Part shown: positions 1 through 64,000 of the stretch, in pieces
Layout of the letters: the number at the start of each line of letters is the position of its first letter
Position numbering within the stretch: position 1 is the stretch's first letter
Assembly: GCF_036967205.1 (NCBI RefSeq)
Contig: NZ_CP146022.1
Location: 6,820,001 to 6,884,000 of the forward strand
Source: Streptomyces sp. Q6
GTDB lineage: Bacteria > Actinomycetota > Actinomycetes > Streptomycetales > Streptomycetaceae
Length of the DNA stretch: 64,000 bases
Direction: 5' to 3'
Made by a program: the position numbers and the translations under genes
The notes under the pieces: generated by a model
Told to the model about the DNA's origin: nothing
Database searches by the model: none
The model's input: only the letters and a program-made list of their open reading frames with translations

Positions 1-84
1 ACGATGCGGCGCCTGACCGCCTACACGACGGACCCGAGGGTGACGAGGCTGCCGGGCATCTTCGCGTCGGCACTGCGCGGCTGA
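1..84 (+). CDS. C-terminal tail of a truncated gene
   Basis: The first 28 codons of the window are open on the plus strand and end at a TGA (82-84), with final residues GIFASALRG. The gene begins outside the window. Twenty-seven residues are too few to recognise a family. It converges on the SHOCT gene that follows on the other strand. Confidence 0.5.
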   Translation, partial: TMRRLTAYTTDPRVTRLPGIFASALRG

Positions 85-104
85 ACGGGAGCGGCCGCTG
101 TCGC

Positions 105-446
105 TCATGAGTTGAGGATGCGGGCCTTCTCCGTGGCGAACTCCGCGTCCGACAAAAGGCCCTGCGCCTTGAGGTCGGCGAGCGCCGTCAGCTGCGCGAC
201 CCGGTCCGTGGCGGCCGGGGCCGAGGGCGGCGGCTGCTGCGCGTAGGCGTTCTGCGCCGCGGCCTGGGCGGCCGCCTGGTCCACCAGCGCCTGCTGCTGG
301 GCCTGGGCGTTCGCCTCCCGCTCCATCTCGCGCTGCGCGCCGCGGCGCTGCACGCGGCCGGAGACCGCGGTCGCGGTGCCGGTGATCACGGCGGTGCGCG
401 CCATCGTGCCCAGCAGACCGGGCCGTCCCATACGTCGTGGCAACAC
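105..446 (-). CDS. SHOCT domain protein
   Basis: A 113-residue protein. The GTG start is preferred because AAGGAG at 454-459 lies seven bases upstream, giving an N-terminus LPRRMGRPGLLGTMARTAV typical of actinobacterial SHOCT proteins. The middle is rich in Glu, Gln and Ala (EREANAQAQQQALVDQ) and is probably helical. The last 30 residues form the SHOCT motif (LTALADLKAQGLLSDAEF). SHOCT is a short C-terminal oligomerisation or binding module with no known catalytic role. The gene lies 92 bp downstream of the DUF6325 gene on the same strand, so the two probably share a transcript. The function is unknown. Confidence 0.8.
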   Translation of the reverse strand: MLPRRMGRPGLLGTMARTAVITGTATAVSGRVQRRGAQREMEREANAQAQQQALVDQAAAQAAAQNAYAQQPPPSAPAATDRVAQLTALADLKAQGLLSDAEFATEKARILNS

Positions 447-538
447 TGGCCTTCTCCTTACGTGTGTGTCCGTACGTGCTTCACGTTCTCTGCTCTTCGG
501 GTGTGCCGCCGCTCGTGGGGCGGGACCTCGGGGTCGTC

Positions 539-979
539 TCAGTCGGCGTCGAGCGCGCCGACGGCCTCGACGACGACGTCCCTCGGGATGCGTTCGAGCA
601 GCAGGATCTCGCCCTTCGAGTCCCGCACGGCGGCGCCGAGCCGGGCGGCCCAGGTGTTCTCCCAGACCAGGACCACGGCCGACGACTCGGGCGTGAGGCC
701 CTCGGCGACGTTCTGGAGGTCCTCGTCGCTGAGCAGGTCGAACCGGGAGTCGGCGAACTGACCGAACTCCTCGGCCACTTCGGCGTCGGCGATCTCGACG
801 ACGTCGACCGAGCCCTCGGCCGACTTCCTGACGAAGGTCAGGTCGAGGATGCGGACCGTGCCGTCCTGTTGCAGCGCCCGCAGCGCGGGCACGATCTCGC
901 CGTTGAAGTGGTTGCCGTCGAAGGCGACCACGGCGACGTCCACCGGTCCGACGGTGTCGGCATTCAGCCCACTGGCCAT
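539..979 (-). CDS. DUF6325 family protein
   Basis: A 146-residue acidic soluble protein with no signal peptide or membrane segment. The sequence (VGPVDVAVVAFDGNHFNGEI near the N-terminus, then WENTWAARLGAAVRDSKGE) matches my recollection of DUF6325, a family often encoded next to SHOCT proteins in actinomycetes. The ATG is preceded by GGGAGGTGG at good spacing, which fixes the start. It is transcribed leftward into the SHOCT gene and is divergent from the response regulator. The biochemical function is unknown. Confidence 0.75.
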   Translation of the reverse strand: MASGLNADTVGPVDVAVVAFDGNHFNGEIVPALRALQQDGTVRILDLTFVRKSAEGSVDVVEIADAEVAEEFGQFADSRFDLLSDEDLQNVAEGLTPESSAVVLVWENTWAARLGAAVRDSKGEILLLERIPRDVVVEAVGALDAD

Positions 980-1213
980 GGAGCGGCCACCTCCCAGGGT
1001 GCACAAGCGCAAGATGTACAAGTTCGGATAAACCGGAGCATAGGTTCCTTTTCCCGCTCCGGCGAACGGGGCCCTCACGGTCCCGTTACGGCAGATGTGT
1101 GGCCCCGCCGCGTGTCGGGGGCGGGTGAGGGAGTTGCCCCCGCTCGTCTTCGCAGGCTGTGCGGGCGGCGGACCGCCGCACCACCGGTCGACGCGAAACA
1201 ACCTGGAGCACCG

Positions 1214-1969
1214 TTGCGGACCTCTCCCCACACGCCCCTGCGCACCGGACCCGGCACCGCCCCGTCGCGGGCGCTGCCGCTGCTGCTCGTCGCGACACCA
1301 CCGGACGCGCCCGTGGCCATGGTGCGAGAGCTCCAGGACACCCGGTTCACGTTCCACCTCGTGCACAGCGGACGGGACGCGCTGCGGGACCTGTACCACT
1401 ACCGGCCCGACCTGATGCTGCTCGGTCTGCGCATCACCGATCCCGGACCGTGGGAGGTGCTGCAACGCGTCCGGGAGATCAGCGAGGACCTTCGGGTCAT
1501 GGCCGTCGACCGCGCGTACCGGGAGAAGGAGGCGCTGCGGGCCCTGCGGGCCGGCGCCGACGACCTGCTCTGGCTGGACATGCCCATGCCCCTTGCCCGG
1601 GAGCTGATCACCGCGCGGCTGCGCCGGGCCCGGCCCGTCGAACCGGTCGACCGGCTCCTGGAGGACGGCTACCTGCGGCTCGACGTGGCGGCCCGCGAGG
1701 CCTCCGTGGACAGCGCGTTCCTGCCCCTGTCCTCGCTGGAATTCGACCTGCTGTTCGCGCTCGCCTACAACGCGGGCCAGGTGCTCGGCAGCGACCAGCT
1801 GCTGCGCATGGCCTGGCGGACCCGGCCCGAGGGCAGCCCCTCCAAGGTCAAGTACACGGTGCTGCGACTGCGCCGCCACATCGAGCAGGCCACCGGCGCC
1901 GAGGCCCCGATCGAGACCGTACGCGGCATCGGCTACCGCTACCGGCCGCCGGGCGCCGCCAGGTCGTAG
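1214..1969 (+). CDS. OmpR-type winged-helix response regulator with degenerate receiver
   Basis: A 251-residue protein from a TTG start that has GGAG five bases upstream. An internal ATG at 1319 is the alternative start. Residues about 20-125 fold-match a CheY-like receiver, but the beta-3 segment reads PDLMLLGLRI, so Gly71 sits where the phosphoacceptor Asp should be, and the N-terminal acidic pair is also absent. Residues about 150-245 are a Trans_reg_C winged helix (SSLEFDLLFALAYNAGQVL and ETVRGIGYRYR). It is probably a DNA-binding regulator that works without canonical phosphorylation. No kinase gene is adjacent. It precedes the glycosyltransferase on the same strand and may control it. 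Confidence 0.8.
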   Translation: MRTSPHTPLRTGPGTAPSRALPLLLVATPPDAPVAMVRELQDTRFTFHLVHSGRDALRDLYHYRPDLMLLGLRITDPGPWEVLQRVREISEDLRVMAVDRAYREKEALRALRAGADDLLWLDMPMPLARELITARLRRARPVEPVDRLLEDGYLRLDVAAREASVDSAFLPLSSLEFDLLFALAYNAGQVLGSDQLLRMAWRTRPEGSPSKVKYTVLRLRRHIEQATGAEAPIETVRGIGYRYRPPGAARS

Positions 1970-2166
1970 GGCCCGGCGCCCCGTGCCGGGCCCGTGCCCC
2001 AGGACCCGGGCCGAAGGTCCCCTCCCGCCCGTCGCCCCGCCCGGCAACCGTCGCGCAACCCGGGCACGACGATCGGGCCACCGAGCCGTCCCAGAGTCAT
2101 GGATGTCGCACCGGGCACCGGCCGCGGCAGCCACACGACAGCGACAGAGCAAGGGACAGCTCGTCC

Positions 2167-3219
2167 ATGACACTCGTAGCGCTCATCCCCGCACACGACG
2201 AACAAGACCGCATCGTCGCCACCCTCGCCGGCCTGTACCGCCAGACCGTGCGCCCCGACCGCATCATCGTCGTGGCCGACAACTGCCACGACCGGACCGC
2301 CCGCATCGCCCAGTACTGCGGCGCCGAGGTCTTCCTGCCCGTCGACAACGAGGACAAGAAGGCCGGCGCCCTCAACCAGGCGCTCGTACCGCTCCTCGCC
2401 GAGCTCGACGACGACGCCCAGGTCCTCGTGCAGGACGCCGACACCGTCCTCAACCCCGACTTCGTGCGCTGCGCCGTCGAAGCCCTGGAGGACGAGACGG
2501 TCGGCGCCGTCGGCGGCATCTTCTACGGCGAGAAGGGCGGCGGCCTGCTCGGGATGCTCCAGCGCATGGAGTACCAGCGCTACGCCCTGGAGATACGCCG
2601 CAAGAAGAACGAGGCCGTCGTGCTCACCGGCACCGGCACCCTCTTCCGCGCCTCCGTCCTGCGCGAGGTCCGCGAGGCACGGCTCGCCGGCACCATCGGC
2701 GGCGGTGAGGGCCACTACTCGCTGGCCTCCCTCACCGAGGACGACGAGATGACCAAGGCCGTCAAGACGCTCGGCCACCGCACGGTCTCCCCGGACGGCT
2801 GCTGGCTGACCACCGAGGTCATGCCCTCCGTGCGCAAGCTCTGGCACCAGCGCCTGCGCTGGCAGCGCGGCGCCCTGGAGAACCTGCGCGACTACGGCTG
2901 GACCCCGGTCACGGCCCCCTACTTCCGCCAGCAGCTGCTGCTCGGCGCGGGCACGCTCGCCCTCGCCCTGTTCGCGACGTTCGCCGTCCTGAACCTGGCC
3001 ATCGTCGGCTGGGGCGGCCTGTCCCTGTTCTGGACCGCGATCACCCTGCTCTTCGTCGTCGAACGCACCCTGACCGTGCGCCGCCTCGGCTGGCGCGCCG
3101 CACTCCTCGCGCTGCCCCTGCTCCCGGAACTCCTCTACGACGCGTTCCGGCAGGCCGTCTTCGTCCGCTCCCTCATCGACCTGCTGCTGCGCCGAGAGGC
3201 CCACTGGGTGGCGACCTGA
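2167..3219 (+). CDS. Processive family-2 glycosyltransferase
   Basis: A 350-residue membrane-associated GT2 enzyme. The hallmarks of processive beta-glycan synthases are all visible: Asp38 in VVADNCHD, the DxD at 90-92 (QDADT), TEDDE at 190-194 as the acceptor-side acid, and Q228-x-x-R-W (QRLRWQRG). After the catalytic domain come two to three hydrophobic segments (QLLLGAGTLALALFATFAV and following), so the C-terminus probably forms a membrane channel. Such enzymes polymerise a polysaccharide from a nucleotide sugar; the sugar cannot be read from sequence. The ATG has only a weak AAGGGA site. The next gene, 65 bp downstream, encodes a tiny membrane peptide. Confidence 0.85.
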   Translation: MTLVALIPAHDEQDRIVATLAGLYRQTVRPDRIIVVADNCHDRTARIAQYCGAEVFLPVDNEDKKAGALNQALVPLLAELDDDAQVLVQDADTVLNPDFVRCAVEALEDETVGAVGGIFYGEKGGGLLGMLQRMEYQRYALEIRRKKNEAVVLTGTGTLFRASVLREVREARLAGTIGGGEGHYSLASLTEDDEMTKAVKTLGHRTVSPDGCWLTTEVMPSVRKLWHQRLRWQRGALENLRDYGWTPVTAPYFRQQLLLGAGTLALALFATFAVLNLAIVGWGGLSLFWTAITLLFVVERTLTVRRLGWRAALLALPLLPELLYDAFRQAVFVRSLIDLLLRREAHWVAT

Positions 3220-3284
3220 CGCCCCCGACCACCTCCACCCCACACCCATCACCCCTCACCCCTCACCCACAGGAGTTGATCCCC

Positions 3285-3476
3285 ATGTACGGAAAGCCCA
3301 CGGACGCCGCGATACTCGGCGGCGGCGGAACCGGCGTCCTCGCGGCCACCGGAGCGAACCCCCTCGCGATCCTCGGCCTCGTCGTCGGCTGCCTCACCCT
3401 GATCGCCGCGGGCCTCGCGGTACGCAGCCTCGTCCCGGTGGTGCAGGGGAAGGACAGGGGCCCCGGCCCGCGCTGA
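3285..3476 (+). CDS. 63-aa membrane peptide with LAATG sorting-like motif
   Basis: A 63-residue peptide with a strong start: AGGAG at 3271-3275, nine bases before the ATG. It has a short N-terminus, then LAATGANP, a hydrophobic stretch (LAILGLVVGCLTLIAAGLAV), and a basic tail ending GKDRGPGPR. LAxTG followed by a membrane span and positive charges is the layout recognised by class E sortases of Streptomyces. Here almost nothing precedes the motif, so a classical surface protein is unlikely. It may be an accessory subunit of the glycosyltransferase or an acceptor for its product. A Rho-independent-like hairpin follows the stop. Function is inferred from layout only. Confidence 0.65.
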   Translation: MYGKPTDAAILGGGGTGVLAATGANPLAILGLVVGCLTLIAAGLAVRSLVPVVQGKDRGPGPR

Positions 3477-3482
3477 CGCCCT

Positions 3483-3503
3483 TTGCCGTTACGGCAACTT
3501 TTT
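3483..3503 (+). terminator. Intrinsic-type terminator after the LAATG peptide gene
   Basis: A six-pair stem TTGCCG / CGGCAA with a TTA loop is followed at once by CTTTTT. It begins seven bases after the stop codon, closing the regulator-glycosyltransferase-peptide group. Confidence 0.6.
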
Positions 3504-3571
3504 GTGCCGATGGCCGCGGACCGGCGCAGTATCGACGGAGCACCCCGTCACAGCGCCGGGGAGCCGCACGC

Positions 3572-3647
3572 GTATCCACAGGCCCACGTATCCGTGCGTC
3601 GGTGTATCCGCTGCACATGCGCTGGATATCCGCGCAGCCGTGTATCT
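3572..3647. promoter_or_regulatory. Phased GTATCC repeat array upstream of the methyltransferase gene
   Basis: Five copies of GTATCC or a close variant begin at 3572, 3588, 3604, 3626 (ATATCC) and 3642 (GTATCT). The steps are 16, 16, 22 and 16 bp. The array ends 23 bp before the methyltransferase start codon. Such regular spacing suggests a multi-site operator, although no regulator is identified. Confidence 0.5.
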
Positions 3648-3670
3648 GTACGAGCAACGGGAGGCATTCG

Positions 3671-4321
3671 GTGTCAGGACACCACGACCACGACGAGCAG
3701 GCCGCCGCCGCGATGTTCGAGCCGGCGGGCTGGGACGAGCGGTACGCGGGTCAGGAGCGCTTCTGGAGCGGCGAGCCCAACCCGCAGCTCGTCGCCGCCG
3801 CCGGTGACCTCACCCCCGGCAGCGCGCTCGACGTCGGCTGCGGCGAGGGCGGCGACGTCGTCTGGCTGGCCCGGCAGGGCTGGCGCGTCACCGGAGCCGA
3901 CTTCTCGGCCGAGGGCCTGGCCCGCGCCGCCCGCCACGCCGAGCAGGCCGGCCTCGCCGACCGCGTCGACTGGTGGCGGGTCGACGCCCGGACCTTCGAC
4001 GCGGGCGACCGCGCGTACGACCTGGTCACCAGCCACTACCTGCACGCCCCCGACGGCGGCATGGTCGAGGTGACCCGCCGCCTCGCCGGAGCCGTCGCCC
4101 CCGGCGGCCTGCTCCTGGTCGTCGGCCACGCGCCGTCCCACGAGTTCACCCAGCTCGCCGAGAGCCACCGCAAGGCGATGTTCCTCGCCGCGGAACTCCT
4201 CCCGGGCCTGCCGGACGACTTCGAGCCCGTCGTGGTCGAGCAGCGCACCCGCACCCTGCACCGCGAGACCGGCCCGGTCGAGGCCGAGGACTCCCTCCTG
4301 CTGGCCCGGCGGTCTGCCTAG
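3671..4321 (+). CDS. Class I SAM-dependent methyltransferase
   Basis: A 216-residue cytoplasmic methyltransferase. The GTG start has GGGAGG six bases upstream. A His/Asp-rich leader (SGHHDHDEQ) precedes the Rossmann domain. Motif I LDVGCGEG is at 53-60, followed by the acidic end of beta-2 (VTGADFS) and a motif IV region (YDLVTSHYLHA). The WDERYAGQERFWSGEPNP segment resembles small-molecule methyltransferases of the TehB/thiopurine type. The substrate is not predictable. It stands alone behind the repeat array described above and has no operon partner downstream. Confidence 0.85.
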   Translation: MSGHHDHDEQAAAAMFEPAGWDERYAGQERFWSGEPNPQLVAAAGDLTPGSALDVGCGEGGDVVWLARQGWRVTGADFSAEGLARAARHAEQAGLADRVDWWRVDARTFDAGDRAYDLVTSHYLHAPDGGMVEVTRRLAGAVAPGGLLLVVGHAPSHEFTQLAESHRKAMFLAAELLPGLPDDFEPVVVEQRTRTLHRETGPVEAEDSLLLARRSA

Positions 4322-4623
4322 GACCCGACGGCGGGACGCGCGAGTGTCCGCGGCGCACGGCTGTGACCGAGCGCAGGCGATGCCGAGCGCGGTCGAGCCG
4401 GTTCGCGACGTGGGGGCACAGCGGCCCGCGCCTGGTTCGGCGACCTGGTGCCCCGCGCTGTCGTAGGCCCCGACGCGGCGCACACCGGCGGAGACGGCGG
4501 GCGGCACGGCCCGGAGCCGTACGACGTCACCGCCGGCGGTGCGCACCACGGTCCCCTCCTCGGAACGGGCCCGGCCCGCCGGGGCATGACCGGGGCGGCG
4601 TCCCGCCCCGGGGACGGTCCGCC
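4322..4623. other. Intergenic region, no supported gene
   Basis: About 300 bp between the convergent methyltransferase and tatA genes. One minus-strand frame has protein-like composition near 4430-4549 (MVRTAGGDVVRLRAVPP) but lacks a ribosome binding site and runs into the methyltransferase antisense. I see no supported gene, RNA or clear terminator. Confidence 0.4.
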
Positions 4624-4860
4624 TTACGAGGGACGCGCCCCCTGCCCGGTGTCGCGCGGAGGGACGGTCTCGCCGGGGATGACCCGGGGCGGACCGGCGG
4701 CCTCGCCGCCCCGGTGGTCCTCGTCCTTGAGAGCCCTCGCCTCGGCCTTGAGGATGCGTGCCGACTTGCCCGCGCCGCGGACCAGTCCCGGCAGCTTCTT
4801 CGCGCAGAGAAGCAGGGCGATGACGAGGAGGACGACGCCTATCTCACTGATGCCGAACAT
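4624..4860 (-). CDS. tatA: TatA/E-family twin-arginine translocase subunit
   Basis: A 78-residue protein with the TatA layout: a short N-terminus, one membrane helix (GVVLLVIALLL), then an amphipathic helix (AKKLPGLVRGAGKSARIL) and a charged tail. TatA oligomers form the conduit of the Tat pathway. The usual Phe-Gly hinge before AKKLP is replaced by Leu-Cys, so this may be a divergent secondary TatA. The ATG lies one base after the stop of the upstream Spo0M gene (TGA-C-ATG), indicating translational coupling, which is an unusual partner for tatA. Confidence 0.8.
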   Translation of the reverse strand: MFGISEIGVVLLVIALLLCAKKLPGLVRGAGKSARILKAEARALKDEDHRGGEAAGPPRVIPGETVPPRDTGQGARPS

Positions 4861-4861
4861 G

Positions 4862-5851
4862 TCAGTCCTCGCCGCCCTCGTCCTCGTCGCCCTCGAAGAA
4901 GTCGCCCACCTCGTCGACGACTTCGGCGGCGACCATGCCGCCGACGACACCGACGGCGAGCCCGGCCGCACCGACCGCGACGGCCGTGCCCACACCGGGG
5001 CCGGAGCGGTGGTGCCCGCCGTCGTGGTGAGGGTGGCCACCGTGGCCTGCTTCGTACGAGGAGTGGCCGACGTACGACGAGCGGTGCTCGACCAGTTGGC
5101 GCACCCAGCCGTCGACCAGCGTGTTCCAGTCCTGGTGCTGGACGGCGTCGTGGCCGACGGCGAAGCGGGTGAGCGCGTCGTGCCCGCCGGAGAAGAGACC
5201 GCCGCGCTTGTCGGCCTCCAGGACCACTTCCATGTCGCCCGGGGTGGCGAGGAAGGTCAGCTCGATCTCGTTGACCGCGTGGGCGTACCGCGGGGACGGG
5301 GTCAGCTCGATCTCCTGGTAGAAGGGGAGCCGCTGTCCGGTGCCGCCGATGCGGCCGTACTCCAGGTCGGCGGACCCGAAGCCGAAGCCGAGCTGTCCGA
5401 AGGCTTCGAGGATCGCCTCCTGGACGGGCAGCGGGCCGACGGCGAGCGGGTCCAGATCGCCCTTGTCCTTGGCCCCGGCGACCGCGAGTTCGGTGCGCAC
5501 ACCGAGGACGATGCCGAGGCCCTGCCCGTACAGCTCGGTGATCGGGGTCTCCCAGGGCAGCGTGACCGCGAACGGCACGCTGTGCTCCGCGCCGGCGACG
5601 AGCCGGAAGCCGCCGCCGACGACGAACCGTTCGAAGGTCACGACCCCCTGGCTCTCCCCGCTCTCGTGCTCGGCCTCGACGCGGGCGACGAGCTCCAGGG
5701 TGATGTGGTCGATGTCGAAGTCGCCGCTGCCGCCCTTGAGATGGACCTGGCCGGAGAGGGTGGAGCCGGGGGCGGTGGCCCCCGGGGCGAGGACGGTGTC
5801 GACGGTGGGCCCGCCCACGCCGAGTGAGCCGAGCAGTCGTTTGAACACCAT
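4862..5851 (-). CDS. Sporulation-control protein, Spo0M family
   Basis: A 329-residue protein of the SpoOM (arrestin-like) family. The N-terminal half carries the beta-sandwich region (VHLKGGSGDFDIDHITLEL and PFAVTLPWETPITELYG). The second half continues to a His/Gly-rich linker (GHGGHPHHDGGHHRSG), a small hydrophobic glycine-rich stretch (GTAVAVGAAGLAVGVVGG) and an acidic tail (FFEGDEDEGGED). In Bacillus this family affects sporulation phosphorelay output; its role in Streptomyces is not established. ATG 5849-5851 is chosen because it begins MVFKRLLGSLG, with GGGAG 11 bases upstream. A GTG four codons earlier is possible. It is coupled to tatA. Confidence 0.8.
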   Translation of the reverse strand: MVFKRLLGSLGVGGPTVDTVLAPGATAPGSTLSGQVHLKGGSGDFDIDHITLELVARVEAEHESGESQGVVTFERFVVGGGFRLVAGAEHSVPFAVTLPWETPITELYGQGLGIVLGVRTELAVAGAKDKGDLDPLAVGPLPVQEAILEAFGQLGFGFGSADLEYGRIGGTGQRLPFYQEIELTPSPRYAHAVNEIELTFLATPGDMEVVLEADKRGGLFSGGHDALTRFAVGHDAVQHQDWNTLVDGWVRQLVEHRSSYVGHSSYEAGHGGHPHHDGGHHRSGPGVGTAVAVGAAGLAVGVVGGMVAAEVVDEVGDFFEGDEDEGGED

Positions 5852-5933
5852 CGAGGCGTTCACTCCCTTATGTGCGTACGAGGGTGAGGAAAGCTGTGCG
5901 GGCACCGGGGAACGCCCAGGGGAGGCGCCCGCG

Positions 5934-5951
5934 TTCTACAGCCGCGTAGAG
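5934..5951. promoter_or_regulatory. Inverted repeat TTCTAC-N6-GTAGAG, distal copy
   Basis: An 18-bp inverted repeat lies 83 bp upstream of the spo0M start in the divergent spo0M/terB intergenic region. It has the same half-sites and the same six-base spacer as a second copy 218 bp away, which points to one regulator binding both sides of this region. Confidence 0.5.
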
Positions 5952-6151
5952 CATAGGCCGCGGTCGCGCCGCCGCGACGCCGGAACGGTGTCGCACGGCG
6001 GGAAAGTCCGAAAGGCGTCGTCCGAAGCGTCCAGGCGGACACCCTCGGGGCCACCGGCCGCGACCCGGGTGCGGACCGACGCCCGGCTCGACGACGCCCG
6101 TACCGCCCCGCGCTCCCAGGAAGGGCGGAACTTTTCCCCGCCCCCGCCAGT

Positions 6152-6169
6152 TTCTACACTGCTGTAGAA
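6152..6169. promoter_or_regulatory. Inverted repeat TTCTAC-N6-GTAGAA, proximal to terB
   Basis: A perfect six-base-arm inverted repeat ends 42 bp before the terB start codon. The spacer is ACTGCT. It matches the copy near spo0M in half-site and spacing, and its position fits an operator or activator site for terB. The regulator is unknown. Confidence 0.55.
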
Positions 6170-6211
6170 CAAAAGAAGCCCGGCACCACACCCTCAACCG
6201 GAGGAACACTC

Positions 6212-6667
6212 GTGGCCCTGTGGGACCGCATCAAGGAATCCGCGTCGACGATGCAGACGCAGCTCGTGGCGAAGAAGAACGACCTCAAGTCCGGCGCCTT
6301 CCGGGACGCCTCCATGGCGATGTGCGCCCTGGTCGCCGCCGCCGACGGCACCATCGACCCGTCCGAGCGGCGCCGCGTCGCCCAGCTGATCGCCTCCAAC
6401 GAGGTGTTGCAGAACTTCCCCGCGGACGACCTTCAGCGCCGCTTCGACGACAACCTGGACAAGCTGGTCGCCGACTTCGACTTCGGCAAGGTCAGCGTGT
6501 TGCAGGAGATCGCCAAGGCGAAGAAGAAGGAAGCCGAGGCGCGCGCCGTCGTCCAGATCGGCATCGTCATCGGCGGCGCCGACGGCGACTTCGACGCGAC
6601 CGAGCGGGGCGTCGTACGGGAGGCGTGCCAGATGCTCGGCCTGCCGCCGCACGAGTTCGACCTGTAG
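6212..6667 (+). CDS. TerB-family tellurite resistance protein
   Basis: A 151-residue all-helical cytoplasmic protein starting at GTG behind GGAGGA. It has the two metal-coordinating TerB repeats: ADGTIDPSERRRVAQLI and GADGDFDATERGVVREA, each with the acidic loop expected for calcium or other metal binding. TerB proteins belong to stress and tellurite-response systems and occur widely in Streptomyces. The gene is monocistronic, divergent from spo0M, and followed by a GC-rich hairpin. Confidence 0.85.
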   Translation: MALWDRIKESASTMQTQLVAKKNDLKSGAFRDASMAMCALVAAADGTIDPSERRRVAQLIASNEVLQNFPADDLQRRFDDNLDKLVADFDFGKVSVLQEIAKAKKKEAEARAVVQIGIVIGGADGDFDATERGVVREACQMLGLPPHEFDL

Positions 6668-6684
6668 ACGCCGCCGTGCGAGGA

Positions 6685-6708
6685 CCGGGCGGGCCCGCGC
6701 CCGCCCGG
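6685..6708. terminator. Bidirectional hairpin between terB and the M56 gene
   Basis: A nine-pair stem CCGGGCGGG / CCCGCCCGG with a six-base loop sits between two convergent genes, 18 bp after the terB stop. There is no T-tract, as is common in Streptomyces. Confidence 0.55.
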
Positions 6709-6719
6709 CCCCTTCCGCG

Positions 6720-7658
6720 TCACACCGGCGTCGCCGCGTGGAGCACGGCCGCCAGCGTCAGCGCCGAGTTCGCGGAGGCGGCGGCGGAGGTCACCGCACC
6801 GGCCGCGGCGGTCCACGCGGCGAGCCCCACCCCGGTGAACGCCATGGACCGGCCGGGCGCCCGAAGAGGCGGGGCGAGCAGGGCCGCGACCCTGCGGGGC
6901 ACGGGACCCGGCGCGGCCAGCGCGGCGAACACCGGCTCGCGCACCGAGCCACCGGACAACGCCACCTTGCCGATGGCCCGTGCGACCACCGTGCGGTCAC
7001 CGACGCGTTCGGCGGCCTCCTCGTCGGCCCACCGTTCGGCGGTGTACGCCACGGCTGAACTCAGCGGCCGCAGAAAGGGGTTGGCGCGGGCCGCGAGTCG
7101 GACGGTCAGCAGATGACGGTGGTGCCGGGCCGCCAGATGGGCCCGCTCATGGGCGAACACGGCCCGCCGCTCGGCGGGCCGCAGGTGCCCGAGCAGCGCC
7201 GTACTGACGACGATCCGGCCGCGCCCGGTGCGCGAGGCCGGCAGGGCGTACGCGTACGGCCGCGCATCCGGCAGGACCACGGCCTCGGTGCCCGGCAGGC
7301 CGGCGAGCGCCCGGTGGGCGCGCCGCCGCAGTGCGGCGTGCCGCCACAGCGTGCGCGCGCAGGCGACCACGACGGACAGCAGGGCGGGGATGGCCACCGC
7401 GCCCGCGATCTCGTCCTGCGGCACGGCGGCCCGCACCTCGGGGTCCGACCAGCTGTCGGGGAGTGGATTGCCCGGGAGTTGGGCGGTGCCGACCACCATC
7501 AGCAACGCCAGGCACACCGTGCTGCACGTGGCCATCACGGCGGCGACCGCCGTCAGGAGCCGGGTCGCGGTACGCGGAGGGAGGCGGTGGGCGGCGAGCC
7601 GTGCCACCGGCCAGGCCGTGAGCGGCAGGACCAGCGGCAGAAAGACGAAGATCCCCAC
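6720..7658 (-). CDS. M56-family membrane metallopeptidase
   Basis: A 312-residue integral membrane zinc peptidase of the BlaR1/MecR1-like M56 family. Hydrophobic segments occur at the N-terminus (IFVFLPLVLPLTAWPVARL), around residues 40-60 and 85-105, and at the C-terminus. The zinc motif HERAH is in AVFAHERAHLAARHHRH, and the third ligand is probably in the YTAERWADEEA segment. No penicillin-binding sensor domain is present. The GTG start lies four bases after the stop of the blaI-type gene, so the two are coupled. By analogy it may cleave its partner repressor in response to a cell-envelope signal. Confidence 0.85.
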   Translation of the reverse strand: MGIFVFLPLVLPLTAWPVARLAAHRLPPRTATRLLTAVAAVMATCSTVCLALLMVVGTAQLPGNPLPDSWSDPEVRAAVPQDEIAGAVAIPALLSVVVACARTLWRHAALRRRAHRALAGLPGTEAVVLPDARPYAYALPASRTGRGRIVVSTALLGHLRPAERRAVFAHERAHLAARHHRHLLTVRLAARANPFLRPLSSAVAYTAERWADEEAAERVGDRTVVARAIGKVALSGGSVREPVFAALAAPGPVPRRVAALLAPPLRAPGRSMAFTGVGLAAWTAAAGAVTSAAASANSALTLAAVLHAATPV

Positions 7659-7662
7659 GGTG

Positions 7663-8052
7663 TCAGTCGGCCGCTTCCTCGTCGGCACGGCGCAGCAGGT
7701 CGCGCATCACCTGCTCGTCACCCACGGACAAGGACGTGACGAAACTGGCCAGCACGGCCTCCCGGTCCGGCTCGGCGTCCAGCACCCTGCGCATCTTCAG
7801 AGCGGCGAGACCGGCTTCGTCGGAGATGGCTGTCCACACGAACGAGCGACCCTCCCGGCCGCGGGAGACCGCGTCCTTGGAGTGCAGCCGGCCCAGGATC
7901 GTGAGCACCGTGGTGTGGGCGAGATCGCCGCCGAGCCGGTCACGCACCCAGCCGGCGGTCCGCGGGGCGTCCGCGGTCCGCAGCACGGCCAGGACCTGTG
8001 CCTCCAGCTCGCCCTGGGCGCGTCGATGGGATCGATGGCGTGGATCCGGCAC
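7663..8052 (-). CDS. BlaI/MecI/CopY-family repressor
   Basis: A 129-residue winged-helix repressor. The helix-turn-helix region reads VRDRLGGDLAHTTVLTILGRLHSKD, followed by the wing (VSRGREGRSFVWTAI) and a C-terminal dimerisation and cleavage region. The GTG start has GGAG four bases upstream. An ATG four codons earlier (8064) lacks a ribosome binding site. It is paired with the M56 peptidase immediately downstream, the standard BlaI-BlaR arrangement, so it probably autoregulates this pair. Confidence 0.85.
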   Translation of the reverse strand: MPDPRHRSHRRAQGELEAQVLAVLRTADAPRTAGWVRDRLGGDLAHTTVLTILGRLHSKDAVSRGREGRSFVWTAISDEAGLAALKMRRVLDAEPDREAVLASFVTSLSVGDEQVMRDLLRRADEEAAD

Positions 8053-8200
8053 GGTGCTCCTCATGCTCGGTGCGGTAGTGGGTCTGCCATCATCGCCGCT
8101 CGGGCCCAGGAGGTCACGCGTACACCGGTGCCGGGCCCCTATCGGCTCGTGCGGAGGACGGGCGGGTTCCCGTTCCGGGAACGCGAGTGGAACTGCGCCG

Positions 8201-8488
8201 CTACGACGAGGACGGGGGCAGTACGAACCTGAAGGCGCCCTGGCCGGTGCCGAGTTGGAGCCAGAGGTGGCCGGGCTGGGTGACGACGCGGAGGGCGAGC
8301 TGCGCGCAGCCGGGGCAGCGGCCGGTGAGGCCGGGTTCGGGGCCGTAGACGTGCAGTTCACCGACCGAGGACGGGGTGCGGCACTCCGGGCACCACCAGC
8401 GCGCCGTGGTGGGGTCGAGCGCGAAGACCTGGGAGAGCGGCCCCGCCAGGCAGTTGCCGTCGAGGTGGAGTGGAGGTCGCTGGTTCAT
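8201..8488 (-). CDS. DUF6510 family zinc-ribbon protein
   Basis: A 95-residue protein starting MNQRPPLHLDGNCLAG. Two Cys pairs, CPEC at about 38-41 and CPGC at about 64-67, suggest a zinc ribbon. The family matches my recollection of DUF6510. It is the last gene of a four-gene minus-strand group with the FNR-type reductase and the sulfite-oxidase-like enzyme, 54 bp after the reductase. Function is unknown; an assembly or redox accessory role is only an inference from context. Confidence 0.7.
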   Translation of the reverse strand: MNQRPPLHLDGNCLAGPLSQVFALDPTTARWWCPECRTPSSVGELHVYGPEPGLTGRCPGCAQLALRVVTQPGHLWLQLGTGQGAFRFVLPPSSS

Positions 8489-8542
8489 GGTGGTTTCCCT
8501 CGTGTCGCGGGTGGAGAGGGGAGGCCGCACGGCTGGTCAGGG

Positions 8543-9280
8543 TCAGCCGAACCGTTCGGTCCGGATGGTGTCCGGCGGGTGCCCGAGGGACTGGAGGAGG
8601 TCGGCGGCGCGCTCGACGAAGCCGGTCGGGCCGCAGACGTAGCAGCGAGTGTCCGGTGACGCGGGCAGACCGTTGAGGTCGTCCGGTGTGATGCGGTGCG
8701 CCGGACGGCCCGCACCTGCGGGTGCCCGGCGCGTGTAGAGGACGCGGATGTCCTCACCGCCGACCGGGTCGGCGAGCTCCTTCGCGTACCAGAGGTTGTC
8801 CGGGCCACGGACGGAACAGAGCAGCGCGCACGGGTCGCCGTCGGGACCGGCCGCGCGCCGCGCGCGGAGCATCGCCATGAGAGGGACGATGCCGCAACCG
8901 CCGGCGACGAGAAGCAGCGGACCCCGGTCCTGAGGCGTCCACACGAACCATCCGCCCAGCGGCCCCTTGACCTCGACCTCGGCATCGAGGGGCAGGACGT
9001 CGTTCAGATAAGGGGACACCTCGCCGTCGGGCGCGCTCTGGACGCCCAGTTCGACGGTGTCGCCGTCGGCGGGCGCCGCCAGGGAGTAGCTGCGGACGGC
9101 CTGGTAGCCGTCGTCGGCGGTCAGCCGCACGTCGAGGTGCTGGCCCGGCCGGTGCCCCGGCCAGCCGGGCACATGGAAGCGGAGCGTGCGACCGGTCGCC
9201 GTCTGGTCCTCCCGCGCGGTCAGCCTGGCCCGGCGCCAGCCTCCCTTCGGGGCGTCGCGGTGGACGACAGGGGTGGTCAC
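8543..9280 (-). CDS. Ferredoxin-NADP reductase-like flavoprotein
   Basis: A 245-residue FNR-superfamily oxidoreductase. The N-terminal beta-barrel has the FAD motif RSYSLA and a GPLGGWFVW segment. The NAD(P) domain has LLVAGGCGIVPLMAML and ends with the family CGP motif (CYVCGPTGFVERAADLL). No iron-sulfur domain is fused. The start overlaps the upstream stop by four bases (GTGA), so it is translationally coupled to the molybdopterin protein and is its likely electron donor or acceptor. Confidence 0.85.
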   Translation of the reverse strand: MTTPVVHRDAPKGGWRRARLTAREDQTATGRTLRFHVPGWPGHRPGQHLDVRLTADDGYQAVRSYSLAAPADGDTVELGVQSAPDGEVSPYLNDVLPLDAEVEVKGPLGGWFVWTPQDRGPLLLVAGGCGIVPLMAMLRARRAAGPDGDPCALLCSVRGPDNLWYAKELADPVGGEDIRVLYTRRAPAGAGRPAHRITPDDLNGLPASPDTRCYVCGPTGFVERAADLLQSLGHPPDTIRTERFG

Positions 9281-9882
9281 AGGTCACCCCGGTAGCGCTG
9301 CTCACGCCAGGGGTCGCCGTAGTCGTGGTAGCCGCCCCGCTCCCAGAACCCCGGCTCGTTGTCGGTCGTGAAGCGCAGGCCCTTGACCCACTTGGCCGAC
9401 TTCCAGAAGTACAGGTGCGGGATCAGCAGCCGCGCGGGGCCGCCGTGGTCCGGCGCCAGCGGATAGCCGTCGAAGGAGTGGACGAGCCAGGCCCGGCCAC
9501 CGGTGATGTCGGCGCGGGGCAGGTTGGTGGTGTAGCCGTCGAAGGACTCCGCGACGACGAAGTCGGCGGAGGTCGGGACCTCGTCGGTCAGGACATCGAG
9601 GGAGACGCCCTGCCATCGGGTGTCGAACTTGGACCAGCGCGTCACGCAGTGGATGTCGACGACCGGCTGTTCCTGCGGCAGCGCCGTCATCTCCTCCCAC
9701 GTCCAGCTCCGGCTCGCACCGGTCTCACCGGTGACGGTGAAGGACCAGCGCTCCGTGGGCAGGTGCGGGGTCGGACCGGCCGAGAGCACGGGGAAGGACT
9801 CCGTGGGGTACTGGCCCGGCGGCAGGCGATCCACGAGGCTGCGGCTGCCGCGTCCATGGAAGCCGGGCGACAGACTGGCCAT
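9277..9882 (-). CDS. Sulfite-oxidase-like molybdopterin oxidoreductase
   Basis: A 201-residue protein of the sulfite oxidase-like molybdenum-cofactor fold (YuiH/MsrP type). The conserved Cys that ligands molybdenum is in the segment VVDIHCVTRWSKFDTRWQG. Further family segments are SFDGYTTNLP and DHGGPARLLIPHLYFWKSAKW. There is no Tat signal, so it is predicted to be cytoplasmic, unlike MsrP. Its partner is the coupled FNR-type reductase. The physiological substrate is unknown; reduction of oxidised small molecules or sulfoxides is plausible from the family. Confidence 0.85.
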   Translation of the reverse strand: MASLSPGFHGRGSRSLVDRLPPGQYPTESFPVLSAGPTPHLPTERWSFTVTGETGASRSWTWEEMTALPQEQPVVDIHCVTRWSKFDTRWQGVSLDVLTDEVPTSADFVVAESFDGYTTNLPRADITGGRAWLVHSFDGYPLAPDHGGPARLLIPHLYFWKSAKWVKGLRFTTDNEPGFWERGGYHDYGDPWREQRYRGDL

Positions 9883-9886
9883 GGGA

Positions 9887-10048
9887 CTACTCCTCCCGTT
9901 CGAATTCGGCCTCCGCCCGCTCGTCGTCCAGGCCGGACTGAGCGTGGGCGTAGAGGTCGCTGACGAACTGCCGGGCGCTGTCCTGGGAGATCCCGGGACC
10001 GAGGGCCGGCAGGCGCCGGGTCCACGCGTCGTGGGGATCGTCGGTCAT
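9887..10048 (-). CDS. Small acidic protein, first gene of redox operon
   Basis: A 53-residue protein (MTDDPHDAWTRRLPALGPGI at the start, ending AEAEFEREE). AAGGAG lies six bases before the ATG, strong support for translation. It ends four bases before the sulfite-oxidase-like gene and is therefore the first gene of that operon. It is acidic, has no cysteines and no membrane segment. No family is recognised. Confidence 0.65.
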   Translation of the reverse strand: MTDDPHDAWTRRLPALGPGISQDSARQFVSDLYAHAQSGLDDERAEAEFEREE

Positions 10049-10449
10049 GGCATCTCCTTGGCGTCTTCTGACGTCGGCTTCTTCTGACCTCGCCCCCGGC
10101 CTCGCGGAGCTCGTCGGAGTGCTTCCATCCGTACTCCACTGTGTGCGGACGCCTCGCGACGAGGCCCACCCCCTCCGAAGCCTCGAATCCATGTTCCCTG
10201 CCACGGGCGACGGCGCAAGCGGGCGCCGCTGGTTCGGCTTCGGAACCGACGGTGAGGGCAGGGCGACGTGGTGGGTGGGGGCGCGTCAGGACTTCAGGAA
10301 CAAGATCGATACGCAGCCTGGGGCACGGCCCGCAGCCGAACTCACGCTGAGACGCTCAGCCGGACCGTGCCTTGTCACCGGTGCCGCCACCCGTTTGACT
10401 TTGCTCAGGCGCCGGCCCGTCGAGCGGCGCCGGGGGAGGCGACCGGCAG
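10049..10449. other. Divergent intergenic region
   Basis: About 400 bp between the redox operon and the AraC gene, so it holds both promoters. I see a small perfect repeat CTGAG-ACG-CTCAG near 10345 but no reading frame with a ribosome binding site and no recognisable RNA. Confidence 0.4.
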
Positions 10450-11439
10450 ATGTTGATCGACAGCACGGTCATGGCGCCTGGCGAGCGGGCGGAGGCGATT
10501 CGCGAGGTGATCTGGAGCAGCGTGGTGCGGGTGGAGATCACCCATCAGCCCGACCCACGGCTCATCCGCACCGCAGGGGTGATCAGCCGTGTCGGGCCGT
10601 TGACCGTCTGCTCGGTGCGTGCCAACGCCACCATCGTGAGGCGGACTCCCGTACTTGCCCGGGACGACATGGAGCCGAGCGTGTTCGTCGGGCTGCAGGT
10701 CACCGGAAGCAGCGTGGTCGTGCAGGACGGCAGGGAGGCCGTGCTGCGGCCCGGCGATCTGGCGCTGTACGACACCACCCGCCCCTACACGCTTCTGAAC
10801 AGGGACGGTATCCATCAGCACTACTTCCGGATCCCGCGCGCCGAACTCGCGCTCCCGGAAGGGCTGTTGAAGCTGGCGACCGCGGTGCCGTTCAGTCGCC
10901 GGGACCCGCTGGCCGACCTCACCGCCACGTGTCTGCGGCGAATCGCCCGCCGGCAGGCGGGGCCCGCGCCGTCTCCCGCCCACGACTTGGAGGCGGCGGG
11001 CAGGCCGGGCATTGAGATGCTGCGTGCTCTCGTCGCGGCCCGGCTCGGTGAGCAGCGCACGGCTTTCCAGGCCGCGGACGAGACCCTGTGTCTGCGGGTC
11101 ATGGACCATGTCCGGGCCCACCTCGGTGACCACGACCTGACGCCGGCTCGCGTCGCCGCCCACCACCACGTCTCGCTGCGCCAGCTGTACAAGGTCCTGT
11201 CCCGAAACGGTGTGCACCTGGGCGAGTGGATCCGGTCGCAGCGCCTCGAACGCTGTCGGGCGGAACTCGCCTCCGCCTCGGCACAGCACAGGTCGATCGC
11301 CGCGATCGGGTACCGGTGGGGCTTCCCGAACGCCGCCCACTTCAGTCGTGCCTTCAGGACGGCCTTCGGGATCACCCCCAGCGACTGGCGCGCGCTGCAC
11401 GCCGGCAGCGCTGGGAGCCAGGGCGTTTTCGGCCCGTGA
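10450..11439 (+). CDS. AraC-family regulator with AraC_binding_2-type sensor
   Basis: A 329-residue regulator. Residues about 30-190 form a cupin-like effector domain (VFVGLQVTGSSVVVQDGREA and LRPGDLALYDTTRPY). Residues about 220-320 are two helix-turn-helix motifs (VAAHHHVSLRQLYKVL and IAAIGYRWGFPNAAHFSRAF). The ATG follows GGGAGG by ten bases. It points toward the convergent alpha/beta hydrolase, a likely target. A second AraC of the same type lies at 14.4-15.5 kb. Confidence 0.85.
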   Translation: MLIDSTVMAPGERAEAIREVIWSSVVRVEITHQPDPRLIRTAGVISRVGPLTVCSVRANATIVRRTPVLARDDMEPSVFVGLQVTGSSVVVQDGREAVLRPGDLALYDTTRPYTLLNRDGIHQHYFRIPRAELALPEGLLKLATAVPFSRRDPLADLTATCLRRIARRQAGPAPSPAHDLEAAGRPGIEMLRALVAARLGEQRTAFQAADETLCLRVMDHVRAHLGDHDLTPARVAAHHHVSLRQLYKVLSRNGVHLGEWIRSQRLERCRAELASASAQHRSIAAIGYRWGFPNAAHFSRAFRTAFGITPSDWRALHAGSAGSQGVFGP

Positions 11440-11779
11440 CCGGGGGTGGGCGGGGCGGAGGGCGCCGGTTTCGGCCCCGCCCCGGCGGGCGTGTGCGCGG
11501 GCGGGATCACGTAGCCGCCCGGCGAGCCGGTTCCTGACAGGTGGCCGTGGCCCATGGAGTCCGCCGCTCCGCACGGGAGGCCGATGACGGTGGACAGGCG
11601 GGTGCTGTTGAGAACACCGGCGGCGGACACCGTGGTGGCCGTGCCGACGCGTCCCTGTCGTGCCCAGGCGACCAGGGGTTTCCGGCGGCTCCTTCGAGGG
11701 GGCTCGTCGCGTCGCCCTGGTGTTCACAGACCGGGCCCGCGGTGCGCCGGGGCGGTCCGGGGGTTTGTCGGCCGGGATG
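11440..11779. other. Intergenic region with possible decayed coding sequence
   Basis: About 340 bp between convergent genes. A minus-strand frame near 11500-11630 has protein-like composition (AAGVLNSTRLSTVIGLPC) but no ribosome binding site, and it runs on antisense to the AraC gene. It may be a gene remnant; I cannot assign it. Confidence 0.3.
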
Positions 11780-12661
11780 TCAGGTGGTGGGGTCGACGAA
11801 ACGGCGGAGGAAGGTGAGCGCGGTGTCGGCGACCTCGTGCCAGCCGCTGTCGATGGTCAGGGAGTGGCCCCGGTCGGGAATCTCGGTGATCTCGGTGACG
11901 GCGTGCTCGTTCTGCGCCTGCTTCTTGTAGGCGGCGTGGGCAATGGCCCAGGGCACGGTGTTGTCCTTCTGCCCCGAGAGGATCAGCAGCGGTCCGCGGT
12001 CGGCCGCGTGGGTGTCGACCTTCGCCTCGGTCCAGGGGTTGAGGTTGGCTGCGGCGGCCTGGAAGAGCGGCTCGCCCGGCGCGGCCACCGCGAAGGCGCC
12101 GTACAGCTCCAGGGCCTCCTCCTCGCTGACGGCGTTGGCGAAGGCGTAGCGGAACTGGTCGAAGGTGAGCGGCACGGCCCGGTGGTAGTTGGCCGGGTTG
12201 CCGAGCACGGCGCTCGCGGCCCGCAGGGAGGACAGCGGCAGCGGCAGCACGCCGCGGAAGGGTGCCGGGTCGATCGCCACCGATGCCTGGGAGAGGCCGC
12301 GTCCGGCGGTGATCTGGGTGATCAGCCCGCCGAAGGAGTGGCCGATCACCACGGGTTTGCGGTCCAGGCGGCCGATCAGGTCGCAGAAGTGATCGGCGAC
12401 CTGGCCCACGCTCTTGTTCGCGAACACCTCCGGGTGCGCGTGTGCGTCCTCGACGGTGTCGGGATCGTCGGGCCAGCCCGGCAGGACCGGCGCGAAGCCG
12501 GCCTGCTCGAAGACGGTGGCCCAGCGGTTCCAACTGGTGGGCAGCAGCCACAGGCCGTGGATGAAGACGACGGGGATGCGGCCGGTGGAGTTGGCCGCCT
12601 CTATCTGGGCGAGGTCACGTGCGGAGGCGGAGGCGGAGGCGGGGGCTTCGGGGGAGGACAT
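11780..12661 (-). CDS. Alpha/beta hydrolase
   Basis: A 293-residue serine hydrolase. The oxyanion segment is PVVFIHGLWLLPTSW, the nucleophile elbow is GHSFGG, the acid is probably in LILSGQKDNTVPW, and the catalytic His is in DRGHSLTID. The N-terminus has a short Ala/Ser-rich leader without a clear signal peptide. This matches general alpha/beta hydrolases of the esterase or haloperoxidase type; the substrate is unknown. It faces the AraC gene and is followed upstream by a decayed region. Confidence 0.85.
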   Translation of the reverse strand: MSSPEAPASASASARDLAQIEAANSTGRIPVVFIHGLWLLPTSWNRWATVFEQAGFAPVLPGWPDDPDTVEDAHAHPEVFANKSVGQVADHFCDLIGRLDRKPVVIGHSFGGLITQITAGRGLSQASVAIDPAPFRGVLPLPLSSLRAASAVLGNPANYHRAVPLTFDQFRYAFANAVSEEEALELYGAFAVAAPGEPLFQAAAANLNPWTEAKVDTHAADRGPLLILSGQKDNTVPWAIAHAAYKKQAQNEHAVTEITEIPDRGHSLTIDSGWHEVADTALTFLRRFVDPTT

Positions 12662-12719
12662 GGACAGCTCCTTGAGGTGGTGCAGGACAGGGATTGACGG
12701 TGTGGGCGGTGGAGCGGAT

Positions 12720-13137
12720 CAGGTCGGTGACGGCGTCGGGCCTGCTGTGCGTCGGGAGGTGGGAGGAGCCCACCGCAGCCCCCGCACGTAGCGGAGACCA
12801 TCCCGGACGACGTGCAGGTGTGGGTCGTTGAGGCTGGGGACCACTCGACAACCCTGCTGCGCCGCTGCCGCGGGCAACGACCTCGGCGTCGACGCCGAGG
12901 GCGGTGAACTTGCCCACGCGGACGGCGTGCTCGGCGCCGTCCGCGAACAGGCCGATCGGGAGGCGGCCCGACGACGGTCGAGGCGGTCGCCACGGTGGAG
13001 AAGCCCAGCGGCGATGGCGAGGCGATGGGCCGCAGGGTGATGCGGGTCCTGTCGCGCAGGGCGCCCTCGTGGTGGCGGCCTCCGTCGGGCCGGATCAAGG
13101 GACCGGGCCCCTCGGCGCCGGTGTCGCCGATGGCCAT
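12720..13137 (-). pseudogene. Decayed remnants: YaaH-type transporter N-terminus and YtcJ-type amidohydrolase N-terminus
   Basis: Reading leftward, 13137 to about 12970 encodes GALRDRTRITLRPIASP followed by LGFSTVATAS, resembling the N-terminus of GPR1/FUN34/YaaH acetate-uptake transporters. The frame then breaks. A second frame gives VGKFTALGVDAEVVARG, and a third gives RVVPSLNDPHLHVVRDGL. These two together look like the start of a YtcJ-family amidohydrolase (dGkftAvG.daEV and RvVPGLnDsHlHvvR). The remnants are too short and too frameshifted to be functional. Family calls are from motif memory. Confidence 0.45.
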
Positions 13138-13221
13138 GGGGTCTCCTCGGGCGGGGGAACAGCCGCGCTTCGGCCGCCAGGACCCGCCCCGCGGCAGGTG
13201 CCCACCCGCCGGCCGCCACGG

Positions 13222-14190
13222 TCAGCGGGCGGCGAGGGCCTTGCGCAGGGTGGCGATGGCCAGCGTGATGGCCACCTCCGCGCCCTGGGTGCCGCGCAGC
13301 GCGTTCAGCAGGACAAAGTCGTGGATGACACCCTGGACGCGGATGGCCGTCACCTCGACACCGGCCTCCCGCAGCCTGGCGGCGTACGCCTCGCCCTCGT
13401 CGCGCAGCACGTCGGCCTCGGCGGTGATCACCAGCGCCGGGGGAAGGCCGCTGAGCTGTTCGACAGAGGCCCGCAGCGGGGAGGCGGTGATCTCTCTGCG
13501 CCGGTTTTCGTCGGTGGTGTACTGGTCCCAGAACCACTGCATGCCGTCGCGCCGCAGGAAGTAGCCTTCGGCGAACTGCCGGTAGGAGTCGGTGTCGAAA
13601 CGGGCGTCGGTCACCGGGTAGAAGAGCACCTGGTGGGCAAGGGTGAGGCCGCCGCGTTCCTTCGCGAGCAAGGTCAGTACGGCGCTCATGTTGCCGCCCA
13701 CGGAGTCGCCGGCGACCGCGATCCTGCTGGCGTCCAACCCGTGTGTGGCACCGTCGGTGACGACCCAGCGGGCCACGGTCCACACCTGCTCGACGGCCAC
13801 CGGGTAGCGGTGCTCCGGGGAGAGGTCGTACTCGGGGAAGACCACGGCGGCACCGGTGCCGACCGCCAGTTCACGCACCAGCCGGTCGTGGGTACGGGCG
13901 CTGCCGAAGACCCAGCCCGCGCCGTGCACGAAGACGACCACGGGCAGGTCGCCTCGGGCGCCGGCGGGCCGCACGATCCGTGCCCGCACCTCGCCGGTCG
14001 GGCCGCCAGGAACGCTCACCCACTCCTCATCGGCCGCGGGCAGGTCCACGTCGCCGGACTGAACCTCCTCGACGGCCTTGCGGCCCTCGTCCGGAGACAG
14101 CTGGAACAGGAACGGCGGTGTGCCGGTCGCCGCGGCGAAGGCGGCGGCCTGGGGTTCCAGAACCGGCGCGACAAATGCGTGGTCAGTCAC
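13222..14190 (-). CDS. HSL-family alpha/beta hydrolase (esterase/lipase)
   Basis: A 322-residue hormone-sensitive-lipase-type hydrolase. It has the HGxGW-type oxyanion motif (VFVHGAGWVFG), the nucleophile elbow GDSVGG, the acid in ITAEADVLRDEGEAYA and the His in GVIHDFVLL. The GTG start, with GAGAGG eight bases upstream, is preferred over longer frames. It is divergent from the second AraC gene, which probably controls it. It likely hydrolyses short-chain esters. Confidence 0.85.
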   Translation of the reverse strand: MTDHAFVAPVLEPQAAAFAAATGTPPFLFQLSPDEGRKAVEEVQSGDVDLPAADEEWVSVPGGPTGEVRARIVRPAGARGDLPVVVFVHGAGWVFGSARTHDRLVRELAVGTGAAVVFPEYDLSPEHRYPVAVEQVWTVARWVVTDGATHGLDASRIAVAGDSVGGNMSAVLTLLAKERGGLTLAHQVLFYPVTDARFDTDSYRQFAEGYFLRRDGMQWFWDQYTTDENRRREITASPLRASVEQLSGLPPALVITAEADVLRDEGEAYAARLREAGVEVTAIRVQGVIHDFVLLNALRGTQGAEVAITLAIATLRKALAAR

Positions 14191-14352
14191 GGATCGGGCC
14201 TCTCTGCGTGTCGAGGTGCACGCCGCAGCGGTGAAGCGGCGCACATCCGAAGCTAGAGGTCCGGTGTGCGGGCCGGTTGCCTGTGCGTGCCGGCCTGCTG
14301 CCCCGACACGCAGGGCCGGCTCCTGCCGCGAGGGCACGGGAGGAACAGCCCC

Positions 14353-15465
14353 GTGCACGGGAGAGCAACCGGGCGCCCGGTGTCACCGGGAGGATGGGCG
14401 CCCCCGCACCCCGAGACCGTGCTGGAGGGCTGGTTCGTGTTGCTGCTGGACCTGGAGGACTTCGGGCCGCGCGAGCGGGCGGACGCGTTCCGCCACGCGA
14501 TGACGGCCGATTCCGTGCCGAACGAGATTGTCCACGAGGAGGGCGAGAAGGGGATCAGCGCCCGCATCGAAGGCTGGCGAGTGGGCAGTCTGGACCTCTT
14601 CGACATGCGGAGCTCCGGGCTCGAGGTCCGCCGCACGGCCAGACACGTACGCCACCACCGGGACCGCCCCGTGGTGTCGGTCTCGCTCCAGACCCAGGGC
14701 ATCCACCGGGCCGAACAGGCGGGCACCCGCTCCACTCTCGGCCCGCAGGACATCTGCGTCTTCCACGAACTCGCGCCACGCGTCTACGGCTGGTCCGGAC
14801 GCGGCGCCTCACAGGCCCTCACGGTCGACGCGGAGCACCTCGGCCTGCCGGTGGACACGGTGACACGGGCCTCCGTACGGCTTCGCTCCAGCCCCGTGCA
14901 CGACCTGCTGTTCGGGCACCTGCGGTCGCTCTTCCGGAACCCGGGACGCCTTGAAACGGACCCCGGAGCAGGCGCCCTCGCCAACGCCACCGCCGACCTC
15001 GTACGCGCCCTGCTGACCTCGGCGGCACACGACGAACGGGACCGACGGGTCAGGGAGGCCATGGACAACTCCCTGGCGACCCGGATCATGGCGTACGCGC
15101 GCCGCCACCTCACCGACCCCGACCTCGGGCCGGAACGCATCGCCGCGGCACACGCCGTCTCCAAACGGCAGCTGTACGTCGTGCTCGGACGCGCGGGCAT
15201 CCGACTCGAACAGTGGCTCATCGCCGAGCGACTGGAGGCGTCGTGCCGGCTCCTGGCCTCACCCCGCCACGCCGCGCTGCCCGTCTCCGCGGTCGCGGCC
15301 CGCTGCGGCTTCACCAGCCCCAGCCACTTCACCCGGCGCTTCCGCGCCGCCTACGGGACCACCCCGAGCGAGTGGCGTCGCCTCCGGACCCGTCCCGCCG
15401 ATCAACGATCGATTCAGAGCATGACCGCGGGCCTGACGGGGCGACGTACGGTTCGAGAGGGCTGA
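14353..15465 (+). CDS. AraC-family regulator with AraC_binding_2-type sensor
   Basis: A 370-residue regulator from a GTG with GGAGG upstream; starts further upstream or at a later GTG are possible. The sensor part includes TARHVRHHRDRPVVSVSLQT and LGPQDICVFHE. The C-terminal 100 residues hold two helix-turn-helix units (IAAAHAVSKRQLYVVLG and VAARCGFTSPSHFTRRFR). It is divergent from the HSL-type hydrolase. The same domain layout as the regulator at 10.4 kb suggests two related esterase control units. Confidence 0.8.
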   Translation: MHGRATGRPVSPGGWAPPHPETVLEGWFVLLLDLEDFGPRERADAFRHAMTADSVPNEIVHEEGEKGISARIEGWRVGSLDLFDMRSSGLEVRRTARHVRHHRDRPVVSVSLQTQGIHRAEQAGTRSTLGPQDICVFHELAPRVYGWSGRGASQALTVDAEHLGLPVDTVTRASVRLRSSPVHDLLFGHLRSLFRNPGRLETDPGAGALANATADLVRALLTSAAHDERDRRVREAMDNSLATRIMAYARRHLTDPDLGPERIAAAHAVSKRQLYVVLGRAGIRLEQWLIAERLEASCRLLASPRHAALPVSAVAARCGFTSPSHFTRRFRAAYGTTPSEWRRLRTRPADQRSIQSMTAGLTGRRTVREG

Positions 15466-15525
15466 GGCGGCTCTCACCGCTGTCCGGTCACGCGTCGTGG
15501 AGCCGGTCCGTTTCTCGGGCGTGCG

Positions 15526-15710
15526 CTACAGCCAGTCCCGCCGCTTGAAGATGAAGTACAGGCTCACGCACACCACCGCCATCAGCCCGATCGCGAACGG
15601 ATAGCCGAACCCCCACCCCAGCTCCGGCATGTTCTCGAAGTTCATGCCGTAGATCGTCCCCACCAGCGTCGGAGCGAACAGGATCGCCGCCCACGACGAG
15701 ATCTTCTTGA
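15526..15710 (-). pseudogene. Detached 3' end of corA (attL-side copy)
   Basis: The last 185 bp of a corA gene, including its TAG stop, with no 5' part. It aligns without gaps to the 3' end of the intact corA (28189-28373). I count 16 differences by eye, about 91 percent identity, mostly at third codon positions. The homology ends abruptly after GAGATCTTCTTGA. This is the original chromosomal corA tail displaced when an island inserted. Confidence 0.85.
15698..15710. other. Probable attL core of the island
   Basis: GAGATCTTCTTGA is the last block identical between the two corA tails, and sequence to the right diverges completely. The same 13 bp occurs at 28361-28373, so strand exchange most likely took place within it. 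Confidence 0.7.
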
Positions 15711-16155
15711 AGTCCTCTACCGCACCCCGTTGACCAGGGCATTTGCACTACAGGGGTGCCTTGACCTGGTGTGATGCCTCTTTCTGGGTCTTTCACGCTC
15801 GGTCAGCTCTATGCGGCCGGTTCTCCCCACGCGCTCCCCAGGAAGCTCGATTCTCCCCAGATTCTCCCCAGCGAGCTTGTCTGGTGGGCCGTGCCGGATG
15901 GGCTCGAAGGCCCGTTGCCCGGTCACTCCACGCAACGACCGGGCCCCTATGTTGGTGCCAGTTGGGCTCGCAGGGTGGAGGCGGCTCGACCTGTTCCCGA
16001 TGACGCATCATGTGGAGTGCGTGGCGATTCTCGAGCCGGTGGCTAAGGGGGCCTGAGCTGCGGTTTTGAGTGTGCGCGTTATATGCGGTGTGGGCGTTAC
16101 GGGCCAGTCCTTGACGCCGAAAGACGCTCGTGACGCTCGTTCTGATGGGGCGTCC
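15711..16155. other. Left island flank without a supported gene
   Basis: Contains tandem CTCCCCA-type repeats (15821-15871) and short open frames. One plus-strand frame ending at 16056 (MTHHVECVAILEPVAKGA) has protein-like composition and could be a relic C-terminus. No ribosome binding site or recognisable family was found. Confidence 0.35.
15850..15871. repeat. Candidate integrase arm-site repeat, left
   Basis: Two TTCTCCCCAG units separated by a single A, with further CTCCCCA words at 15824-15840. The same two-unit block occurs near the right end (28103-28123). These blocks lie about 140 and 240 bp from the core, as arm-type sites of tyrosine integrases do. Confidence 0.5.
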
Positions 16156-16981
16156 TCAGGCGGGCCGCGAGGGCGCCCGCAGGCCGACTTCGAATCCGCC
16201 TTGCCGAGCGGGCTCGGCGGCGAGGGTGGGGTGCGGGGTGAGCTCGGGTTCCCTTCCGCCGGAGGCGCGCAGCAGGGTGACCATGTGGCGCAGTTCGTCG
16301 AGGGTGTTCACGCTCAGGGTGCGGGTGGCGCGGGCGCCGTCGCGGGCCCGCGGGTCGCTGGCGGCGACCTGGAGTGCTCCGGCTGTACGGCGATGAGGCT
16401 GACCTGGGGGGAGACGACGTCGTGCATCTCGCAGGCCAGTTGGGCGCGTTCGCGGGCGAGGACGGTCTGGGCGTACAGGGCGCGTTCGTGTTCGCGGGCC
16501 TCCTCGGCCTCGGCGCGCTGGCGGGCCACGTCGCGTCTGGCCTGGACCAGCTGGCCGATCAGGACCGGGGCTGCGGCCGTGGCCAGCGTGTAGGCGAACT
16601 GGGCGAGCGTCCAGGTCTGGTCGCCGGAGAACGTGCCGGACAGGCGGCCACGTCAGAGTGCTGACCGCGGCGTTGAGCAGGGCGCAGCCGGCCAGCAGCG
16701 GGCGGTTACGGGAGTGCGCGGCCAGGGTGTACAGGGCGGCGAACGGCGCGACTGCCACGTCCATGAACACGAGCATGGGCAGGGTCAGCAGGAAGACGGT
16801 CAGGGAGGAAGCGCCCGCGCAGGAACAGGGCGGCGCAGCCCAGGGCGGCGCAGGCCCACATGAACGAGGCGGTGTCCTCGTTGAAGGGGTTGATCCATGC
16901 ATCGAGCGCGGCCAGTGCGACGAGGGCCGTGTCGAGGGCCCAGGGCGGTACCCGCCGCCACACTGTCAGGGCGGTGCTCAT
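16156..16981 (-). pseudogene. Decayed sensor histidine kinase
   Basis: A two-component kinase broken by at least three frame changes. The first frame gives membrane segments (ALDTALVALAALDAWINPF, then FMWACAALGCAALFL). A second gives LTVFLLTLPMLVFMDVAVAP. A third gives AQFAYTLATAAAPVLIGQLV and the HisKA_3 box with its His (CEMHDVVSPQVSLIAVQ). The last frame ends in LSVNTLDELRHMVTLLRASG. No complete ATPase domain remains. The family is the NarL-type kinase common in Streptomyces. Confidence 0.7.
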
Positions 16982-17057
16982 CGCCCGCCGCCCCGTTCTG
17001 CGGGTCGCTGTACTCGCTGCCGCTGAGCAGTCCGGCGCGCTCGGCGAGGAGCGAGGC

Positions 17058-17297
17058 CTAGGCGCGGCTGGAGACCCGTAATTTGGTCAGGATCAAGCTG
17101 CCGTGGTCCTTGACCGTGCCCGCGTTCAGGTGGATGTGGGTGCCGATGTCGGCGTTGGAGAGCACTTCCGTGATCAGGATGAGCACGTCGCTTTCGCGGT
17201 CGCTGAGCAGGCCACTCCTGCCACGTCCGCGTCCTGGGGCCGCCCGCTCCCGGGTGGTTGCGCAGCAGAGCGCGTGAGGCTTTCGGGGACATGGCCA
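17058..17297 (-). pseudogene. Decayed LuxR-type response regulator
   Basis: The partner of the broken kinase. The end of the receiver domain survives in one frame (MSPKASRALLR), and the DNA-binding domain survives in another as LLSDRESDVLILITEVLSNA and AGTVKDHGSLILTKL, a recognisable but degraded GerE/LuxR helix-turn-helix, ending at TAG. The receiver with its Asp is missing. It lies directly upstream of the kinase on the same strand, as intact pairs do. Confidence 0.65.
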
Positions 17298-17538
17298 CGC
17301 CGCCTGCCGGGAGACCGGTCGGCCACACTCCGAGCTGCCGAGGTTGTCGCCTCACTCAGGGGGCGGGGGATCTTTCTCGTCAGGCGGCTACGGGATTCAT
17401 CAACGCGATGGGTCGTGGATTCGATCGTCGTGGGACATCGCAAAGTGATGAAAGTGCCACAGGAAACCCATGGATGGGCATACTCTGCGTGAATCACCGC
17501 AGGTGGGCCGGGGCGGCCTGTAGTGCGGCGGAGGTGCC

Positions 17539-19827
17539 ATGGGTGGGGACCCGTATGTGTCAGCAAAAGAGGTCGAAGAACGCGCGCGGGCGGGGGTGCC
17601 GGATCCGTACGGTGACCAGGCTCTCCTGACGTCTGCCATGACGGAGGGCTACGACGCCGTCCCCAGCCAGGATCGCAGTCGTCTGCGGAGCTATCTCGAA
17701 GCGGTTGTCGCGGCCCGTCCGGCGCCGGTGCACACCACGGTCGCCTTCAACGCCGTGTACTTCGGGTACGAGCTCGGCGGCAACGGCTACGGCGGAAGCC
17801 CCCTGCGCCTCGATGATTTTCCGGTCATCACCTTCGGTGAGTGCGCTCCCGTGCTACCGGTCGGTGCCATGGTGTGTGTCGCCACCGGGTCGGACCCGCT
17901 TTACGCCGAAATCGTCTACCGAGAGGGCGCTCATCCGGAGGTGGACGAGCTCGGTGACGTACCGCCCTGGGTGTCGGGGGCGCCCGCGGGCGCCGAGGGC
18001 CCTGGCAGGCCAGGTGCGGACGCCGAACCACGGCGCAGGGAGTTACTGGTCCCTGACCTCCACGCCTTCGGCCCGGCCCTGAGCCTGTCACCGACCCAGC
18101 TTCATCGCTTGCGCACGCGCGGGCGATGGATCAATGAGGACGGGCATATCGCCGTCGACGTGTGCTATCCGTCTTCGCGAGCAGCCCGGCGCGACGATCT
18201 GACAGCCTATGCGCACCATCTCCTGACGACGGCTCGGGAGCAGCTTCTCAGCCCCTTCGTTCCCGTTTCCCTAGCCGCCCTGATGGGCGGCACGCACGAC
18301 GACGTTCTGCTGGCCGGACTGCTCGGTCTCCTCGACACCGTGCGCGGTGTCCTCAACTCCAGTGCTGTGTTGCGCACCTGGGGCGACTACGCCGTGACCC
18401 GTACCTCCCTCGCGGACTGCTGGCGAGACGTCGGACCGTTGGGCGGCGACGACCTCAGGTCTCTCGTGGCCGCGGTCGAGCGCGCGGCCACCCCGGCGAG
18501 GCGGCGACGCGGCCTCGCCGCTCCGGTCACGGTGTACACAGCGGTCGGACCGCGGCTCCGAGGTTTTCCCGGGGCGGCGGAGCGGCTCAGGGGGGCGGGG
18601 TACGCGGCTGCGGTGTGCCGGGCTAACGTGGCGCTCGCCGACGTGGTTCAAGGGGACAGCGACCAGGGCCTGTTCGGGAACGGCTCCCGGGTCACCCTCG
18701 ACGACGCCTTCGAGGGTGGAGGGGTGTGGCGGTCTCATTATCCCGGTGACGCGGAGGCACCCGGGGACCCCCTGTCCCCGGCCGGGCGCGGCTGGAACTC
18801 CACACTGCCCGCACTGCCGGAAACGGAAACGGAGCTGGAACCGGTAGATCCGCCCCTCGCCGACGACGCCTCCCTCAGCACCGGCGAACTCCTACGGAGC
18901 GACGCGCAGGAGATCGTCTGGCTGACGCCCCTGCGGCTGGCCCATCTCATCGACGGCTGGTTTCACCTGCCCCCATTGGTTGCGGAGGAGCTTTGCCGGG
19001 CGCACGGCGCGCACCCCACGCTTCGCCTCGAACTCGACCACGCCGGTGAGACGTTGGACGTGAAGGAGGTGGTGCAGGATGTCGCGGCCGAACTCGGTGA
19101 CGACTCGGGTCGGTTGACGGGAATCTTCTGGCCCCGTGACTTCTTCCCCGGCCTGATGCTGGAGCTGCGCCAGCTCCGGGGCGAGAAGGTGCTTCGGCTG
19201 GCCACAACGCGGTTGCGGGAACGGGTGCAGGCCGGTGACCGTGATACGGGGCACTGTTTCGACCCTCGTGTGCTCACCAGGGAGGACGTGCCGGGCAGCA
19301 GCCGCCATGGTGACAGCGCGGTCGGACTGGGCCCCCGGCAACTGGTGATGCGCACCGTGCGCCGTTGCGGTCTGCTCACCCTGGACGGCCATGCTCTGCT
19401 GGACCGGTCGGTCCTGCCGAGCGCGGTCTACGGGCGCCCGCCGGCCCGATCGCAGGCCGCTGCCCTGGACGCGGCTGTCGCGGAACTGCTCGCGGAACGT
19501 CTTCTGGAGCCGGCCCTCGGCAGTCGGGACGACTGGGGGCAGCCGCACTTCCCGCCGCGTGAGGGACAGCAGACGGTTCCCCTCATCGGCTACCGCCCCA
19601 TCCGGCAGCGGGTGATACGTCCGTGGGGCGGTGGCGAACCGGACGGCGAGGGATTGAGCGGCGCTCAGTTTGTCGCAGGTCATCTGCGCCGCCTGCGGCC
19701 GGGGTGTCTGCCCAGCGACGTTCAGCGCGCCGCCTTCCGGGAGCACTGCCGCAGGCTCGGCAAGGCGGACGGCTGGGAACTGCCGTACGGCTACACGTTC
19801 GTGACCGAGCACACTCGCGGCCGCTGA
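17539..19827 (+). CDS. Uncharacterised 762-aa island protein, partner of the giant NTPase
   Basis: A 762-residue protein with GGAGG five bases before the ATG. No signal peptide, membrane helix, Walker motif or nuclease signature is evident. Visible features are a Gly-rich segment near residues 75-85 (GYELGGNGYGGSPL), a conserved-looking FPVITFGECAPVLPVGAMVC, a charged variable middle, and a C-terminal part with short helical segments (AALDAAVAELLAERLLEPAL). Composition suggests a soluble, multi-domain cytoplasmic protein. It ends 97 bp before the 2022-aa NTPase gene on the same strand and is very likely co-transcribed with it. I do not recognise the family. Location on an island next to a large NTPase makes phage defence a reasonable hypothesis, but only that. 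Confidence 0.75.
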   Translation: MGGDPYVSAKEVEERARAGVPDPYGDQALLTSAMTEGYDAVPSQDRSRLRSYLEAVVAARPAPVHTTVAFNAVYFGYELGGNGYGGSPLRLDDFPVITFGECAPVLPVGAMVCVATGSDPLYAEIVYREGAHPEVDELGDVPPWVSGAPAGAEGPGRPGADAEPRRRELLVPDLHAFGPALSLSPTQLHRLRTRGRWINEDGHIAVDVCYPSSRAARRDDLTAYAHHLLTTAREQLLSPFVPVSLAALMGGTHDDVLLAGLLGLLDTVRGVLNSSAVLRTWGDYAVTRTSLADCWRDVGPLGGDDLRSLVAAVERAATPARRRRGLAAPVTVYTAVGPRLRGFPGAAERLRGAGYAAAVCRANVALADVVQGDSDQGLFGNGSRVTLDDAFEGGGVWRSHYPGDAEAPGDPLSPAGRGWNSTLPALPETETELEPVDPPLADDASLSTGELLRSDAQEIVWLTPLRLAHLIDGWFHLPPLVAEELCRAHGAHPTLRLELDHAGETLDVKEVVQDVAAELGDDSGRLTGIFWPRDFFPGLMLELRQLRGEKVLRLATTRLRERVQAGDRDTGHCFDPRVLTREDVPGSSRHGDSAVGLGPRQLVMRTVRRCGLLTLDGHALLDRSVLPSAVYGRPPARSQAAALDAAVAELLAERLLEPALGSRDDWGQPHFPPREGQQTVPLIGYRPIRQRVIRPWGGGEPDGEGLSGAQFVAGHLRRLRPGCLPSDVQRAAFREHCRRLGKADGWELPYGYTFVTEHTRGR

Positions 19828-19924
19828 CCTTTCGCGGCTTTCGCGGGTCCACCGCCGCGGTCCTCTCTTCTCGTCGTCGCCCAAGGAACTCACCCCATCA
19901 CTCACAGAAACGGAGTGCGTGTAC

Positions 19925-22900
19925 ATGCACGACCACTACCGCGTCATAACAGGGCTGCCGTGGTCCCCGCCGAGCGTCTCGGCCGAGGACCTCGAAGGCC
20001 TGGCCGCCGCGCTGAATACCTTGGATTCCCCGGCCGTCGCTGCCCTGAACGACCTCACGGCGGACATGGTGGAACTCGCCTTCAACTCCTTGCGGCCCAA
20101 ACACCGCCAGGAGTTGCTCTCCAGTCTGGGCATCCGCATGTCGGCCCCTCGACGGGTGAGCAGTGCCCTGTGTCGGGATGTCCTCACCAGGTTGCGGCGC
20201 CAGGTGCGGCAGCACAGCTGCACATGCGGGATCAGGGGCCTCACGGTCACCGTGATGAACCAGGTGGGCGACTTGGTCCTGGCGCGCGACGGGCAGCCGG
20301 TTCCCGACCCTGTTGCCCGGTGGGGCGCCACGCTGGTCCGGGCCACCGTGTTCGCATGGTGCAACGCCTCTGTCACCGACGCCCACATCCTTGCCTGGGT
20401 GGCGGACCAGGACTGGTTCGGGGTGACGGCCGACGAGGAAGAGTCGGCTCGGCTCGCCGCTGTCGCTGCCGCGGCCCGGCCCCTCGTGGAGGCGTACCCC
20501 GATTTAGCCCCTGGAGCGGCGGACGAGGACGAGCTGGCACTCGCGGAGGACAGGAAACCCGGGCGCGCTGACATCGCCCACCGGCCAGGCACCAGCGACC
20601 CCCTTCTGGAGACCGCGGCGGCGGACCCTGGCATGTCGCACGAGGAGACCTCTCCTGCGTCCGGCAGCACCGGGACCATGGAGGAAACGGCTCCCGAGGA
20701 GGTATGTCGGCAGCTGGAGGCCGCCCTCGCGGGAGCCCGCCAAGCCGCGGAGAAGGTTACCGACGCGGTCATGGACGGCCGCCCTCCGCAGGATGAGGAC
20801 CTGGCTCATATTGCCGCGCTGAGCACTGTCTTTGACGAAGTGGACGCGGTGTTCCGGGCCGCGGGGATCAAGAAGGTGCCACGTCGCCTGGAGGACATGA
20901 CGCGCGCCGCCCGCGCACACCGGACAGCGCGCGAGCGTGACCTCCAGGTCCGCGGAACGTTGCGGGAATTGCTGGACGTCGCGTGCCGCCCGGACAGCTC
21001 CGCCGCTGCCGCCGCTGCCGCCGAGGCAGTGCGCGGCGCGGCGCACCGCCTGCTGGACGTGCCAGCGTGGGGGGAGCCGCAATACGAGGAGAGCGCCGCG
21101 CTCGCCGCCCTGGCCCGGCTCATCAGGCTGGGACGGCAGGCGGATGCCGCGACGGAGATCCTGACACTGCAGGGACAGGTCGTACGGGTCCTGCCCACGT
21201 GCGCCATGGCGGTGCTCATCGCTCCCGAGCTGACGCTGGACCAGCCGGTGGACGGTGGCCCGTACCCCGCCGGGAGCGACGAGGCGCACGGCTCTGCCGG
21301 GCCCGCCAACGTCGAGGCGACCGCAGAACACGGAAGCGTGCAGTCGGCCCCGCCGACCGAGGCGATCGCGCCCCAGCCCGCCGCCGAGCCGGAATCCACG
21401 ATGACCGCCGCACCGGCGCACACCCCCGACCCAGACGCCGTGCCGACCGCCGACAGCGACCAGGCGCCCCCCACGTCTCCTGACGCGCCTGTCCAGGCGC
21501 CCGCCGCACCCACGCTTTATTCCGTCGAGGACACGCCCGTCCAGGAAGCGGCCCCGACGGCGGACGACGCCACCGATGAGCCCGCGGTCGAGGGGGTCCT
21601 GGCGCAGCTGGTCGTGGAGCGGCGCTTCGGACTCGCCCACCATGTGGCGGGGGCCGCCGGCCACCCCGAGGCCCAGGTGGCGGCGATCCGCCTGGCCGGT
21701 GCCGCAGCGCTGCTCACCTCCGGGGACAGCCAGAGCGCCCGGCTGACGGCGGACCTGCTCCAGGAGTACGGCGGATACGCGGGCCAGGATACCGAGGGGA
21801 GCGAACTTCTCCTGCTGCCCGCCCTGCTGCGTACCGCGCTGATCACTGGTGACCACACTGCGGGCGCTCAGCTCAAGGCGCTGGTGCCGAGGCTTCCGGA
21901 CAGGTTGGGGGAGGCGGCGGCGGCCGTCGCCGACCGTGCCCTCAGCGGAGCCCTGCTGATCGCCTCGCCACTGGTCGCTGACGTCTCCGAGACCGAGGCC
22001 CGACTGCGGGAACTGCGCGATCAGGGCAGTGCCCTGCTCGCGCCGCAGCGGCTGCGGTTCGCACGGGCGACGGAGATCGCCAAACGCTGGCTCGCCCCCG
22101 ACGACGGGATGCTCGGATCGCTGCTCACGACCGTCGTCGGTGACAACCGCGACGCGTTGCAGCAGGTGCGGGATCAGGCCGATCGGCTGTCGAAATTGGC
22201 CGAGGTCAACAGCGAGATCGACCGCATGGACCGCAAGTACCGCTCGTCCAGCGGCAAGCCGCTCCAGGGCTCCGGGCGCCAGGACCTGGTGCATCTCGTG
22301 GAGCGGGCCGCCAGCCTGGGCAAGGAGTGGTGCCTGGCAGTCGACGGCACCCGTCGCGGCGACCGTTCCGACGGCAGCCGGGCGGTCAAGGAGATCTCCT
22401 CCCTGCGGCAGTTCCTGCTGGACGGCAGGGAGGCGGCGCTGGGCGAGCTGGAGCGGTTGGCGCGGCGCCCGGACGCCCTCTCGGGCGCGATGGCCTGGGC
22501 GGCCCACGCCTCGATGGAGGAGCTTTTCGCTCTGCTGGCCGGCGACACCGTGACCGTTCGTCACGGTGGCCCGGTCGAGGCTGAACTCGCCCTCGAGGCC
22601 GAGAGGTTGAAGGTCCAGGACTCCCACGACGGGCCACCGCCGTCGCTGGGTGAGCTGCTGATCGCGGTCGACCGGAGCTGGCAGGACGCCCTCGACGAGC
22701 GACTCGCGCGCGACGCCTTCACCGCGGCCCGCGACATCGTCAACCTCGCCGGACGAGGGCTGTTGCCTGCCGCTGGGACGGGCGAGTTCGTCCCGCCCAC
22801 GGAAGCCGAGATCGACGACAGGGAGACCGCCCGGCGTGTGCAGTTGAGGAAGGTACATGACGCACTCGTCGCCGAGCTGCACCGTGCGCAGGCCGACGGC

Positions 22901-25900
22901 GCCGTGACCGAGGACCAGGACCTGGGCCTTCAGGAGTTGCTCGCCGACGTCCACAACCGCCTCGAAAGCGCCGACCGGCACGACCTGCTGCACGTGCGGC
23001 GGGCGCTCGACACGGTACGGAGCGGCCTACCAGCCTTCCGGGAGCAGGCGGCGGGTCGGATCCGGGCACGCCTCGACGCCCTGGACCCCTCCGTGGAGGA
23101 GCGGGCCCAGGTCCTGAGGCGCCTGGAGACGAACGACCTGGCCACCGCCGCCGACCTCGTCTACTTCCTGGAGATCGGAGAGCCCGTCCCGGAGATCGAG
23201 GGCGGCGAGTCCCATCTGACTGAGTTCTTCCCGGCTGTGCCCGACGGCCTGCCAGGAGGGATCGACCATGATCTCATCGAGCTGGTCCGGTCGGGCGGCA
23301 AGCATCCGATGGTCCCGGTCCTGGACTACGGCGGCCTTTCCACCGACGAGGCGGCGCTGGCGGCCGACGCCCTCGACGAGTGGCGCGAGCTTGCCGCCAC
23401 AGAACGCAAGGACCGGCTCCAGGTGGCTCCGACGCGACAGGTGCCGCCTCTCCTCAAGCTCCTCGGCTACGACGCCAAGAGCGCCAGGCCGCTCGACGAC
23501 CGATCCCAGCACCGGCGGGAATACCGTCTCTTCGAAGCGACCGGTGTGGAGATCAACGGCAGGGCGAAGGCGCCCGCGTTCGGCTCGCAGATCAAGGAGC
23601 AGGGCGGCAACCTGCGGGTGATGATGGTCTGGGGCCGGCCGCCCGCCAAGGTCGTCATGAGTTGGGCGGAGCGCGACTCCAGCGGAGCGAGCCTTCTCGT
23701 CATCTACTTCGGCACGCTGAGCCGTGAGGCCCGAGTGGAACTCGCCGCCGGCTCCGACCGTTTGCAGCCGCTACTCGTGGTGGACGACGCTGCCCTCGCC
23801 TATCTCTCGGCCTGTGGCAATCGCCAGGTCAGCGCCGCGACGCAGACCCTGCTGCCCTTCTCCGGCGTCAACCCGTACATCAGGGAGAAGCGCGGTCGGA
23901 TCGGCGGCGAGATGTTCTACGGCCGCGACGCCGAACGCAAGAGCATCCTCGATCCGCGCGGCACTCAGGTCATCTACGGCGGCCGGGGCCTGGGCAAGTC
24001 GGCGCTGCTCGCCGACGCCGGGGAACGGTTCACGGAGCAGCGCCCTGGCTATCACCAGACGGTGTACGTCAACCTCGACCAGGAGAACATCGGCAAGGGC
24101 AGCTCGCGTGGGCCGGAGGCGCTGTGGAGCGTCCTGCTGAGGGAACTGACTGTGGCACAGATACTCGATGACCGGCCGCAGGGGCGCGGAAAACGACAGG
24201 AGGAGACCTCCGAGCGGGTGCGCGCCGGCATCCGGGCCTGGCTGGACGGGGACTCTCGTCGCCGGCTGCTGATCCTGCTCGACGAGTGCGACCAGTTCTT
24301 CGAGGCCGACGCCCCGCGGTTCGACCAGACCAAGAAGCTCAAGGGCCTCGGGTCCGACACCAAGGACGCGGCGAAGGTCGTCTTCGCCGGCCTTCACTCC
24401 GTGCAGCGCTTCTCCAAGCTCGCGAGCAATGGGCCGTTCGGCCACCTCGCCCAGACCCCGAAGGTCATCGGCCCGCTGGCTCCCCAGTCAGCTGCGGAAC
24501 TGCTGGTCGAGCCGATGCGGGCGCTCGGGTTCGAGTTCAAGGACCTGGATCTCGTCAACCGGGTGCTCGGCTACTGCTCGTACCAGCCGTTCCTGCTGCA
24601 GATGTTCGGGCACCGGCTGGTGGAGCTGATGCACCGCAAGCGGACGCGGCGAGGCGCCGGGGAGACACCCTACGAGGTGGAGGTGACCGACATCGAGATC
24701 GTGGAGTCGGACGCTGCGCTCCGGGACGGCATCTCAGCGGCCTTCAAGGACACGCTGAGCCTTGACCACCGCTACGACGTGATCGCCAATGTGCTGGCGT
24801 ACCACGCCCGCCATCACGGCCTGGAAGTGCGGCTGAGCGACACCGAGTTGCGCGAGGAGTGTGAGACGTACTGGCGCAGAGGGTTCGAACAGCTCGACAC
24901 CGAGGGTTTTCGCGCCTACCTCTCCGAGATGGTCGGTCTCGGCATCCTCGCGCCCAACCACGACGGCCTGGGCTGGCATCTGCGCGGGCCCAACGCCCTG
25001 CGCATGATCGGTACCTCCCACGAGGTGGAGGCACGTCTACTCAGGGCTGAGCAGGACTGTGAACTACAGGAGAGCATCGTGCAGGAGGGCCGCCCCGAGC
25101 TCCCCGACGGCCGGCCGGCTCCGCTGACCAACACCCAGCTCGACGACCTCCTGGGCGCGCGGTCCAACCGGACCAGGGTCGTCCTCGGCAGCACTGCCAC
25201 TGGAGTCACGGACATCGCTCGGACCCTGCGTACGGTTGCCGGACCGATCGACGGCTGGACGCTGCCGCCCGTGGGCAAGCCCAGCGTCTACAAACAGGAA
25301 CTCACCGGCGGCCGCCCCCGAGAACGACGGGTTGTCATCAGCGACTTCGTCAATTACCGGGACCCGGTTCGGCCGGAGACCTGCCGCGAGGCCGTCGACC
25401 TGGCCGAGACGCTGCTGCCCGCCACCCCGGGGGTCACCCGCGCGGTCGTCCTTGTCACCGACCCCGCTCAGCTCGCACTGTGGCGCTCCCTGCTGACGGG
25501 AACCGAACCCACCTCGGCCGCCCCGGTGGTGCTGCGTAGGCATGACCACCGCAGCCTGCGCGGCTGGGCCCAGCGCATCAACATGTTCCACACGGAGGAC
25601 CGGCTGGACCGTCTCCACGAACTGACCGGCGGCTGGCCCCTCCTGGTGGACCAGGGCCACCGCCTGCACGAGGAGTTGGGCGACCCCGACGAGGTGTTGC
25701 GCCGTCTGGCCGACCTCCGTGCGGACCGGGCCGAGGCCCGCGCATTCGCCGAGGCGACTGGCGTGTACGCGGATCCCCTGCTGGCCGCCGGATACCAGGC
25801 CCTCAACGACGAATTCAAGGACGGCCTCTTCGACCTGGAAGGCGCGGTGACCGCCGTCGCGCTCCAGATCGATGACGAGGACGAAGCACGGTGGATCGTC

Positions 25901-25993
25901 AACTGCCTCGACGCCCTCCAGGTCTTCGACCGCGAGGGCACTCCGTTGCGCCTGGAACCGGTGCTCCGGGAGTGCGCGGCGCTCAACGGGTGA
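19925..25993 (+). CDS. Giant 2022-aa island NTPase with tandem AAA/STAND-like modules
   Basis: Start ATG 19925 is chosen because GGAG lies nine bases upstream; the GTG six bases earlier is too close. Residues 1-190 form an unrecognised N-terminal region with a CxC (HSCTCG near residue 97). Residues about 440-560 are a Pro/Ala/Glu-rich linker. Residues 560-1250 look like a long helical array. A beta-rich segment (EYRLFEATGVEI, VMMVWGRPPAKVVMSWAE) precedes FYGRDAERKSIL and a full NTPase: Walker A GGRGLGKS (Lys1358) and Walker B LLILLDECDQ (Asp1453-Glu1454). A winged-helix-like region (about 1600-1700) follows, then a second module with a degenerate P-loop (VVLGSTATGVTDIA) and a GGWPLLVD motif. 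This is a sensor or motor-like architecture; the role is unknown. Confidence 0.8.
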   Translation: MHDHYRVITGLPWSPPSVSAEDLEGLAAALNTLDSPAVAALNDLTADMVELAFNSLRPKHRQELLSSLGIRMSAPRRVSSALCRDVLTRLRRQVRQHSCTCGIRGLTVTVMNQVGDLVLARDGQPVPDPVARWGATLVRATVFAWCNASVTDAHILAWVADQDWFGVTADEEESARLAAVAAAARPLVEAYPDLAPGAADEDELALAEDRKPGRADIAHRPGTSDPLLETAAADPGMSHEETSPASGSTGTMEETAPEEVCRQLEAALAGARQAAEKVTDAVMDGRPPQDEDLAHIAALSTVFDEVDAVFRAAGIKKVPRRLEDMTRAARAHRTARERDLQVRGTLRELLDVACRPDSSAAAAAAAEAVRGAAHRLLDVPAWGEPQYEESAALAALARLIRLGRQADAATEILTLQGQVVRVLPTCAMAVLIAPELTLDQPVDGGPYPAGSDEAHGSAGPANVEATAEHGSVQSAPPTEAIAPQPAAEPESTMTAAPAHTPDPDAVPTADSDQAPPTSPDAPVQAPAAPTLYSVEDTPVQEAAPTADDATDEPAVEGVLAQLVVERRFGLAHHVAGAAGHPEAQVAAIRLAGAAALLTSGDSQSARLTADLLQEYGGYAGQDTEGSELLLLPALLRTALITGDHTAGAQLKALVPRLPDRLGEAAAAVADRALSGALLIASPLVADVSETEARLRELRDQGSALLAPQRLRFARATEIAKRWLAPDDGMLGSLLTTVVGDNRDALQQVRDQADRLSKLAEVNSEIDRMDRKYRSSSGKPLQGSGRQDLVHLVERAASLGKEWCLAVDGTRRGDRSDGSRAVKEISSLRQFLLDGREAALGELERLARRPDALSGAMAWAAHASMEELFALLAGDTVTVRHGGPVEAELALEAERLKVQDSHDGPPPSLGELLIAVDRSWQDALDERLARDAFTAARDIVNLAGRGLLPAAGTGEFVPPTEAEIDDRETARRVQLRKVHDALVAELHRAQADGAVTEDQDLGLQELLADVHNRLESADRHDLLHVRRALDTVRSGLPAFREQAAGRIRARLDALDPSVEERAQVLRRLETNDLATAADLVYFLEIGEPVPEIEGGESHLTEFFPAVPDGLPGGIDHDLIELVRSGGKHPMVPVLDYGGLSTDEAALAADALDEWRELAATERKDRLQVAPTRQVPPLLKLLGYDAKSARPLDDRSQHRREYRLFEATGVEINGRAKAPAFGSQIKEQGGNLRVMMVWGRPPAKVVMSWAERDSSGASLLVIYFGTLSREARVELAAGSDRLQPLLVVDDAALAYLSACGNRQVSAATQTLLPFSGVNPYIREKRGRIGGEMFYGRDAERKSILDPRGTQVIYGGRGLGKSALLADAGERFTEQRPGYHQTVYVNLDQENIGKGSSRGPEALWSVLLRELTVAQILDDRPQGRGKRQEETSERVRAGIRAWLDGDSRRRLLILLDECDQFFEADAPRFDQTKKLKGLGSDTKDAAKVVFAGLHSVQRFSKLASNGPFGHLAQTPKVIGPLAPQSAAELLVEPMRALGFEFKDLDLVNRVLGYCSYQPFLLQMFGHRLVELMHRKRTRRGAGETPYEVEVTDIEIVESDAALRDGISAAFKDTLSLDHRYDVIANVLAYHARHHGLEVRLSDTELREECETYWRRGFEQLDTEGFRAYLSEMVGLGILAPNHDGLGWHLRGPNALRMIGTSHEVEARLLRAEQDCELQESIVQEGRPELPDGRPAPLTNTQLDDLLGARSNRTRVVLGSTATGVTDIARTLRTVAGPIDGWTLPPVGKPSVYKQELTGGRPRERRVVISDFVNYRDPVRPETCREAVDLAETLLPATPGVTRAVVLVTDPAQLALWRSLLTGTEPTSAAPVVLRRHDHRSLRGWAQRINMFHTEDRLDRLHELTGGWPLLVDQGHRLHEELGDPDEVLRRLADLRADRAEARAFAEATGVYADPLLAAGYQALNDEFKDGLFDLEGAVTAVALQIDDEDEARWIVNCLDALQVFDREGTPLRLEPVLRECAALNG

Positions 25994-26146
25994 CGCAGCC
26001 GTAGGTGGATCGTGACCGTGCAGGGCCGTGGCGATCGCGGGCGTGCCGGTCGCGGTTCGCCGGTGGGTGGAAGACCGGTTGCGCCGAACCGGCTGAGGCT
26101 GTGAACGGCGGCGATTTTCCCCAGGCGGAACGTCGCGGAATTGGCC

Positions 26147-26428
26147 ATGAGGATCAAGGAGCCGGTGTCGTCGTCCCCATGGGCGAGGCGGAGTCGCTCC
26201 GCGCTCCCCAAGGCGTCAGGGTTCCCGGGCAGCTTGCAGCTGAACATAAGCAAGGCGGAGATCATCCGGCAGGGCATCCACCTCGCGGCCATGGCGAACC
26301 GGGTCTGGGACGAGCCTCACTTCTCCCGCACTTTCGAGGGGGCTGGTCGCATCCTCGGCAAGAGCGAGGTGCGTGACACCGTGGCTGACGCTGTGTGCCG
26401 CAGGATCGAGGCCGGTACTGTCGCGTGA
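26147..26428 (+). CDS. Probable antitoxin of a broken toxin-antitoxin pair
   Basis: A 93-residue frame whose C-terminal 60 residues (KAEIIRQGIHLAAMANRVW, EGAGRILGKSEVRDTVADAV) look like a real small helical protein. Its TGA overlaps the next GTG by four bases (GTGA), and that frame begins MIIVIADASGLL, typical of PIN-domain toxins. Such an overlap is characteristic of VapBC-like pairs. The N-terminal third is low quality, so the true start may be nearer 26230. Assignment rests on context and motif resemblance. Confidence 0.45.
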   Translation: MRIKEPVSSSPWARRSRSALPKASGFPGSLQLNISKAEIIRQGIHLAAMANRVWDEPHFSRTFEGAGRILGKSEVRDTVADAVCRRIEAGTVA

Positions 26429-27369
26429 TCATCGTCATCGCGGACGCCTCCGGGCTCCTCACGGTGGGCCTGAGGGACATCTCGGCGACCGTCCTGCGCA
26501 GCTACATCGCTACGCTCGAAAGCGAGTGCGCGCCGCGCTATGCCCGGCAGATCCTCACGACCCTCTCGAACATCTTCGAGACGGCCATCGACGACAAGCG
26601 CCTCGTACGCAACCCAATGCGCGCGAAGTCGGTGCGCTGGCCCAAGGTGCCGGAGGACCAGCGGGAGGCGTGGCCGCTGGAGACAGCGCAACGCGTGCGG
26701 GACGTGATCAAAGCGCGCTACCGCATCGCGGTCGTGGTCGCTCTCGGCTGCGGGCTGCGCCAAGGGGAGGTCTTCGGCCTTTCTCCGGAGGACATCGACT
26801 TCCAGCGCGGAGTCATTCGCGTGCGTCGACAGGTACAACTGCTCAACGGCCGGCTGTACTTCGCCCTGCCCAAGGGCGGGAAGACGCGCATCGTCGACAT
26901 GCCGGGGTCGGTCGCCGCCGAGCTGGCCGCGTACTTCCTTCAGTACACGGCGGTCGAGGTCGAGTTGCCGTGGGGCGGGCCGGAACCGGAGAGGGAGAAG
27001 CGGCGGTTCTCCCTCGTCCTGACGACGACGTACGGCAACGCGATCCGCGCGAACATCTTCAACGTCGAGGTCTGGAAGCCTGCCATCGCCGCGGCCGGGG
27101 TCATCCCTCTGCGGGAGAAAGGGGAGCGGTGGAAGGCGTCACGCAAGGACGGGTTCCACGTGCTCCGGCACACCTTCGCCTCGGTCATTCTCGAAGCGGG
27201 CGAGTCCGTCGTCACGTTGGCTCGATGGCTGGGCCACTCCAGTCCGACCATCACGCTCGACCACTACGCGCACTTCATGCCGGAGGCAGGCGGGAAGGGG
27301 CGCGCGGCGGTCGACGCACTGCTCGGTGTGGTTCCCGAGTACGTTCCGGACAACCTAACTCGGGCGTGA
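26425..27369 (+). CDS. Tyrosine recombinase truncated at the N-terminus and fused to a PIN-toxin start
   Basis: A 314-residue frame. The first 12 residues resemble a PIN toxin (MIIVIADASGLL), then the sequence becomes a phage-type integrase beginning inside the core-binding domain (GLRDISATVLRSYIATLES). The catalytic domain is complete: Arg in GCGLRQGEVFGL, Lys in LPKGGKTR, His-x-x-Arg in FHVLRHTFAS, His in LGHSSP and Tyr in LDHYAHF. Related integrases are 60 to 100 residues longer at the N-terminus, so the arm-binding part is missing. Catalysis may be retained, but regulated integration or excision is probably lost. It is followed by a perfect 14-bp-stem terminator. Confidence 0.75.
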   Translation: MIIVIADASGLLTVGLRDISATVLRSYIATLESECAPRYARQILTTLSNIFETAIDDKRLVRNPMRAKSVRWPKVPEDQREAWPLETAQRVRDVIKARYRIAVVVALGCGLRQGEVFGLSPEDIDFQRGVIRVRRQVQLLNGRLYFALPKGGKTRIVDMPGSVAAELAAYFLQYTAVEVELPWGGPEPEREKRRFSLVLTTTYGNAIRANIFNVEVWKPAIAAAGVIPLREKGERWKASRKDGFHVLRHTFASVILEAGESVVTLARWLGHSSPTITLDHYAHFMPEAGGKGRAAVDALLGVVPEYVPDNLTRA

Positions 27370-27378
27370 GGGTAAGAA

Positions 27379-27410
27379 ATGGGTGGCACAGCGTCGGCTG
27401 TGCCACCCAT
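27379..27410. terminator. Strong bidirectional terminator between integrase and the 181-aa gene
   Basis: A perfect 14-bp stem ATGGGTGGCACAGC / GCTGTGCCACCCAT with a four-base loop GTCG, located ten bases after the integrase stop and serving two convergent genes. Confidence 0.8.
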
Positions 27411-27443
27411 TGTGCTGTGTGGACCCTGGCGGCCGGATGGGGG

Positions 27444-27989
27444 TCAGTCCGTGAGGCTCTTGCGGCGAACACGCAGTGAGTACGTCCGCTTTCCCCCGGG
27501 GCGGCCGCTGCTGCCCCAGCCGCCGCTCGTAGCCACGTTCCACCCGCGCTGTTCCTTCATCTGGGCGGCGAAGGCGCGCAGGTCGTTGATCTCGCAGCCG
27601 CAGTCCAGTGTGACGCTGACGCCGATGTACGGGCTTCGAGGGCTGTCCGTTGCGTAGGGGTTCGGCTCCCATCGCACTTCGTGTACGTGCTCCTTGAGGC
27701 CGGTGCGCTCGACGTCGTGCTTGATGCCGTGGGCTTTCGCGTACTCGTCCAGGTCATCGATCACGAACAAGTGACTCGACCACTCGCCGGGCCAGACCGC
27801 GAACAGGCGGGACTCGCCGGCCGCGGCCCGCTCGTACGCGGCGCGGTCGTCCCCGTGGGTCACCGTTCCGTCCTCGTGGACCTCGATGTAGCACGTCGTA
27901 CGAGCGGTGTAGGGGAAGTCCTTCCCTGACTCCGCGGCACTTCTCGGTTCCAACTGATCCTCCCGGCCCGCGCGGTTCCATGTGGCCAT
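27444..27989 (-). CDS. Hypothetical 181-aa island protein
   Basis: A 181-residue protein with an ATG start but a weak ribosome binding site. It is rich in acidic and aromatic residues (FAVWPGEWSSHLFVIDDLDE) and has a CGC pair in SVTLDCGCEINDL and a basic C-terminal tail (RTYSLRVRRKSLTD). No membrane segment is present. No family is recognised. Convergent orientation with the integrase gene suggests accessory cargo or a regulator of the island. Confidence 0.6.
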   Translation of the reverse strand: MATWNRAGREDQLEPRSAAESGKDFPYTARTTCYIEVHEDGTVTHGDDRAAYERAAAGESRLFAVWPGEWSSHLFVIDDLDEYAKAHGIKHDVERTGLKEHVHEVRWEPNPYATDSPRSPYIGVSVTLDCGCEINDLRAFAAQMKEQRGWNVATSGGWGSSGRPGGKRTYSLRVRRKSLTD

Positions 27990-28102
27990 TCAGTCAACAC
28001 GCAGGGTGATGGCCTGCGCAGGGAAGTCGGCGGAAGTCGGCTGGACGATGCCCGCGCAAGGGCTGGCGCTGTGTGCGGCGCCCTGCTCCCCAACGCCGCC
28101 CG

Positions 28103-28123
28103 TTCTCCCCAGATTCTCCCCAG
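28103..28123. repeat. Candidate integrase arm-site repeat, right
   Basis: Two TTCTCCCCAG units joined by one A, identical to the block at 15851-15871. On the circular form both would lie in the same orientation on either side of the core, as expected for P and P' arms. Confidence 0.5.
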
Positions 28124-28188
28124 AGGGTTCCGCAGTGCATTCGAAACCATTCACTTACGTGAAGTCGGTCAAGCGTCGCGAGTCGCCG

Positions 28189-29351
28189 CTACAGCCAGTC
28201 CCGCCGCTTGAAAACGAAGTACAGGCTCACGCACACCAGCCCCATCAGCCCGATCGCGAACGGATACCCGAAGCTCCACCCCAGCTCCGGCATGTTCTCG
28301 AAGTTCATCCCGTAGATCGTCCCCACCAACGTGGGTGCAAAGAGAATGGCCGCCCACGAGGAGATCTTCTTGATCTCCTCGTTCTGCTCGAACCCCGCCT
28401 CCGCCAGCGCCCGCATCTCCGCGTTCTGCTGCTGTGTCACCAGCGTCGCGTTCACCGTGAGGATGTCGGCGAGGGCCTGGCGGAAGCCGTCGACGCGTTC
28501 GCTGGTGTGCGTGACGTGGTCGGCGACGTCGCGGAGGTAGCGCTGGAGTTCCTCGTCCGTGCCGTACTTCGCGAAGCCTGCCATCAGGCCGTGCAGCATG
28601 CCGATCAGCGGGCGGGTCGCGCGCTGGAACTCGACCATTTCCCGGGAGAGTTCGTAGATGCGGCGGGAGACCTCGGGGGCGCCGGAGAAGACCTCCGTCT
28701 CGATCTCGTCGATGTCGTTCTGGACGCCGTCGACGACCGGGGCGTAGCCGTCCACCACCGCGTCGAGGATGGCGTAGAGGATCGCTTCGGGGCCCAGGCG
28801 CAGGAGCTCGGGGGTCTTCTCCATGCGGTGGCGGACCGCCGAGAGGTCGGGGGCCGCGCCGTGCCGGACGGTGATGAGGAAGTCGGCGCCGACGAAGACG
28901 TGCAGTTCACCGAAGTCGACCTCCTCCGACGCGTCCAGGTAGCGGGCCGCGCGCAGGACGACGAAGAGGGTCTCGCCGTACCGCTCCAGCTTCGGACGCT
29001 GATGGGCTTCCAGCGCGTCCTCGACCGCGAGCTCGTGCAGGTCGAACTCGGCGGCCAGCGACTTCAGTTCGGCCTCGGTGGGGCGGGCCAGACCGATCCA
29101 CGCCACCGTGTCCGGCTTCTCGCGCAGCCGGCGGTACGTGTCCGTGAGGGTGTCGGGGCTCGCCACGCGGACCCCGTCCCGGTACAGCGCCGTGTGCACC
29201 ACACTGTCCGTCTCCTGCGGCGCGGTGCCGGGGTCGGCGACCGGGGCCGGCGGTGCCTCGGGCGTCGGACGGGGTCCGCGCCACGGCGCCAGGCGTACCG
29301 GCGCCCGCCGTGCCGGCCGCCCTGGCCAGGTCGCTCCTGCCGTCGCGGCAT
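28189..29351 (-). CDS. corA: CorA-family magnesium/cobalt transporter, frame disturbed near the 5' end
   Basis: A CorA-type channel. The cytoplasmic domain includes WIGLARPTEAELKSLAAEF and HQRPKLERYGETLFVVLRA. The two C-terminal membrane helices carry the GMN signature (TIYGMNFENMPELGW), and the protein ends KRRDWL. The best start, ATG 29351 with AAGGAGG, begins MPRRQERPGQGG in another frame. The main frame takes over near a CCCC run around 29295, implying a one-base deletion. Without it, initiation could be at GTG 29202, or less likely ATG 29421. The last 185 bp came from the island and differ from the displaced original tail, yet give an intact C-terminus. Confidence 0.8.
28361..28373. other. 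Probable attR core inside corA
   Basis: GAGATCTTCTTGA, identical to the attL core. To its right the sequence is the native 5' part of corA; to its left is the island-borne tail. Confidence 0.7.
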
Positions 29352-29462
29352 CGCCGCCTCCTTCCGCCGTGGGGTCCCTGGCAGGGTAACGAGCAAAGGT
29401 GACGCACCACGGCACCGGCATTGAGGACAGCTTCTGACCTCGATCGCCGCTACCGTCCCCGT

Positions 29463-30563
29463 ATGACGACGAAGCCGATGACCACCCGCGCCCTGGGCCG
29501 CGCCACCCTGGAGCGGCAACTGCTGCTGCGCCGCACTCCGCTGACCGTCGAACAGGCCGTCGACCATCTCGTCGGCCTCCAGGCCCAGGAGGTCCGGCCG
29601 CCGTACCTCGCCCTCGCCGCCCGGCTCGAAGGCTTCACGCCCGCCCAGCTGTCGGACAGCCTGGAGGCGCGGCGCGTGGTCCGTCTCGTCACCATGCGGT
29701 CCACGATCCATCTGCACACCGCCGACGACGCCATGACGGTGCGTCCGCTCGTCCAGCCCGCCCGCGAGCGGGAGTTGAAGATGTTCCGCGCGGGTCTGGT
29801 CGATGTCGACCTGGCCCGGCTCGGCGCGCTGACCAAGGCGTACGTCGAGGAGGAGCCGCGCACGCCGAAGCAGATCAGGGAGCTGCTCCTGAAGGAGTGG
29901 CCCGACGCCGACCCGCTGGCGCTCACCATCGCCGCCCGCTGCTCCCTTCCTCTCGTCCAGGCCACCCCGCGCGGGCTGTGGCGGCGCAGCGGTGGCGTAC
30001 GGCTCACCACCGCCGAACACTGGCTGGGGCGGCCGAGCGGCCCGACGCCCGCCGCCGACGACACCGTCCTGCGCTACCTCGGCGCCTTCGGGCCCGCCTC
30101 CGTGAAGGACTTCCAGCAGTGGGCGGGGCTGACCCGTACCAAGGAGGTCTTCGAGCGGCTGCGCCCGCGGCTCGTGACGTTCCGCGACGAGCACGGCGTC
30201 GAGCTGTTCGACCTGCCCGACGCGCCGCGCCCCGACGAGGACACCCCCGCGCCGCCCCGGCTGCTCGCCGAGTTCGACAACCTCCTCCTGTCGCACGCCG
30301 ACCGCACCCGCGTCATCCACGAGTCCGACCGGGGCCGCAACTGGCAGGTGAACACCGCCTACCTGACCTTCCTCGTCGACGGATTCCTCGCCGGGCTCTG
30401 GACGCTGAAGGAGAGCGCGACGGGCACCGTCCTCACCCTGGAACCCTTCGCCACGCTCACCCGCGCCCAGCGCGACGAACTCGTCGCCGAGGCCGAGCGC
30501 ACGGCCACCGTCCTGGAAGCCCCGGGCCCGGTCACGGTGGACTTCGGCACGGTACGTACCTAG
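29463..30563 (+). CDS. Winged-helix DNA-binding domain protein (HTH_42/YcaQ-like)
   Basis: A 366-residue protein of the winged-helix family typified by YcaQ/AlkX. Characteristic segments are QAVDHLVGLQAQEVRPPYLA, RLVTMRSTIHLHTADD and FDNLLLSHADRTRVI. Family members act on DNA, some as interstrand-crosslink glycosylases, but the Streptomyces paralogues are mostly uncharacterised. The ATG follows a weak ribosome binding site and is divergent from corA. No operon partner is seen. Confidence 0.8.
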   Translation: MTTKPMTTRALGRATLERQLLLRRTPLTVEQAVDHLVGLQAQEVRPPYLALAARLEGFTPAQLSDSLEARRVVRLVTMRSTIHLHTADDAMTVRPLVQPARERELKMFRAGLVDVDLARLGALTKAYVEEEPRTPKQIRELLLKEWPDADPLALTIAARCSLPLVQATPRGLWRRSGGVRLTTAEHWLGRPSGPTPAADDTVLRYLGAFGPASVKDFQQWAGLTRTKEVFERLRPRLVTFRDEHGVELFDLPDAPRPDEDTPAPPRLLAEFDNLLLSHADRTRVIHESDRGRNWQVNTAYLTFLVDGFLAGLWTLKESATGTVLTLEPFATLTRAQRDELVAEAERTATVLEAPGPVTVDFGTVRT

Positions 30564-30578
30564 GGCGCCGCCGGTCGT

Positions 30579-31223
30579 TCAGTCCGCCCGGCCCGTCGCC
30601 GCCACCGTCACCCCGAGGCCGATCAGCGCGAAGCCGCCCGTGCCGCCGATCAGCGACAGGCGTCGGTCGGAGCGCGCGAACCAGCCGCGCGCGGCCGACG
30701 CCGTCAGACCCCACAGGGTGTCCGTGACCAGGCCGATCGAGATCGGTATCAGGCCCAGCAGGAGCATCTGGGCGGGCAGTCGGCCCGCCTCGTGGTTGAC
30801 GAACTGCGGCAGCACCGCCGCGAAGAACACGATGCCCTTCGGGTTCGTGACGCCCACCAGGACCCCGTCGAGCACGGTGCGCAGATCGCCGCGCGGCGGG
30901 CCCACCGGACCGCGGATGTCCGACGCCTTCATGTCATGGCGGTGCCGGAACGCCTGTATGCCCAGATGGATCAGGTACGCCGCGCCCGCCAGCTTCACCG
31001 CGACGAACAGGGCCGCTGAGCGCTCCACCAGCGCGCCGACGCCGAGTGCCACCGCCACCACCAGCAGGTACGAGCCGAAGACATTGCCCACCGCCGTCGC
31101 CACCGCGGTGCGCCGCCCGTGCGCGAGCGCCCTGCCGATCACGAACAGCACGCTCGGACCCGGGATCACGATCACCAACAAGGACATCGCCGCGAACGCC
31201 AGGTACCGGTCCGTCGACACCAT
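30579..31223 (-). CDS. LysE/RhtB-family amino acid exporter
   Basis: A 214-residue inner-membrane exporter with about six hydrophobic helices. The N-terminus carries the LysE signature (VIVIPGPSVLFVIGRALAHG) and the central segment GVLVGVTNPKGIVFFAAVLP is diagnostic. The substrate is probably an amino acid or derivative. ATG 31223 is chosen; a GTG three codons upstream is possible. The upstream region carries a 15-bp tandem repeat. Confidence 0.85.
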   Translation of the reverse strand: MVSTDRYLAFAAMSLLVIVIPGPSVLFVIGRALAHGRRTAVATAVGNVFGSYLLVVAVALGVGALVERSAALFVAVKLAGAAYLIHLGIQAFRHRHDMKASDIRGPVGPPRGDLRTVLDGVLVGVTNPKGIVFFAAVLPQFVNHEAGRLPAQMLLLGLIPISIGLVTDTLWGLTASAARGWFARSDRRLSLIGGTGGFALIGLGVTVAATGRAD

Positions 31224-31329
31224 GTGCCTCACCCCCGCAGACCATTGAAGACCATCCCACCGACAACGGGACCGGCGTTGCGCTCACCGGCGTGAGTGAC
31301 CCGCCGGTGAGCGCCCACGCCCACGCCCA

Positions 31330-31419
31330 CTGAGGAACAATCCGCCGACGAACAGCTCACCGACGAACAGCCCATTGACGCACAGCCCACCGACGAAAAC
31401 CCCGCCGCCGAACAGGTCA
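31330..31419. repeat. 15-bp minisatellite between LuxR and lysE-type genes
   Basis: Six consecutive 15-bp units in the gap between two minus-strand genes. Units at 31345, 31360, 31375, 31390 and 31405 share the pattern CCGACGAACAGCCCA with scattered changes; the unit at 31330 is more diverged. On the plus strand the period encodes pentads of the type DEQPT without a start codon. Confidence 0.75.
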
Positions 31420-31452
31420 CCGAAAAGCGGCCCGCCAGGGCGGGCCGCACGG

Positions 31453-32304
31453 CTACGGCAGCAGCCCCGCCCTGCGCGCCGACGCCACCGCCTCGCCCCG
31501 CGTATGCGCGCCCAGCTTCCGCATCGCCGAGCGGAGATAGCCCTTCACCGTCTCCGGACGCAGCCCGAGCCGTTCGGCCGCCGCCGCGTTCGTCGCGCCG
31601 GACGCCACGCACGCGAGGACGTCCACCTCGCGCGGCGCGAGCACCACGGCCGCCTCCCGCTCCGACGGAGTCGCCGCCGACGCCAACTTTCCGCACACCG
31701 CCAGGAGTTCGGTGCGCAGTGCCGGATCGACGATCCGCGGGGCGAGCGCCCGCAGCGCCCCGTGCGCCTCCCGGACCTCCTCCCACGCGCCGGCGCCCTC
31801 GGCCGCCGGCGCGGCCGCCGCGGCGAGCAGCGACCGGGCCTCGTCCCGTACGAGGAGTGCCTGCTCCACGTCGCGCGCCGCCGCCATCGCCGCGCTCAGT
31901 GCCCGGTCGCCGAGCGGCTGGGCCGAGCGCAGGGCCCCGTACAGCACACCGCGCACCCGGCGGCGGACGACGACGGGGACGGCGAGGACCGAGCGCAGCC
32001 CCTCGGTCGCGACGGCGAAGTCGTACTCGTGGCTGATGTGGCGCGAGCCGTGGTAGTCGGTGACGGCGCACGCGCGGGCGAGGGTGAGCGCCTTTCCGCC
32101 CAGGCCGTTGCCCGCCGCCACGGTGAGCCCGCGCAGGGCGTGCGTGGCGGCGCCGCTCAGCTCGGCGATCCGTACCTGGCCCGCCTGCCCGGCCCGTCCG
32201 GCACCCGCGGTGAGCCCGCCGAACGCCACCGGCAGCCCCGTGCCCCGGCGCAGTCGCACCAGCGCGGCACGCATCTCGACCGCCTCCACCGCCTCTGCGG
32301 ACAC
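31453..32304 (-). CDS. LuxR-family regulator with GAF domain
   Basis: A 283-residue regulator. Residues about 20-145 form a GAF-like sensor (TGLPVAFGGL, LRSVLAVPVVVRRRVRGVLY). The C-terminal 65 residues are a LuxR helix-turn-helix (LAPREVDVLACVASGATNA, ETVKGYLRSAMRKLGAH). The GTG start has GAGG nine bases upstream; ATG 32274 with GGAGG is a good alternative. It is divergent from the two acyl-CoA synthetase genes and is their likely regulator, perhaps sensing an acid or acyl ligand. Confidence 0.85.
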   Translation of the reverse strand: MSAEAVEAVEMRAALVRLRRGTGLPVAFGGLTAGAGRAGQAGQVRIAELSGAATHALRGLTVAAGNGLGGKALTLARACAVTDYHGSRHISHEYDFAVATEGLRSVLAVPVVVRRRVRGVLYGALRSAQPLGDRALSAAMAAARDVEQALLVRDEARSLLAAAAAPAAEGAGAWEEVREAHGALRALAPRIVDPALRTELLAVCGKLASAATPSEREAAVVLAPREVDVLACVASGATNAAAAERLGLRPETVKGYLRSAMRKLGAHTRGEAVASARRAGLLP

Positions 32305-32426
32305 CTTCCATCACCTCGCCGAGCTTCGTTCACCCCCGTTCGGGGGTGGTGAGACCTGCGTCACGGACTACACGATGTCAGACACGGTCCGCAACGACGC
32401 GAACAAGAAGGACTCCTGGAGCGCAC

Positions 32427-34115
32427 ATGACGACGGCGAACGGCCCCACCCAGCAGTTCCGCACCGCCCGCGACTTCCTGTTGCAGCACGCCGAGGACTA
32501 CGAGACGGCGTACGAGGGCTTCGCCTGGCCCCGCCCCGACCGCTTCAACTGGGCCCTCGACTGGTTCGACGTCATCGCGGAGGGCAACGAGAAGACCGCC
32601 CTGCACATCGTCGAGGAGGACGGCGCCGAGGCCCGGTTCTCCTTCGACACGCTGCGCCGCCGCTCCGACCAGGTCGCGAACTGGCTCGACGCCCACGGCG
32701 TGCGGGCCGGCGACCGGGTGCTGCTCATGCTCGGCAACCAGGTCGAGTTGTGGGAGACCATGCTCGCCGCGATGAAGTTGCGCGCCGTCGTCATCCCCGC
32801 GACACCGCTGCTCGGTCCCGCGGACCTCACCGACCGCATCGAGCGCGGCCGCGCCCGGCACGTCGTCGTACGGCCCGAGGACGTGGCGAAGTTCGCCGAG
32901 GTGCCGGGGGAGTACACCCGTATCGTCGTCGGCTCCGGCGGCGCGCCGGGCGCGGGCTGGCTCGCGTACGAGGAGTCGCACACGGCCGACGACACCTTCG
33001 AGCCCACCGGTGTCACCCTCGCCGACGACGCGCTGCTCCTGTACTTCACCTCCGGCACGACGGCCCGCCCCAAGCTCGTCGAGCACACACACGTCTCCTA
33101 CCCGGTGGGTCACCTGGCGACGATGTACTGGATCGGGCTGCGCCCCGACGACGTCCACCTGAACATCTCGTCACCCGGCTGGGCCAAGCACGCCTGGTCG
33201 AACTTCTTCGCTCCCTGGAACGCCGAGGCGACCGTCTTCCTCTACAACTACACGCGCTTCGACGCGGGCCGGCTGATGGATGCCATGGACCGCGCGGGGG
33301 TGACGTCCTTCTGCGCACCGCCCACCGTGTGGCGCATGCTCATCCAGGCCGACCTCACCCAACTCCGCAAACCTCCCAGGGCAGTTGTCGCCGCGGGCGA
33401 GCCGCTCAACCCGGAGGTCATCGAACAGGTCAAGCGGGCCTGGGGCATCACCATCCGCGACGGATTCGGGCAGACCGAGACGTCCGTGCAGGTCTCCAAC
33501 AGTCCCGGCCAGCCTCTGAAGACCGGCTCCATGGGGCGGCCCAGCCCCGGCTTCACGGTGGAACTCCTCGACCCGGTCACGGGGCGGCCCGGCGCCGACG
33601 AAGGGGAGATCAGCCTCGACCTGTCCGCGCACCCCGTCGGTCTGATGGTCGGCTACCACGGCGACCCGGAGCGGACCGCCGAGGCGATGGCGGGCGGCTA
33701 CTACCGCACCGGCGACATCGGATCACGCGACGCCGACGGCTACTTGACGTACGTCGGCCGCGCCGACGACGTCTTCAAGGCGTCCGACTACAAGATCAGC
33801 CCCTTCGAGCTGGAGAGCGCGCTGCTCGAACATGAGGCCGTCGCCGAGGCGGCCGTGGTGCCCGCCCCCGACGAGCTGCGGCTCGCCGTCCCGAAGGCGT
33901 ACGTCGTGCTCGCCGAGGGGTACGAACCCGGCCCGGACACCGCCAAGTTGCTCTTCGAGCACTCCCGCGCGGTCCTCGCCCCGTACAAGCGACTGCGCCG
34001 CATCGAGTTCGGCGAGCTGCCCAAGACGGTCTCGGGGAAGATCCGCCGCATCGAGCTGCGCGAGGCCACGGCCAGGGGTTCCGTCGCCGAGTACCGCGAG
34101 GAGGACTTCAAGTGA
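32427..34115 (+). CDS. AMP-dependent acyl-CoA synthetase (acetyl/benzoyl-CoA synthetase-like)
   Basis: A 562-residue adenylate-forming enzyme. The P-loop motif [19 protein letters not shown], the central motif [11 protein letters not shown], the hinge region [20 protein letters not shown] and the catalytic Lys in [10 protein letters not shown] are all intact. N-terminal features ([12 protein letters not shown]) resemble the acyl-CoA synthetase group acting on short or aromatic acids. GGAG lies before the ATG. It overlaps the next synthetase by four bases, so the two are one operon. Confidence 0.85.
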
Positions 34116-35734
34116 CTTCGACAGCAAGGGAGTTGTCGTACACGCACGGAACCGGTGAGGTCCCGCTGCTCGGCGACACCATCGGCAGGAACCTCCAGCG
34201 GGCCGTCGACACGTGGCCCGACCGCGAGGCCCTGGTCGACGTGCCGAGCGGTCGCCGCTGGACGTACGCCCAGTTCGGCGCGGATGTCGACGAGCTGGCG
34301 CGCGGACTGCTCGCGCACGGCGTCACCCAGGGTGACCGGGTCGGGATCTGGGCGGTCAACTGCCCCGAGTGGGTCCTCGTCCAGTACGCGACCGCCCGTA
34401 TCGGCGCCGTCATGGTGAACATCAACCCCGCCTACCGGGCACACGAGTTGGCGTACGTGCTGCGGCAGTCGGGGGTCTGCGTGCTGATCGCGTCGACCGG
34501 GCACAAGGGGACGGACTACCGGGAGCAGGTCCGCCAGGTCGCCCCCGACTGCCCCGAGCTGCGGGAGCGCGTCTTCATCGGCGAGCAGAGCTGGGACGCG
34601 CTCGTCGCCTCCGCGGCAGGCGTGACGGAGGAGCAACTCGCCTCCGCTGAAGCCGCGTTGTCATGCGACGACGCGGTCAACATCCAGTACACCTCCGGCA
34701 CCACCGGCTTCCCGAAGGGGGCCACGCTCTCCCACCACAACATCCTCAACAACGGGTACTGGGTGGGCGAGACGGTCGGCTACACCGAGCAGGACCGGGT
34801 GTGTCTGCCGGTGCCCTTCTACCACTGTTTCGGGATGGTGATGGGCAATCTGGGCGCTACGTCCCATGGTGCCTGCGTCGTCATCCCGGCCCCGTCCTTC
34901 GAACCGGCGGCCACCCTGCGCGCCGTGCAGCAGGAGCGCTGCACGTCACTGTACGGCGTACCGACCATGTTCATCGCCGAGTTGAACCTGCCGGACTTCG
35001 CCTCGTACGACCTGAGCAGCCTGCGCACCGGCATCATGGCCGGCTCCCCGTGCCCGGTGGAGGTGATGAAGCGGGTGGTCGCCGAGATGCACATGGCCGA
35101 GGTGAGCATCTGCTACGGCATGACCGAGACCTCGCCGGTCTCCCTCCAGACCCGCCGCGACGACGACCTGGAGCGGCGCACCGGCACCGTCGGACGCGTT
35201 CTGCCGCACATCGAGGTCAAGGTCGTCGACCCGGTCACCGGTGTCACGCTGCCGCGCGGCGAACCCGGCGAGCTGTGCACCCGCGGCTACAGCGTGATGC
35301 TCGGCTACTGGGCGGAGCCCGAGAAGACCGCCGAGGTCATCGACGCCGGACGGTGGATGCACACCGGCGACCTGGCGGTCCTGCGCGAGGACGGCTACGC
35401 GCAGATCGTCGGCCGCATCAAGGACATGATCATCCGCGGCGGCGAGAACATCTACCCGCGCGAGGTCGAGGAGTTCCTGTACACGCATCCGAAGATCGCC
35501 GATGTGCAGGTCGTCGGGGTGCCGCACGAGACGTACGGGGAAGAGGTCCTCGCCTGCGTGATCCTGCGGGACCCGGCGGACACGCTCACCCTCGACGAGG
35601 TGCGCGCGTACTGCCGTGACCGGCTCGCGCACTACAAAGTGCCCAGCAGGTTGCGCATCCTCGAGTCGTTTCCCATGACGGTGAGCGGGAAGGTCCGGAA
35701 AGTGGAACTCCGCGAAGGATACGGGGAGTTGTAG
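34112..35734 (+). CDS. Fatty-acid-CoA ligase (FadD-like)
   Basis: A 540-residue acyl-CoA ligase starting at GTG within the upstream stop (GTGA overlap). Motifs are [68 protein letters not shown] and the catalytic Lys in TVSGKVRK. The sequence best fits medium- or long-chain fatty acyl-CoA ligases. Together with the first synthetase it would activate two classes of carboxylic acids for catabolism under the divergent LuxR regulator. Confidence 0.85.
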
Positions 35735-35754
35735 TACGTGGACGGGAGCGGGCT

Positions 35755-36261
35755 TTACAGTTCCCGCCGCATGCAGACCCTGACCCACCGGTCCAGGCGG
35801 TGCTCCGCCTCCGCCGAGCGAACGCGGCGCAGGCCCGGTGTGAGCTCGGGCTCGGTGAGCCGGCGGAAGCCGAGACGCTCGTAGTAGGGCGCGTTCCACG
35901 GCACGTCGGCGAACGTGGTCAGGGTGAGAGCGGCCAGGTCCTGGTCGCGCGCGCAGTCGGCGGCGTACGCGACCAGGGCCCGGCCCACCCCGCGTCGCGC
36001 GGCGTCCGGATGCACCGTGACCTGCTCGATGTGGAAGGCGCCTTCGACGGCCTCGCCGACCAGGTAGGCGATCACCGTGCCGTCGTCCTGGACGGCGACC
36101 CAGGCGTGGCCCGCCCGCCGGAACCGCTCCAACGCGCCTGTCGTGGGCGGCTCGTCGTCGGCGACGAGATCCATGCCGACGGTGCGGAAGATCTCCCCGG
36201 CGGCCGTCTCGATGGCCTGGAGGCGGGGGAGGTCGGCGGGCTCGGCGAGACGGATCCTCAT
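35755..36261 (-). CDS. GNAT-family N-acetyltransferase
   Basis: A 168-residue GNAT enzyme. The acetyl-CoA binding motif A is IEQVTVHPDAARRGVGRALV and the final motif is WNAPYYERLGFRRL. The start MRIRLAEPADLPRL is typical; an upstream in-frame extension lacks a ribosome binding site. It is convergent with the FadD-like gene, with only 20 bp between the stops. The acceptor substrate is unknown. Confidence 0.8.
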   Translation of the reverse strand: MRIRLAEPADLPRLQAIETAAGEIFRTVGMDLVADDEPPTTGALERFRRAGHAWVAVQDDGTVIAYLVGEAVEGAFHIEQVTVHPDAARRGVGRALVAYAADCARDQDLAALTLTTFADVPWNAPYYERLGFRRLTEPELTPGLRRVRSAEAEHRLDRWVRVCMRREL

Positions 36262-36331
36262 ACGGTCAGTATCGTCCCGGTGGCGGCCAGCCACCCATCA
36301 CCCGCGTCAACAACCCTGCGGGTCAATACAC

Positions 36332-37025
36332 CTAGGCCCCGCTCGCGATCAGCTCGTCCGCCGGGCTGTTCACCGGCTGCGGCATCCCCGCCAGGTCCAG
36401 GACGAACAGTGGGATGCCGAGTTCGTCCGCGCGCGTGCGGGCCGCGTCCAGGTATCCGGCCAGGGAGAAGTAGACGCAGGCCGCGGACTCCGTCATCGCC
36501 TGGAGCCACAGGCACTCGACGTCGCGCACCGTCGCGGGCCGCACCGACGGCTCGACCTGGGCGACGACACCGCGGGCCGCGAGGCCGATACCGGAGGGCG
36601 GGCGCTGGTCGGCGCGGCGCACCTCCAGGTAGCCGAGCCAGCGCAGATACAGCGCGGCGGCGGTCACCGCGTCGCGTGCGGTGCGGATCGCCACGGGCTG
36701 GAAGGCGGGCCGTGGCGTCGCCGCCGTGCGCGGTAGCGGTATGTGCGAGGGCGTCGGGAGCTGGTCGCCCTGGACCGGGACGCGCAGCACGGTGCCGCAG
36801 TCGCAGCCCAGCTCGGGGCGGGGCCAGCGGTCGCGGCGGCCGCACATCGGGCAGCGCAGGGTGACCCAGTCGTCGGCCCAGGTGCGGTCGCTGACCGGTT
36901 CGGCGGCGGCGCCGCGCAGCAGCGGGGGAGCGACGGGCGCACCGCACGCGCAGGGCAGGACGGGGGGCGACGTACACATGCTCGCGCGTGCAGGCAGGGC
37001 ATTGCACGCGGACCGGCTCGGCCAT
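36332..37025 (-). pseudogene. Zinc-ribbon protein with a frameshift in a homopolymer
   Basis: Translation should begin MAEPVRVQCPACTREHVYVA at ATG 37025, but the frame breaks at a six-base G run (36962-36967, plus strand). The second frame continues PCACGAPVAPPLLRG, then TLRCPMCGRRDRWPRP and CDCGTVLRVPV, keeping all Cys pairs of a multi-zinc-ribbon protein of about 230 residues. Its C-terminal half resembles a restriction-endonuclease-like fold (AARGVVAQVEPS, ECLWLQAMTESAACVYFSL). One extra base, or two missing, explains it. It is either a real pseudogene or an assembly error. Confidence 0.65.
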
Positions 37026-37112
37026 GGTCCACCCCCTCCGCGGCGCGCGTTCCGGATCGACGTCGGTCTCATCATCCACCTTGACGGCCTCCGAGACCCC
37101 CCTCTACATTGC

Positions 37113-37148
37113 TTCCATATAGCAGAACCTAGTTTCCGCATCGTGAAA
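37113..37148 (+). promoter_or_regulatory. Paired operator upstream of gcl
   Basis: Site A is TTCCA-TATAG-CAGAA (37113-37127) and site B is TTCCG-CATCG-TGAAA (37134-37148), exactly 21 bp apart. The same pair, with the same spacing and order, precedes the hyi-glxR operon. It lies 130 bp before the gcl start. An IclR-type regulator such as AllR is a likely binder by pathway analogy. Confidence 0.65.
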
Positions 37149-37278
37149 TTGCACGGTTATCAACGATCGATCAGCGGAGACGGGGACGGAATTCAGAGCT
37201 CGCCGCGGGGCGCGACGGGAGCGCGAATCCGACAGCCGGACAAACAGCAGTCAGTCACAGCAGAAGTCGGGAGCACTC

Positions 37279-39066
<1,788 letters not shown>

Positions 39067-39075
39067 CGCGGACTC

Positions 39076-39137
39076 GACATCACGTCGAAGGGGCGGGTCA
39101 CCGGTGCACCGGTGACCCGCCCCTTCGACGTGATGTC
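39076..39137. terminator. Perfect 62-bp palindromic terminator after gcl
   Basis: Left and right halves (39076-39106 and 39107-39137) are exact reverse complements with no loop bases outside the turn. It begins ten bases after the gcl stop. The half-arm starts GACATCACGTCGAAGGGGCG. No T-tract follows. Confidence 0.85.
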
Positions 39138-39189
39138 AGACCCGGGCGACACCATGCGGCCCACGCGGCCCACGCGGACACGAGTGGAC

Positions 39190-39763
39190 ATGACGCTCGG
39201 CCGGCAGCTGCGGGACGTACGCAAGGGCATTTCCGACGCGGGAGTGGACGAAGCGGTCGCGGGAGTGGACGAAGCGGTGTCCGCTGTGGTTGCCCCCCCA
39301 TACAGGGTGGGCGCGGCGGTAGGCGGCGGGGCGCCAAGGAGAGGGTCCGCCTGCTGGGCGCGGCGCGTGAGGCCGCGGCCCGCGCGGAGCGGTGGAAGGT
39401 CGTGAGGTGGCTCCACGACTCCATCGACTACTCCGAGGAGCGCATCCCTCAGGAGCGAGTTCGAGGAGCGCTACCGCATCTCCCGGGACGGGGCGCGCAA
39501 GGAGCGAAGCCGCGACTTCCTGGCGAGCTCGACGGCAGCCGCGCGCGAATGCCGGGGGGCCGCCGCACAGGAGTTCCTGGGGCGGGGACTCCCGGTTCCC
39601 GCAAGGCGCCGGAGGACCACCCTGGACGCTACGTGATGGGGCCGATGTGCCGGAGGCCGAGATCGGCGAGGCCCTGCGTACGTTCCAGGCCCGTGTCGCC
39701 CGTGTCGAGGTGCTCACCTACAAGGAACTCCTGGACAACGCCCACCGCTCCCTCGGGGGCTGA
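39190..39763 (+). pseudogene. Decayed gene, C-terminus reminiscent of Shedu/DUF4263
   Basis: Three frames in succession carry protein-like sequence: MTLGRQLRDVRKGISDAGVD, then ERWKVVRWLHDSIDYSEERI, then SEFEERYRISRDGARKERSR, and finally EALRTFQARVARVEVLTYKE followed by LLDNAHRSLGG at the stop. The last segment resembles the C-terminal pattern of DUF4263/Shedu proteins (VEVLTYDDLL..A). A well-formed terminator follows, consistent with a former gene. Family assignment is weak. Confidence 0.45.
39237..39278. repeat. 21-bp perfect tandem duplication
   Basis: Positions 39237-39257 are repeated exactly at 39258-39278, duplicating the seven codons for AGVDEAV in the remnant gene. It is likely a slippage event in decaying sequence. 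Confidence 0.8.
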
Positions 39764-39774
39764 GCGAACACAGG

Positions 39775-39808
39775 AGCGCCGAGTTCGGGACCGTCCGAAC
39801 TCGGCGCT
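39775..39808 (+). terminator. Terminator of the decayed gene
   Basis: A perfect 14-bp stem AGCGCCGAGTTCGG / CCGAACTCGGCGCT with loop GACCGT, 11 bases after the stop of the decayed frame. Confidence 0.75.
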
Positions 39809-40151
39809 CTGTCTGGGAGGGTGGTGCCGTCCGACGGCGCGCGACTGGCGAAACATGCATGCGCGCCACCGGACGGAGTCCGTTGTCCCGTGGGGGAGTT
39901 GGCCGGGACCGCGGCGGCGGGGCGACGGTTGCCGGGGGCGTACTGCCTCAGGTCGACAGCGACCCCGGTACCTTCACCACCGCACTGGCTCGCACCTGCC
40001 GCCGCGGTCCCCGCTCGGCGCCGGCGGCTTCGGCCGGCGCAGTCTCCCGTCACCGCCTGGCGCGACCACCCCTCATCCGGGTCGTCCAGGCGGTGCGGGC
40101 TTGCGTGCACGGAGCTGACCTCCCGTCAGGCCCCGTACACGGTCCAGGGGT
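39809..40151. other. Intergenic region before katA, no supported gene
   Basis: About 340 bp between the decayed gene and the 3' end of katA. No frame here has both a ribosome binding site and protein-like composition; nothing is recognised. Confidence 0.45.
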
Positions 40152-41609
40152 TCAGTCCTCGCGCAGGGCGCGGACCGCTTCCTCGACGCGCTTGCCGTAG
40201 TCCGGGTCGGCGGCGTGGAAGTGGGCGAGGTTCTTCTCCACGATGTCGTCGCGCGAGACCTGGGAGAGGCCGCCCGCGATGTTCGCGACCAGGCGTCCCT
40301 TCTCGTCCTCGGACATCAGGCGGTACAGCTCGCCCGCCTGGAAGAAGTCGTCGTCCTTGGTGTGGGCCGGGGCCTCGTGCGTGCCCGTGTGGCCGGAGAC
40401 CGCGAGCGGCGCGGCGAGCGCGCGGCCGGTCTCGGCGGGGCCGTCGTACGAGTTCGGCTCGTAGTTCTTGCGGGCGCGGTCGTAGGCGTTGGTCGCCATG
40501 AGACCGTCGCGGCCGTAGTTGTTCGCCGTGGTCGCCTTCGGCGCGTTCACCGGCAGCTGGGTGTGGTTGACGCCCAGGCGGTAGCGCTGCGCGTCGGCGT
40601 ACGCGAACAGGCGGCCCTGGAGCATCTTGTCCGGCGAGGGGCCGATGCCGGGAACGAAGTTGTTCGGGGAGAACGCGGCCTGTTCGACCTCGGCGAAGAC
40701 GTTGTCCGGGTTGCGGTCGAGGACCAGGCGGCCCACGCGCTGCAACGGGTAGTCCTTGTGCGGCCACACCTTGGTCAGGTCGAACGGGTTGAAGCGGTAC
40801 TCGGCCGCCTCGGCCGCCGGCATGATCTGCACGTACAGCGTCCAGGACGGGTTCACCCCGCGCTCGATGGCCTGCAACAGGTCCGTCTGGTGCGAGTTGG
40901 CGTCCTTGCCGGCGAGCTCGGCGCCCTGCTCGGCGGAGAGCGAGCGGATGCCCTGGTTCGTCTTGAAGTGGTACTTCACGAAGAAGGCTTCGCCCTGCTC
41001 GTTCGTCCACTGGTAGGTGTGCGAGCCGTAGCCGTTCATGTGGCGGTACGACGCCGGGATGCCGCGGTCGCCCATCAGCCAGGTCACCTGGTGCGTCGCC
41101 TCGGGGGCGTGCGCCCAGAAGTCCCAGACGTTCTCCGGCTCCTGCTTGCCCGTGAACGGGTCGCGCTTCTGAGAGTGGATGAAGTCGGGGAACTTCAGCG
41201 GGTCCTTGATGAAGAAGACCGGGGTGTTGTTGCCGACGAGGTCGTAGTTGCCCTCTTCGGTGTAGAACTTCACGGCGAAGCCGCGCGGGTCACGGACGGC
41301 GTCCGCGCCACCGAGGTTGTCAGCCACCGTCGAGAAGCGCAGGAAGAGCTCGGTGCGCTTGCCGATCGCGGAGAGGAAGTCGGCGTACGTGTAGCCGGTG
41401 ACGTCGTCCGTCACCTCGAAGTAGCCGTACGCGCCGGAACCGCGGGCGTGCACCACGCGCTCCGGGATGCGCTCGCGGTTGAAGCGGGCGAGCTTCTCCA
41501 GGAGGTGCTGGTCCTGGAGGAGGAGCGGGCCGCCGCTGCCGGCGGTGGCGGAGTTCTGGTTGTCGGCGACAGGGGCGCCGGACTCGGTCGTGAGCACACG
41601 CTTCGGCAT
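40152..41609 (-). CDS. katA: Monofunctional heme catalase
   Basis: A 485-residue small-subunit catalase of clade 3 type. The distal His54 lies in [12 protein letters not shown], the catalytic Asn in [13 protein letters not shown], and the proximal heme Tyr in [17 protein letters not shown]. It removes hydrogen peroxide. Its promoter shares an 18-bp operator and -35 arrangement with the uricase operon, so it is probably co-induced with uricase, which makes peroxide. It lies downstream of glxR on the same strand but has its own promoter. Confidence 0.95.
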
Positions 41610-41676
41610 TGTTTGGAGGCGACCTTCCGTGCAGTGGCTGCTGACGATGGGGGCATCTACAGAGGCAGTGGAGTGG

Positions 41677-41718
41677 AGCGTAGGGACCCCTGAACTGCTA
41701 CGTCAACAGTTTGTTGAA
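41677..41718 (-). promoter_or_regulatory. katA promoter with palindromic operator
   Basis: On the minus strand the operator TTCAACAAACTGTTGACG (41718-41701) contains the perfect repeat TCAACA-N3-TGTTGA, and its last six bases are the -35 box TTGACG. The -10 box TACGCT follows after 18 bp (41682-41677). The layout is the same as at uraD. Confidence 0.75.
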
Positions 41719-41816
41719 GTTGTTGGGAGTCGGGAGGTGGTTCCGGGCCGCGGCGACGCCTGGGCGCGACAGGACAGGTGTCAGCGCCACCGCGGCCCGG
41801 AGTCGTGGGGGTCGCT

Positions 41817-42713
41817 CTAGGCGACCTGGTTGCCCGAGAGGCGCTCGACGGAGCGCAGCAGGGCCGAGTGGTCGAGGCCGCCGTCGCCCTGGGCGCGCAG
41901 CGAGGCGACGAGCTGGGCGACCACGCCGCCGACGGGCAGGGCCGCGCCCACGTTGCGGGCGGCGTCGGTGACGATGCCCATGTCCTTGTGGTGCAGGTCG
42001 ATGCGGAAGCCCGGCTTGAAGTCCCGGTTGAGGAAGTTGTCCTTCTTGCGGGTCAGCACGGTCGAGCCGGCCAGGCCGCCGTTGAGGACGTCGAGCGCGG
42101 CCTTGAGGTCCACGCCGGACTTCTCCAGGAAGACCACGGCCTCGGCGCACGCCTGGATGTTCACGGCGACGATCAGCTGGTTGGCGGCCTTCACCGTCTG
42201 GCCCGAGCCGTGCGGACCGCACAGCACGATGGTCTTGCCGAGCGCCTCGAGCAGCGGCTCGGCCTCGTCGAAGTCGGCCTGCTCACCGCCGACCATGATG
42301 GACAGGACGGCCTCGATCGCGCCGGCCTCGCCACCGGAGACGGGGGCGTCGAGGACCCGGATGCCCTTGTCCTTCGCGGCCTTCGCGAGGTCGACCGAGG
42401 TCTGCGGGGTGATCGACGACATGTCGACGATCAGCGCGCCGGACCGCGCGTTCTCCAGGATGCCGTCGGGGCCGTACGCGATGGCCTCGACCTGCGGCGA
42501 CGCGGGGACCATCGTCACGATGACATCGGCGTCGCGGACGGCCTCGGCGATCGACTTCGCGGCGGTGCCGCCGGCCGCGGCGAGCCGGTCCAGCTTGTCC
42601 TGCTCCAGGGTGAAGCCCGTGACGTCGTAACCGGCCTTGATCAGGTTCTCCGACATGGGCGAGCCCATGATGCCGAGACCGATCCATGCGACCTTGGGAA
42701 GGTTGTTGCTCAT
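41817..42713 (-). CDS. glxR: 2-hydroxy-3-oxopropionate reductase (tartronate semialdehyde reductase)
   Basis: A 298-residue beta-hydroxyacid dehydrogenase that reduces tartronate semialdehyde to D-glycerate with NAD(P)H. The Rossmann motif is VAWIGLGIMGSPMSENL, the substrate-binding segment is DAPVSGGEAGAIEA, and the catalytic Lys is in GSGQTVKAANQLIVA. The gene follows hyi by 54 bp on the same strand, so they form an operon controlled by the paired operator in front of hyi. It acts directly after Gcl. Confidence 0.92.
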   Translation of the reverse strand: MSNNLPKVAWIGLGIMGSPMSENLIKAGYDVTGFTLEQDKLDRLAAAGGTAAKSIAEAVRDADVIVTMVPASPQVEAIAYGPDGILENARSGALIVDMSSITPQTSVDLAKAAKDKGIRVLDAPVSGGEAGAIEAVLSIMVGGEQADFDEAEPLLEALGKTIVLCGPHGSGQTVKAANQLIVAVNIQACAEAVVFLEKSGVDLKAALDVLNGGLAGSTVLTRKKDNFLNRDFKPGFRIDLHHKDMGIVTDAARNVGAALPVGGVVAQLVASLRAQGDGGLDHSALLRSVERLSGNQVA

Positions 42714-42767
42714 GAGGGTGACTCCAAAAGCGTTGGTACGGCGATGAGTTGACGGCCCCGTGCGGGC

Positions 42768-43622
42768 TCAGGCGGCGCGGAACTCGTGCGGCAGCCAGCC
42801 GAAGGACTCGGCGCTCGGGGCGTCGCCCGGCTTGTACTCCAGGCCCACGTAGCCCTCGTAACCGGCCTTCTTCAGCTGGTCGAGCAGCTCGTCCAGCGGC
42901 AGCGATCCGGTGCCCGGCGCACCGCGGCCCGGGTTGTCCGCGATCTGCACGTGCGCCGTCTTGTCGGCGTAGGCGCTGATGACCTGCGGCAGGTCCTCGC
43001 CGTTCATCGACAGGTGGTACAGGTCCATCAGGAACTTGGCGTTGCCGAGGCCGGTCGCCGCGTTCACCTTGTCCACGATCTCGATCGCCTTGGGGGCGCT
43101 CACGATCGGGCACTTCGGCGACTCGGGCTTGTTGAGGGCCTCGATGAGCAGCACGGCGCCGACGCGGTCGGCCGCGCGGGCCGCAAGGACCAGGTTCTCC
43201 AGGGCGAGTTCGTCCTGTACGGCCTCGTCCACGCCGTCGACGCGGTTGCCGTAGAGCGCGTTGAGCGCCTTGCAGCCGAGGGACTGCGCGAAGTCGGCCG
43301 CGACGTCGAGGTTCGCGCGGAACTTCTCGCTCTCCTCGCCGGGGATCGACAGGGCGCCCCGGTCCGGGCCCGGCAGCTGTCCCGCGTAGAAGTTCAGGCC
43401 GGTGAGCTGGACGCCGGCGTCCTTGATCGCGTCGCGCAGGGCGTCGAGCTCGGACCGCTCGGGTACGGGGGCGTCGACCCAGGGCCACCACAGCTCGACC
43501 GCCGTGAAGCCCGCCGCGGCCGCGGCCGCGGGGCGCTCCAGGAGCGGGAGTTCCGTGAAGAGGATCGACAGGTTGACGTTGAAGCGGTGGTCTGCGGCTG
43601 TGCTCGATCCGAAAACGGGCAT
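42768..43622 (-). CDS. hyi: Hydroxypyruvate isomerase-family TIM-barrel protein
   Basis: A 284-residue TIM-barrel sugar-phosphate-isomerase-like protein. Segments such as FNVNLSILFTELPLLERP, FTAVELWWPW, LLIEALNKPESPKCPI and FLMDLYHLSMNGEDLP match Hyi, with the metal-binding Glu and Asp residues present. It interconverts hydroxypyruvate and tartronate semialdehyde. ATG 43622 has GGGAG 11 bases upstream. It is the first gene of the hyi-glxR operon. Confidence 0.9.
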   Translation of the reverse strand: MPVFGSSTAADHRFNVNLSILFTELPLLERPAAAAAAGFTAVELWWPWVDAPVPERSELDALRDAIKDAGVQLTGLNFYAGQLPGPDRGALSIPGEESEKFRANLDVAADFAQSLGCKALNALYGNRVDGVDEAVQDELALENLVLAARAADRVGAVLLIEALNKPESPKCPIVSAPKAIEIVDKVNAATGLGNAKFLMDLYHLSMNGEDLPQVISAYADKTAHVQIADNPGRGAPGTGSLPLDELLDQLKKAGYEGYVGLEYKPGDAPSAESFGWLPHEFRAA

Positions 43623-43674
43623 CGGGGTCGGCGCTCCCTTCCGATGTGGTCTCGTCGGATGTGATCGGGTGAGC

Positions 43675-43710
43675 TTCCGCATTACGGAAGTTCGTTTCTG
43701 CTTGATGGAA
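43675..43710 (-). promoter_or_regulatory. Paired operator upstream of hyi-glxR
   Basis: Read on the minus strand, site A is TTCCA-TCAAG-CAGAA (43710-43696) and site B is TTCCG-TAATG-CGGAA (43689-43675), 21 bp apart. Site B is a perfect palindrome of 17 bp with flanks. Over the 36-bp block, 25 positions match the gcl copy. It lies 53 bp before the hyi start. Confidence 0.7.
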
Positions 43711-43782
43711 GGTTGCCTGCGGTCCGGGGGAGCTGTCAAGAGGGGCTGCCGGAAAACCGCCGATCGGCATTAGGTTGAGCGC

Positions 43783-44046
43783 GTGCGATTGAGAGTGGAG
43801 TTCACGACCGAGCCCTTCGACCTGGACGAGGCACCGCCGCACGCGGTGGTCGCCCGGGACGTCATCCAGGGCGCAGACCTCGACGCGGTGGACGTCGGCC
43901 CCTTCGGCAACACCGCCGAGGGCGAGGCCGACGGTGTGCTCACCGCGGTCGACGCGCTGCTGCGCAAGGCCCTCGCGGCCGGGGCCACCCGGGTCTCGCT
44001 CCAGGTGAATGTGCTCGGCGACGAGTCCGGGGAGGGCGATAAGTGA
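43783..44046 (+). CDS. Small uncharacterised protein, coupled to HTH gene
   Basis: An 87-residue protein (MRLRVEFTTEPFDLDEAPPH at the start, then RKALAAGATRVSLQVNVLGD). Alternation of beta strands and a helix suggests a ferredoxin-like fold similar to thiamine-binding/YkoF-type domains, but this is a guess. It is divergent from hyi and overlaps the next gene by four bases (GTGA), so it probably works with that regulator, perhaps as a ligand-binding partner. Confidence 0.65.
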   Translation: MRLRVEFTTEPFDLDEAPPHAVVARDVIQGADLDAVDVGPFGNTAEGEADGVLTAVDALLRKALAAGATRVSLQVNVLGDESGEGDK

Positions 44047-44429
44047 CCGGGCCCGTTGGTAATGCTTCCGACGCCTCCGACCCCTTCGTCAGGGCGGTCA
44101 AGCCGCTGGTCGACGCCATGGGCGGCGAGATGCTGCCGCCGCGGGAGGCGGGCCAGGACGACGTCGTGCTGAGCTGGGAGGGTGTCGACGTGATAGCCGT
44201 CCGGCTGCCCCAGCTGGCCGACTCGCTCGATCACATCCTGGCGGCCATGGAGCGCAAGGAGGGCAAGCCCCTCGCCGAGCTCGACCGCAGGGAGAAGCAG
44301 GAGGTCGTCCGCGTCCTGGAGGCGCGCGGCGCGTTCTCCGTGCGGCACGGCGTCGAGACGGTGGCCGGCGCCCTCGGCGTTTCGCGCTTCACCGTCTACA
44401 ACTACCTGAATCGTGAGAAGGCCCCCTGA
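44043..44429 (+). CDS. Helix-turn-helix protein with YheO/DauR-like C-terminus
   Basis: A 128-residue protein. The C-terminal 50 residues (LDRREKQEVVRVLEARGAFS, VAGALGVSRFTVYNYLNRE) match the HTH_22 pattern of YheO/DauR regulators, but the PAS-type sensor domain is absent and replaced by a shorter N-terminus (VLSWEGVDVIAVRLPQLADS). It sits 70 bp upstream of the uricase-operon operator and behind its coupled 87-aa partner. That makes it a candidate regulator of the purine genes. A T-rich terminator follows. Confidence 0.7.
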   Translation: MTGPVGNASDASDPFVRAVKPLVDAMGGEMLPPREAGQDDVVLSWEGVDVIAVRLPQLADSLDHILAAMERKEGKPLAELDRREKQEVVRVLEARGAFSVRHGVETVAGALGVSRFTVYNYLNREKAP

Positions 44430-44453
44430 CCTGGGCGAACCTCCGCACCCCCG

Positions 44454-44485
44454 AACCGCCGTCCGTTCACCGGGCGGCGGTTTTT
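44454..44485 (+). terminator. Rho-independent terminator before uraD
   Basis: An eight-pair stem AACCGCCG / CGGCGGTT followed by TTT, about 25 bases after the stop of the HTH gene. It separates that transcript from the uricase operon. Confidence 0.75.
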
Positions 44486-44498
44486 GTCACTCCAAGTT

Positions 44499-44540
44499 TT
44501 CAACAAAGTGTTGACGCCGTGTTTCCGAGGGCGTTAGCTA
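44499..44540 (+). promoter_or_regulatory. uraD-hiuH-pucL promoter with palindromic operator
   Basis: The operator TTCAACAAAGTGTTGACG (44499-44516) ends in the -35 box TTGACG. The -10 box TAGCTA lies 18 bp downstream (44535-44540), 38 bp before the start codon. The operator matches the katA copy at 17 of 18 bases and at the same place relative to the promoter. Confidence 0.75.
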
Positions 44541-44578
44541 TCCGCAGCCCGTCCAGCACAAGGCCACGGAGGCACCCC

Positions 44579-45103
44579 GTGACTTCAGGTTCGTCAGCCA
44601 CGTATCGGGGGCTCACCCGGTTCAACGCCTCGGACGAGAGCGCGGCCCAGGCCGAACTCCACGAGGTGTGTGCTTCATCGGCGTGGGGGAGCAAGATCCT
44701 CGCCCAGCGCCCCTTCGCCACCAGCGAGTCCCTCTTCGAGGCCAGTGACGCCGCGATGGCCGAACTGACCGCCGACGACCTCGCCGAGGCGATGGCGGGA
44801 CACCCGCCGATCGGCCGCCCGAAGCCCGGCGACCCGACCTCGTCCCGCGAACAGCGCGGCATGGCAGGGGCCTCCGAGGAGCTCAAGGCACAGATGCTCG
44901 AACTCAACCTGGCCTACCAGGACCGGTTCGGGCACGTCTTCCTCATCTGCGCCACCGGCGCCACCGGGGAGCAGATGCTCGCGGCGCTCCAGGGCCGGAT
45001 CGGCAACACGCCCGACCAGGAGCGGGAGATCGTCCGCGCCGAACTGGGCAAGATCAACCGCATCCGCCTGACCCGCCTCGTAGAAGAAGGGGACCACGCC
45101 TGA
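44579..45103 (+). CDS. uraD: 2-oxo-4-hydroxy-4-carboxy-5-ureidoimidazoline decarboxylase
   Basis: A 174-residue OHCU decarboxylase, third step of urate conversion to S-allantoin. The catalytic His is in the segment AGHPPIGRPKPGD, and the ligand-binding EELKAQMLELNLAYQDRFGH is typical. The GTG start has GGAGG six bases upstream. It is the first gene of an operon with hiuH, whose ATG overlaps its stop, and pucL. Confidence 0.92.
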   Translation: MTSGSSATYRGLTRFNASDESAAQAELHEVCASSAWGSKILAQRPFATSESLFEASDAAMAELTADDLAEAMAGHPPIGRPKPGDPTSSREQRGMAGASEELKAQMLELNLAYQDRFGHVFLICATGATGEQMLAALQGRIGNTPDQEREIVRAELGKINRIRLTRLVEEGDHA

Positions 45104-45501
45104 TGAGCACCGAGACCACAGCGTCGGTGTCCACGCACATCCTGGACACCAGCATCGGACGCCCCGCCGAGGGCGTCGCCATCTCCCTTGCGGCGCGCGC
45201 CGGTTCGGGCGCCGCGTGGGCCTCGCTCGGCGGCAGCGCCACCGACGCCGACGGGCGCTGCAAGGACCTTCCGGCGCTGCCGGAAGGAACCACCCACGTA
45301 CGCCTCGACTTCGAGACCGAGGCGTACTTCGACACCCAGCAAGCCGATGCGCAGCAGGACGCCCCCGCGAATCGGGACAGCGGCACGACCGGAGCGTTCT
45401 TCCCGGAGGTGGCGATCACGTTCGCCGTCACGCCGGGCGAGCACTACCACGTACCGCTGCTGCTCAACCCGTTCGGCTACTCCGTTTACCGAGGGAGCTA
45501 G
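45103..45501 (+). CDS. hiuH: 5-hydroxyisourate hydrolase
   Basis: A 132-residue transthyretin-like protein that hydrolyses 5-hydroxyisourate, the uricase product. The N-terminal motif VSTHILDTSIGRPAEGVAI and the C-terminal signature YSVYRGS are both present, with an active-site His in the first motif and one in GEHYHVPLLLNP. The start overlaps the uraD stop by one base, and pucL follows after five bases. Confidence 0.92.
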   Translation: MSTETTASVSTHILDTSIGRPAEGVAISLAARAGSGAAWASLGGSATDADGRCKDLPALPEGTTHVRLDFETEAYFDTQQADAQQDAPANRDSGTTGAFFPEVAITFAVTPGEHYHVPLLLNPFGYSVYRGS

Positions 45502-45506
45502 CAGAC

Positions 45507-46466
45507 ATGCCCACGATCCTGGGACAGAACCAGTACGGCAAGGCGGAGAACCGCGTTGTCAAGATCACGCGGGACGGCGACACCCACCACATCAAGGACC
45601 TGAACGTCTCGGTCGCCCTCAGCGGTGACCTCGACGACGTCCACCTCACCGGGTCGAACGCCAACTGCCTGCCGACCGACACCACCAAGAACACCTGCTT
45701 CGCCTTCGCCAAGGAGCACGGCATCGAGTCGGCCGAGGCCTACGGCATCGCGCTCGCCCGGCACTTCGTCGACAGCCAGCCGTCCATCCACCGGGCGCGC
45801 ATCCGCATCGAGGAGTACAGCTGGGAGCGGATCGCCGGATCCGACGCCGGCTCCAACTTCATCGGCGCCGACGAGGTCAAGCACTCCTTCGTCCGCAAGG
45901 GGCAGGAGACGCGTCTGGCGCAGATCACGTACTCCGCCGAAGGCGCGGAGGGGGCGAAGTTCGAAGTCCTGTCCGGGCTCAAGGACTTGACCGTGATGAA
46001 CACCACGAACTCCGAGTTCTGGGGCTTCATCAAGGACAAGTACACGACGCTCCAGGAGGACTACGACCGCATCCTCGCCACGTCGCTCTCCACGTGGTGG
46101 CGGCACAGCTGGACCGGCGAGACCGAAGAGGGCGGCGCGCGCCCGCCGCAGTGGAACAAGTCGTACGAGCAGGCCAAGAAGCACATCCTCCAGGCCTTCG
46201 TGGAGACGTACTCGCTGTCGCTCCAGCAGACCCTGTTCCAGATGGGCTCGCGCGTCATCAACAACCGCAGCGAGATCGACGAGATCCGCTTCTCCGCGCC
46301 GAACAAGCACCACTTCCGCCAGGACCTGTCGGCGTTCGGCCTGGAGAACGAGGCCAAGGACGGTGCCGTGTACTGGGCCGCCGACCGCCCCTACGGCCTG
46401 ATCGAGGCCACCATCCTGCGGGACGGCGCCGAGCAGCGCATCCCGGTCGACATGACCAACCTCTGA
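45507..46466 (+). CDS. pucL: Urate oxidase (uricase)
   Basis: A 319-residue cofactor-free urate oxidase that makes 5-hydroxyisourate and hydrogen peroxide. The catalytic Lys lies in QNQYGKAENRVVKI, the Thr in PTDTTKNTCFAFAKEHG, and further signatures are TVMNTTNSEFWGF and RPYGLIEATI. There is a good GAGGGAG site before the ATG. The operon supplies the complete urate-to-allantoin pathway. Confidence 0.94.
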   Translation: MPTILGQNQYGKAENRVVKITRDGDTHHIKDLNVSVALSGDLDDVHLTGSNANCLPTDTTKNTCFAFAKEHGIESAEAYGIALARHFVDSQPSIHRARIRIEEYSWERIAGSDAGSNFIGADEVKHSFVRKGQETRLAQITYSAEGAEGAKFEVLSGLKDLTVMNTTNSEFWGFIKDKYTTLQEDYDRILATSLSTWWRHSWTGETEEGGARPPQWNKSYEQAKKHILQAFVETYSLSLQQTLFQMGSRVINNRSEIDEIRFSAPNKHHFRQDLSAFGLENEAKDGAVYWAADRPYGLIEATILRDGAEQRIPVDMTNL

Positions 46467-46491
46467 CGCCTCGGGCGTAGTTGACGCGGTA

Positions 46492-46528
46492 GCGCACCCC
46501 CGTCCACCCGCAGTCGGCGGGGGTGCGC
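46492..46528 (+). terminator. Hairpin between pucL and the permease gene
   Basis: A ten-pair stem GCGCACCCCC / GGGGGTGCGC with a 17-base loop. It ends 12 bases before the permease ribosome binding site, so it could terminate the urate operon or attenuate permease expression. Confidence 0.55.
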
Positions 46529-46549
46529 CGCACCGGAGGGAACATCGCA

Positions 46550-47971
46550 ATGGCAGTGCCAGCAAAGGGGCCGGCTGAAGCCGAGGGCCCGTGTTCTGAC
46601 TCTTCTGACCCGGCGGGGAGCACCTCGCGACAGGTGCACCCGGTGGACGAAAAGCTCCACGCATCGCGGCTCGTCCCCGCCGCACTCCAGCACATCGCCG
46701 CCATGTACGCCGGCGTCGTCACCCCTCCGCTCATCATCGGCCAGGCCGTCCGCCTCGACACCGCGGGCCAGACCCGGCTGATCGCCGCCTCGCTGCTCAT
46801 CGCGGGCGTGGCCACCCTGCTCCAGACGCTCGGCGTGAAGGGCTTCGTCGGCAACCGGCTGCCCTTCGTGAACGCCGCGTCCTCGGCGGGCATCGCGCCG
46901 ATGCTCGCCATCGCCGAGACGAACGCGCGCGGCGACCAACTCCCCGCCATCTACGGGGCGGTGATGGTCGCGGGCGTCTTCTGCCTCGCCATCGGCCCCT
47001 TCTTCGGACGGCTGCTGAGGTTCTTCCCGCCGCTCGTCACCGGTGTCGTCATCACCCTCATCGGAGTGACGCTGATGCCCGTGCCGGTCGGCTGGGCGCA
47101 GGGCGGTGACAAGACGTCCACCGACTACGGCGACATGCGCTTCCTCGCGCTCGCCGGGTTCACCCTCGTCGTCATCCTCCTGATGCAGCGCTTCGGGCGC
47201 GGCTTCGTCAAGCAAGTCGCCCTGCTCTTCGGCCTGTTGATCGGCACGCTGGCCGCGATCCCGTTCGGCATGGCCGACTTCTCGTCGCTGAGGTCCGCGC
47301 CGGTGGCCGCGCTCCCGACGCCGTTCGCCTTCGGCGCACCGGAGTTCCAGCCCGCCGCGATCATCTCGCTCTGCCTCGTCATGCTCGTCCTGATGACCGA
47401 GTCGAGCGCCGGCATGCTGGCCATCGGGGAGATCTGCGAGCGCGACTGCGACGGCCGGACCATCACCCGCGGCCTGCGCACCGACGGCATCGCCACCTTC
47501 CTCGGCCCGGTCTTCGGCGGCTTCCCGACCTCCGCCTTCGCGCAGAACGTCGGCGTCGTCTCGCTCACCAAGGTACGCAGCCGGTACGTCGTCGCCGTCG
47601 CGGGCGCCACCCTGATCGTCCTCGGCGCGTTCCCGGTGCTCGGCGCGGTCGTCTCCATGGTGCCGATGCCGGTCCTGGGCGGCGCGGGCATCGTCCTGTT
47701 CGGCTCGATCGCGGTGAGCGGTATCCGTACGCTCTCCGAGGCCGGCCTCGACGACAGCTCCAACATCATCCTGGTGGCCGTGTCGCTCGGCGCGGGGATC
47801 ATCCCGCTCGCCGCGCCCACCTTCTACGCCGACTTCCCCGCCTGGGCGCAGACCGTGCTCGGCTCCGGCATCAGCGCCGGCGCGCTCGTCGCCGTATCGC
47901 TGAACCTGTTCTTCCACCATCTCGGCACCCGTGGCAGCGCCGGCGCCGCCGCGGCACTCAAATCCTCCTAG
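46550..47971 (+). CDS. NCS2-family purine permease (first copy)
   Basis: A 473-residue transporter with about 12 to 14 membrane helices. Family signatures are LQHIAAMYAGVVTPPLIIG near the N-terminus, FVNAASSAGIAPMLAI in helix 3, and the substrate-site segment MTESSAGMLAIGEICERDCD. It belongs to the UapA/UacT-like urate-xanthine branch of proton symporters. It lies between the uricase operon and the 8-oxoguanine deaminase, so urate or xanthine uptake is likely. The ATG has GGAGGG upstream. Confidence 0.88.
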   Translation: MAVPAKGPAEAEGPCSDSSDPAGSTSRQVHPVDEKLHASRLVPAALQHIAAMYAGVVTPPLIIGQAVRLDTAGQTRLIAASLLIAGVATLLQTLGVKGFVGNRLPFVNAASSAGIAPMLAIAETNARGDQLPAIYGAVMVAGVFCLAIGPFFGRLLRFFPPLVTGVVITLIGVTLMPVPVGWAQGGDKTSTDYGDMRFLALAGFTLVVILLMQRFGRGFVKQVALLFGLLIGTLAAIPFGMADFSSLRSAPVAALPTPFAFGAPEFQPAAIISLCLVMLVLMTESSAGMLAIGEICERDCDGRTITRGLRTDGIATFLGPVFGGFPTSAFAQNVGVVSLTKVRSRYVVAVAGATLIVLGAFPVLGAVVSMVPMPVLGGAGIVLFGSIAVSGIRTLSEAGLDDSSNIILVAVSLGAGIIPLAAPTFYADFPAWAQTVLGSGISAGALVAVSLNLFFHHLGTRGSAGAAAALKSS

Positions 47972-48016
47972 GGTCCTGCCGTGCCCAATCGCCACTCACG
48001 CAATGAAGGAAGCACC

Positions 48017-49423
48017 ATGGCACCTTCTACGGCTAGTTCCACGGCTTCTCCGGCAGCCCGCATCGTCATCGAGAACGTCGCCATCGCGACCGTCGACACG
48101 CACGACACCGAGTACGCCTCGGGACACATCGTCGTCGCCGACAACACCATCGAGTCCATCGGGGCGGGCAAGGCCCCCGAAGGACTCGAGAACGTCGTAC
48201 GCCGTATCGACGGCACCGGACACCTCGCCACACCCGGCCTGGTCAACACGCACCACCACTTCTACCAGTGGATCACCCGCGGCCTCGCCACGGACCACAA
48301 CCTGTTCAACTGGCTGGTGGCGCTGTACCCGACCTGGGCGCGCATCGACGAGCGGATGACGTACGCGGCGGCGCAGGGCTCGCTCGCGATGATGGTCCGC
48401 GGCGGCGTCACCACCGCCATGGACCACCACTACGTGTTCCCGCAGGGGTCGGGCGACCTGTCCGGGTCGATCATCCGCGCCGCCTCCGAGATGGGCGTGC
48501 GCTTCACCCTGGCCCGCGGCTCCATGGACCGCAGCGAGAAGGACGGCGGACTGCCCCCGGACTTCGCCGTCGAGACCCTCGAAGGCGCCCTCGCCGCGAC
48601 CGAGGAGACCGTCAAGAAGCACCACGACGCCTCCTTCGGCGCGATGACGCAGATCGCCGTCGCGCCGTGCTCCCCCTTCTCCGTCTCCACCGAACTCCTC
48701 AAGCAGGGGGCCGAGTTGGCCCGCCGCCTCGGTGTGCGCCTGCACACCCACGGCAGCGAGACGGTCGAGGAGGAGAAGTTCTGCCACGAACTGTTCGGCA
48801 TGGGCCCGACCGACTACTTCGAGTCGACGGGCTGGCTCGGCGAGGACGTGTGGATGGCGCACAGCGTCCACATGAACGACTCCGACATCGCCGCGTTCGG
48901 CCGGACGAAGACGGGTGTGGCCCACTGCCCGTCCTCCAACGCCCGTCTCGCGGCGGGCATCGCCCGCGTCCCCGACATGCTCGCCGCCGGTGTCCCGGTC
49001 GGCCTCGGCGTCGACGGCACCGCCTCCAACGAGTCGGGCGAACTCCACACCGAGCTGCGCAACGCGCTCCTCATCAACCGCCTCGGCGCCCACCGCGAAG
49101 CCGCCCTGAACGCCCGTCAGGCGCTGCGCCTCGGGACGTACGGCGGCGCCCAGGTCCTGGGCCGCGCGGGCGAGATCGGTTCCCTGGAGGCCGGCAAGCT
49201 CGCCGACCTCGTCCTGTGGAAGCTGGACACGCTGGCCCACTCGTCCATCGCCGACCCGGTGACCGCGCTCGTCTTCGGCGCGGCCGCACCGGTCACCCTC
49301 TCCCTCGTCAACGGCAAGCCGGTGGTGGAGAACAGCCGCCTCCTGCACGTCGACGAGGACGCCATCGCCCGCTCCACGCGGGACGAGGCGCAGCGCCTCG
49401 CGCGGATCGCCGCGCAGGACTGA
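48017..49423 (+). CDS. 8-oxoguanine/guanine deaminase-type amidohydrolase
   Basis: A 468-residue metal-dependent amidohydrolase. Metal ligands are in LVNTHHHFYQW, LHTHGSE and AHSVHMND, with the catalytic acid in LGVDGTASNESGELH. CPSSNARLAAG and RGGVTTAMDHHYVFP support the 8-oxoguanine deaminase group (ATZ/TRZ-like). It would convert 8-oxoguanine to urate, feeding uricase. ATG 48017 is chosen for the AAGGAAG site; a longer frame from GTG 47981 is possible. Confidence 0.85.
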   Translation: MAPSTASSTASPAARIVIENVAIATVDTHDTEYASGHIVVADNTIESIGAGKAPEGLENVVRRIDGTGHLATPGLVNTHHHFYQWITRGLATDHNLFNWLVALYPTWARIDERMTYAAAQGSLAMMVRGGVTTAMDHHYVFPQGSGDLSGSIIRAASEMGVRFTLARGSMDRSEKDGGLPPDFAVETLEGALAATEETVKKHHDASFGAMTQIAVAPCSPFSVSTELLKQGAELARRLGVRLHTHGSETVEEEKFCHELFGMGPTDYFESTGWLGEDVWMAHSVHMNDSDIAAFGRTKTGVAHCPSSNARLAAGIARVPDMLAAGVPVGLGVDGTASNESGELHTELRNALLINRLGAHREAALNARQALRLGTYGGAQVLGRAGEIGSLEAGKLADLVLWKLDTLAHSSIADPVTALVFGAAAPVTLSLVNGKPVVENSRLLHVDEDAIARSTRDEAQRLARIAAQD

Positions 49424-49435
49424 TTCCCGAAATCT

Positions 49436-49463
49436 CCGGTCAGGGGGGACGGCCCCTGACCGG
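49436..49463 (+). terminator. Terminator after the deaminase gene
   Basis: An 11-pair perfect stem CCGGTCAGGGG / CCCCTGACCGG with a six-base loop, 13 bases after the stop codon. Confidence 0.75.
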
Positions 49464-49495
49464 GGACTCGAGCTGCCGAGCGGGCAGTTCGAGTG

Positions 49496-49537
49496 CCGCC
49501 CCGGAACGTGGCCCAAAGCCTCACGTTCCCGGGGCGG
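49496..49537 (+). promoter_or_regulatory. Long hairpin in the leader of the second permease
   Basis: A 15-pair stem with one bulged C: CCGCCCC-GGAACGTG pairs with CACGTTCC-C-GGGGCGG across an 11-base loop. It lies 130 bp before the permease start. It could be a second terminator or a leader structure; I see no known purine riboswitch core. Confidence 0.5.
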
Positions 49538-49668
49538 TGCGTACTACCTGAAGCACGACCTGGGCGCACAACAACTGAACACCGAGCACCACAGCACCTT
49601 GCACCACCTCCCAGAAGCGAAAAGCGCCGGCGACCGCCCGGGGCTGGAAAACAACCGGAGGAGCCGCC

Positions 49669-51132
49669 GTGGCGACGACGCCCAGGTTCACCAAGCAAGG
49701 CACCACCCCCGCCGAGGCCGCAGAGGCCACGACGGGACATACCAAACATCCGGTCGACGAGACCCTGCCGCCGCTGAAGATGGCGACGACGGGCCTCCAG
49801 CACGTCGCGGCGATGTACGCGGGTGTGGTCGCGCCCCCGCTCATCGTCGGCGCCGCGATCGGTCTGAGCGCCAAGGAACTGACGTTCCTCACCGGCGCCT
49901 GCCTGTTCACGGCCGGCCTCGCGACCTTCCTCCAGACTCTCGGCGTCTGGAAGATCGGCGCCCGGCTGCCCTTCGTGAACGGCGTGACGTTCGCGGGCGT
50001 CGCCCCGATGCTCGCCGTCGTCGGCTCGACGAAGGACAAGGACGACGCGCTGCCGATCATCTTCGGCGCCGTGATCGTCGCGGGTGTGCTCGGCTTCATC
50101 GCCGCACCCTTCTTCTCGAAACTGGTCCGCTTCTTCCCGCCGGTGGTCACCGGCACGGTCATCACCCTGATCGGTGTCTCGCTGCTGCCGGTGGCGTTCG
50201 GCTGGGCGCAGGGCCCCAACACCCAGGCGCCGGACTACGGTTCGATGAAGAACCTCGCGCTCGCCGGCCTCACCCTCGTCATCGTGCTGCTGATACGCCG
50301 CTTCACCTCGGGCTTCGTCAAGCAGATCGCCGTCCTGCTCGGCCTGGTCGTCGGTACGGTCGTCGCGATCCCGTTCGGTGTCACGGACTTCTCGCCGATC
50401 GGTGAGGCGGACATCGTCGGCTTCCCGACGCCGTTCCACTTCGGCGCCCCGCAGTTCGCGGGCGCGGCCATCGTCTCGATGATCGTCGTCATGGTCGTCT
50501 CGATGACCGAGTCGACGGCCGACATGCTCGCGCTCGGCGAGATCGTCGACCGCCCCGCCGACGAGAAGACCATCGCGGCCGGACTGCGCGCCGACACCCT
50601 CGGCTCGGCGATCAGCCCGCTGTTCAACGGCTTCATGTGCAGCGCGTTCGCCCAGAACATCGGGCTCGTCGCGATGACGAAGATCCGCAGCCGCTTCGTC
50701 GTGGCGGCCGGCGGCGGGTTCCTCGTCCTGATGGGCCTGTGCCCGATGGCGGCCTCGCTGATCGCGGTCGTGCCGCGCCCGGTGCTCGGCGGCGCGGGCG
50801 TGGTGCTCTTCGGCTCGGTCGCTGCCAGCGGCATCCAGACCCTGGTCAAGGCGAACCTGGAGAAGGACAACAACGTCCTGATCGTGGCCGTGTCGCTCGC
50901 CGTCGGCCTGATCCCGATCGCGGCGCCGGAGTTCTACCACGCGTTCCCGGAGCGCGCGAAGATCATCCTCGACTCGGGCATCTCCACCGGTTGTGTGGCG
51001 GCGGTCGTCCTGAACCTGCTGTTCAACCACATCGGCCGCACGAAGGAAGCCGACGACGTCACCTCTCCCATGGAGTCGGGCGACGCCATCGCGGAACAGC
51101 GGGTGGGATCGACCGCCGCCGGCGTGCACTGA
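49669..51132 (+). CDS. NCS2-family purine permease (second copy)
   Basis: A 487-residue paralogue of the permease at 46.5 kb, with the same signatures (LQHVAAMYAGVVAPPLIVG, FVNGVTFAGVAPMLAV, MTESTADMLALGEIVDR). The differing residues in the substrate loop (ESTADMLALGE against ESSAGMLAIGE) suggest a different purine. The GTG start has GGAGGA six bases upstream. It is separated from the deaminase by two hairpins, so it has its own transcription unit. Confidence 0.88.
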   Translation: MATTPRFTKQGTTPAEAAEATTGHTKHPVDETLPPLKMATTGLQHVAAMYAGVVAPPLIVGAAIGLSAKELTFLTGACLFTAGLATFLQTLGVWKIGARLPFVNGVTFAGVAPMLAVVGSTKDKDDALPIIFGAVIVAGVLGFIAAPFFSKLVRFFPPVVTGTVITLIGVSLLPVAFGWAQGPNTQAPDYGSMKNLALAGLTLVIVLLIRRFTSGFVKQIAVLLGLVVGTVVAIPFGVTDFSPIGEADIVGFPTPFHFGAPQFAGAAIVSMIVVMVVSMTESTADMLALGEIVDRPADEKTIAAGLRADTLGSAISPLFNGFMCSAFAQNIGLVAMTKIRSRFVVAAGGGFLVLMGLCPMAASLIAVVPRPVLGGAGVVLFGSVAASGIQTLVKANLEKDNNVLIVAVSLAVGLIPIAAPEFYHAFPERAKIILDSGISTGCVAAVVLNLLFNHIGRTKEADDVTSPMESGDAIAEQRVGSTAAGVH

Positions 51133-51324
51133 GGTCTCGTGACGGCGCTGCCGTCATCCCGCAAGTCCTCGACCGATCAACCGAGTTGTCGCCCTCCGTC
51201 GAGCCCTGTCCCGGGCGGCGGAGGGCGATGCCGCGCGGTCAGGGGCGCCTCCGGACCGCCTGTGTCGATGTGGTCCGGGGGAATCGGAGTGCGGCGGGCG
51301 GCGTGCCGAGGCAAGATCGACCAC

Positions 51325-51981
51325 ATGTCTGCCACCCCCGCCACCCTGCCCGACCCGACCGTGCTGCACCCCATGCCCGGCCAGGAGCGGGTCGTGCTCC
51401 TCAAGCCGCTGATCACCTCGGAGCTCATCGAGGTGGGCGAGTTCTCGTACTACGACGATCCGGACGCGGCCACCGAGTTCGAGACCCGCAACGTCCTGTA
51501 CCACTACGGCCCCGAGAAGCTCCGCATCGGCCGCTTCTGCGCGTTCGGCACCGGCGTCCGCTTCCTCATGAACGGCGCCAACCACCGGATGGACGGCGCG
51601 TCCACGTTCCCGTTCCCCATCATGGGCGGCTCCTGGGCGGAGCACTTCGACCTGATCACGGGGCTGCCGTCGCGGGGCGACACGGTCGTCGGCCACGACG
51701 TCTGGTTCGGCAACGGGGTCACGGTCATGCCGGGCGTCACCGTCGGCCACGGCGCGGTGGTGGCCACCGGCACCGTCCTCACCGAGGACGTCCCGCCCTA
51801 CGCGATCGTGGGCGGCAACCCGTCCCGCGTGATCCGCCACCGCTTCGACCCGCCCGTCGTCGACCGCCTCGTCGAACTGGCCTGGTGGGACTGGCCGTTG
51901 GAGACCATCACCGAGCACCTGCGGTCGATCATGGCGGGGTCGGTGGAGGAGCTGGAGCGCGTACGGCCCGCGGGGGCCTGA
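51325..51981 (+). CDS. CatB/Vat-type O-acetyltransferase
   Basis: A 218-residue left-handed beta-helix acetyltransferase of the xenobiotic acetyltransferase group. Hexapeptide repeats span IGRFCAFGTGVRFLMNGANH, where the conserved catalytic His lies, and DVWFGNGVTVMPGVTVGHGA, followed by PPYAIVGGNPSRVIRHRF. Family members acetylate streptogramin or chloramphenicol, but chromosomal Streptomyces copies often have unknown substrates. The ribosome binding site is weak. Confidence 0.85.
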   Translation: MSATPATLPDPTVLHPMPGQERVVLLKPLITSELIEVGEFSYYDDPDAATEFETRNVLYHYGPEKLRIGRFCAFGTGVRFLMNGANHRMDGASTFPFPIMGGSWAEHFDLITGLPSRGDTVVGHDVWFGNGVTVMPGVTVGHGAVVATGTVLTEDVPPYAIVGGNPSRVIRHRFDPPVVDRLVELAWWDWPLETITEHLRSIMAGSVEELERVRPAGA

Positions 51982-52014
51982 ACCGGTTCCACCGCGTCAG
52001 CGCCATCGGCGGGA

Positions 52015-54231
52015 TCAACCGGCGCCCGGCCCCCGGTGCAGCCGGTCGCGCACCTCGGCGGCCACGGTGTACGTGTCGCCGCTCGCGCGGACCGGCAGCG
52101 TCCCTGGGTGGCGGATCCACGCCTCCTCCAGCGCGAACCAGTCCGGGACATGCGGGGCGCGCCCCGCGTCGAGCGCGGCACGCAACTCCCTGAAGTACGT
52201 CTCCCAACGCCTGCGGTACAGCCCGCCGACGAGCCCCGCCCACTCCCGGTTCGCGTAGTCGTGCAACCCGGCCTCGGCGCCCGCCCGCGTCCCCCACACC
52301 GTCACCAGGGACAACTGGTCGTACGCGAGCCGCTCTCGCTCCGCGTCACCGGCACCCCAGGCCCGCGCCTGCGCGACCCAACTCCCCAGCAGATGACGGG
52401 GATCGGTGCGCAGCAGCCGGTCGAGGAGGTCCATCAGGGCGAGCCAGTCGCGGGTCAGCCGGTCGAGACCGGCTGCGTCCCCGGCGTCGTACGCCCCCTT
52501 GATCCGGGGGAGGAGCGCCCGGCTGCGGTTCGAGAGGCACTGGCGGGCCACGTCGAGCAGGTCCGTGCGGTACGCGGAGGAGTTCCGCAGCTCCCCGCGC
52601 ACCGAAAGGAGATGGCCGAGCGCCTTCTCGAACTCGCTCCCGTCGTACCGCAGTCGCTTCGGTGACCAGGTCGCGGCCGAGCGGGCGGTCAGCGAAGGGC
52701 GGGCGCCGAACAGGCCGTCCGCGCCCTCCGCCCAGGAGTCCGCCCGCGTCGTGCCGTACGCGGTGCGCCGCAGTACGTCCCACGCGGCCACGGCGTGCCG
52801 GTCGTGGGCCCCGTACCGTGCGACGGACCAGTCCGTGAACCAGCTCGTCAGATCCAACGCGCCCTCCTGCCAAGCGAGTTCGGAGAACAGCTCGAACGCG
52901 GCCGGGTTGTTGTCGGCCGCCTCGGGGAGCAGCGCTGTACCGCGCAGGGCGCTGCCCGGCTTCGTACGCCACCGGGGGTAGAGCCCGGCCCAGTCGGGGG
53001 TGTTCGCGCCGAGCGCCGTGTGGCCGCCGAAGTTCCCGATGGAGCCGAACGCGTACGGGGTGCCGTCCCAGTCCGCCTCCCGGTCCGTCACCGTGGGGAA
53101 GCGGTCCGAGAGGCCGTCGACGACGAGCATCCGGCTCCGGTCGACGGCGTCCACGAGCGCCTTCGGCGGGTTGCGGCGCCAGCCGAGGATCACCCAGAGC
53201 GCGTCCGGATGCGCGGTGCGCAGCGCCTTCTCCACACCGCGCGCCGCGTCGCCGACCGGTACGTCACCCGGGTCGCCGCCCTCGTGCAGCAGGTCCATCC
53301 GGAACATCCGGGCCGGGCCGAACATCTCCTCCTGCGCGCGGTAGAACACCGCCGCGACCTCCGCGAAGTGCGAGCCACGAGGGTCGAGCCAGTCCGGTCG
53401 CCGGTACCCGTACCAGTCGCCCTGCTTCACCACGTGGGCGCCGGAGTTGCGCGCGGCGAAGCCCGGCGGCACCGTCCCGTGGTAGCCGGGCAGCACCGGC
53501 TCCATCCCCAACTCTCGTACGCGGTCCGCGATCCGACGCCCCAGGCGGGCCCGCGCCGCGAGCAGGCCGGACGGCACCGGGCCGCCCGCCGGGCCCGCCA
53601 TGTTCTGGAGCAGCCACCACGGCTGATGCGCGGGAAGCGGGATCCACGACCGCAACTCCTCGTCCCCGTAACCGAATCGGCTCAGGACCCGGTGGTACAG
53701 CGCGTCGGCGCCGACGTGCACGAGCACCTCGTTGAAGCCGTGCAGCGCGAGCACGTCCAGCTCGCGCTCCCAGTACGCCCAGTCGTGGTACGCGCCGGTG
53801 TAGCCGTCGTTGGTGTCGTTCAGGACGAAGCGGTGCGGGACGTTCGCCCGGCCGATGAGCGGGTGCGGCGGTGCGGGCAGGGTGGCCGGGAGGTTCAGCT
53901 GCTCACCGGCCCAGGAGATGTTCGCGTGCGTGACCCGCATCAAGTACTGGCGGAGTCCGGCGAGTTGGACCGCCGGAGACGTCCCCGCGATACGGATCGC
54001 GCCGGGCCGCCCGTCGACGCGGAAGCTGTCGCGCGGACCGGACAGCGTACGGAAGCGCAGCTGGTCGGCCCGGTCGCCCAGCAGGCGGCGCGCCGCGTCG
54101 GCCGAGGCGACGGAGGTGCCTGCAGGGTCCGGCACGGCGTCGTCCCTCCGGCCGGGGGCGCCACCGGCGCCGCAGGACACCACGGCCGACCCGGCGACCG
54201 CGGTCAGGAATGTGCGACGAGCCAGGGGCAT
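52015..54231 (-). CDS. GH89 alpha-N-acetylglucosaminidase (NAGLU-like), exported lipoprotein
   Basis: A 738-residue glycoside hydrolase matching the NAGLU layout: a N-terminal small domain, a TIM barrel (FNEVLVHVGADALYHRVLSR, MEPVLPGYHGTVPPGF, FRMDLLHEGGDPGD) and a helical C-terminal domain. The N-terminus ARRTFLTAVAGSAVVSC combines a twin-arginine motif with a lipobox Cys, so it is probably a Tat-exported lipoprotein. It would release terminal alpha-linked N-acetylglucosamine from glycans outside the cell. The catalytic Glu pair was not individually verified. Confidence 0.8.
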   Translation of the reverse strand: MPLARRTFLTAVAGSAVVSCGAGGAPGRRDDAVPDPAGTSVASADAARRLLGDRADQLRFRTLSGPRDSFRVDGRPGAIRIAGTSPAVQLAGLRQYLMRVTHANISWAGEQLNLPATLPAPPHPLIGRANVPHRFVLNDTNDGYTGAYHDWAYWERELDVLALHGFNEVLVHVGADALYHRVLSRFGYGDEELRSWIPLPAHQPWWLLQNMAGPAGGPVPSGLLAARARLGRRIADRVRELGMEPVLPGYHGTVPPGFAARNSGAHVVKQGDWYGYRRPDWLDPRGSHFAEVAAVFYRAQEEMFGPARMFRMDLLHEGGDPGDVPVGDAARGVEKALRTAHPDALWVILGWRRNPPKALVDAVDRSRMLVVDGLSDRFPTVTDREADWDGTPYAFGSIGNFGGHTALGANTPDWAGLYPRWRTKPGSALRGTALLPEAADNNPAAFELFSELAWQEGALDLTSWFTDWSVARYGAHDRHAVAAWDVLRRTAYGTTRADSWAEGADGLFGARPSLTARSAATWSPKRLRYDGSEFEKALGHLLSVRGELRNSSAYRTDLLDVARQCLSNRSRALLPRIKGAYDAGDAAGLDRLTRDWLALMDLLDRLLRTDPRHLLGSWVAQARAWGAGDAERERLAYDQLSLVTVWGTRAGAEAGLHDYANREWAGLVGGLYRRRWETYFRELRAALDAGRAPHVPDWFALEEAWIRHPGTLPVRASGDTYTVAAEVRDRLHRGPGAG

Positions 54232-54283
54232 GGTCCGTGCATACCCGGCGCGGCGGCCGGCGGAGCCGTGCCGCACCGAGCGT

Positions 54284-55213
54284 TCAGGAACCGTTCACCG
54301 CTCGGGACGTCGCGTCGAGTGCGGATCCCGCCGTGCACGGGGTGGCCGCGGGCAGACGGCCGCTGACGAACGCCGTCGGGGCCACGCCGAACAGGGCGCG
54401 GAACTCGGCCGCCATGTGCGACTGGTCGTAGTACCCGGTGGCCTGGGCCAGGCCCGCCCACGGCACCTGCGCCGGCTCCCGCTCGACGGCCCCCGCGAGC
54501 AGCTGCCTGGCCCGCTCGATCCGGGCGAAATGCTTGGGGGAGACGCCGATGCCGTCCGTGAACAGGTTCCGCAACTGACGCTCGCTGACCGCCAGTTCAC
54601 GCGCCACCTCGGTGACCGTCGCCCGGCGCGGACGGTCCGGGTGCGCCGACAGGGCGTCCACCGCCGCACGCAGCAGTGCCCCGCGCGAGCGGTCCACCGG
54701 GGCGGGCGACGCGAACGCGCCGGGCAGCAGCCGCGCCAGCGCCGCGAGCACCTCGTCCTCCGTCGCGTCGCCTCCCAGGTCACCCAGCGCGCGGGACATC
54801 CCGCCCGTCAGCGGGCCCGGCAGCTCGGCGAGCGGCACGGTCCGGCCGACGACCTCACGGGCCGGCACCCCGAGCAGCGGCCGCGCGGCGCCGGGCCTGA
54901 TCCGCAGGTCCAGACAGAGCGGCAGCCGCTTGCCGGTGCTGTACACGGCCCGGGTCCGCGGCCCGACCACCATCACGTCGCTCCCGCCGCCCGGCCGCGT
55001 GCGCAGCACAAGCCGCACCGCCGCGTCCGGCATGTGCGCCGCGGAACGCGGCCCCTCCGCGGTGGGCACCGTGACCCCGACGTCACTGATCCACGGGCGC
55101 AGCGCGGCGGGCGGCTCGACCAGACGCGTCGGCACCTGGGAGGCCCCGGCCGCTGTCCTGATCGCCAACTGCCGTGCGAGATCGGTACGGGAAGGCTCGG
55201 TCACCGTGGTCAC
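54284..55213 (-). CDS. AraC-family regulator
   Basis: A 309-residue regulator. The N-terminal part (PPAALRPWISDVGVTVPTAE, AVRLVLRTRPGGG) matches the DUF6597-type sensor of some AraC proteins. The C-terminal helix-turn-helix region reads VARELAVSERQLRNLFTDGI and LAQATGYYDQSHMAAEFRAL. The GTG start has only a weak site. It is divergent from the NmrA-like gene, which it probably regulates, and its stop is 53 bp before the GH89 start on the same strand. Confidence 0.83.
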   Translation of the reverse strand: MTTVTEPSRTDLARQLAIRTAAGASQVPTRLVEPPAALRPWISDVGVTVPTAEGPRSAAHMPDAAVRLVLRTRPGGGSDVMVVGPRTRAVYSTGKRLPLCLDLRIRPGAARPLLGVPAREVVGRTVPLAELPGPLTGGMSRALGDLGGDATEDEVLAALARLLPGAFASPAPVDRSRGALLRAAVDALSAHPDRPRRATVTEVARELAVSERQLRNLFTDGIGVSPKHFARIERARQLLAGAVEREPAQVPWAGLAQATGYYDQSHMAAEFRALFGVAPTAFVSGRLPAATPCTAGSALDATSRAVNGS

Positions 55214-55309
55214 CGCCCCACGGTAACCAGCCCGCCGGGCGTTCGGGGCGGCGAAAGCGTGCCGGAATTTCCTATCCGCCGCCCGGGGCGCGGCGGCACC
55301 GTGGCACGC

Positions 55310-56161
55310 ATGATCCTCATCACCGGTGCCACGGGCACCATCGGCAGTGAAGTCGTCCGCCTCCTCGCCGCGCGCGGCGTCCCGCACCGGGCCATGACCC
55401 GCGATCCGGCACGCGCCACGTTCGGACCCGGCACGGAGGTGGTGCGCGGCGACTACGACGACCCCGGCTCGCTCACGGCGGCTGTCACCGGCGTCGACGC
55501 CGTCTTCCTGGTCAACGCGCCGGGCACCGCCGCGCCCGGCGTCCACGACAAGGCGCTCCTCGCGGCCGCCGAAGCGGCGGGTGTGCGCCGCGCGGTGAAG
55601 CTCTCGGCCATCGGCACCGGTGACCCGCGCTCCGGCAGCTTCAGCGGCTGGCACGCCCCCGGCGAGCAGGCCCTGCGCGACGGTCCGCCGGAGTGGACGG
55701 TGCTCCGCCCGACCATGTTCGCGTCGAACTTCCTGTGGTGGGCGTCGTACATCAAGGAGTCCCGCCCGGTGCCCGACCAGTACGGCGGCGGGCGGCAGAG
55801 CGTGATCGACCCCGTGGACATCGCCGCCGTCGCCGTCGAGGCGCTCCTCGGGGACGGCCACCACGGCCGCACGTACACGCTGACCGGGCCGGAACCGCTG
55901 TCTGTGGCGGAGATGACGGCGATCGTCGGGAAGGTGATCGGCCGCGACCTCACGGTGCGCGACCTGACCCGCGCGGAGTCACGGGAGTTCCTCGTCGCGA
56001 GCGGCATCCCGGAGGAGTTCGCGGACGGTGTCCTGGAGGGTCTCGACTTCGTACGGACGGGCGGGAACACGACCGCCACGGACGACGTCGAACAGATCCT
56101 CGGCCGCGCGCCGCGCGCCTTCGAGGACTGGGCCCGCGACCACCGCGACGCGTTCGCCTGA
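55310..56161 (+). CDS. NmrA/SDR-type NAD(P)-binding protein
   Basis: A 283-residue atypical short-chain dehydrogenase. The dinucleotide motif is MILITGATGTIGSEVVRLL. Further segments are VDAVFLVNAPG, AVKLSAIGTGDP and WTVLRPTMFASNFLWWAS, and there is no Tyr-x-x-x-Lys pair in the usual place, as in the NmrA/QOR2 group. It may act as a redox sensor or quinone reductase. No ribosome binding site is evident, so the mRNA may be leaderless. Confidence 0.83.
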   Translation: MILITGATGTIGSEVVRLLAARGVPHRAMTRDPARATFGPGTEVVRGDYDDPGSLTAAVTGVDAVFLVNAPGTAAPGVHDKALLAAAEAAGVRRAVKLSAIGTGDPRSGSFSGWHAPGEQALRDGPPEWTVLRPTMFASNFLWWASYIKESRPVPDQYGGGRQSVIDPVDIAAVAVEALLGDGHHGRTYTLTGPEPLSVAEMTAIVGKVIGRDLTVRDLTRAESREFLVASGIPEEFADGVLEGLDFVRTGGNTTATDDVEQILGRAPRAFEDWARDHRDAFA

Positions 56162-56193
56162 CCGACCAGCCGGTTCCGGGGGCCGAGCTCGCC

Positions 56194-56637
56194 CTAGAGG
56201 CCGAAGACGGACGGGTCCGACGCCAGCTCCTCGAAGACCTCCCTGGGGTCCTTGAGGAGCTTGCGCTCGCTCAGGTCCAACAGGCCGCCCACGGCGGTCA
56301 CTTCGGCCGACACCGTGCCGTCGGTCTTGCGGATCGTCTGCCGGATGCGGAACACCTTCCCCTCGCTCCACTCGAAGACGCACTCCACGTCCATCTCGTC
56401 ACCGGCGCGCAGCTCCCGCAGGTAGCGGATGTTCGTCTCCAGGGCGACCGGCCCCACGCCTCGGGCGAGGAGGTCCTGCTGCTCGATGCCGCCGCGCCGC
56501 AGGATCGACCAGCGGGCGTGCTCGGCGTACTGGAGATACACCGCCTGGTTGAGGTGCCCCTGCGTGTCGGTCTCGTATCCGCGGACCTCTATCCGCACGG
56601 AGAACGGCTCTTCCACGACATTCCCTTCGACAGTCAC
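56194..56637 (-). CDS. Hotdog-fold acyl-CoA thioesterase
   Basis: A 147-residue 4HBT-type thioesterase with the motif VRGYETDTQGHLNQAVYLQY, where the catalytic Asp and the HLN motif lie. The GTG start is usual for this genus. It is convergent with the NmrA-like gene. It probably hydrolyses an aromatic or short-chain acyl-CoA. Confidence 0.85.
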   Translation of the reverse strand: MTVEGNVVEEPFSVRIEVRGYETDTQGHLNQAVYLQYAEHARWSILRRGGIEQQDLLARGVGPVALETNIRYLRELRAGDEMDVECVFEWSEGKVFRIRQTIRKTDGTVSAEVTAVGGLLDLSERKLLKDPREVFEELASDPSVFGL

Positions 56638-56740
56638 GGATGGTCGACGTGTGCTGCTGCGTGTACTGCGTGTGCTGCGTGCTCTGGTGCCGCGTACGGT
56701 GTGCTGCTCGTGCGGACCGGGTGCCGCGCCGGCCGGTGGT

Positions 56741-57379
56741 TCACGTCCGGCGGGGGGACGCCAGCAGGTACCGGCCGCCGCCCCGCGTCTCCTTGTGCTC
56801 GCCGTGCTCGCTCACCTGCCACCCCGCCGCCCGCAGCGCCTCGGCGCAGGCCGCCAGCTCGCCGGGGTCCGGGTGCCGGACGGCGACCGCCTCGGGCTGC
56901 GGGGTCTCGCCCACCCGGTAACCGGGGGCGTCGCCGCTCGCCGGGGTGCGGCCCGCCGCCTCCAGGGCGAGCGCCGCCGCGTGCGCGAGACGGCCCCGCT
57001 CCCAGGCGCACGGCCGGTCCGTCGCGCCGTCCGGATTCGTCATCCGGCGTATCTCGAGCAGCCCCTGCCAGGCGGTCCGCACCTCGCGGGTCCGCGCGGG
57101 CGAGGCGACGGCACCCGGTTCACCGCCGAGCCGTGCCGTGAACACCCCGCCGGGCGCGGCCGGGGCGGGCTGCTCGGGCGGCGCCTGCTCCGGCTCCGCC
57201 TCGCGGATCCGGTGCCCCTCGGGTGTCAGGAAGTGGTCGTGCGGCGGCCGGGGATGGCGGAAGGCCAGCTTCAGGGTCACGAGCCGCGCGAGCTGGGTCT
57301 CGCTGCCGCGGATCCGGCCCGTCTCCGGATCCGCGGCCTCGATGATGCGCCGCTGCACGGCGGTCGGTGGTCTGGTCAT
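56741..57379 (-). CDS. Hypothetical 212-aa protein
   Basis: A 212-residue protein with a Pro/Glu-rich middle (REAEPEQAPPEQPAPAAP) between a helical N-terminus (TAVQRRIIEAADPETGRI) and an alpha/beta C-terminus (ACAEALRAAGWQVSEHGEHK). The ATG has a plausible Shine-Dalgarno. No family is recognised. The 100-bp gap to the thioesterase gene contains imperfect TGCTGCGTG repeats. Confidence 0.65.
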   Translation of the reverse strand: MTRPPTAVQRRIIEAADPETGRIRGSETQLARLVTLKLAFRHPRPPHDHFLTPEGHRIREAEPEQAPPEQPAPAAPGGVFTARLGGEPGAVASPARTREVRTAWQGLLEIRRMTNPDGATDRPCAWERGRLAHAAALALEAAGRTPASGDAPGYRVGETPQPEAVAVRHPDPGELAACAEALRAAGWQVSEHGEHKETRGGGRYLLASPRRT

Positions 57380-57478
57380 CGGACACCCCCGTCTCGTGGG
57401 ACCAGTGGAAACCCCTGCCGACGATGGTGCACGACGGCACTGACAACGCGGCCGCGGCCGGAGCCCGGTGACCGGCTC

Positions 57479-58072
57479 CTACGGCCGCAGGTTCCAGCCC
57501 GAGATCACCGGACGGCCGTGCTCCGTGCTCAGCCGGCTCACCGTGCCGGTCGCCAGCAGGAAGTGGGCGCCGCCCGACGGCGGCAGCCCGAGCCGCCGCG
57601 CGGTGAGCACCCGCAGGAAGTGACCGTGCGAGACGAGGACGACGCTGCCCTCGTTGTTCGAGAGCGCCGCGTCGACCTTGGACAGCATCCGGTCGGCCCG
57701 CGCGCCCACCTCCTCCGGCGACTCGCCGGGGTGCTCGGGCGGCCCCGGCGGCACCCCGTCGTCGAACAGGTACCAGTCGGGGCGCGTGCGCTGGATCTCC
57801 CGCGTGGTCACGCCCTCGTAGGCGCCGTAGTCCCACTCGCGCAGGTCCGGATCCTCCGTGTACCGCTCCAGCCCGGCCAGCTCGGCGGTCTCACGGGTGC
57901 GCTGGAGCGGGCTCACGAACACCGCTCCGATGTGATAGCTGCCGACGAGCGGCGCGACCCGGCGCGCCTCCTCCTTCCCGTTCTCGGTGAGCGGGATGTC
58001 GGTCAGGCCGGTGTGCTGACCGGTCAGTGCCCATGCGGTCTCGCCGTGCCGGACGAGAAGGAGATCTCCCAA
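57479..58072 (-). CDS. Histidine phosphatase family protein (phosphoglycerate-mutase-like)
   Basis: A 197-residue acid-phosphatase/mutase-type enzyme. The catalytic motif LLLVRHGETAWALTGQHTGL carries the phospho-accepting His, and the second His is in VVLVSHGHFLRVLTARRL. It begins at TTG, the only possible start in frame after an upstream stop. Likely a small-molecule phosphatase; the substrate is unknown. It is divergent from the SNF2 helicase. Confidence 0.85.
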   Translation of the reverse strand: MGDLLLVRHGETAWALTGQHTGLTDIPLTENGKEEARRVAPLVGSYHIGAVFVSPLQRTRETAELAGLERYTEDPDLREWDYGAYEGVTTREIQRTRPDWYLFDDGVPPGPPEHPGESPEEVGARADRMLSKVDAALSNNEGSVVLVSHGHFLRVLTARRLGLPPSGGAHFLLATGTVSRLSTEHGRPVISGWNLRP

Positions 58073-58220
58073 GGTTCACGCCAATTCATGAGGATGCGGT
58101 CAGGGCCGTGATCATTGTCCCCCGAGCCGCGGATCAGGGATTGTCAGACCTGCCCCGTAAGGTCGTGGACGTCCCGCGAGTGCGGGGCCACCGAGTTCAC
58201 CGGGTCGGAGGGGAGGTGCC

Positions 58221-61130
58221 GTGGCCGAGCTGCCGGGCGTCGCGCCGAGCGCCGCCGCCGTGTTCCTGCCCGCCGCGCTGCCGCGCGAGGGCCGCGTCGC
58301 GTTCTGGTCGCCCGAGGGCGGCGCGTTCCCCGGCGCCGACCAGGAGATCACCGTCGTTCGGCCGCACGGCACCGGCGTGCGCAGCCGCACCGTGCCCGCG
58401 CTCGTGCTGCCCGTCGTGGACGCGCTGCCGCTGCTCGTACGGGCCCGCCGCACCCGGGGCGCCCACCCCGCCACGGCCGCCTGGGGCGCCGCCGCCGCGC
58501 ACGCCCTGCTGCTCGTCGCTCGCGGCCGGCTGCTGCCCGGCCTCACCGCCACCGACCACGACGCCTGGCGCGCGGGCCCGCTCGACGAGGACGACATCGC
58601 GCAGATCCGCGGTATCACCGCGGCCCTGCCGCCCGAGGGTACGCGACGCCGGTGCCGGGCCGCAGACCGCTGTGTCTGCCGCAGCCCGAGGCGCTGGTCC
58701 GCGCGTTCCTGGACGCGGTCGCCGACGCGCTGCCGCGCACCCCGGCCGCCGCCCACGCCGCGGGCGCCCCGTTCGCCGCCGCCGCGGCCCAGCACATCCC
58801 GCACGCCCGCCCGTGGGCCGTCGAGGCGGCGGCCGGTCTGGACGCGGGCGTGCGGATCTCGCTCCGGCTCGACCTGGCCCAGCACCAGCTGTTCGACGGC
58901 GGCGAGGAGAGCGGGTCCGCGGACGACCCGGGGCCCGGCGCGCCGGGGCCGCGGTCGTCCAGGTGCACAGCCTCGCCGACCCCACGCGCGTGGTCGACGC
59001 CGGCCGGCTGTGGGCGGGGAGGCCGACGACCACTTCGGGCCGCGCGCCCGGATCGACGCGGTGCTCGCGGTGCGCCGCGCCGTCGCCGCCTGGCCCCCGC
59101 TCGGCCGCCTCCTGGAGCAGGACGTGCCGGACGTCCTGGCGCTCGCCGAGAGCGAGCTGATCGACCTGCTCGGCCCCGGCGCGGCCCGGCTCGCCAAGGC
59201 CGGCGTCACCGTGCACTGGCCGCGCGAGCTGGCCCGCTCGCTCACCGCGACCGCCGTCGTACGGGCACAGGCCGCGCCCGGCTCGGCCACCGACGGCACG
59301 ACGTTCTTCGACAGCGAGGAGCTGCTGAAGTTCAACTGGCAGCTGGCACTCGACGGCGACCCGCTGACCGAGCGCGAGATGGACGTCCTCGCCGAGTCGC
59401 ACCGCGCGGTGGTCCGGCTGCGCGACCAGTGGGTCGTCGTCGACCCCGACCTCGTGCGCAAGGCCCGCAAGCGGGAGCTGGGGCTGCTGGAGCCCGTCGA
59501 CGCGCTGGCCGTCGCCCTCACCGGGGAGGCCGAGGTGGACGGCGAGCGGGTCGCCGCCGTGCCCACCGGACGCCTCGCCGAGCTGCGCGACCGCCTCACC
59601 CGCGGCATCGACACCGTCGAGCAGCCCGCGGGCCTGCGCGCGACGCTGCGCGACTACCAACTGCGCGGCCTGGCCTGGCTGGACCTCATGACCTCCCTCG
59701 GCCTCGGCGGCTGCCTCGCCGACGACATGGGCCTCGGCAAGACCGTCACCCTCATCGCCCTGCACCTGCGCCGCGACCGGCCCGCCCCCACCCTCGTCGT
59801 CTGCCCGGCCTCGCTGCTCGGCAACTGGCAGCGGGAGATCGAGCGGTTCGCGCCCGGTGTCCCGGTGCGCCGCTTCCACGGCGCCGACCGCACCCTGGAG
59901 GACGCGGGCGCCGGTTTCGTCCTGACCACGTACGGCACGCTGCGCACCCGCGCCGCCGAGCTCGCGGGGCACACCTGGGGCATGGTCGTCGCCGACGAGG
60001 CGCAGCACGTGAAGAACCCCAACTCCGCGACGGCGAAGGCCCTGCGCACGATCGACGCCCCCGCGCGCGTGGCGCTCACCGGCACACCCGTGGAGAACAA
60101 CCTGTCCGAGCTGTGGGCCCTGCTCGACTGGACGACCCCCGGACTCCTCGGCCCCCTCAAGGCGTTCCGCGCCCGGTACGCGCGCGCGGTCGAGGGCGAG
60201 GTCCCCCTCCAGGGACAGGGCGGGGTCAACCCGGAGGCGATCGAGCGGCTCTCCCGGCTCGTGCGGCCCTTCATCCTGCGCCGCAAGAAGTCCGACCCCG
60301 GCATCGTGCCCGAGCTGCCGCCCAAGACCGAGTCCGACCACCCCGTGCCCCTCACCCGCGAACAGGCGTCGCTGTACGAGGCCGTGGTGCGCGAGTCGAT
60401 GGCGCAGATCGAGGCGGCGGAGGGCATCGGGCGGCGCGGCCTCATCATGAAGCTGCTCACCTCCCTCAAGCAGATCTGCAACCACCCGGCGCAGTACCTG
60501 AAGGAGGGCGAGCAGACCCGCCCCCGGCTGCTCGGCCGCTCCGGCAAGCTCGCCCTCCTGGACGAGCTCCTCGACACCATCGTCGCCGAGTTCTACGAGG
60601 GAGCGGAACCGCCCTCGACGGACGGCGGCGCGCGACGGGCGGGCGGATCGGCGGGTTCGGTCCTCGTCTTCACCCAGTACGTGTCCATGGCCAAGCTCCT
60701 CTCCACCCACCTGGACACCCGCTCCGTCCCGCACCTCCTGCTGCACGGCGGCACCCCGGTCGCCGAGCGCGAGCGCATGGTCGACCGCTTCCAGTCCGGT
60801 GAGGTCCCCGTGTTCCTGCTGTCCCTGAAGGCGGCCGGCACCGGTCTCAACCTCACGCGAGCGGGCCACGTCGTGCACTTCGACCGCTGGTGGAACCCGG
60901 CGGTCGAGGAGCAGGCCACCGACCGCGCGTACCGCATCGGCCAGACCCAGCCCGTCCAGGTGCACCGGCTCATCACCGAGGGCACCGTCGAGGACCGCAT
61001 CGCCGAACTGCTCGCCACCAAGCGGGCGTTGGCCGACGCGGTGCTCGGCTCCGGTGAGGCCGCGCTCACCGAGCTCTCCGACCGCGACCTGTCCGACCTG
61101 GTGGCGCTGCGCAGGGAGGCGACCCGATGA
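58221..61130 (+). CDS. SNF2-family helicase with three apparent frameshifts
   Basis: A helicase of about 970 residues. The C-terminal two thirds are intact: the SNF2 P-loop LADDMGLGKTVTLIAL, the DEAQ box VVADEAQHVKNPN, TGTPVENNLSELWALLDW, and helicase motif VI RAYRIGQTQ. Between about 58636 and 59025 the true protein is spread over the other frames (ATPVPGRRPLCLPQPEALV, then VVQVHSLADPTRVVDAGRL) before returning. This requires three separate one-base losses, at least two of them in G runs. The overall frame is restored. It may be an assembly artefact. It is coupled to the SWIM protein by an ATGA overlap. Confidence 0.8.
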   Translation: MAELPGVAPSAAAVFLPAALPREGRVAFWSPEGGAFPGADQEITVVRPHGTGVRSRTVPALVLPVVDALPLLVRARRTRGAHPATAAWGAAAAHALLLVARGRLLPGLTATDHDAWRAGPLDEDDIAQIRGITAALPPEGTRRRCRAADRCVCRSPRRWSARSWTRSPTRCRAPRPPPTPRAPRSPPPRPSTSRTPARGPSRRRPVWTRACGSRSGSTWPSTSCSTAARRAGPRTTRGPARRGRGRPGAQPRRPHARGRRRPAVGGEADDHFGPRARIDAVLAVRRAVAAWPPLGRLLEQDVPDVLALAESELIDLLGPGAARLAKAGVTVHWPRELARSLTATAVVRAQAAPGSATDGTTFFDSEELLKFNWQLALDGDPLTEREMDVLAESHRAVVRLRDQWVVVDPDLVRKARKRELGLLEPVDALAVALTGEAEVDGERVAAVPTGRLAELRDRLTRGIDTVEQPAGLRATLRDYQLRGLAWLDLMTSLGLGGCLADDMGLGKTVTLIALHLRRDRPAPTLVVCPASLLGNWQREIERFAPGVPVRRFHGADRTLEDAGAGFVLTTYGTLRTRAAELAGHTWGMVVADEAQHVKNPNSATAKALRTIDAPARVALTGTPVENNLSELWALLDWTTPGLLGPLKAFRARYARAVEGEVPLQGQGGVNPEAIERLSRLVRPFILRRKKSDPGIVPELPPKTESDHPVPLTREQASLYEAVVRESMAQIEAAEGIGRRGLIMKLLTSLKQICNHPAQYLKEGEQTRPRLLGRSGKLALLDELLDTIVAEFYEGAEPPSTDGGARRAGGSAGSVLVFTQYVSMAKLLSTHLDTRSVPHLLLHGGTPVAERERMVDRFQSGEVPVFLLSLKAAGTGLNLTRAGHVVHFDRWWNPAVEEQATDRAYRIGQTQPVQVHRLITEGTVEDRIAELLATKRALADAVLGSGEAALTELSDRDLSDLVALRREATR

Positions 61131-62490
61131 GCGGCTCTCAGCGAAGGCCCCACATCCCCGGCCGCGCCGGGTCGGGGGAGCAGGCGCGGGCCCGGCACCT
61201 CGACACCCGCCGCACGTTTCCGCCGCTGCCGCCGCGCGCCGAGCCGGGCGGCACCTTCGCCCTGACCTGGTGGGGGAACGCGTGGGTGGACGCCCTGGAG
61301 GACACCGCCCTCGACCCGGCCCGCCTCGCGCGCGGCCGGGCCTACGCGGACCGCGGCCATGTCGACGCGATCACCGTCACCCCGGGCCGTGCCGTCGCCT
61401 ACGTCCACGGCTCCCGGCCCCGCCCCTACCGGGCCGAACTGCGGCTGCGCCCCCTGTCGGACGGCGACTGGGACCGCTTCCTGGAGCTGGCGGCGGCCCG
61501 CCCCGAGCACATGGCGGCGCTGCTCGACAAGGATGTGCCGCACGCGCTCGCCGCCGCCGTCGACCTGCTGCCCGTGGTCGACGACCTCGTCCCCGAGTGC
61601 AGCTGCCCGGACCGCGCCGAGCCCTGCAAGCACGCGGCGGCGCTCTGCTACCAGACGGCGCGGCTCATCGACGAGGACCCGTTCCTCCTGTTCCTGCTGC
61701 GCGGCCGCGGCGAGCAGGAGCTGCTCGCGGACCTGACCCGGCGCAACGCGACGCACGCGGCGGCCGAGCGGACCGAGGCGGCGGGCCCCGCCCTGGACAC
61801 GGTGCCCGCGCGCGAGGCCTTCGCGTCGACGAACCGACTGCCGTATCCGCCGCCGGAGTTCCCGGCCCCCGAGCACCCCGAGCGCCCGCCGTCGTACCCG
61901 CAGGCACCCGGCGCCCCCGATCCGCTCGCCCTCGACCTCCTGGCGACGGAGGCGGCGGCCCGCGCCCATACCCTGCTGACCACGGGGGCCGACCCGATCG
62001 CGGGCCTCACCCCTGGCAGGACGCGGTCCGCCTCGCCGCGGCGCACCCCGGCTCCGGGCTCACCGCGGCGACCCGCGCCCTGTACGCCTCGCTGTCCCGC
62101 GGGACCGGGCGCACCCCCGGCGACCTCGCCCGCGCGGTCGCGGCCTGGAGACAAGGCAGCGGAGCGACGTCCCCGGAAGGGCGCTGGGAGGCGAGAGGCG
62201 GGTGCCAGGGCGGACTCGACGGCCTCTCGGTCCTGGAGGAGGAGTGGGACCCGCCGGCCGGACCCTTCGACCGCGCCCGCCCGTCCCTGATCGCCGCGGG
62301 CTTTCCCGAGTTCCGCCCCCGTCGCAACCACCTGTCCACCGCGGCGTTCCAACTCCGTCTTGGCCGCGACGGGTTGTGGTACGGCTACGAGTCGGACCCG
62401 GGCCGCGACGACTGGTGGCCGCGTGGCGACCCGAGCCCCGACCCGGTGGCGGCCCTCGACTCGCTCCTGGACAGCCCCGAGTTCGGCTAG
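61127..62490 (+). CDS. SWIM zinc-finger protein with a frameshift
   Basis: A protein of about 454 residues, partner of the SNF2 helicase in many actinomycetes. The SWIM motif is CSCPDRAEPCKHAAALCY. The first frame fails near 62010 (IAGLTPGRTRSASPR) and the natural continuation is in another frame (PWQDAVRLAAAHPGSGL and later NHLSTAAFQLRLGRDGLWYG, ending DSPEFG). One missing base in a CCCC run explains it. It overlaps the helicase stop by four bases. Likely a DNA-binding or protein-interaction subunit. Confidence 0.75.
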
Positions 62491-62539
62491 GGCCCGTCAG
62501 GGGGTCTTCCGGCCTCCGGTCGGGGCCCTGCCAGGGGGC

Positions 62540-62998
62540 CTAGCGCACGGTCGGTGCGACCGCCGCCACGAAGGCGTTCAGGGCGTCCTTCGCGCGCCGG
62601 GACCGCTCGTCGCGGTCGGTCTCGTCGGTGGCCTCGTGCAGGCAGTGCGTCAACTCGAAGGCATGGTCGGCGAGGTGGCGCAGCCGCGGGTCGTCGCAGA
62701 CCAGCTGGACCCGGACCAGCGCGGCACGGGCCGTGATGCGTGCCTCGTACGAGGCGAAGCGGGATGCCTCGGCCACGGCGTCCGGGGCGTTCTCGTGGGC
62801 CCGGAACCACCGGTCGTTCTGCCCGCGCCGGTAGTCGTGCACGGCACCGGCGAACGCGCTGTAGCTGGAGATCCGCTCCTGGCGCAGCTGTTCGGCGCGG
62901 GCCAGTTCCGCGCCGCGCACCGTCGCACGGCCCTGGAAGTAGTGCGTGACGACCGAGCCGAGGAGCGTGCCGAGTACGGCTATGAGGGCGGCGTCCAC
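62540..62998 (-). CDS. Hypothetical protein with one N-terminal membrane segment
   Basis: A 152-residue protein. The N-terminus (AALIAVLGTLLGSVVTHYF) is a short membrane helix, followed by a helical, probably coiled-coil region (GAELARAEQLRQERISSYSA). The pattern resembles membrane-anchored regulatory or phage-type helical proteins of unknown function. It lies directly after the peptidase-like gene on the same strand (three bases between), so they are probably co-transcribed. Confidence 0.7.
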   Translation of the reverse strand: MDAALIAVLGTLLGSVVTHYFQGRATVRGAELARAEQLRQERISSYSAFAGAVHDYRRGQNDRWFRAHENAPDAVAEASRFASYEARITARAALVRVQLVCDDPRLRHLADHAFELTHCLHEATDETDRDERSRRAKDALNAFVAAVAPTVR

Positions 62999-63001
62999 CG
63001 G

Positions 63002-63652
63002 TCAGCCCTTCGGCGTGAGCGACATGCCACGCCCGGCGAAGTAGTCCGCGAACCGGGTCACCGGCAGATCCGCCGTGCGGGTCGCCGCGTCCGTGCCCGA
63101 CGGGTTGTGGAAGTGGAACCCCGCGCCGTCCGGCGTGCGGGCCGTGACGAGCACCAGGTGCCCGCCCTTCCGCTCGGGCGCCGGATCGTGCGGGCGGCGG
63201 ATCGCGTAGTGGACGGAGGCGATGACGACCCGGCCCGCGTCGAGCAGCGCGCCGGTCTCCTCGACCGTGAGCTCACGGTGCACCTGGGCGTCGACGCCGT
63301 GCGCCTCCCGCACGTACTCGACCGCGGGGGCGTAGATCATGCCGTGGATCTCGCCCTCGGCGTCCACCGTGTACGCGCCGAACTTCAGCGCGCCGTCGCG
63401 GAGTTCGAACAGCGAGGGCGCCTCGGCCCCGGATCCGCCGAGGGCCATCCGCAGACAGGTCGCGCCGCACAGGTGCCCGCACCAGCGGGCGTAGTCCTCG
63501 ACCGTCGCCGCGCCGGACTCCTGCCACGCCGGGTCCTGCGCCCGGTCGAACTCGCCCGCCACGATCGCCCCGACCAGCTCGGCCGAGGCGAACTGCGTAT
63601 GACTGGGAAAGGTGCAGCTGGTGCAGGCGGTGCGGGTCGAGCTGGACGTCAC
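63002..63652 (-). CDS. C39-like papain-fold peptidase
   Basis: A 216-residue protein resembling the C39-like peptidase fold: a catalytic Cys in WCGHLCGATCLRMAL and a His in GGHLVLVTARTPDG followed by FHNPSGTD. There is no clear signal peptide, but the N-terminus is Ser/Thr/Cys rich. The GTG has GGGAG upstream. It may process a small peptide or act as a bacteriocin-type protease; the substrate is unknown. Confidence 0.7.
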   Translation of the reverse strand: MTSSSTRTACTSCTFPSHTQFASAELVGAIVAGEFDRAQDPAWQESGAATVEDYARWCGHLCGATCLRMALGGSGAEAPSLFELRDGALKFGAYTVDAEGEIHGMIYAPAVEYVREAHGVDAQVHRELTVEETGALLDAGRVVIASVHYAIRRPHDPAPERKGGHLVLVTARTPDGAGFHFHNPSGTDAATRTADLPVTRFADYFAGRGMSLTPKG

Positions 63653-63686
63653 GGATGCTCCCGGTGCGGCGCCGACGGTCGGTCGG

Positions 63687-64000
63687 TCACTGACGATAGC
63701 CGCTCAGGAAGCGGCCGATCCGGCTGATCGCGGCGTCCAGGTCGTCGGCGTGCGGGAGTGTGAGGATGCGGAAGTGGTCGGGGCGCGGCCAGTTGAAGCC
63801 GGTGCCCTGCACGACCTGGATCTTCTCGCGCAGCAGCAGGTCGAGGACGAACTTCTCGTCGTCGACGATCTTGTGCACGGCCGGGTCGATGCGCGGGAAG
63901 GCGTACAGCGCGCCCTTCGGTTTCACACAGCTGACGCCCGGGATCTCGTTCAGCTTCTCCCACGCCTTGTCGCGCTGCTCGTGCAACCGCCCGCCGGGCG
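63687..64000 (-). CDS. C-terminal part of a PLP aminotransferase (AlaA-like), cut by the window
   Basis: The last 104 residues of a class I/II aminotransferase open at the window edge. LNEIPGVSCVKPKGALYAFP and the substrate-binding Arg in NWPRPDHFRILTLP match glutamate-pyruvate aminotransferases of the AlaA type. The PLP-binding Lys lies in the missing part beyond the window. Its 3' end is 34 bp upstream of the peptidase-like gene. Confidence 0.85.
   Translation of the reverse strand, partial: PGGRLHEQRDKAWEKLNEIPGVSCVKPKGALYAFPRIDPAVHKIVDDEKFVLDLLLREKIQVVQGTGFNWPRPDHFRILTLPHADDLDAAISRIGRFLSGYRQ

Follow-up and report, generated by a model that had tools for sequence, protein, structure and literature searches.

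A two-gene locus of a Streptomyces integrative element pairs an unnamed protein with a predicted STAND/ORC-Cdc6-like ATPase of a multi-phylum family

Results and Discussion

Two adjacent genes, here called P1 and P2, were studied in a window of 64,000 nucleotides (the whole stretch of DNA analysed). Judged from its sequence, P2 is a member of an unnamed multi-phylum family of STAND/ORC-Cdc6-like ATPases of ~2000 residues, the partners of which vary. Some relatives of P2 have guided nucleases and RNA-cutting enzymes as neighbours, a setting suggestive of a kind of bacterial immune system that has not been described. We give about an even chance to P1-P2 being a two-subunit, ATP-switched system against invading DNA, centred on the ATPase and reduced to a minimal form in Streptomyces. 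It is the gene neighbours that suggest this defence role.

An integrative element flanked by copies of the corA 3' end

The pair is carried by an integrative element of ~12.7 kb, located at the 3' end of corA, of which the main features are:

15524-15717, no strand: left end repeat, displaced corA 3' end (direct repeat of 194 nt, 91% identity with 28187-28380)
15821-15871, no strand: TTCTCCCCA repeats (copies at 15821, 15851 and 15862)
17539-19827, + strand: P1, 762 aa, unnamed family (intact ORF)
19925-25993, + strand: P2, 2022 aa, predicted STAND/ORC-Cdc6-like ATPase (AAA_16/AAA_22 matches)
26395-27369, + strand: tyrosine integrase of the element (Phage_integrase, E 1e-15)
28187-28380, no strand: right end repeat, part of the 3' end of intact corA (194-nt direct repeat)
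28189-29421, - strand: corA, intact copy (CorA, E 1.5e-63)

The corA end repeats are spaced 12,663 nt apart, and the span of P1-P2 (17539-25993, 8.45 kb) amounts to ~67% of this repeat-to-repeat distance, in line with the original prediction, according to which the two genes make up two thirds of the island. Five copies of TTCTCCCCA occur in the whole window, the remaining two at 28103 and 28114, and these copies are possible integrase arm sites. The integrase is N-terminally short, its Phage_int_M match covering just positions 41-91 of 96. In an empty-site comparison, the corA end was matched in relatives, while the matches of the left flank lay elsewhere in them. The genes around P1-P2 inside the element resemble remnants.

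The P2 family

A GTG at 19919 was listed as the start of P2 (2024 aa); the alignment of relatives favours the ATG at 19925 (2022 aa), which lies on the same strand as P1 and 97 nt after its stop. Within P2, the following parts were delimited:

21551-23413, + strand: pre-NTPase region (residues ~545-1165), helical by eye, which aligns in distant relatives
23411-25318, + strand: core (residues 1165-1800) with a PxFGS...G..R region, the AAA domain and a wHTH-like region (alignments; tblastn)
23978-24001, + strand: Walker A, GGRGLGKS, residues 1354-1361 (sequence motif)
24269-24292, + strand: Walker B within LLILLDECD, around residue 1455 (sequence motif)

The core is common to several phyla (tblastn), and P2 displays the features by which the STAND/ORC-Cdc6 clade is recognised, i.e., Walker A, Walker B and an AAA_16/AAA_22-type domain. 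Its Pfam matches are weak (AAA_16/AAA_22, E 1.7e-6, below the curated cut-off), and at E up to 1 only AAA_16, AAA_22, ATPase_2 and AAA_14 are found; among the relatives, AAA_22 is above the cut-off in four loci (L073, L074, L076, L078) and below it in three (L072, L075, L077). Using a loosened pattern, Walker A was recovered in 77/77 family cores and a DExD-type Walker B in 74/77, the three misses reading LDEID (two) or LDETN (one); a stricter initial pattern had found both motifs in 58/77 cores. The two Walker motifs announced by the original prediction are thus intact, but the site lies about two thirds along P2 rather than in its middle. By eye only, a second, degenerate AAA-like region can be seen after the NTPase, along with the wHTH-like region.

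Other searches with P2 returned little: a single PADLOC match (PDC-S01, E 0.074, in the P-loop region), no useful match in NCBIfam or the PDB by sequence or profile, and none among the phage records searched. At E 0.01, PADLOC gave nothing for P1, P2 or the P1- and P2-type relatives tried, and neither protein matched conjugation or housekeeping family models. As originally proposed, no named family covers P1 or P2 over its full length, and the match of both to a housekeeping or conjugation family that would have spoken against the proposal did not turn up.

The P1 protein

P1 comprises an N-terminal region (~20-440) and a C-terminal module (~456-762):

18904-19824, + strand: P1 C-terminal module (residues 456-762), winged-helix-like by eye, which occurs elsewhere in separate reading frames

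Pfam, NCBIfam and PADLOC yielded zero matches for P1, and sequence and profile searches of the PDB nothing better than E 1.2; this sole PDB match in the P1 and P2 searches, an aldolase, was taken as chance. Viral contigs searched with P1 gave no match either. The N-terminal region nevertheless holds invariant positions (D, E, H and N), of which the acidic and histidine ones persist in relatives down to 26% identity, so that P1, devoid of a recognised domain, may hold an undescribed activity. P1 is probably a targeting or effector subunit, of which the C-terminal module probably binds DNA.

Stand-alone frames with this module are ~420-620 aa long and lie near other large genes, two of them showing a Zn-ribbon-like stretch (the scan around these frames left out the neighbour in L170). 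An apparent fusion of the module to UvrD helicases was dropped after larger DNA stretches showed separate frames; in L066, UvrD_C_2 weakly matches the part of the frame that precedes the P1-type C-terminal module.

Pairing and selection

P1 immediately precedes P2 in 34/40 relatives, the remaining six being partial P2 matches; all 34 loci in which the P2 match begins in the first 3 residues have it. In a separate search of 295 Streptomyces genomes, near-full P1 was present in 22, all of which (22/22) have the P2 core adjoining it, with contig and strand in common. Homologues of the two genes occurring apart had been named as evidence against a two-gene system: near-full P1 was seen only together with P2, whereas P2-type ATPases also occur without P1 (26 loci).

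Both genes are under purifying selection, with NG86 dN/dS values of 0.21-0.31 for P1 and 0.23-0.31 for P2 between the window and six relatives. Their divergences are correlated (r = 0.89 for 276 pairs from 24 loci; 0/2000 permutations reach this r). On both counts, the two genes are not a chance finding. In a tree of 77 cores (79 loci were chosen; L031 and L038 were dropped for short cores), the P1 group forms a single clade with support of 1.0, P1 labels being assigned by group (including L018, L033, L036 and L039, labelled without a P1 sequence). For L200-L205, the locus DNA ends before the P1 position and the absence of P1 comes from the 295-genome search. Some genomes are duplicated across searches (G014/L009, G093/L026, L103/L111, L073/L131), so counts are not additive; the coordinates of G093/L026 are those of NZ_CP029617 (Streptomyces), from which the genus of the 295 genomes is taken.

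Partners of the relatives

Where P1 is missing, a HEPN-like gene adjoins P2 in 18/26 loci, a clear HEPN-like neighbour not being found in the other eight, while P1-bearing loci have no HEPN match. The RX4H motif is present in 10/10 HEPN-like partner proteins read; the partners in L076 and L078 match HEPN_Swt1 weakly, below the Pfam cut-off. No likeness of P1 to partner proteins emerged, either with hhalign (P1 profile against 13 partners, probabilities ≤0.2%) or with phmmer without filters (10 partners, best E 0.013).

In seven divergent P1-P2 loci, a helicase gene with DinG-type and DEAD domains, usually with an exonuclease, lies directly upstream of P1; RNase_T was found in 2/3 helicases scanned across the relevant part, and the L097 helicase is full length. 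Strong matches to the C-terminal part of the helicase occur in 6/295 genomes (two weak ones out of eight, in G051 and G002, of 35-49 residues, were left out), every one P1-positive, and these matches end 30-81 nt before the P1 match; the six genomes account for six of the seven loci. The helicase was not found near the close group that includes the window locus, where the pair may consequently do something else.

Finally, pPIWI-RE is linked to P2-type genes in eight loci: within a reading frame shared with the P2 core (L071, L164), as successive genes (L072), in an operon (L097) or nearby (L100, L036, L131, L176). Among the 22 sampled genomes, it lies ≤20 kb from the pair in two (0.042 expected) and ≤10 kb in one (0.025 expected), expectations based on a pPIWI-RE count rounded to 100 loci for 295 genomes, each taken as 8.6 Mb. 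Genome-wide there is no enrichment (7/22 P1-positive genomes vs. 85/295 overall), and proximity may come from residence in the same defence islands and not from acting together. Neighbours of some relatives also include GmrSD and an RHH-Fic pair. The suggestion that defence genes might lie near homologues is therefore borne out for some of them, by HEPN-like, pPIWI-RE and exonuclease-helicase genes. The expectation of a new effector holds for the pair itself, where none of a known kind is seen, but the partners of its relatives are of known nuclease types.

Comparison with known systems

The three-gene pPIWI-RE island (Burroughs 2013, PMC3702460; PprPIWI/PprRE in PADLOC) shares with relatives of P2 a common linkage to a DinG-type helicase, according to the available part of that paper, which mentions neither a P2-type ATPase nor P1. 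In P2 relatives pPIWI-RE is fused, in operon or near, whereas in the window's genome PF13032 (pPIWI-RE) was not found by a search that was positive in 85/295 genomes and silent in control genomes too. The Y-REase and Z-helicase of the pPIWI-RE system gave no tblastn match in the window at E 1e-6.

BrxC and DUF499 (Hma/BR systems) are described, in the accessible sections of PMC12839542, as large STAND/ORC-Cdc6 AAA proteins that have wHTH regions and are proposed to be scaffolds, DUF499 being also found in HEPN fusions, while PglW has an inactive STAND domain. On these sections, P2 resembles such proteins in its STAND/ORC-Cdc6 kind and wHTH-like regions, but differs in that a long N-terminal half comes before its NTPase. 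In Pfam, P2 did not match the BrxC/PglY or DUF499 models at E 1, and no methyltransferase or PglZ was seen as a partner among the neighbours read.

Avs-type STAND proteins combine an N-terminal nuclease, a large NTPase with a helical array and a C-terminal sensor array. P2 is alike as a large NTPase with a helical array, and a plausible sensor, but its array precedes the NTPase, no N-terminal nuclease is seen, and the PADLOC Avs models do not match it. The resemblance to anti-phage sensor NTPases, as first proposed, is loose because the helical-looking region stands before the NTPase and the wHTH-like and degenerate AAA-like regions after it, a layout closer to BrxC, DUF499 and PglW than to Avs.

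Swt1-like HEPN domains with an ATPase are reported in the available part of PMC3710099; relative to this account, the partner of P1-less relatives, which matches HEPN_Swt1 weakly and keeps RX4H, is a separate gene and was not found in the P1-bearing clade of the window. With ExoDinG, as excerpted from PMC11981726, the helicase upstream of P1 shares its DinG-type helicase and, as seen in L099 and L117, an RNase_T part, but it adds a second, DEAD/DpdF-like helicase and is absent at the window locus.

Proposed mechanism and alternatives

If P1-P2 acts against invading DNA, P2 would be a STAND/ORC-Cdc6-like switch, with its N-terminal half as scaffold or sensor; ATP binding would drive assembly, the wHTH-like C-terminal part would position P2 on DNA, and P2 would license an interchangeable effector. 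Outside the P1 clade the commonest partner would be a HEPN-type ribonuclease, whose place P1 would take within the clade, its invariant D, E, H and N residues possibly forming an active or ligand site; divergent P1 loci would add the DinG-DEAD helicase, in most cases one that includes an exonuclease domain, and some would have pPIWI-RE at hand. A bolder version, which we consider doubtful, is that P2 stands for an immunity class of its own: an ATPase of 2000 residues would inspect the invader and set free exchangeable effectors (HEPN RNase, oligonucleotide-guided pPIWI-RE nuclease, exonuclease-DinG helicase), and P1 would be an effector of a new type, having replaced the RNase in actinomycetes. 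An unannotated multi-phylum ATPase family is now linked to the little-understood pPIWI-RE nucleases, and the natural series of partners (HEPN-like, P1, helicase, pPIWI-RE) offers a testbed for effector exchange.

That the pair serves its element instead, an ORC-like ATPase and a protein that binds DNA jointly controlling replication, excision or maintenance, is unlikely: it does sit on an element with an integrase, its NTPase is of the ORC/Cdc6/STAND kind and the P1 C-terminal module looks DNA-binding by eye, but integrase matches occur in only 3/40 loci (DNA examined; 25-29% identity), the pair occupies varied sites, e.g., beside a TRAM-domain methyltransferase family in 10/40 loci, and HEPN-like, pPIWI-RE and nuclease-helicase partners fit replication poorly. 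A core function in the element was rejected, the integrase not being shared across loci. The 733- and 449-aa flank genes of those 10/40 loci, an amino-acid permease and a TRAM methyltransferase in L002, were taken as the host site. We also judge a non-immune host module for DNA repair or R-loop processing to be quite unlikely; the patchy spread (near-full in 22/295 genomes), the element and plasmid locations and the GmrSD and RHH-Fic neighbours argue against it, even though the linked helicase has DinG-type and DEAD domains, with RNase_T in 2/3 scanned, and a Pseudomonas PIWI-RE knockout is reported to be more sensitive to ciprofloxacin (PMC10991935, available part).

The wHTH-like regions seen by eye, and a cyanobacterial relative sharing one frame with a sigma-70 factor, could point to a STAND-kind transcription regulator with a DNA-binding partner; this is improbable, as no flank gene family occurs in >10/40 loci and the partners of relatives are of nuclease type. 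As to functionless, decaying cargo, the remnant-like neighbours and the short integrase are what one would expect of it, but this explanation is largely refuted and hardly credible, given that both ORFs are intact, dN/dS stays at 0.21-0.31 and the Walker motifs are kept.

Features and Conservation of the P1–P2 Pair

The 762-aa protein P1 and the 2022-aa STAND/ORC-Cdc6-like ATPase P2 form a real, conserved two-gene system, the role of which is probably defence. As originally noted, both genes are intact and adjacent, and neither protein matches a family as a whole: searches of P1 against Pfam, NCBIfam, PADLOC and PDB sequences returned no notable match, and P2 yielded weak matches to AAA_16 (E 1.7e-6) and AAA_22 (E 9e-5) within residues 1333–1496, under the curated cut-offs. 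The regions of P2 listed below were delimited by sequence reading and conservation per 60 residues, their folds being labelled by eye.

17539–19827, +: P1, intact ORF
19925 (ATG) or 19919 (GTG) to 25993, +: P2, intact ORF, adjoining P1
P2 residues 1–180: N-terminal region
P2 residues 181–240: first stretch of poor conservation
P2 residues 241–420: region of better conservation
P2 residues 421–540: second stretch of poor conservation
P2 residues 545–1165: long helical-looking region (by eye)
P2 residues about 1165–1320: conserved PxFGS...G..R region, ahead of the NTPase
P2 beyond that region: NTPase, then wHTH-like part (by eye)
P2 C-terminal part: similar to a second, degenerate AAA (by eye)

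The Walker motifs of P2 are kept, and the system is under selection. Nine P1 residues (H65, N71, E124, D173, N363, D368, D388, D389 and R398) are invariant across 15 full sequences with identity down to 26%, which is compatible with a putative active site.

A P2 scan of the genome collection retrieved 40 loci, of which 38 carry the name Streptomyces, one comes from Kitasatospora and one from an “Actinobacteria bacterium”, with 53–93% identity over the best segment. P1 lies directly upstream in 34; in the remaining six, P2 matches are partial only, some at contig starts. Among 295 genomes of the genus, 28 have P1 matches, 22 of them near-full (taking in G046 and G007, in two pieces but one frame, and G110, full), and in all 22 the P2 core (residues 1165–1800) follows just downstream on the same contig and strand. 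Core matches (E < 1e-100) with broken frames are further present in G042 and G079. The other six matches are a fragment (G192) or C-terminal only (G279, G026, G287, G157, G195). A second, weaker-scoring P2-core group (E < 1e-100) occurs in 13 genomes, G015 having both kinds, and the Streptomyces plasmid loci L073 and L074 keep the pair at about 30% P2 identity. Near-full P1 was never seen apart from P2 in these genomes, but P2-type genes occur in 26 loci that lack a P1 match.

Partners and Neighbours in Relatives

P2 exchanges partners. In P1-less loci, the gene directly after P2 encodes a protein with a C-terminal RNxxAH-type motif (HEPN-like); it is present in 18 of the 26. L167 has a weak match to it, and none was detected in L075, L077, L112, L132, L166, L168 and L169, nor in any of the searched loci that carry P1. 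By phmmer, these proteins resemble one another in most pairings, with E from 1e-117 to about 1e-5, and for some pairings there is no hit; HEPN_Swt1 is weakly matched in L076 and L078, and Pfam returned nothing for L093, L094, L096 and L133. In the cyanobacterial relative L077 (Brasilonema plasmid, 5624–15883), a sigma-70 factor and the P2-type core share one frame, followed by a PLD-SNF2 helicase. On an Agrobacterium plasmid (L165:7344–19544), the P2-type ATPase and HEPN-like genes precede ThiF and patatin-like genes.

A FastTree phylogeny of 77 cores (midpoint root) places the P1 group in a single clade (support 1.0), surrounded by branches that have a HEPN partner or no partner. The simplest reading, which depends on the root, is that the HEPN partner came first and was later replaced by P1.

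Divergent P1–P2 loci can carry a helicase of about 2000 aa directly upstream (L097, L098, L099, L100, L113, L116, L117; 2076 aa in L097, counting the upstream stretch, and part of the sequence only in L098). All four helicases that were scanned (those of L099, L113 and L117, and that of L097 short of its N-terminal part) have DinG-type, DEAD and Helicase_C domains; RNase_T occurs in those of L099 and L117, with none in L113 at E 0.01. At L099:3–5954, an RNase_T exonuclease, a DinG-type and a DpdF-like DEAD helicase form one protein of ~1980 aa directly before P1. The helicase C-terminal part matches eight of the 295 genomes, six strongly; these six are all P1-positive, the match ending 30–81 nt ahead of P1. 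The helicase was not found near L114, L115, L073, L074 or the close group, the window included.

Links with pPIWI-RE recur. It shares one annotated reading frame with the P2 core in Bradyrhizobium L071 and Microvirga L164, and occupies successive genes in Azospirillum L072, with an RNase H domain split between both; in all three operons the HEPN-like gene is next. The order in L097 is helicase, P1, P2, pPIWI-RE; in L100 a convergent pPIWI-RE adjoins P2. It lies 2.8 kb from P2 in L036 (close group; P2 cut by the contig start) and 3.5 kb from P1 on plasmid L131, where the pPIWI-RE gene (14721–17267) of this Streptomyces plasmid has an apparent frameshift near its end. In L176, a pPIWI-RE triad starts about 9 kb past P2, its RNase H domain at 15.6 kb. 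Defence-type neighbours exist beside some relatives (pPIWI-RE or HEPN-like genes). At the window's locus, none of the pPIWI-RE system features looked for was found; per genome, pPIWI-RE is no commoner with P1 (7/22 P1-positive vs. 85/295 overall).

Frames like the P1 C-terminal module (residues 456–762) also follow an SF1 helicase gene (L171:601–7669) and a NERD-kinase gene (L172:6916–12732), which we take to be PglW-like.

Putative Mechanism

P2 would act as an ATP-dependent switch and a scaffold on DNA, and P1 would serve it as a targeting or effector subunit. The P2 core may function in the manner of STAND/ORC-Cdc6 scaffolds such as BrxC and DUF499, but it matched neither family when tested. 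Because of the DinG-type helicase and pPIWI-RE links, a putative action on R-loops or replication intermediates is suggested: DinG acts on R-loops (PMC3702460), and a PIWI-RE protein can serve as an RNA-guided DNA nuclease (PMC10991935). No description of the pair was found in the open-access literature consulted, which comprised PMC3702460, PMC7641849, PMC10853773, PMC3710099, PMC12458937, PMC11981726, PMC10482375, PMC12839542 and PMC10991935; an earlier description elsewhere is possible.

The Integrative Element and Insertion Sites

The corA 3′ end is repeated on either side of the pair (194 nt, 91% identity) and, with an integrase, marks a 12.7-kb integrative element.

15524–15717 and 28187–28380: corA-end repeats
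26395–27369: integrase of the element

The integrase is devoid of most of its N-terminal arm-binding part; the element may have lost its mobility. The stretch between the repeats yielded no further large intact gene: 15750–17500 holds apparent gene remnants, among which 16156–17100 (weak match to HisKA_3 histidine kinase, E 0.066; frame apparently broken) is tentatively a two-component sensor or regulator remnant, while a 181-aa frame (27444–27989, −) has no match up to any cut-off.

Near the pair, L003 has a GmrSD-type restriction gene (5559–7379) and L015 an RHH-Fic toxin-antitoxin pair (6181–6869). Ten of the 40 relatives (L002, L005, L009, L010, L013, L015, L025, L028, L038, L039) are preceded by similar genes for a permease and a TRAM-domain methyltransferase (the domain scan covered L002 alone), a site that is probably an insertion hot spot. 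Twin corA ends 11.6 kb apart in G006 (C7:313754 and 325350) and 2.9 kb apart in G007 (C1:7079500 and 7082568) may be other insertions at the same site as in the window, and the three copies of G012, 0.1–1.2 Mb apart, may be corA paralogues.
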